Source: a virus
Reading direction: 5' to 3' (one strand)
IMG/VR virus record: IMGVR_UViG_3300027686_000039
Coordinates: 1 to 22,126 of that record
DNA: 22,126 nucleotides
A program made the translations under genes and the position numbers. The notes beneath the pieces are model-generated. The model was not told the origin of the DNA and ran no database searches. It worked only from the letters and a program-made list of their open reading frames with translations. This document shows, piece by piece, positions 1-22,126 of the stretch. Position 1 is the stretch's first letter. Every line of letters begins with the position of its first letter.

Positions 1-16
1 CTTCCCCCCCACCCTC

Positions 17-52
17 GCGCGACTACATATGGGGTACACACAGCGCTATTTT
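17..52 (+). promoter_or_regulatory. Leader of the first gene with a weak phage-RNAP-like promoter candidate
   Basis: The first 78 bases hold no gene. A run of seven C lies at 4-10. At 20-34 the sequence CGACTACATATGGGG lines up without gaps with the T7 RNA polymerase promoter core (CGACTCACTATAGGG), agreeing at 11 of 15 positions, including CGACT and the GGG start. No second copy was found in the other intergenic gaps and no RNA polymerase gene is in the window, so this is only a candidate. No good host-type -35/-10 pair was seen. Confidence 0.2.
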
Positions 53-78
53 CGGAAAAACCATGAAAGGACTTTTTG

Positions 79-477
79 ATGCCGAAGCTTATACCATTTG
101 ATCCTAGTAAGCATGAGCCTGTTGACTTAGGGCTTGGCGGATTATCGACTGAGTATCTTGCTAGTGAGTATGCTCCTAGCAACGGTGTTTGGAATATACC
201 TACGATTTGGTTTAACTCTGAGACTAATGAGCCTGTGTATTTTGAGAATATTGATGAGGCTTGGGAGATATCCAGGGCTTATGAGCTTTCTACTGGCAAT
301 ATGTTTCCTAGATTTAATAACTTACCTGACGCTGTAGCTGCTGCTAAGGAGCGTAGTAATGCGGGTGGTGCTACTGATGTACCATTAATGAGCGATGGCT
401 ATCACGAAATGCCTGATGGTAGTATGATGAAAGACTCGGAAATGTCTTCTGAGTCTGCAACTGAAGGAGAATATTGA
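79..477 (+). CDS. Conserved phage protein of unknown function (132 aa)
   Basis: ATG at 79 is chosen over the in-frame TTG at 76 because AAAGGA (66-71) sits seven bases upstream of it. The N-terminal two thirds contain GLGG, NIPTIWF, a tyrosine/glutamate helix around YELSTG, FPRF and a DAVAAAKERS helix. I recognise this arrangement as a small conserved protein in many podovirus structural regions, but I know no proven role. The last 30 residues are acidic and Met/Ser-rich with MPDGSMMKDSEM and look disordered. No signal peptide or membrane segment. The next gene starts two bases after the stop codon, so the two are probably co-translated. Its place ahead of packaging genes suggests a virion or packaging accessory role, which is inference. 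Confidence 0.8.
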   Translation: MPKLIPFDPSKHEPVDLGLGGLSTEYLASEYAPSNGVWNIPTIWFNSETNEPVYFENIDEAWEISRAYELSTGNMFPRFNNLPDAVAAAKERSNAGGATDVPLMSDGYHEMPDGSMMKDSEMSSESATEGEY

Positions 478-478
478 T

Positions 479-631
479 ATGGCTAAGAAACCAGGACTAT
501 ACTCGAACATAAACGCTAAACGTGATCGTATTGCCTCTGGCAGTGGAGAGAAGATGCGTAAGGTTGGCTCTAAGGGCGCTCCTAAGGCTTCTGCGTTTAA
601 AGCTGCTGCTAAGACTGCGAAGAAGAGATAG
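479..631 (+). CDS. Small basic conserved phage protein (50 aa)
   Basis: A 50-codon ORF starts at ATG 479, behind GAAGGAGA (462-469), and ends in TAG at 629-631. The product begins MAKKPGLYSNINAKRDRIAS and continues with SGEKMRK and GSKGAPKASAFKAAAKTAKK, so it is very rich in Lys, Arg, Ala and Gly. This pattern (GLY-NINAKR, then GEKMRK-GSKGAP) is a familiar small protein beside phage structural genes, usually left hypothetical. Its charge suggests binding to DNA or to an acidic partner, but no fold or activity can be read from the sequence. The proteins at 3851, 4144 and 4268 are also short and basic, so it may belong to a set of packaging-associated peptides. Confidence 0.8.
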   Translation: MAKKPGLYSNINAKRDRIASGSGEKMRKVGSKGAPKASAFKAAAKTAKKR

Positions 632-632
632 G

Positions 633-800
633 GTGTCTGGTCTTGGCGTGCGTGACCCTATGACGGTTGTGACTTGGGCTGTTCGTCCTGAAGGTTTGCA
701 CGTTTGGCGTGACGGTGATCTCGTTGCTCTTATTGACCACGATTTATTTTGTCACATGATTGAGGATTTAGCCCGTGGTTTAGTGTCACAAAAAATGTGA
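633..800 (+). CDS. Small conserved phage protein of unknown function (55 aa)
   Basis: The coding part begins at GTG 633, one base after the previous stop, or at ATG 660 (46 aa). GTG is preferred because of the tight spacing and the purine-rich GAAGAAGAG just upstream. The frame stays open back to 522, but that extension overlaps the 50-aa gene and reads as an Arg/Leu-rich artefact, so it is left out. The product has a compact core: WAVRPEGLHVWRDGDLVALI, then a helix around HMIEDLARGL. This beta-hairpin plus helix layout (W-x-V-x-x-x-G-L-x-x-x-R-D-G) occurs in other tiny phage proteins of unknown role. No catalytic motif. It ends just before a 69-base non-coding gap. Confidence 0.65.
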   Translation: MSGLGVRDPMTVVTWAVRPEGLHVWRDGDLVALIDHDLFCHMIEDLARGLVSQKM

Positions 801-804
801 CGCA

Positions 805-850
805 TTGGTTGTAATATCGTTTTCTATGCGATATCGTAATGATACCGTAA
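805..850 (+). promoter_or_regulatory. Repeat-rich gap, possible operator/promoter
   Basis: The 69-base gap between two small genes holds three ATATCGT-like words: ATATCGT at 814-820 and 831-837, and ATACCGT at 842-848. The last two sit in tandem 11-base units, GATATCGTAAT and GATACCGTAAA (830-851), about one helical turn apart. ATATCG (814-819) also forms an inverted repeat with CGATAT (829-834) around a 9-base loop. A weak sigma70-like pair, TTGTAA (809-814) with TATCGT (832-837) at 17 bases, overlaps them. A regulated promoter for the next gene is possible, but the boxes are poor and this is inference. Confidence 0.3.
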
Positions 851-869
851 AGTTGTATAGGAGATACGC

Positions 870-1121
870 GTGGATAAAAGATACAATGTGGTTCAAGCGA
901 AGACTTCGCCGAACCAGGATAAAACATTTTGGCACAAGCATGGCGTTGCCTTTGAGAAGGATAGCAAGATTAGCATTAAATTGGAGAGTTTGCCTATACC
1001 CAATGCGGATGGCGAAATCTGGCTAAAGCTGTTTGAGGATGATGGTAAACGTCAGAACCCTCAGTCCTCTGCACCGGCTGCTGCCCCTGCTGATAAAATA
1101 GATGATGAAATTCCGTTTTAA
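870..1121 (+). CDS. Small protein with an SSB-like acidic C-terminal tip (83 aa)
   Basis: GTG start at 870, six bases behind a clear AGGAG (859-863). The first 55 residues (RYNVVQAK, KTFWHKHGVAF, SISIKLESLPIP, GEIWLKLFEDD in outline) look like a small all-beta domain, of the kind seen in short phage and bacterial proteins without assigned function. A Pro/Ala/Ser linker follows, and the protein ends DDEIPF. Bacterial SSB ends in DDDIPF, the tip that recruits partners such as Exonuclease I, RecO and PriA. Visible here are the acidic pair, the Ile-Pro-Phe end and the flexible linker. At 83 aa it is too short for a classical full SSB, so it may be a minimal OB-like protein or a mimic of the SSB tail. 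The stop overlaps the TerS start (TAATG). Confidence 0.75.
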   Translation: MDKRYNVVQAKTSPNQDKTFWHKHGVAFEKDSKISIKLESLPIPNADGEIWLKLFEDDGKRQNPQSSAPAAAPADKIDDEIPF

Positions 1122-1540
1122 TGGCAAGAAAAACTGAGGATAAGATTAAACCTATCCCTCCAGTTGGTCGGTTCGGCGGTGCGCGATTGTTGCAACGTCG
1201 AATTGGCCGTTCTGAAACCCTTGCTCAAAACAAAGAAGCTGTTGCTACTGAGCTGATTGCTATGGGAACTGCCAGGCTTACTGACATAATTGATCTTCAT
1301 ACCGGCGAAATACGTCCTATGGCGGATATACCTGATGAAGCCCTGGCTTCGATCAAGAAGGTTACGGTTGGTCAGTACGGCACAACGATTGAGATGTTTG
1401 ACAAGGTGAGCGTTCTGCGCGTCCTGGCTAAAGCTAGTGGCTTGCTGGATGTTGAAAGCAATGTTGATAAGCCTTCGATCATTGGGATCAATATGAAAGG
1501 CCCAGAAGCAACCACAACCTATGAGGCTGATGATGGCTGA
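1121..1540 (+). CDS. terS: Terminase small subunit
   Basis: A 139-aa protein directly upstream of, and overlapping, the large terminase. The N-terminus is basic (GGARLLQRRIGR), followed by helices (VATELIAMGTARLTDII) and the segment TVGQYGTTIEMFDKVSVLRVLAKASGLLD. The last part resembles the C-terminal helix of small terminase subunits in which a Lys-x-x-Ala-Leu/Val-x-x-Leu stretch precedes a Gly-Leu. The role would be recognition of viral DNA and loading of TerL; position and length (about 120-180 aa) fit. The start ATG shares one base with the preceding stop and has no obvious own ribosome site, so coupled translation is likely. Family assignment rests on context and weak motifs, not on a domain hit. 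Confidence 0.75.
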   Translation: MARKTEDKIKPIPPVGRFGGARLLQRRIGRSETLAQNKEAVATELIAMGTARLTDIIDLHTGEIRPMADIPDEALASIKKVTVGQYGTTIEMFDKVSVLRVLAKASGLLDVESNVDKPSIIGINMKGPEATTTYEADDG

Positions 1541-3056
1541 TATTCCCAGCATGAATTTAGACTTTTCTAAGTCTGCTACAGTTTGGAAGTTTCTACACGA
1601 TAAATCTTTTGTTCGCGGCCTGATGGGTCCAGTTGGATCTGGTAAGTCATATGGCTGTGCTGCTGAGATAATGCTCAAAGCAGTCCAGCAAAAGCCCTCT
1701 CCGCGTGACGGTATCAGGTATTCGCGGTTTGTTATCGTGCGTAATACTTACCCAGAGCTAAGAACAACAACTATTAAGACCTGGGGCGAATTATTTCCAG
1801 AAGATGTTTGGGGGCCTATGCGCTGGCAGCCGCCTATAACCCACCACCTAAAGCTTCCAACCAGGGATAATGCGCCTGGTATCGATTGCGAAGTTATATT
1901 CATGGCACTTTCTACGCCGCAAGACGTGCGAAAATTACTTTCTCTTGAATTAACTGGGGCCTGGGTAAATGAGGCCAGAGAGCTACCAAAAGCTGTGATC
2001 GATGGTTTGACACACCGCGTTGGCCGTTACCCCACAAAATCAGATGGTGGTGCGTCCTGGTATGGTATCATTATGGATACTAATCCGCCTGACGCGGATC
2101 ACTGGTGGCATGAGCTGGCTGAGAAAAATCCTATTGGTGGCCGGTTTCCCTGGACGTTTCACCGGCAACCTGGTGGCGTGTTAGAAGTTTCTGCAAAAGA
2201 TCTACCTGAGAACCCAGAGGCTAATGACTTTATGTTTTCTGGCGGCAAGTGGTGGATGGTTAACCCTTCTGCTGAAAATAAAAAACATTTACCTGATGGA
2301 TATTACCAGCAAATGCTTGGCGGTAAGAATGCTGATTGGATTAGGTGCTATGCTGAAGGTAAGTACACGTTTGTCCAAGAAGGCAGACCAGTGTGGCCTG
2401 AGTATGATGATGAGCTAATGTCTGCTGATGTACAATATGATCCGCAATATCCGCTTCAGATCGGCGTTGACTTTGGTTTGACACCGGCAGCTATCTTTGG
2501 GCAGCGAACATCTGGTGGCGCATGGAAAATTTTAGATGAGCTTGTTACTTTTGATATGGGACTGGAAAGATTTGGTCAGGAGCTTCTAGCTAAGATTGCG
2601 GCAAGCTTTGATAAGGCAGAAGTTATGATCTGGGGAGATCCCGCTGGTAACAAACGGGATGAGATCTATGAAGTTACGGCCTTTGACCATCTTAAAACTA
2701 TTGGGTTTCGCGCCCAACCTACCGATAGCAACGCTTTCAATGTAAGACGTGAGGCCGCTGCTTCTCCTATGAACCGGCTGGTTGGTGGAAAACCTGGGCT
2801 TTTAGTAAATAAAAAATGTTTGCGCCTGCGCAAATCTTTAAGTGGTGGGTACTTCTTCAAACGGCAGTCTATGGGGGCTGGTCAGGAAAGGTTTAAAGAT
2901 ATGCCGGTTAAAAATGAACACTCACACTGTGGTGATGCGTTTGGATACTTAATGCTTGGAGGCGGTGAGCAAAGAAAATTGCGCCGTGGATCTTACGGGA
3001 CTACCTTTGCCGGTGGTACAACCTATTCCGCAACTCTTGATTTTGATATATTCTAA
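1533..3056 (+). CDS. terL: Terminase large subunit (packaging ATPase and nuclease)
   Basis: ATG 1533 is preferred over in-frame ATGs at 1521 and 1530 because GAGG (1523-1526) lies six bases upstream; this gives 507 aa. Walker A is GPVGSGKS at residues 32-39. The Walker B-like strand ends LTGAWVNEARE, with the likely catalytic Glu at 147. The C-terminal RNase H-like nuclease shows the expected acidic residues: D313 in GVDFGLTPAAIFGQ, D369 in IWGDPAGN and D468 in HCGDAFGYLML. The protein drives ATP-powered DNA translocation into the prohead and cuts the concatemer. It overlaps TerS by eight bases and its TAA shares a base with the next ATG. All key residues are present, with no truncation. The GVDFGLTPAA nuclease style is common in podoviruses that place terminase ahead of the portal, unlike T7 itself. 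Confidence 0.95.
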   Translation: MADIPSMNLDFSKSATVWKFLHDKSFVRGLMGPVGSGKSYGCAAEIMLKAVQQKPSPRDGIRYSRFVIVRNTYPELRTTTIKTWGELFPEDVWGPMRWQPPITHHLKLPTRDNAPGIDCEVIFMALSTPQDVRKLLSLELTGAWVNEARELPKAVIDGLTHRVGRYPTKSDGGASWYGIIMDTNPPDADHWWHELAEKNPIGGRFPWTFHRQPGGVLEVSAKDLPENPEANDFMFSGGKWWMVNPSAENKKHLPDGYYQQMLGGKNADWIRCYAEGKYTFVQEGRPVWPEYDDELMSADVQYDPQYPLQIGVDFGLTPAAIFGQRTSGGAWKILDELVTFDMGLERFGQELLAKIAASFDKAEVMIWGDPAGNKRDEIYEVTAFDHLKTIGFRAQPTDSNAFNVRREAAASPMNRLVGGKPGLLVNKKCLRLRKSLSGGYFFKRQSMGAGQERFKDMPVKNEHSHCGDAFGYLMLGGGEQRKLRRGSYGTTFAGGTTYSATLDFDIF

Positions 3057-3535
3057 TGGGACTCATACAAATACCAAAAATTAGAATGAGTCCAGATGAA
3101 AGTATAGTTTCTTTGCGCCACGATCATTTAATGAAGATAGATTATAACGAAGATACTAAGGAATATATTAAGAACATCCCTAATTACATAGATTATTTGT
3201 GGGCTAACGCTGAAGCTGGATCAAGCTGGGCTGGTATCGGACGCGGTAAAGTTGTTGCGGCTTTTGGAATTAAGCCTATTTGGAATGGCTTGGCTGAAAT
3301 GTGGATGATCCCAGGAACGGATATTGGTAGGCATACGATATCAATTGTGAGAGGTGCAAAGGTTCTAACCAATAGCGCAATCAAAGATTACGACTTAAAA
3401 AGACTGCAAATTGGCGTAAGAACTGAAAACGATACTGCCTTTAGGTTTGCCAAGTCGCTAGGTTTTGGTGTAGAAAGTGTTATGAAGAGGTTTGGCCCAG
3501 AGGGGGCTGACTATTACATGATGGCGAGGTTTTAA
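3056..3535 (+). CDS. GNAT-like acetyltransferase-fold protein
   Basis: A 159-aa protein. The order of elements matches the GNAT fold: a substrate-side N-terminal part, strands around GKVVAAFGIKP and AEMWMIPGTD, and a C-terminal ENDTAFRFAKSLGFGVE. That last pattern (Asn...Ala.+Phe.+.LGF..E) is the usual final helix-strand of acetyltransferases. A canonical acetyl-CoA loop (Q/R-x-x-G-x-G/A) is not clear; GTDIGRH is the nearest match, so activity is uncertain. T7 gp13 and DUF2833-type phage proteins are GNAT-like proteins involved in virion assembly, which would suit a gene between terminase and portal. Alternatively it modifies a host or virion protein. Its ATG overlaps the TerL stop by one base, with no separate ribosome site. 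Confidence 0.7.
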   Translation: MGLIQIPKIRMSPDESIVSLRHDHLMKIDYNEDTKEYIKNIPNYIDYLWANAEAGSSWAGIGRGKVVAAFGIKPIWNGLAEMWMIPGTDIGRHTISIVRGAKVLTNSAIKDYDLKRLQIGVRTENDTAFRFAKSLGFGVESVMKRFGPEGADYYMMARF

Positions 3536-3536
3536 T

Positions 3537-3851
3537 ATGAGTGGATTATTCGGCGGCGGCGGAAGCCCTGCACCAGCCCCAGTAGCGGCCCCTGCTGTAA
3601 CGGCAGCACAAGCCCGTTCAGAGGAAAGAGCTACTTCTCAAGAAACGACTGAGATGCAAGGCATTCAAAAACGTCGTAGAATACAGCGCCAAGGCGGCAT
3701 GAGGTTGTTATTTTCAAAAGCTCGTCAAGAAGGGCCACAAGCTACTAGACCGGCAGGAATGTCTGATGCTGATTGGCTGCTTTTGCAGCAACAACGCCAG
3801 GGTCAATCCAGTTCTTTAGGAAAAAACGCTTCTAAGCTAGGAGGCTCTTAG
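3537..3851 (+). CDS. Small phage protein with Gly/Ala/Pro N-terminus, unknown function
   Basis: A 104-aa protein starting one base after the previous stop. It opens with MSGLFGGGGSPAPAP, a flexible segment. An Arg/Glu helix follows, then a strongly basic KRRRIQRQGGMRLLFS and a Gln/Ser-rich tail. Similar proteins, with a short hydrophobic N-terminus and an RRR..GG.RLLF core, sit beside portal genes in many T7-like phages and are annotated hypothetical. No enzyme motif, signal peptide or membrane helix. The basic centre suggests contact with DNA or with acidic assembly partners. The stop TAG shares its G with the GTG start of the next gene. Confidence 0.75.
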   Translation: MSGLFGGGGSPAPAPVAAPAVTAAQARSEERATSQETTEMQGIQKRRRIQRQGGMRLLFSKARQEGPQATRPAGMSDADWLLLQQQRQGQSSSLGKNASKLGGS

Positions 3852-4147
3852 TGCCTGAGAACAGAAGCCCCAGCAGCAACAAAAGCTTTTCATACAAGTC
3901 AAGCTTCTTTGGCCCGAAATACAGTCGAAGCGCCCGTTCTGCTGCTGGAATGAAGCAGGGTTTAGAAAAGGACGGAAACCGTGGGGGAACAAGACCCCGT
4001 GGTCGTACCCAGGCTGAACGTGATGCGGCGGCTGCTGCTGCGGCTGCGGCCAAGTTAGCTGCTGAAAAAGCTGCTGGGCAAAAAAGAAGGAAGGTTTTTT
4101 ATAAAGCCAAAAATACAATTTTGTTTAACAAGGATAAAAAGGCATGA
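3851..4147 (+). CDS. Small basic Ala/Lys-rich protein, unknown function (98 aa)
   Basis: GTG start overlapping the previous stop (TAGTG), with weak GGAGG-like sequence at 3840-3844. The N-terminal 50 residues are Ser/Arg/Gly-rich (KYSRSARSAAG, RGGTRPRGRT). An alanine-rich helix with nine consecutive Ala follows (ERDAAAAAAAAAKLAAEKAA), and the tail is Lys/Arg-rich. It looks like a disordered basic protein with one stable helix. No family recognised. The frame is supported by tight overlaps at both ends: its TGA overlaps the next ATG in ATGA. The reverse strand is also open here because of the Ala/Ser codons, but those ORFs have no ribosome site. Confidence 0.65.
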   Translation: MPENRSPSSNKSFSYKSSFFGPKYSRSARSAAGMKQGLEKDGNRGGTRPRGRTQAERDAAAAAAAAAKLAAEKAAGQKRRKVFYKAKNTILFNKDKKA

Positions 4148-4263
4148 CACAGATAAAATCTTTTCTATCAGAAAAATTTGCCAAGGCTGTTGCCCACATG
4201 AAAGAAGAAGAAGTTAAAGTTGTGGAAAAGCCAGTTAAGGCCAAGACTAAAGCTAAAAAGTAA
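4144..4263 (+). CDS. 39-aa Lys/Glu/Val-rich peptide
   Basis: A short ORF starting in an ATGA overlap with the previous gene and ending TAA at 4261-4263. It reads MTQIKSFLSEKFAKAVAHMK, then an acidic EEEVKVVEK, then a Lys-rich end (KAKTKAKK). The first half would make an amphipathic helix and the rest is charged and flexible. Support is positional: it fills the space between two coding genes with a four-base overlap on one side and four bases to the next ATG on the other. Function unknown. It is one of four consecutive short basic products before the portal. Confidence 0.6.
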   Translation: MTQIKSFLSEKFAKAVAHMKEEEVKVVEKPVKAKTKAKK

Positions 4264-4267
4264 TCCA

Positions 4268-4543
4268 ATGGTTAAGAAGGCATTTCAAAACCCAAAGGGC
4301 GGTCTTAATGAAGCTGGGCGTAAGCACTTTGAAAGAAAAGATGGTGGCAATCTAAAGGCCCCCGTCAAGGTTGGAACTAATCCACGGCGCGTAAGCTTTG
4401 CTGCTAGGTTCGCCGGGATGAAGGGTTCGATGAAAGATGAAAAGGGACAACCTACCCGCAAGGCACTTGCCTTAAAGGCATGGGGGTTTGGTTCTGTAGA
4501 CGCAGCTCGTAATTTTGCAGCACGTCATAAAAAGGATAGTTAG
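4268..4543 (+). CDS. DUF6321-like small basic protein (91 aa)
   Basis: ATG 4268 is preferred; the frame extends upstream to a GTG at 4220, but that part overlaps the 39-aa gene and adds a Lys/Leu stretch with no family resemblance. The sequence has the hallmark order NPKGGLNEAGRKHFERK, GGNLKAPV, FAARFAGMKGSMKDEKGQPT and RKALALKAWGF, which I recognise as the DUF6321 pattern common beside phage portal genes. The role of the family is not established; the basic, Gly-rich make-up suggests nucleic-acid contact. It looks complete. The portal ATG follows the stop immediately. Confidence 0.8.
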   Translation: MVKKAFQNPKGGLNEAGRKHFERKDGGNLKAPVKVGTNPRRVSFAARFAGMKGSMKDEKGQPTRKALALKAWGFGSVDAARNFAARHKKDS

Positions 4544-6106
4544 ATGGCTAGGCTAAATGTAAACGAATTGATGGAACGTGAAGCCAAGGCTCAAGCCCGT
4601 AAGGATGAATGGCGTTCTATATATGAAGACTGTTACGAATTTGCCCTTCCACAGAGGAATCTATATTCTGGCTTTTATGAAGGTGGTGTTGCCGGTAAAG
4701 GCAAGATGGTTCGCGTTTTTGATTCAACTGCTATCTCCGCAACTCAACGATTTGCCAACCGAATCCAAGCTGGTTTGTTCCCTCCGCAAAAAGATTGGTG
4801 TCGCTTAGAAGCTGGCACAGGTATTCCAGAAGAACAAAAGCCCCAGGCCCAAGCTGCACTAGATGCCTACACTAAGCGTATGTTTGAAGTAATGCGTCAG
4901 ACTAACTTTGACCTGGCAATGGGCGAGTTTTTACTAGATCTCTGCGTTGGTACTGCCGTTATGATGGTTACGGCTGGCGATGAAGCAACACCAATACGCT
5001 TTACTTCAATCCCGCAATACCTGGTTGCAATTGAAGAAGGTACATTTGGCAACATAGACAACGTGTATCGCAAATTACGCATGAAGGCGGAGGCGATACC
5101 ACAAGAGTTTCCTGACCTGGAAATGACAGCAGAATTGGCCGAAGCGATAGCAAATTCTCCGTCAAAAGAAATAGATCTAGTTGACGCTGTAATATATGAC
5201 TATGAGCAGGGGATATTCTGTTATCATGTTATTTGGCCTGGCAAACGCCAAGAGCTTGTTTACAAAACTATGAATAGTTCACCATTTATCGTTGCGCGTT
5301 ACATGAAGGTTGCCGGTGAAGTATATGGTCGCGGCCCACTGGTTACTGCGATTGCTGACATAAAGACCCTTAATAAGACTGTTGAGCTAGTTCTAAAGAA
5401 TGCGTCACTTGCTATTGCTGGTGTATATACGGCAGCAGATGATGGCGTCCTCAATCCACAAAACATTAAGATCCAGCCTGGTGCTATTATTGGCGTTGCT
5501 CGAAATGGTGGGCCACAAGGCGCATCATTGGCCCCCTTACCGCGCACCGGCGATTTCAATGTAAGCCAGATTGTTATGAATGATCTGCGTATGAATATTA
5601 AAAAGATCTTAATGGATGATACGTTGCCGCCTGATAATATGTCTGCCAGGAGTGCAACTGAGATAGCAGAAAGATCACGGGAGCTGGCAAGTAATCTAGG
5701 ATCTGCATTTGGTCGTTTGATTAATGAGACTATGGTTCCACTTGTTTCCCGCATTTTGTACATTATGGATCAACAGGGTTACATTGATTTGCCACTAAGG
5801 GTTAATGGTGTTGAGGTTAAGGTTACTCCAGCAGCCCCACTAGCCCAGGCTCAGAAGCTTCAAGAAGTAAATGATGTTGTTCAGTTTATGCAGATTGCTA
5901 ATGCTTTAGGCCCACAAGGTCAGGCAACTTTATCAATTCCAAGGATAGCAAAGTATATTGCTGAGAAGATGAATATTAATCAAGAATTGCTCACTACAGC
6001 AGAAGAGCAACAAATGATGATGCAACAGATGCAGCAGCAACAGATGGCCGAGCAAGGCCCACCCGCTGCTGATGATGGTGGAGCAACAATGGAGGCAATG
6101 CAATGA
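4544..6106 (+). CDS. Portal protein (T7-type head-to-tail connector)
   Basis: A 520-aa protein, close to T7 gp8 (536 aa). It forms the dodecameric portal at one capsid vertex: the channel for packaging and the platform for the tail. AAAGGA (4531-4536) lies seven bases before ATG 4544. The N-terminus shows WRSIYEDCYEFALPQRNLY, DSTAISATQRFANRIQAGLF and PPQKDWCRLE, characteristic of the head-tail connector family. The middle has GEVYGRGPLVTAIADIKTLN and PPDNMSARSATEIAERSREL, the crown/stem region of these portals. The C-terminus is Gln/Met-rich (QQMMMQQMQQQQM), probably flexible. The end overlaps the next gene in ATGA. All expected blocks are present. Confidence 0.95.
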   Translation: MARLNVNELMEREAKAQARKDEWRSIYEDCYEFALPQRNLYSGFYEGGVAGKGKMVRVFDSTAISATQRFANRIQAGLFPPQKDWCRLEAGTGIPEEQKPQAQAALDAYTKRMFEVMRQTNFDLAMGEFLLDLCVGTAVMMVTAGDEATPIRFTSIPQYLVAIEEGTFGNIDNVYRKLRMKAEAIPQEFPDLEMTAELAEAIANSPSKEIDLVDAVIYDYEQGIFCYHVIWPGKRQELVYKTMNSSPFIVARYMKVAGEVYGRGPLVTAIADIKTLNKTVELVLKNASLAIAGVYTAADDGVLNPQNIKIQPGAIIGVARNGGPQGASLAPLPRTGDFNVSQIVMNDLRMNIKKILMDDTLPPDNMSARSATEIAERSRELASNLGSAFGRLINETMVPLVSRILYIMDQQGYIDLPLRVNGVEVKVTPAAPLAQAQKLQEVNDVVQFMQIANALGPQGQATLSIPRIAKYIAEKMNINQELLTTAEEQQMMMQQMQQQQMAEQGPPAADDGGATMEAMQ

Positions 6107-6360
6107 GTTCACCCGAAGGTTGGGACGGTTTAATGCAAGCACAAGCAGACGCACCCAGGGCCGCAGATATAGATATTATCTATGGCAAGGTGTTTAAAAG
6201 TGCTGAAGGTCAAAAAGTATTAAGTCATTTAAGAAGCATTACGATTGAAAAACCAACGTGGAACCCTGGGGAGGATTCCAGCTTTGGCTATGTAAGGACA
6301 GGCATGGCTGAAACGGTTCGTATGATTGAAAAAAGAATAGAGAGATCAAACAATGGATGA
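6103..6360 (+). CDS. Bbp19-like small phage protein (85 aa)
   Basis: Starts in an ATGA overlap with the portal. The core reads YGKVFKSAEGQKVLSHLRSI, then a Thr/Ile-Glu-Lys-Pro-Thr-Trp-Asn-Pro stretch, then a C-terminal helix (RTGMAETVRMIEKRIERS). This order (F..-x-G-x-x-VL-x-x-LR, then hydrophobics, then a helix with G-x-R/E and I-x-x-x-I) is that of the Bbp19-like phage domain, repeatedly found between portal and scaffold genes in podoviruses. Its exact role is unknown; position argues for head assembly or portal accessory function. The stop overlaps the scaffold start by eight bases. Confidence 0.75.
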   Translation: MSSPEGWDGLMQAQADAPRAADIDIIYGKVFKSAEGQKVLSHLRSITIEKPTWNPGEDSSFGYVRTGMAETVRMIEKRIERSNNG

Positions 6361-7111
6361 GCAAACAACAACAATCGAAGCTGACGCTCCACTAATTAAC
6401 GTAAACAAAGAGCAAGAAGAGAACCTACAAGAAGCTCCGATTGCAATACATGAGCAACCAAAAGAGGAAGCGGCTGCTACAGATGATGCCGAAGCTCTTG
6501 AGCGTCCTGACTATTACCCTGAAAAGTTTTGGAATGATGATGGCCCTGATGTTGAGAAGTTGGCAAAAAGTTATGCAGAGCTTGAAAAGAAATTTAAGTC
6601 TGGCAAACATAAAGCACCGGAGCAGTATGATGTTTCTGGGCTTTCGGATCAGGGTCTGGATGCTGACGATCCGACTGTCGCCGTATATCAGGATTGGGCT
6701 AAAGAAAACGGGATTAGCCAGGATGCTTTCGAGGATTTGGCGGGGCGTGTTTTAGGGTTATCTCAGCAAGAGCAAGAAAGTGTAGAAATAAATCAACGCA
6801 ATGAGATCCAAAAGCTTGGCAAGAATGCTCAAGAAAAGATCCAAATGGTTGAGCGCAGTTTGATGAAGGCTTCTTTGACAAATTCCGAACGCGATTCACT
6901 GGCGCAGTCTTTAAACAATGCCGACTCAATAAATGCTTTTGTAAAATACCATCAATCTTTAACAAATGAGAACATCCCGATAACTCCAGCAGTAAACCAG
7001 CCGGACATGACCAGGGCTGATCTTGAGGTAGCAATTGCAGATCCTCGCTGGAAGACTGACGCACCTTGGAGAACCAAGATAGAAAAGCAGTGGATGCAAG
7101 CAAACGCTTAA
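6353..7111 (+). CDS. Scaffold (capsid assembly) protein
   Basis: A 252-aa acidic, mostly helical protein between portal and capsid genes, the position and character of T7 gp9. Scaffold fills the prohead, sets its curvature and leaves before packaging. Residues 1-50 are Glu/Gln/Ala-rich and disordered. Then RPDYYPEKFWNDDGPDVEKL followed by KSYAELEKKF appears, a signature seen at this site in many podovirus scaffolds. Predicted helices follow (DAFEDLAGRVLGL; the long coil around EIQKLGKNAQEKIQMVERSL), and a C-terminal basic/aromatic patch (DPRWKTDAPWRTKIEKQW) is the likely capsid-binding end. It begins inside the previous gene. After its stop comes the longest non-coding gap of the window. Confidence 0.9.
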   Translation: MDEQTTTIEADAPLINVNKEQEENLQEAPIAIHEQPKEEAAATDDAEALERPDYYPEKFWNDDGPDVEKLAKSYAELEKKFKSGKHKAPEQYDVSGLSDQGLDADDPTVAVYQDWAKENGISQDAFEDLAGRVLGLSQQEQESVEINQRNEIQKLGKNAQEKIQMVERSLMKASLTNSERDSLAQSLNNADSINAFVKYHQSLTNENIPITPAVNQPDMTRADLEVAIADPRWKTDAPWRTKIEKQWMQANA

Positions 7112-7114
7112 CAC

Positions 7115-7159
7115 TTGCAATAAATATCGCTTGCGTGTATTTTGCCTTTAATGGATAAC
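7115..7159 (+). promoter_or_regulatory. Candidate host-type promoter(s) for the capsid cassette
   Basis: Two overlapping sigma70-like pairs lie just after the scaffold stop. TTGCAA (7115-7120) is followed after 17 bases by TATTTT (7138-7143). TTGCGT (7131-7136) is followed after 17 bases by GATAAC (7154-7159). The first also sits in an imperfect inverted repeat (ACAC-tt-GCAA at 7111-7120 against TTGCGTGT at 7131-7138), which could instead act as a weak RNA hairpin. A promoter here would give the capsid extra transcripts. Box matches are moderate, so confidence is limited. Confidence 0.4.
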
Positions 7160-7207
7160 CTGTTTGGCCCGTTAAATGTAGTAATCTACTGGTTGGCGCG
7201 GCCATAA
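7151..7207 (+). other. Possible 18-residue leader peptide before the capsid gene
   Basis: ATG 7151 opens an 18-codon frame ending TAA at 7205-7207 with product MDNLFGPLNVVIYWLARP. It has no Shine-Dalgarno sequence, and its ATG lies inside the second promoter candidate, so only transcripts from the upstream start would carry it. The hairpin at 7193-7214 covers its last codons and stop, an arrangement reminiscent of leader peptides. It may equally be a chance ORF. Confidence 0.15.
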
Positions 7208-7214
7208 CGCGCAA
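7193..7214 (+). other. GC-rich hairpin in the capsid leader
   Basis: TTG-g-CGCG (7193-7200) pairs with CGCGCAA (7208-7214) around a 7-base loop, giving seven base pairs with one bulged G. It is not followed by a T-run, so it is not an intrinsic terminator. Smaller dyads flank it: AGTA-atc-TACT at 7180-7190 and CCGA-att-TCGG at 7223-7233. The whole 7160-7260 stretch therefore reads as a structured 5' leader. It could stabilise mRNA or be a processing site; which one cannot be told here. Confidence 0.4.
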
Positions 7215-7263
7215 GCGACCGCCCGAATTTCGGATAACGGCTCACGTTTTGTTGAAACTCATT

Positions 7264-7270
7264 AGGAGGT
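7264..7270 (+). promoter_or_regulatory. Strong ribosome binding site of the capsid gene
   Basis: AGGAGGT is the best Shine-Dalgarno match noticed in the window and ends seven bases before ATG 7278. Most other genes rely on overlaps or weaker GGAG-type sites, so the capsid gene stands out as built for high translation. Confidence 0.85.
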
Positions 7271-7277
7271 ATCTGCA

Positions 7278-8108
7278 ATGGCGCAGAACGTCACAACGGC
7301 GTTTGTTGACTTATTCGATTCAGAGGTCAAGCAAGCTTATCAAGCCGAATCACTACTTCGCGGTACAATGCGTACCCGCACAGGTGTAGCCGGTAACACT
7401 GTCAAATTCCCAAAGATTGGCAAAGGTGTTGCTACTATTCGCGTTCCACAAACGGACGTGACACCATTAAACGTAACCTATGCTCAAGTAACAGCAACAA
7501 TGTCTGATTTCATTGCTGCCGAATACTCTGACATTTTCCAGCAGTCGCACATTAATTTTGATGAGCGTTCTGAGTTGGTACAAGTTGTATCAAAATCCAT
7601 TGCGCGTCGCATGGACCAGCTTTGCATTGATGCAATGGTTGGAAACGCTGGTACAACTGTTGCAACAACTATTGGTGGCAACGCAACGAACATGAACATT
7701 GCAAAGCTTCGCGCTACTGCGAAAGCAATGAACACTAAAAATGTTCCATCCGAAGGCCGTTTCCTTTTGATGCACGCAAGTCAGTTAGATGCACTCTTGG
7801 GTGAAGCTGAAGTAACAAGCCAAGACTTTGCTTCTGTAAAGGCTCTTGTCCGTGGTGAAATTAATTCATTCATGGGCTTTCAGATCTTGACTATGGGTGA
7901 TCGTGATGAGGGTGGTATTCCAAAACCTAACACCCGCAATTGCTTCGCCTGGCACAAAGATTCAATGGGCTATGCTGAGTCAATGTCTCAGAAAACCGAA
8001 GTTAACTATGTCCCAGAAAAGACATCGTTCTTGGTTAGCTCAATGTTCTCTGCCGGTTCTGTAACCATTGATGCAGAGGGCTTAGTACAAGTCTCATGCA
8101 CTGAATAA
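7278..8108 (+). CDS. Major capsid protein (HK97-fold type)
   Basis: A 276-aa protein following the scaffold gene and preceded by a strong ribosome site. It forms the icosahedral shell. Visible blocks: an N-terminal helix with FVDLFDSEVKQAYQAESLLR, VKFPKIGKG, then VTYAQVTATMSDFIAAEYSD and FDERSELVQVVSKSIARRMD, a spine-helix region found in phage capsid-like proteins of podoviruses. The middle has AKAMNTKNVPSEGRFLLMHA and LDALLGEAEVTSQDFASV, typical of the P-domain spine and the hexamer-contact region. The C-terminus includes NCFAWHKDSMGYAESM. No protease cleavage signal was noticed and no protease gene is nearby, consistent with a scaffold-dependent T7-like system. No frameshift-derived longer form is apparent. 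It is shorter than T7 gp10A (345 aa). Confidence 0.92.
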   Translation: MAQNVTTAFVDLFDSEVKQAYQAESLLRGTMRTRTGVAGNTVKFPKIGKGVATIRVPQTDVTPLNVTYAQVTATMSDFIAAEYSDIFQQSHINFDERSELVQVVSKSIARRMDQLCIDAMVGNAGTTVATTIGGNATNMNIAKLRATAKAMNTKNVPSEGRFLLMHASQLDALLGEAEVTSQDFASVKALVRGEINSFMGFQILTMGDRDEGGIPKPNTRNCFAWHKDSMGYAESMSQKTEVNYVPEKTSFLVSSMFSAGSVTIDAEGLVQVSCTE

Positions 8109-8121
8109 GGAGAACTAAAAA

Positions 8122-8385
8122 ATGGCATTTACTCAAGTAGGATTTGCAACCATCGCTGCGTCTAAGAAAGGAAATGCACCTAGTATGTATTCCTATATTA
8201 GCGCTGAAGCAAAAGCTACCGTAACTGGAGCTGGATACTTTAACAGTTTGGCTGACACTCTCGCAGTTGGTGATCTTCTGTATCATTATGATACGAACAC
8301 CCCAACGGCAACACTTAGCATTGTTCTTAGCAATAACGGCACAGTTGTCGATGTTACTGCTGGAACAGCAATTGGTGTAACCTAA
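8122..8385 (+). CDS. Small capsid-linked protein, possible head decoration protein (87 aa)
   Basis: AAGGAG (8107-8112) overlaps the capsid stop and lies nine bases before ATG 8122. The product is Ala/Thr/Val/Gly-rich and predicted all-beta: SMYSYISAEAKATVTGAGYF, then LADTLAVGDLLYHYD, then TATLSIVLSNNGTVVDVTAG. The YF-x-x-L-x-x-x-x-L-x-x-GD-x-(I/L) pattern, followed by a strand ending VTA, recurs in small genes right after podovirus capsid genes. A decoration protein or head-fibre base would suit the position and the shared transcription unit with capsid, but no function is proven from sequence. An intrinsic terminator starts seven bases after its stop. Confidence 0.75.
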   Translation: MAFTQVGFATIAASKKGNAPSMYSYISAEAKATVTGAGYFNSLADTLAVGDLLYHYDTNTPTATLSIVLSNNGTVVDVTAGTAIGVT

Positions 8386-8391
8386 AAGACT

Positions 8392-8415
8392 GGGGCGGTT
8401 CGCCGCCCCTTTCTT
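8392..8415 (+). terminator. Strong intrinsic terminator after the capsid cassette
   Basis: GGGGCGG (8392-8398) pairs perfectly with CCGCCCC (8403-8409) around a TTCG tetraloop, followed by TTTCTT (8410-8415). It is the clearest Rho-independent terminator in the window. It separates capsid and companion from the tail genes, so most transcripts should end here with limited read-through into tail tubular protein A. An A-rich stretch (8384-8387) on the other side gives only a weak T-run for the reverse direction. Confidence 0.9.
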
Positions 8416-8433
8416 ACCTCTTGGAGAACGCTC

Positions 8434-9051
8434 ATGGCCGCTGGTGACACTTCGCTTTCAATATGTTCGGACGCTCTAATATTGTTAGGCGCAGCTCCTA
8501 TATCATCTTTCACAGAGGGCAGTGATGGCGCACAAGCTTGTGATCGCTTGTATCCTGATCTTCGTGATAACGTCATTGCAAACTATATGTGGAGCTGGAG
8601 CGTAAAGAAGGTTCAGATTGCTCGTTTATCTACCAACCCACTTGATGAATGGAAGTATGCCTATCAGCTACCAGGCGATATGCTATCTGGTGTTATTGCT
8701 TTATTTCCTAGCAACGGCACTAATCAATCTTCTGCAAAGTATGGATGGGATATTTACGGTGACCAATTATTTACAAATTTTGAAACGGTTTTTATTGATT
8801 ATCAAAGCACAGTTTCAGAGGCTAAAATGCCAGTGTATTTTGTTAGACTGCTTCGTACAGCATTAGCGGCAGAGCTTGGCTTTGTAATTACTGACCAATT
8901 AGCTAAATCAGACTATTTTCGCTCCCTGGCGTTTGGCTCCCCAGCGGATGCTAACCGTGGTGGTTTAATGCGAGAAGCAATAAACATTGATAGCCGTGGC
9001 AAGCTGCCACAAGTTATTGAGGATTATTCTTTAATTAATGTGAGAAACTAA
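8434..9051 (+). CDS. Tail tubular protein A (T7 gp11-like adaptor/gatekeeper)
   Basis: A 205-aa protein (T7 gp11 has 196). GGAG (8423-8426) lies seven bases before ATG 8434. The N-terminus SICSDALILLGAAPISSF with a following DGAQACDRLYPDLRDNVI is the usual opening of this family. Next come YMWSWSVKKVQIARL, WKYAYQLPGDML, YGDQLFTNFETVFIDYQ and LLRTALAAELGFVITD, in the standard order. It forms the dodecameric ring between portal and nozzle and closes the packaged head. It lies just after the capsid terminator and one base before tail tubular protein B. No oddities. Confidence 0.93.
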   Translation: MAAGDTSLSICSDALILLGAAPISSFTEGSDGAQACDRLYPDLRDNVIANYMWSWSVKKVQIARLSTNPLDEWKYAYQLPGDMLSGVIALFPSNGTNQSSAKYGWDIYGDQLFTNFETVFIDYQSTVSEAKMPVYFVRLLRTALAAELGFVITDQLAKSDYFRSLAFGSPADANRGGLMREAINIDSRGKLPQVIEDYSLINVRN

Positions 9052-9052
9052 T

Positions 9053-11251
9053 ATGCGGGTTGTACAGTTCCAAACAAATTTCTCTGTTGGTGAGCTTGAT
9101 CCGCTTCTTCGCGCTCGAACAGATTTGGCACAATATCAAAACGCTGTTGAAGAAGCCACCAATGTAGTCATTCAGCCGCAAGGTGGCTTTAAGCGCCGTG
9201 AGGGTTTAAGATTTGTCTATGACTTTGGCACAGGCTTTACTGACTTTAAGATAATTCCATTTGAGTTTAGTGTGACTGATAGCTATTCTTTGGTTTTTGT
9301 TAATCAAAGGATTTACGTTTTTAAGGCTGGAGTTCTTCAAGCAAATATTAATGGAACGGGCAATGATTTTATAGCCGCCACACCTATTACGGCTGCTATG
9401 CTTGATGAGATAAATTACACTCAAGCGGTAGATACATTGATACTTTGCCATGAGGACTTGCAAACAAAGCGTTTAGTTAGAAATTCAGATACAAGCTGGA
9501 CTTTAGAAAACCTTCCTTTAAAAAACCTGCCCCAATACCCCTATGCATTCAGCACGCACTTGCCAAATTTCACAATTACGCCCAGCGCGTCTACTGGAAA
9601 TATTACTATAACGGCGTCTGCTGCAACTACGGATACTGGAAATGCTCAAGCTGGTTCAGCCAACACAATTACGTTAAAATCTTCAAGTTCGTTTTCGTCC
9701 GATGATGCACCTAACGGAATGTTTGTCAAAATTACTTCTGGTACTGGATCAGGTCAAACGCGCCAGGTTGAGGATTATGTTGGTTCTTCAAAGGTACTAA
9801 CAGTATATCCTCCTTGGGATACTGCGCCGAATGGAACGTCAAACTATTCTGTACATCCCTTTGAAGCTTCTGCCGTTGGTGGATTTGCTCAAGTAACAAG
9901 CACATTTGGCCGCGCTCGTTATGTTGAATTTGTTTCTAACACGGTAATGAAGGCTGTTACCGAAGTTAGTTTTTTTGACACAAGTGCAGTTGTTGCTGGA
10001 AACTGGGAAAGCGAACAGGGATATGAAGACGTTTGGTCTAATGCCCGTGGCTGGCCCAGGTCTGCCGCTTTCCATGAGGGGCGTCTATATTTTGGTGGAT
10101 CTAAATCAAGAGCTAATACAATATGGGGTTCGCAAGTTATAAATTTCTTTGACTTCGGGGCTGGAAGTGGGCTTGATGATGAAAGCGTTGAGGCAACAAT
10201 AAACACAAATCAGCTTAACAGCATTGTTAATTTGTTTTCTGGAAACGACTTGCGCGTCTTTACTACTGGCGCAGAGTTTGCGGTTCTTCAGTCTGGCGAT
10301 AATCCGATTACTCCATCCACTTTCTTTGTTCGGCCACAGACACGGCTGGGAACAAAACCTGGTCTTCCAATTGAAGATCTTAACGGTGCTACCGTGTTTA
10401 TTCAAAGGCAGGGTAAATCTTTAAACGCCTTCCAGTTCGGTGACAAAACTGCATCATACCAGGTGCAGCCTCTTTCTGCTCTTAGCTCTCACCTGTTAAA
10501 GAACCCGATTGACCTGGCTGCTAGACGCGCTGCCTCTACTGATGAGAGTGATCGCATATTTATTGTAAACGGAACAGACGGATCTATGGCCGTTTACTCT
10601 ATTCTAGTGGGGCAGAATGTTATTGCGCCTAGCCGTTTTACTACAGATGGCGATTTTATTGCGGTATCGGTTGAGATTGCTGATGTTTATGTAATTGTTA
10701 AACGCACAGTAAACAGCCAAGTTAGGTATATGCTGGAGAAGTTTGATTCTAGTCTTACGCTGGATAGCGCCAAGACGGGCGGAGCTGCTAATTCAGTGGC
10801 AATGACACAGCTACGGGGTAAGACAGTAGCAATAATACGCGATGGCGTTGTGCTGACCTCTCAGACGGTCCCCGCCTCACCATTTACAATTACCTTTACA
10901 ACACCGGCAACATCTAGTTTTCAAGTCGGATTAGATTATCCTGTTACAGTTAGAACTATGCCAGCCGAACCTGTGCTTTCGGGTGGATCTGTGCAGGGAT
11001 TTAAGAAGCGGATCATTCAAGTTGATGCAATTGTAAACAACACTCAAGACATGACCATTAATGAAAAAGAAATTTCGTTTAGAAGTTTGGGCGTTGATGT
11101 CCTTGACATAGCGGTTAAGCCATTTACCGGCACTAAGGTTGCACATGGATTTTTGGGCTTTAGTCAAACGGGACAAATTACAATAAGCCAAACCGTACCT
11201 TTGGCTATGACCGTTCTTGGTCTTGATTATCGTTTAAGCGTGGGGAATTAG
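9053..11251 (+). CDS. Tail tubular protein B (T7 gp12-like nozzle)
   Basis: A 732-aa protein (T7 gp12 has 794), starting one base after the previous stop. It forms the hexameric tail nozzle that carries the fibres. The N-terminus VVQFQTNFSVGELDPLLRAR and then QYQNAVEEATNVVIQPQGG with FKRREGLRFV is the family hallmark. The core has WPRSAAFHEGRLYFGGSKS, TIWGSQVINFFDF, LRVFTTGAEFAVL, ATVFIQRQGKSLNAFQF and YMLEKFD, as expected for beta-propeller-like nozzle proteins. Residues about 197-270 hold a Ser/Thr/Gly-rich module (NTITLKSSSSFSSDDAPNGM, SGTGSGQTRQVEDY, PPWDTAPNGTSNYSV) that looks like an inserted beta domain. The protein appears full length. Confidence 0.93.
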   Translation: MRVVQFQTNFSVGELDPLLRARTDLAQYQNAVEEATNVVIQPQGGFKRREGLRFVYDFGTGFTDFKIIPFEFSVTDSYSLVFVNQRIYVFKAGVLQANINGTGNDFIAATPITAAMLDEINYTQAVDTLILCHEDLQTKRLVRNSDTSWTLENLPLKNLPQYPYAFSTHLPNFTITPSASTGNITITASAATTDTGNAQAGSANTITLKSSSSFSSDDAPNGMFVKITSGTGSGQTRQVEDYVGSSKVLTVYPPWDTAPNGTSNYSVHPFEASAVGGFAQVTSTFGRARYVEFVSNTVMKAVTEVSFFDTSAVVAGNWESEQGYEDVWSNARGWPRSAAFHEGRLYFGGSKSRANTIWGSQVINFFDFGAGSGLDDESVEATINTNQLNSIVNLFSGNDLRVFTTGAEFAVLQSGDNPITPSTFFVRPQTRLGTKPGLPIEDLNGATVFIQRQGKSLNAFQFGDKTASYQVQPLSALSSHLLKNPIDLAARRAASTDESDRIFIVNGTDGSMAVYSILVGQNVIAPSRFTTDGDFIAVSVEIADVYVIVKRTVNSQVRYMLEKFDSSLTLDSAKTGGAANSVAMTQLRGKTVAIIRDGVVLTSQTVPASPFTITFTTPATSSFQVGLDYPVTVRTMPAEPVLSGGSVQGFKKRIIQVDAIVNNTQDMTINEKEISFRSLGVDVLDIAVKPFTGTKVAHGFLGFSQTGQITISQTVPLAMTVLGLDYRLSVGN

Positions 11252-11253
11252 AT

Positions 11254-11751
11254 ATGGTTGCTTTAGCACCAGCAATTTTAACGGCGGGAAAAGCCGCCAT
11301 GACGTTTGCATCTTCTGGAGGCGGTCAGCTATTAATGGCTGGAGTTTCAGCAGCGGGTCAGATGTCAGCCGGTAGATCCCAGCAAAGAGGTTATGACGCC
11401 CAGGCGTTGCAAGCAGAGCTACGCGGCAGATCTGAGGCTATTGCCTATAAGCAAAGAGGCGCTGACGCTTTGAGAAACCTAAATGAAACACTGGCGGCAA
11501 TCGTTTCTAGGTCTGCGGCTGGCGGTGTTGATCCCACTTCTGGCTCTGCTTCTACCTTGCAGGGATACGCAATGAATGAGGGAGTAAGAGAGCAATCAAT
11601 AGCTGCCGACAATGCGGTATTGGCGCTGGGCCAAGCTCAAAGCCAAGCGGGAATTTATAGATCTGCTGGTAGGTCTGCGATGTTATCGTCTTATGTTTCT
11701 GCTGCCGGATCTGTAGGCCAGGGTGCATATCGATACGGACAATTGAGTTAG
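11254..11751 (+). CDS. Internal virion protein, gp14-like
   Basis: A 165-aa protein (T7 gp14 has 196) starting two bases after tail tubular protein B. The N-terminus is Ala/Gly-rich and hydrophobic (LAPAILTAGKAAMTFASSGG, LLMAGVSAAGQM), followed by a helical, polar centre (AQALQAELRGRSEAIAYKQR) and a Ser/Gly-rich segment with RSAAGGVDPTSGSASTLQ. This is the typical pattern of gp14-type proteins, which in T7 leave the head first and form the outer-membrane part of the DNA-ejection channel. The hydrophobic start fits membrane insertion. Gene order (nozzle, then gp14, then gp15) supports the call. Confidence 0.85.
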   Translation: MVALAPAILTAGKAAMTFASSGGGQLLMAGVSAAGQMSAGRSQQRGYDAQALQAELRGRSEAIAYKQRGADALRNLNETLAAIVSRSAAGGVDPTSGSASTLQGYAMNEGVREQSIAADNAVLALGQAQSQAGIYRSAGRSAMLSSYVSAAGSVGQGAYRYGQLS

Positions 11752-11761
11752 GAAAACAAGC

Positions 11762-14431
11762 ATGGCAATTCTCCCTAGATATCAGCGACTTGGCATTGTT
11801 GACCGTCAGCCAACGCAAACAGATTTTGCTGACACGCGGGAAGCCGCCCGTCTTGGTACTAATATTTCTCAGCAAGTTAGCCGGATGTCTGATTTTGCAA
11901 TGAAGCAAGGTGCTGACGATGCTAAAATGAGGGGTGAAGAGCTTATCCGTACTGATGGAGCCTTCCCCACTCTTAAAGATATTAAATCAAAGGGTGGGCC
12001 TAGAAGTATTGCTGAAAAATCTGCATACGCTTTAGGTTCTCAGGTAGCTGTTGCTCAAGTCCAGGCAGATGCCGAAGTATATATTATGCAGATCCTTAAC
12101 GATGGTGAGAAAAACAAAACATCTTTCACCCAAGTCCAGGCACAACTAAGGGATCTTACCGATGGTTATTCATCTGCGTTAGCTGACGTTGATCCTGGGG
12201 CGTCAATGCTTCTGCAAACACGTTTAGGTGGGGCTATAGGAAAAGCTGAAGAACGCTATTCTAATTTTTATGTTGGAGTTCAAGCAGCCAGATCTGCAAA
12301 GAAACTAACTGATATTGCTGACTTAAAACTTAATGAAATACTTGAGAGTGCCATACGGGCAGGGAGTAACTCACAAGAACAAATATCACAATCAGTTGCG
12401 GATGCTGTAACATTGCTTGCTGGGTTAGGCGCTACTGAGGAACAGCTTGATGCCTTTGAGGTTGGCACTAACAATGCAGCTTATAAAGAAAAAGCAATAT
12501 TTGAATTTAATAAATCTTCTATTCCTGAACAAGAAGAAATGCTATCAACTCTTCTGACTACTCCGATGCCTGGAATGTCATTAGAAAAAACTCAATCATT
12601 TAGAAAATCCCTAACGTCTACTTATAATAATAATTTAAGAGCGCAGGCTTCAAAGAGTGCTGGAGTTGTGGCTGATGTTAGAGAACAAGCCGGTATCCTT
12701 TCCAAAGGTGGGATGCCCAGCCTAGCAGAAATAGAGCGCCTAAAAACCGCAGCTATTAATCTTGGTGAAAACGAAAGCGGCTTAAAAGCACAAGAGGCAG
12801 TTAGGATGCTTGAGTTTAATGCTGAAAGAGCTTCAGTCTATAGGCAGATGTCATTTGAAGATTTAACCGCTGAAGTTGATGACTTAAAGGGCGGCATGGA
12901 AGGGCAGGGCCGTGCGGGTCGTGATACTTTAATTGAGGTTGATACCTACAACGCTGCTGTTACTTATTTAGCTGCGGCTCAAAGAAAAGTAGATGGGCTT
13001 GAGGCTCAAGAAAAAGAACAATTTCAACCTTTCATTAATCTTGCAACCGAATCCTTATCTGCTCTTAAAAAAGAATTAGATTCGGGACAGCCACTGAGCC
13101 AATCATTTATTGATAATTTAAGAAGCAAAATCGGAAATATTCCAGAACGATTAACAAAAGAAATATTGCGGGATTTATCGAATCTTGAGGACATGAACGA
13201 GCTTGCCACTGATTTATCTACGGCAAGACCCGCTGATATAGAGAAGTTTATATCAGATTATTTAAAAACAGGTTCTACAGTTCGCCAAGGTCCTGGACTT
13301 GACGGAAGCCCTGGTGAAGATACCTTTGTGGGTGCAAAGGGCGTTGATACTCCTTTCGAGTTTGAAGTTAGAGATCTTGCAGAAAAAATGCTTTCTAATA
13401 TGAAAGCCGAGCTTAAATCAGATCCAATTTCATTTGCTGCAAAAGTTGGATTAAGTGATGGTAGCGGTAATGGAGTTAACATTACTCCTATAGATTTCAC
13501 TGATCCTAGCAAAGTCAGTGACCAGATCTTACAGCGCATAGGGGACGCCAGGTTGGTATCTGGTAAATACGGATCTCCAATACAATTTCTTACAATTTCA
13601 GAAAAATTAGCAGTTAAAAACATTCTTGAAAATGGGACGATGGCAGATCAAATGATAGTTCTTGGCCTTATCGTTGAAGGCTCTGGTCAAAACTCTCCGA
13701 AGTTTTTAGAGGAAATATCTAAAGAATCTCCATTCTTTGCCCAAGTCGGATCTCTTGTATCTAGTCAAACTGGCAGTGGTCTTGCTAGTGCTGAATCTGC
13801 TTTAAGGGGTCAAATGCTAATATCAGATCCAAAAACTCAAGGCCCTGCTGAATTTACAAAGACAAACATAGATCCAGCATTTAGAAATTTAACTTCTGAA
13901 TCTCTTGCAAAGGTCGATGGGGCTTTAGCCCCCATTATGCTGACCGCATCTGCAATTTACGCTGATGTTGCTAGATCTGATGATTTCTTTAACGAAAGTA
14001 AATGGATTGACTCAATTAATAGAGCAATGGGCGCAGATATAAATGCTGGCACTGGCGGTGTCCAAGAGGTTAGAGATTTAAACACTTATATATTCCCTGG
14101 ATTTACTTCGGATAATTATGAGAACGCTTTAGAAACTGCAACGCCACAGGATATAATGGCATCCATTTCAAGCATCAGAAATTCTGTGCCAGATGCGATT
14201 GGATATGGTACATCCTTAGATCCAGAAATGCTTGAAGCCTTGGGGGGATTTAAAAGGCCCACCCGCGATGATCAAAACGCCTATACTTCTGGAAGTGATG
14301 ATTACAATCTGGTTTATGCTGGAGGAAATAATTACGAAATAAAGTATAAAAATCAACAAACAATTTTAGATACTGACGGCGAAGCTGTTTTGATTGATAT
14401 GCGAAAGCTTATAGAAATGACCCTGCCATGA
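11762..14431 (+). CDS. Internal virion protein, gp15-like (889 aa)
   Basis: Ribosome site AGGAAA overlaps the previous stop. The product starts MAILPRYQRLGIVDRQPTQT, then an ARLGTNISQQVSRMSDFAM helix and QGADDAKMRGEELIR, an opening I associate with gp15-type internal proteins of podoviruses. The rest is long alpha-helical, charged and largely without Cys, with coil-rich stretches around YLAAAQRKVDGLEAQEKEQF and LSALKKELDSG. T7 gp15 (747 aa) forms the periplasmic part of the ejection tube; the same role is inferred here. No lytic transglycosylase motif was seen, so wall opening is not explained by this protein. It ends in an ATGA overlap with the next gene. Confidence 0.82.
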   Translation: MAILPRYQRLGIVDRQPTQTDFADTREAARLGTNISQQVSRMSDFAMKQGADDAKMRGEELIRTDGAFPTLKDIKSKGGPRSIAEKSAYALGSQVAVAQVQADAEVYIMQILNDGEKNKTSFTQVQAQLRDLTDGYSSALADVDPGASMLLQTRLGGAIGKAEERYSNFYVGVQAARSAKKLTDIADLKLNEILESAIRAGSNSQEQISQSVADAVTLLAGLGATEEQLDAFEVGTNNAAYKEKAIFEFNKSSIPEQEEMLSTLLTTPMPGMSLEKTQSFRKSLTSTYNNNLRAQASKSAGVVADVREQAGILSKGGMPSLAEIERLKTAAINLGENESGLKAQEAVRMLEFNAERASVYRQMSFEDLTAEVDDLKGGMEGQGRAGRDTLIEVDTYNAAVTYLAAAQRKVDGLEAQEKEQFQPFINLATESLSALKKELDSGQPLSQSFIDNLRSKIGNIPERLTKEILRDLSNLEDMNELATDLSTARPADIEKFISDYLKTGSTVRQGPGLDGSPGEDTFVGAKGVDTPFEFEVRDLAEKMLSNMKAELKSDPISFAAKVGLSDGSGNGVNITPIDFTDPSKVSDQILQRIGDARLVSGKYGSPIQFLTISEKLAVKNILENGTMADQMIVLGLIVEGSGQNSPKFLEEISKESPFFAQVGSLVSSQTGSGLASAESALRGQMLISDPKTQGPAEFTKTNIDPAFRNLTSESLAKVDGALAPIMLTASAIYADVARSDDFFNESKWIDSINRAMGADINAGTGGVQEVRDLNTYIFPGFTSDNYENALETATPQDIMASISSIRNSVPDAIGYGTSLDPEMLEALGGFKRPTRDDQNAYTSGSDDYNLVYAGGNNYEIKYKNQQTILDTDGEAVLIDMRKLIEMTLP

Positions 14432-17400
14432 TTTTTGGATCTTCCCAAACAAACCCAGCCTTAAATCCTAGCGAATATAGGAGCAAGCCCCCAGCGCCTT
14501 GGTTGGAAAATGTAACAACGGCCTTTACCGTTGGAAAGTTTAATGGTGACAGTGGTTCTAATAGCGAAGGTTTTGCAAAATTTGAAGCTTGGAAACCCAT
14601 TATGGATGCTTTGAAAGATTTTGAAGTTCCTGGCTTATCAAAATATTATGGACAAAACGAATATATAAACCCTGGTACGCTTTTAGTAAGCTCCCCTTTA
14701 GCTGGTAATATTGGTGGAGATCAAAGAGGCTATAACCAATTAGCAGAAAACATATTTAGTTTTATCCGTGATAATCAATCCACGCTGCCGCCAGATCTAG
14801 CTTCTGTAAATGAAGAAACCTTTGCCGAAATGACAAAGGATTTTGTTATGGGGCAAAGGGCCGAGCTTGAAGAGCTTTACGAAACCAACCCAGGCATGGC
14901 CGGTGCGATTGGTAGGTTTATAGGATCTATGGGAGCAACAGGTGCTGACCCAATAGCCCAGGCAACAATGCCTTTCGGGGGATGGTCTAAAAGCTTGTGG
15001 AAAAGAATGGCGCAGAACGCTCTTATAAACGGTGGCACTGGTGCTATTTCAGAAGTAGCAGTTAAAGATTGGTATGACGAACTAGGTCTTGAATATACAT
15101 TTAAGGATTTTGTGTACAATGTCGGAGCAAACGCTGCTTTCGGCGCGGCCCTACCTCTCGCTGGTCGTGGATTTAGACTTAGTGTTGAACAGTCTCAAAG
15201 GGGTTGGAGAGCCTTAACTGCAAACGGAACAAAGAACGTAACCCCAGAAGATCAACTAGTAATAGATGCTATGACAAACCAGGCGGATCTTGAAGCGGCA
15301 AACCCATTTGTTACGCCAGATCCTAATGAGGCGATATCGGTTCACAACCAGCGGTTAGAAGCAGCAAGCGCGGCCACGGCTAATGCTGAACCAGTTATTA
15401 TTCCTCAAGACGCAGGGCTTCCAATCAGGGCAGATGCTATAGATAATCTTGACGGTGTTATCTTTAAGTATGATCCTGATGAAATTGAAATTGATGCTAA
15501 GACTTTTCAGTTTAAATCTGACAGTGATGAGCTTGGCGTTACAAGCCGATTGAGGGATGAAGTCGTTTGGGATGACTCCGCCTCTGGCACTGTTCACGTT
15601 TACGAATATGCCGATGGTCGTGTAGTTATTGCCGATGGACACCAACGATTAGGTCTAGCAAAAAGAATTAAAGCTCAAGACCCTTCTCAAAAAATAACAA
15701 TATACGCCCGTAAGTTTAGACAGGTCGATGGTATTACTCCACAACAGGCAATGGTTGAAGCTGCTCTGAAAAATATAGTTGAGACTGAGTTTTATTCCCC
15801 AGGTAGAGCTATTGATGCGGCAAAGGTTCTTAGATTTGACCCAAGCAAAGAGTCGAGGCTTCCACGCACACAAATAGCGGTTCAAGCTAGGGGCATGATG
15901 CGTTTAAGCGATGATGCTTTTATGTCAGTTGTAAACGAAGTTATACCTCCTAACTATGCTTCTATTGTTGGCAGATTAATTGATGATGCTGGCTTGCAAG
16001 AAGCGGCAATTAAAGTTCTTTCTAAAACAAAACCGGCAACTGCTTTCGAGGCAGAGGCTATAATTCGTCAGGTTCGAGAGTCAGATACCGATCAAATTAA
16101 ACAGATTGATCTTTTTGGCGAGAGCTTTTTTACTGAAACTCTTTATATTGAAAGGGCTAAGATATTAAATAATTCTTACAAAGAGCTGCGCCGTGATAAA
16201 GCAGCGTTTGAAACCTTGGTAAAAAACTCAGAGCGTTTAGAAGCTGAAGGAAATGTTCTTGTAAAAAACGCAAACCAGAAAAAGGTGACTACAGATGCCC
16301 AAACGATCACGCTCCTCCAAGCCCTCGCAAACCGCAAAGGCCCCCTCTCAGACGCCCTTAACGAAGCCGCAAGAACAGCCAAAGACACAGGAAGCGACGT
16401 CGAGGCTACAGCAGGCTTTATCGACGCTATCAGAAAAGCAATTGACGGAGGCGATTTCGAACGCATATCAAATGGCGACATTGGACGCTCTATCAATGAT
16501 CCAGCGCCGATCTCAAAATCTGAGATTGAAGAACCAGCTCTTGACGGATTCGACGAACCAACAGGCATAGCAGCGCAACGCCAGGCCGACCAGCTAGAGC
16601 AAGATATGTTTCGTGTTGAAGAGGTTACACCCGACGTTTCCGCAAGAAGTCCTAATGATATAGAGGCGGATCTAAAAGCGCGTCAGCCGGTAGAAACTGT
16701 TGATGATATATATGCAATTGCGGATGAATCCCAATCCTACATTGCAACAATAGCTGCGGATATTGAAAGTGATCTTGGAGTTACCTTTGACAACCCTGGA
16801 TTAAAGAAGATCAAAGAAGCCAAAAGTAAAATGCAGCGCAAAGGATATGTTTCATCAAATCAAATGACGGACATATCGCGCGGTGGATTTATAATTAATA
16901 AAGCAGAAGATGCTGACGCTATTGTTGCTAGATTTGGACGGGATGCAGAAATATTGGATGAAGGCTGGAATTTCACACCGGCTGGATACTTTGATCGCAA
17001 GCTTTTAGTCAGAACGCCAAACGGTATTGTTTCTGAAATTCAAATATGGTCGCCAAAGCTTCGCGCTGCAAAAGAAGAAACCGGCACTAAGCTTTATACT
17101 AAGATGCGGAAATCAAAAGATCCGGCAGAGGTGGAAGCTATATCTCTTCAAATGAGAGAGCTTTATGCAAATGCTTTAAAAAGCGAAGATCAATCTTTCA
17201 GATCATTGTCAGGCATAGATAACTTGCCAAAAGTATCTTCGAATGCAGACATAAACGCCGCTTCGTCAGGGATCACTCGTCCTGTCTCAAAGACATCTGG
17301 AGCGTCTACTGATGTCCAAGCGCCACCTGGCTCAAGGATCGCCACGGCTTCTGATGGTGAAATGGAAATAGCGGGACGTCCGTCCCAATTAACAAATATC

Positions 17401-17595
17401 ATGGATGATACCTCCGACCTCAATTTAGATATCACTTCGGCAGATGTCAACCTTGATCTTGAATTTCCTATGGGACAAAAGGCAAATGCTGCTGGAGATG
17501 ATTTAGAAGTTGTACCTATGACCTTATCAAATTTGAAAAAAGAATTGGATCAACAGGAATTAATGATTAAGCGTTTGGAGTTCTGCACAATATGA
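14428..17595 (+). CDS. Large ejection-type polyvalent protein with ParB/DdrB-like and RelA/SpoT-like domains (1055 aa)
   Basis: In the place of T7 gp16 and expected to enter the cell with the DNA. Residues 1-300: internal-virion-like, with Gly/Ala-rich amphipathic helices (AGAIGRFIGSMGATGADPIA; NVGANAAFGAALPLAGRGF). About 345-450: ParB-superfamily fold of the DdrB type, with VVIADGHQRLGLAKRI (DGHQRL at 403-408). About 520-720: helical QIDLFGE, ERAKIL and ALANRKGPLSDALNEAAR, a block I associate with phage polyvalent proteins. About 735-915: RelA/SpoT-like, with basic KSKMQRKG (799-806), MTDISRGGFIIN (D815), AGYFDRK (852-858) and SEIQIWSP (E870), i.e. equivalents of the synthetase DI..R, GY and E-x-Q motifs. 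The His after E-x-Q in synthetases is not seen (EETGTKLY). A disordered linker and a helix close it. Codon use changes sharply at about 16300-16610. No lytic transglycosylase motif at the N-terminus, unlike T7 gp16. Confidence 0.8.
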   Translation: MIFGSSQTNPALNPSEYRSKPPAPWLENVTTAFTVGKFNGDSGSNSEGFAKFEAWKPIMDALKDFEVPGLSKYYGQNEYINPGTLLVSSPLAGNIGGDQRGYNQLAENIFSFIRDNQSTLPPDLASVNEETFAEMTKDFVMGQRAELEELYETNPGMAGAIGRFIGSMGATGADPIAQATMPFGGWSKSLWKRMAQNALINGGTGAISEVAVKDWYDELGLEYTFKDFVYNVGANAAFGAALPLAGRGFRLSVEQSQRGWRALTANGTKNVTPEDQLVIDAMTNQADLEAANPFVTPDPNEAISVHNQRLEAASAATANAEPVIIPQDAGLPIRADAIDNLDGVIFKYDPDEIEIDAKTFQFKSDSDELGVTSRLRDEVVWDDSASGTVHVYEYADGRVVIADGHQRLGLAKRIKAQDPSQKITIYARKFRQVDGITPQQAMVEAALKNIVETEFYSPGRAIDAAKVLRFDPSKESRLPRTQIAVQARGMMRLSDDAFMSVVNEVIPPNYASIVGRLIDDAGLQEAAIKVLSKTKPATAFEAEAIIRQVRESDTDQIKQIDLFGESFFTETLYIERAKILNNSYKELRRDKAAFETLVKNSERLEAEGNVLVKNANQKKVTTDAQTITLLQALANRKGPLSDALNEAARTAKDTGSDVEATAGFIDAIRKAIDGGDFERISNGDIGRSINDPAPISKSEIEEPALDGFDEPTGIAAQRQADQLEQDMFRVEEVTPDVSARSPNDIEADLKARQPVETVDDIYAIADESQSYIATIAADIESDLGVTFDNPGLKKIKEAKSKMQRKGYVSSNQMTDISRGGFIINKAEDADAIVARFGRDAEILDEGWNFTPAGYFDRKLLVRTPNGIVSEIQIWSPKLRAAKEETGTKLYTKMRKSKDPAEVEAISLQMRELYANALKSEDQSFRSLSGIDNLPKVSSNADINAASSGITRPVSKTSGASTDVQAPPGSRIATASDGEMEIAGRPSQLTNIMDDTSDLNLDITSADVNLDLEFPMGQKANAAGDDLEVVPMTLSNLKKELDQQELMIKRLEFCTI
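16295..16570 (+). CDS. Candidate overprinted gene inside the polyvalent protein (+1 frame, 91 aa)
   Basis: An ORF in the +1 frame of the 1055-aa gene, with AAAGGTGA (16281-16288) six bases before its ATG. The product starts with a basic Ser/Pro/Thr stretch (MPKRSRSSKPSQTAKAP) and ends as a plausible amphipathic helix (LQQALSTLSEKQLTEAISNA and on to IQRRSQNLRLKNQLL). In the host frame, codons of 16321-16500 end in C 28 times and in T 11 times, against 7 C and 26 T in 16081-16260 (my counts). The skew starts near this ORF's ATG and fades shortly after its stop, as dual coding would produce. The alternative is a segment imported from a GC-richer relative, with the ORF a by-product. Function unknown. 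Confidence 0.35.
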   Translation: MPKRSRSSKPSQTAKAPSQTPLTKPQEQPKTQEATSRLQQALSTLSEKQLTEAISNAYQMATLDALSMIQRRSQNLRLKNQLLTDSTNQQA

Positions 17596-20060
17596 CTTTT
17601 AAAAATTGCATTGATGATGGCGTTAAGGCTGGAGAAATTAACCAAGAGAGTGCTGACGAAATCTTTAGCCTCTTTGATGAGTTGGAAGTTAAGTATAATA
17701 AGCAAATGGGTGGGGCTGCTGCTACAGCAAGAGCTGCTGGCGAAACAACCATTGCAACCAAAAAGCTCATATTAGAGCGCAAGCGCCGTGCTATGCTCCA
17801 GGCTAAGACCTGGCAGAAAATAAAAATACATCTGGATACCTTTAAAACAGTTACTGGCATTCAGAACAAATACAAAGCTGCATTAGATTTATTCGAGCAG
17901 TCTCAAACATCTAAATTTCAAAGCGTTGCTCAAATTCATTCCGTAGTAAAGAACAGAGCTAATTCAACTATGAATGAATATCTGGCTACGTTTAAAAGAA
18001 ATATTATTGGGGAAACTCAGGAAAAAGCTAAGTTAAAGAATTTAATTCGTGAAATTTTTGGGGAAGATACTGGAGATATTTCCGCCAGGCAGATGATGGA
18101 GGGCTGGAAAGCTTCCGCTGAATATCTTCGCAAAAGGTTTAATGCTGCTGGCGGAGCTATAGTTAATAGAATTGATTGGGGCCTTCCTCAGTTTCACGCC
18201 TCTATTAAAGTTCGTTCTGCTGGATTTACTGAGTGGAGCAATTTTATTCGTGGCCGTTTAGATTTAAACAAAATGGTTGACGAGCAAACCGGCTTGGCAT
18301 TTTCTCCGCAAAAACTTGAGATTGCCTTACGAGATTCTTATGAAACTATAAGATCAGATGGGTCTAACAAAATAAAAGAAGGTCAATATTCGGGCAATAA
18401 ATCTCTTGCTTCTAGGAACCAAGACCATCGTTTCTTTGTATTTAAGGACGCCGAATCCTGGATGGAATACCAGGAGAAATTTGGTAACCCGAACCCATTC
18501 GATGCTATGATGGGTCATATAGATACAATGTCGCGTGATATTGCTATGATGGAAGTCCTGGGGCCAGATCCAAAAGCAACCGTTAGATTTGTTAAAGATA
18601 CTTTAAGAAAAGAAGCTGACCTATCAGGTGATGAAAAGCAAATGAGAGCAGCCACAAAATCAGGGGAAGCTGTGGATGATCTATATTCTGTAATTGTTGG
18701 AACTAATAACGCTCCAGTTGACGGGGTGTTTGCTACTGGATTTGCCGGTCTTCGCCAAACTCTGCAATCGGCCCAACTTGGATCTGCTGCCGTTGCCGCT
18801 GTTACGGATATGAATTTTGGTAGAATAGCCAGGGGAATGAACGGGCTTCCACAAACTAAAATTCTTAATAGTTACTTAAAGCTTATGAACCCTCTTACCC
18901 TTAAAGAAAAAGGCAAGCTGGCTATAAGAATTGGCCTAACTGCTGAAGGTTGGTCATCGCTTGCAGCCGGTCAAATGCGTTATGTTGGAGATATGTCAGG
19001 GCCGGAAGTTACCAGGCGAATAAGTGATTTTGTTATGAGGGCCTCGTTGCTTTCCCCTTGGACCCAGGCCGGTAGATGGGCCTTTGGCATGGAATACCTT
19101 GGCTTTCTAGGTGATAATGTTGGCAAGACCTTCGATCAGCTACCGGCAAATATGCAGAAAAGCATGAACCACTACAATATTGGCGCGGAAAAATGGGAGG
19201 TAATGAGGAAGACCCCCCTTCACGAACATGAAGGCGCGTCATTCCTTACTGCTGATAAGATTGAAAACCGTACTGACATAAGCGCCGGTGATGCTCAAGA
19301 CTTGGCAACCGCTTTAATGGTTATGATAGACACAGAAACTAACTTTGCTGTTCCAAGCACTTCAATTAGGGGACGTACTGCATTAACTGGAGACACAAGG
19401 CCAGGGACAATAGCCGGTGAGCTGACCAGATCTTTTGCTATGTATAAAGGTTTTGGGGTTACGTTAGTTAATACTCATATCATGCGTGGCTTGGCTCAAC
19501 CAACGGCCCGTGGCAAAGGCACTTACTTTGCAGATCTATTAATTAGCACGACACTAATGGGCGCTTTGGCAATGCAGCTCAAAGAAATGAGTAAAGGTCG
19601 CGATCCAAGGCCAATGGATAGTCCTGAGTTTTGGGGCGCGGCTCTGTTGCAGGGCGGTGGTCTAGGTATATATGGCGATTTTATGTTTGGAAATGTAAAC
19701 AGATTTGGCGATGGATTAGCATCTACAATTGCCGGTCCTGTGGTTGGGTTTGCAAGCGACCTTCAAAAGCTTACTATTGAAAATATTATTCAAGCATCCC
19801 AGGGTAAAGATACAAACGCGGCGTCAGAGTTTATTAGCTTTGCTGGCAGATATACACCTGGATCATCTCTTTGGTACTCCCGTTTGGCACTAGAGAGACT
19901 TGTACTTGACCAGGCGAAACTATGGGCTGACCCCAAGGCAAGGACTAAGTTTAGAAGAAAAGAAAAAGACTATAGGAAACAGTATGGTCAGAAATCTTGG
20001 TGGTCTGCTGGTGACACTTCACCCTCAAGATCTCCAGATCTATCAAACGTGTTTGATTGA
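17592..20060 (+). CDS. Large internal virion / ejection-type protein (822 aa)
   Basis: Starts in an ATGA overlap with the previous gene. The opening MTFKNCIDDGVKAGEINQES with DEIFSLFDELE, then a basic helical stretch (ERKRRAMLQAKTWQKI), REIFGEDTGD, YLRKRFNAAGGAI and WGLPQFH form an order I recognise from the protein that follows the DdrB-like polyvalent gene in many podoviruses. The C-terminal half has hydrophobic helices (SAQLGSAAVAAVTD; LLISTTLMGALAMQL; IAGPVVGFASDL) and GRDPRPMD with LLQGGGLGIYGDFMFG. These could insert in the inner membrane, as proposed for gp16-type ejection proteins. No catalytic motif was identified. The charged C-terminus (RTKFRRKEKDYRKQYGQ) is followed by Ser/Pro-rich residues. 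Together with the 1055-aa protein it may equal a split, expanded gp16. Confidence 0.75.
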   Translation: MTFKNCIDDGVKAGEINQESADEIFSLFDELEVKYNKQMGGAAATARAAGETTIATKKLILERKRRAMLQAKTWQKIKIHLDTFKTVTGIQNKYKAALDLFEQSQTSKFQSVAQIHSVVKNRANSTMNEYLATFKRNIIGETQEKAKLKNLIREIFGEDTGDISARQMMEGWKASAEYLRKRFNAAGGAIVNRIDWGLPQFHASIKVRSAGFTEWSNFIRGRLDLNKMVDEQTGLAFSPQKLEIALRDSYETIRSDGSNKIKEGQYSGNKSLASRNQDHRFFVFKDAESWMEYQEKFGNPNPFDAMMGHIDTMSRDIAMMEVLGPDPKATVRFVKDTLRKEADLSGDEKQMRAATKSGEAVDDLYSVIVGTNNAPVDGVFATGFAGLRQTLQSAQLGSAAVAAVTDMNFGRIARGMNGLPQTKILNSYLKLMNPLTLKEKGKLAIRIGLTAEGWSSLAAGQMRYVGDMSGPEVTRRISDFVMRASLLSPWTQAGRWAFGMEYLGFLGDNVGKTFDQLPANMQKSMNHYNIGAEKWEVMRKTPLHEHEGASFLTADKIENRTDISAGDAQDLATALMVMIDTETNFAVPSTSIRGRTALTGDTRPGTIAGELTRSFAMYKGFGVTLVNTHIMRGLAQPTARGKGTYFADLLISTTLMGALAMQLKEMSKGRDPRPMDSPEFWGAALLQGGGLGIYGDFMFGNVNRFGDGLASTIAGPVVGFASDLQKLTIENIIQASQGKDTNAASEFISFAGRYTPGSSLWYSRLALERLVLDQAKLWADPKARTKFRRKEKDYRKQYGQKSWWSAGDTSPSRSPDLSNVFD

Positions 20061-20081
20061 ATAGAATAACCGTGCTATAAA
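20053..20081 (+). promoter_or_regulatory. Extended -10 promoter of the tail fibre gene
   Basis: TTGATT (20053-20058) and TATAAA (20076-20081) are exactly 17 bases apart, and TGC directly precedes the -10 box, giving the extended -10 element. It overlaps the last codons of the previous gene and lies 25 bases before the fibre ATG, with transcription expected to start near 20088. It is the best host-type promoter match in the window and would allow fibre expression independent of upstream read-through. Confidence 0.65.
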
Positions 20082-20106
20082 TTGAGCGATTAAAAAGGAA
20101 ACAGAT

Positions 20107-22126
20107 ATGAGTGTCCCAATCAACCCTGTTGTAAGGAGAGTTCAGTTTACTGGTAATACCAGCACTGGACCTTTTGCCTTTAGCTTTAACATACTTGCAG
20201 CAACCGATATTTCTGTGCATAAAAACGCAGCAACATTAACTTTAACTAATGACTATAGCGTTTCAATTAGCTCAAACGGTACTGGTTCAATTAGTCTTGG
20301 AGTTGCTTTGCAATCTTCAGATGTTCTTACAATCATTGGTGGTCGTGAGTTATCTCGAACAACAGACTTTGTTACTGCTGGTGATTTGTTGGCTTCAAGC
20401 TTGAATGAACAACTTGATAGTAATGTTATCATGGCACAACAGCTTGATGAAAAAATTAATCGTTCTTTATTTCTTGACGCTGGTGATGTTTCTACAAACC
20501 TCAAGCTCCCCGTAAAGAATGTGCGTAAGGGTACGGTTCTGGGGTTTAACGCAACAAGCGGAGATCCAGAAGTCGGTCCAAAAATTACCGCTGTTCAGTC
20601 TTTAGCTAATGTTACTGCGGCTATTAATGTTCTCGGTACGACTGCTGCTGTCGAAGACCTGTCAATCTTAGGTACAGCCGCCATTGTAGAAGACATGAGC
20701 ATACTGGGTACAAGTGGCAATGTAACGGCAATGGGATTGCTTGGGGTTAGTGCCGTTATCACTGACATGGGTATTTTAGGCACGGCTGCTATCGTAGAGG
20801 ACATGGCTTTATTAGGCACGTCTGGCAACGTATCTGCAATGGCCTTACTGGGAACATCAGCAGCAGTCGCTGATATGGCCATTCTAGGCACATCTGCAAT
20901 CGTAGCTGATATGGCAATTTTAGGTACAGATGATGTTGTAGCCGACATGAATATTCTGGGAAGCTCAGATGTTGTCACTGACATGAATTTGTTAGCTACC
21001 GCTGCCGTTATTGAAGACATGGGTCTACTAGCTACAAGCGCTAATGTAGCCGCAATGGGTAACATTGGTACGTCAGCTAACGTAACTTCTATGGGCTTAC
21101 TGGGAACAAGTGCCGTTGTTACAGATATGGGAATATTGGGAACCGCCGCTATCGTTGAAGATATGAGCTTACTAGGAACAAGTGCTAATGTAACTTCAAT
21201 GGGGTTGCTCGGCACAAGCGCTGTAGTAGAAGACCTGGGGTTACTGGCAACAAGTGCAGTGATTGAAGATATGGGATTACTGGCAACCTCTGCTGTCATT
21301 GGGAACATGGGGTTGCTTGGTACGAGTGGCAATGTAACGGCAATGGGTAATGTTGGCGGTTCAATAACTAACGTCAATACTGTGGCTTCAAATGTTGCTG
21401 GAGTTAATAGTTTTGCAGAACGATATAGGATAGCATCTTCAGCACCATCAAGCTCCTTAAACGTGGGAGATTTATATTTTGACACATCGGCTAACGAACT
21501 AAAAGTTTATAAGTCTAGTGGTTGGGCAGCGGCTGGTTCTACTGTTAATGGTACATCAGCTAGATTTCATTACGATATAACTGGCACGCCAACGACAGTA
21601 AGTGGCAGTGATGCCAATAGTAATACTTTAGCTTACGATGCTGGTTTCATCGACGTCTACGTCAATGGTGTCCGAATGTCACCAGCCGATATAACAACAA
21701 CCTCTGGTTCATCAGTCGTTTTTGCAAGTGCTTTAGCTGCTGGAGATGAAGTTGACATTGTGGCATTTGGTACGTTTGCAGTAGCAAACATTGTGGCAAC
21801 TGGTGCATTAAACTCTGGATCAATAACAAGTGGATTTGGCACGATTAATAATGGGGCCAGCACAATTACAACTACTGGTGTTGGTTCATTCGGATCTTTA
21901 GATATTAGTGGTGCAATAGACGTAGACGGCACAACGAACCTTGATGTGGTAGACATTGATGGCGCTGTCGATATGGCACTTACTCTTGCTGTTACAGGTG
22001 TAGTCACAGCCAACGCTGGTGTGGTTGTAGATAATATTACAATAGATGGTCAAGAGATTGATGTAAGCTCTGGTGACCTAACGCTAGACGTTGCAGGGGA
22101 TATTTTCCTTGATGCTGGTGGAGATA
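20107..22126 (+). CDS. Tail fibre protein, T7 gp17-like N-terminus (partial, runs off the right edge)
   Basis: ATG 20107 follows AAGGAA (20095-20100). The frame stays open to the window end (673 codons), so the C-terminal receptor-binding part is missing. Residues 1-160 match the T7 gp17 N-terminal attachment domain: VRRVQFTGNTSTGPFAFSF, ATLTLTNDYSVSI, LTIIGGRELSRTTDFVTAG and a helix LNEQLDSNVIMAQQLDEKI. This part docks on the nozzle. Residues 175-414 are twenty 12-residue repeats. Then GSITNVNTVASNVAGVN, ERYRIASSAP and LYFDTSANELKVYKSSGW, followed by a beta module with FIDVYVNGVRMSPADIT and AGDEVDIVAFGTF (about 505-560), and Gly/Asp/Thr repeats of beta type to the edge (LDISGAIDVDGTTNLD). 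The N-terminal call is firm; host specificity cannot be read. Confidence 0.9.
   Translation, partial: MSVPINPVVRRVQFTGNTSTGPFAFSFNILAATDISVHKNAATLTLTNDYSVSISSNGTGSISLGVALQSSDVLTIIGGRELSRTTDFVTAGDLLASSLNEQLDSNVIMAQQLDEKINRSLFLDAGDVSTNLKLPVKNVRKGTVLGFNATSGDPEVGPKITAVQSLANVTAAINVLGTTAAVEDLSILGTAAIVEDMSILGTSGNVTAMGLLGVSAVITDMGILGTAAIVEDMALLGTSGNVSAMALLGTSAAVADMAILGTSAIVADMAILGTDDVVADMNILGSSDVVTDMNLLATAAVIEDMGLLATSANVAAMGNIGTSANVTSMGLLGTSAVVTDMGILGTAAIVEDMSLLGTSANVTSMGLLGTSAVVEDLGLLATSAVIEDMGLLATSAVIGNMGLLGTSGNVTAMGNVGGSITNVNTVASNVAGVNSFAERYRIASSAPSSSLNVGDLYFDTSANELKVYKSSGWAAAGSTVNGTSARFHYDITGTPTTVSGSDANSNTLAYDAGFIDVYVNGVRMSPADITTTSGSSVVFASALAAGDEVDIVAFGTFAVANIVATGALNSGSITSGFGTINNGASTITTTGVGSFGSLDISGAIDVDGTTNLDVVDIDGAVDMALTLAVTGVVTANAGVVVDNITIDGQEIDVSSGDLTLDVAGDIFLDAGGD
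20629..21348 (+). repeat. Twenty tandem 36-bp units coding 12-residue fibre repeats
   Basis: Twenty consecutive units with no gap, consensus LLGTSAxVxDMG. Position 11 is Met in 18 of 20 units and Leu in the other two; positions 2-3 are mostly Leu-Gly. Two flavours alternate: an acidic one (AxVEDM) and a polar one (xNVTSM/xNVTAM). Units 3-6 and 13-16 follow the same order of flavours, suggesting an older multi-unit duplication. At DNA level the units are well diverged: units 2 and 15 have identical 12-residue products yet differ in 8 of 12 codons. A degenerate unit precedes (SLANVTAAIN) and one follows (SITNVNTV). Confidence 0.9.

Follow-up and report, generated by a model that had tools for sequence, protein, structure and literature searches.

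Alarmone synthetases are familiar as sensors of stress, as effectors against phages and as toxins between bacteria. The occurrence of RelA/SpoT domains in polyvalent proteins of phages, combined with ParB and with MuF, was published in 2017 (Iyer et al., PMC5512222) in a paper that names (pro)phages of spirochaetes and epsilonproteobacteria as well as MuF fusions and argues for injection of polyvalent proteins. Exported synthetases comprising Tas1/Apk1, SaEAS and VpEAS/RelV are described in PMC12691689, where the product of VpEAS is given as (p)ppGpp only, and Apk2 MuF toxins in PMC12226406 and PMC11699363. Here we analyzed a late gene of a podovirus-like record, the product of which (P0001) carries a synthetase domain of this type.

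Genomic context of P0001

The window, meaning the whole stretch of DNA analyzed, is a 22,126-base virus record with a T7-like podovirus gene order as judged by Pfam and PHROGs. Genes for the small and large terminase, portal (Pfam Head-tail_con, 7e-97), T7-type scaffold, major capsid and two tail tubular proteins are followed by those for a gp14-like internal virion protein, P0002, P0001, P0003 and the tail fibre (Table 1). P0001 is the middle of three large ORFs between the gp14-like gene and the tail fibre; in T7 the same interval holds two. An earlier note on this DNA had put the gene in the gp16 position, and its placement in the internal-virion-protein block was confirmed, 'gp16' being a loose label for the middle ORF of three. 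The ORF overlaps the neighbouring gene by 4 bases on each side, so that a further gene does not fit between P0001 and P0003.

Comparison with other records revealed one IMG/VR record (3300027668_000097) with 99.96% identity across window bases 8363-22126. Among phage records, the closest portal was found in the seawater Methylophilales phage MEP301, in which the portal, capsid and terminase all matched (about 61, 61 and 68%). No match to P0001 or P0003 was found in MEP301 at E 0.01, and the internal-protein cassette therefore differs. Elsewhere in the window, a GNAT-like protein is encoded in the terminase-portal interval (3056-3535; phrog_308 'internal virion protein', 4.7e-11; Pfam Acetyltransf_4 only 0.007) and may be another virion enzyme. 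A DUF6321 protein (1.1e-24) is encoded upstream of the portal at 4220-4543, and in several of the PHROGs matching it, longer proteins end with this domain. The tail-fibre-like protein at 20107-22125 contains LED repeats (8.6e-11, below the Pfam cut-off) and runs off the record.

Table 1. Positions in the window of P0001, its regions and motifs, and the adjacent late genes
Feature	Coordinates	Strand	Basis or remark
gp14-like internal virion protein gene	11254..11751	+	phrog_418, E 3.3e-5
P0002, large late protein upstream of P0001	11762..14431	+	phrog_992 head protein, 3.5e-12
P0001, 1055-aa late protein with RelA/SpoT-type synthetase domain (RSD)	14428..17595	+	ORF
N-terminal region, residues 1-335	14428..15432	+	Presumed virion/ejection part
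ParB/Noc-like NTP-binding fold and DNA-binding-like helical region, residues 342-553	15451..16086	+	AF2, Foldseek, VIA
RSD, residues 755-928	about 16690..17211	+	Profiles, AF2 model
Stretch absent in frame from the L018 and L019 homologues, 702 bases/234 codons	16702..17403	+	7-base microhomology
Basic ATP loop, K793 ... K801 ... R804 K805	16804..16842	+	Aligned with KSRERAMQK of Tas1
D815-I-S-R818, predicted Mg-binding Asp and ATP-binding Arg	16870..16881	+	Alignment
syn3 acceptor motif, G853-Y-F-D856-R-K858	16984..17001	+	DxK, versus SxH (RSH) or GxN (Apk2)
E870-I-Q872, predicted catalytic Glu and Gln	17035..17043	+	Alignment
C-terminal tail of P0001 with Cys near the end	17518..17592	+	Kept in RSD-less L018
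P0003, large virion structural protein downstream of P0001	17592..20060	+	phrog_684, 1.2e-178

P0001 carries a RelA/SpoT-type synthetase domain

A Pfam scan of P0001 matched nothing, and the RSD was named by none of the Pfam, PHROGs and NCBIfam scans; an unnamed family, phrog_37685, covered residues 792-910 (E 0.0016). PF04607, the Pfam profile suggested in the earlier note as a check, matched none of 26 records at E<=10, though 24 of them carry the RSD. When the RSDs were searched individually, 2 of the 24 matched at E<=0.5 (best 0.016), and the gathering cut-off was not reached in the P0001 family. The single P0001 sequence was likewise not significant against the PDB (best Tas1, E=0.11), and family profiles were therefore used. 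With these, the match to the solved Tas1 grew stronger as rows were added, from E=7.3e-5 with 17 through 1.6e-10 with 23 to 4.4e-18 with 24, and the 24-row profile also matched SaEAS (listed as SaSAS) at 1.5e-4. The best non-phage matches found were two Photobacterium proteins, which scored 6.5e-12 and 1.8e-11 with the same 17-row alignment that gave 7.3e-5 for Tas1 (filters off, same database size). The 23-row and 24-row alignments (A2 and A4) were thinned from the related loci, numbered here with the prefix L, by removal of second copies and close relatives, with L077 (85 aa matched) and L086 also removed from A4; alignment A3 comprised 14 of 20 prepared stretches, without L002, L004, L012, L014, L018 and L032.

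The domain was also detected from outside the family. A profile of four non-family RSDs (two Photobacterium proteins, one Azospirillum protein and Bordetella phage PHB04) scored 43.0 bits (E=2e-10, 177,635 sequences) against residues 758-918 of P0001, whereas domain-only shuffles of P0001 scored at most 6.8 bits in 500 copies. With the far-phage profile only 69 of 500 shuffles scored at the reporting limit, compared with 500 of 500 for the other profile. A chance-motif reading was rejected on the four-RSD profile set against shuffles, together with the conserved active site and the dN/dS values described below.

Structure prediction gave the same result. The AF2 model of the RSD (23 rows; pLDDT 88.4, pTM 0.81) is a mixed beta-sheet with flanking helices, which is the RSD fold, and its closest solved structure was Tas1/Apk1 (VIA Z 16.1, rmsd 2.6 A, 161 residues aligned). 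RelP/RelQ (Z 15.7), SaEAS (15.3), CapRel (12.3) and FaRel2 (7.8) followed, and the best non-RSD structure scored 6.8; rows differing by <=1 were treated as tied. Searching a viral model library with the fold returned 17 matches in all (E<=0.001), among them large phage proteins labelled RelA/SpoT, DdrB-like or ART-PolyVal-like. A contig pattern scan yielded 1 relative, in Palleronia pelagia (L043), out of 54 pattern matches. Analysis of 50,697 phage records by tblastn with the window RSD revealed 7 weak records (E 0.3-0.7), including phages phiM12 and PHB04, whose matched proteins are RSD proteins by annotation or Pfam; no match to the L041 RSD was found in phage records by tblastn.

Taken together, these data show that P0001 carries a genuine RelA/SpoT-type synthetase domain that is un-annotated in the libraries tried. 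The nucleotidyltransferase domain proposed in the earlier note was thus borne out by profiles and fold, with the RelA/SpoT sheet present in the predicted structure. Its location also stood, but 16690-17175 was a somewhat short extent.

Conserved active site and an unusual acceptor motif

All motifs read from the sequence in the earlier note were found at the residues given there: KSKMQRKG from residue 799, DISR at D815, GY at G853 and SEIQI at 869 with E870. When aligned with Tas1, the ATP-loop Lys residues, the D-x-x-R motif and the catalytic Glu occurred in the expected order, and from this alignment D815 and E870 are predicted to lie in one pocket. K793, K801, D815, R818, D856, K858 and E870 were invariant in all 24 aligned RSDs, the window included and down to 30% identity, and Q872 was kept in 23. 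Of the five residues listed in ATP binding for Apk1/Tas1 (PMC12691689), three are matched by R818 (aligned with R330 in the numbering of that paper), E870 and Q872; the N370 position is occupied by K858, and no conserved counterpart of K353 was seen in the aligned RSDs. With the main catalytic residues conserved, the inactive enzyme entertained as an option in the earlier note is unlikely.

The acceptor motif is S-x-H in guanosine enzymes and G-x-N in Apk2, and motif swaps in Apk2 left specificity unchanged (PMC12226406); the motif is therefore a hint, not proof. In the P0001 family every one of the 24 aligned RSDs had D-x-K, and the canonical S-x-H was absent. The earlier note pointed to a missing His after E-x-Q; the telling absence, in our view, is that of the guanine-reading His of GYxSxH, the place of which is taken by K858. 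Tas1 has G-V-N at this motif, the PHB04 RSD D-L-M and the Azospirillum protein S-T-T, and the tandem Photobacterium proteins both have GYRDLK, a D-x-K motif. The Photobacterium proteins appear to resemble the RelV/VpEAS group in having a signal-peptide-like start (by eye), a Vibrionaceae origin and a single RSD. A guanylate assignment rests on one motif. The D-x-K motif provides a checkable substrate prediction for exported synthetases. Two tandem RelV-like synthetase genes with signal-peptide-like starts (by eye) are located at 5800-6588 and 6808-7632 of the Photobacterium sp. DA100 record (L090), for the whole of which the PLSDB table holds 3 features only.

Other regions of P0001

Of 19 aligned relatives, 17 were 27-43% identical to P0001 in the N-terminal region, with L003 (99%) and L018 (96%) much closer. 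The AF2 model of residues 336-735 was of modest confidence (mean pLDDT 68.9). Within it, residues 342-553 matched Noc by Foldseek (5.7e-5) and ParB/Noc by VIA at Z 8-9, with an rmsd above 10 A in several rows, and include GHQR at residues 404-407. Pfam ddrB-ParB was identified ahead of the RSD in L040, L041, L042 and L043 (E 2e-31 to 5e-37), and did not match P0001, L012 or the phage SI2 homologue. No MuF domain was detected in P0001 by the Pfam sequence scan at E<=1, and no known export domain by Pfam (E<=1) or NCBIfam (E<=0.1). A Cys near the C-terminus was present in 30 of 30 loci (by eye), including RSD-less L018, and the tail is possibly a packaging or maturation signal. L012, a 1231-aa homologue (about residues 765-900), and L014 have an extra ~130-160 aa before the RSD that look ART-like by eye; Pfam ART gave no match in L012. 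As modelled, P0001 is a late phage protein encoded beside virion genes with two effector-type domains, a ParB-like fold and an RSD.

The RSD is exchanged between and lost from homologues

Homologues were compared in 171 pairs, without L018, which has no RSD; identity in the RSD was higher than in the N-terminal part for 167 of these and higher than in the ParB part for 148. L015 and L016 were 97% identical in the RSD and 25% in the N-terminal part; the window and L003 were 99% identical in the N-terminal part and 65% in the ParB part. In L018 and L019 the RSD is missing as an in-frame deletion (Table 1), the placement of which is ambiguous by 7 bases because of the microhomology, and both homologues still have the ParB part and the C-terminal tail. 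The phage SI2 homologue matched up to residue 751 and its gene stops shortly after. The absence of the RSD from these three homologues indicates that it is not essential. Its dN/dS was 0.035-0.283 in 12 of 13 pairs, the remaining pair being saturated; the value was not always the lowest of four regions, and was highest (0.283) for the window and L003. Given its loss in relatives and its low dN/dS, the module is accessory yet under purifying selection where present. Related phages with (window) and without (L018/L019) the RSD offer a natural comparison.

Search for an antidote gene

SaEAS and VpEAS are described in PMC12691689 as having no adjacent immunity gene. We examined 30 loci (29 with the RSD, and L018), and in all of them the next ORF of at least 250 aa begins at most 58 bases before and at most 5 bases after the stop. 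In 6 of the 30 its start is overlapped in another frame by a short ORF of 54-111 aa, which was not counted as a gene. No adjacent immunity gene was found in the 30 loci, and none of 26 records searched for an HD_4 alarmone hydrolase contained one; these records may be fragments, and small IapK-like proteins would not be recognisable in them by this search. In the apparent absence of an antidote the P0001 family is like SaEAS and VpEAS and unlike MuF-Apk2 as described in PMC12226406 and PMC11699363. It also differs from phage PHB04 (L049), where an RSD protein annotated as hypothetical (5104-7369; PF04607, 4.4e-7) follows the portal gene and is itself followed by a small ORF and then an HD_4 protein (3.3e-21); no such neighbour was found in the P0001 family. 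The PHB04 RSD and HD_4 genes look like a phage toxin-immunity set.

Proposed function and alternative explanations

We propose, with a probability of about 0.5, that P0001 is a virion-delivered enzyme of the exported-alarmone-synthetase branch (Tas1/Apk1, RelV/VpEAS), most likely with GDP/GTP as the acceptor, that stops host growth. P0001 would be a polyvalent protein made late, packed alongside the other internal virion proteins and sent into a new host together with the DNA; gene order and the published arguments on polyvalent proteins make ejection likely. Once inside, the RSD would bind ATP-Mg via K793/K801, R818, D815 and E870/Q872 and transfer pyrophosphate onto a purine nucleotide at its 3'-OH, while DNA or NTPs would be ligands of the ParB-like part. 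The RSD is very probably catalytically competent, and it is quite probable that the acceptor is a nucleotide and not tRNA. GDP/GTP would be the most likely acceptor because D-x-K is the motif of the RelV-like proteins; on this one motif, a guanylate acceptor is a balanced call. In a small cell, a few very fast molecules would then need only minutes to increase (p)ppGpp and deplete GTP, and host rRNA and mRNA synthesis and growth would stop at the moment of infection.

Turnover of Apk1 and SaEAS has been reported as roughly 100,000-190,000 per minute, so that delivery of a few molecules is plausible for this enzyme class. At such rates, a handful of virion copies would process about a million nucleotides per minute, comparable to the purine pool of a small cell. 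A strong GTP drain would also hurt phage synthesis and, with no antidote, the enzyme must be silent in the producing cell. That host shut-off is the benefit to the phage falls slightly short of an even bet. A fuller version, which we hold tentatively and with some doubt, is that a podovirus/prophage branch, with one member in the Palleronia pelagia genome, might carry an antidote-free RelV/VpEAS-type synthetase in the virion that causes an instant stringent response and GTP drain, with D-x-K marking the branch and the module swapped and lost as a stand-alone weapon. If this is true, an alarmone synthetase would be one of the earliest phage enzymes in the host cytoplasm, and its delivery in the virion would make the host's stress signal an instant shut-off tool.

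The same delivery could serve a (p)ppApp synthetase that uses ATP/ADP and drains ATP, as Tas1/Apk1 or the Apk2 MuF toxins do. Tas1 was the nearest solved structure by sequence and headed the fold list, and the distant relative L083 matched, among isolate phages, only 10 pneumococcal phage records (weak, E 0.01-0.06), several of them named head morphogenesis proteins and probably Apk2-type MuF. This reading is nonetheless unlikely given the uniform D-x-K of the family, as opposed to GxN in Apk2 and G-V-N in Tas1, and given the immunity genes adjacent to Apk1 and Apk2, which have no counterpart found beside the P0001 family. Pyrophosphorylation of the tRNA 3'-CCA end, as by toxSAS, would block host translation and spare phage components. 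The RSD fold does match CapRel and FaRel2, but both ranked below Tas1, RelP, RelQ and SaEAS, and the sequence relatives found were nucleotide enzymes or uncharacterised proteins. The tRNA modification suggested in the earlier note is not favoured, as the nearest characterised enzymes, Tas1/Apk1 and, if the Photobacterium proteins are its kin, VpEAS, act on nucleotides (PMC12691689), and we regard it as a slim prospect.

A different target is somewhat less improbable than a tRNA acceptor, though still improbable: the RSD may act as an anti-competitor or anti-defence module directed at a phage that superinfects the cell, at a prophage already resident or at a defence based on alarmones, not at the healthy host. 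Loss and swapping of the cassette between backbones is what would be expected of an accessory weapon, and relatives combine the RSD with ParB-type and, by eye only, ART-like modules; against this, the window is a 22-kb fragment only. Finally, the RSD could be a degenerate or purely structural remnant, in keeping with its absence from L018 and L019, the unusual acceptor motif and the missing counterpart of Tas1 K353. With its main catalytic residues invariant, dN/dS well below 1 and conservation above that of the N-terminal part in nearly every pair, this degenerate-domain reading was rejected as highly improbable.

Comparison with known systems

The RSD in a phage polyvalent protein is known as a kind, and the device that the earlier note considered unusual therefore has precedent in PMC5512222. 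P0001 resembles the polyvalent proteins described there in combining a ParB-like part and an RSD in a large late protein beside virion genes, with a mosaic architecture. It differs in its T7-like podovirus setting, in an RSD invisible to Pfam and perhaps in the D-x-K motif. A search of limited wording among open papers brought up no published account of an RSD occupying a T7-like internal-protein slot. The Apk2 MuF toxins (PMC12226406, PMC11699363) are likewise phage head-region proteins with a C-terminal RSD, but they have GxN, and neither a MuF domain nor an IapK/Aph1-type neighbour was found for P0001. The toxSAS of toxin-antitoxin systems and CapRel share the RSD fold; they are cellular toxin-antitoxin-type proteins and stood lower in the structure ranking. 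The exported alarmone synthetases (Tas1/Apk1, SaEAS, VpEAS/RelV; PMC12691689) are similar in synthetase fold and main catalytic residues and provide the best sequence matches, and the P0001 RSD is homologous to the Apk1/Tas1 synthetase domain (E=4.4e-18). Unlike them, P0001 has no recognised signal peptide, PAAR or LXG, and the virion route would presumably serve instead. What is new in the P0001 branch is the combination of a lack of any antidote found, a podoviral context, the D-x-K motif and an affinity to the exported synthetases.
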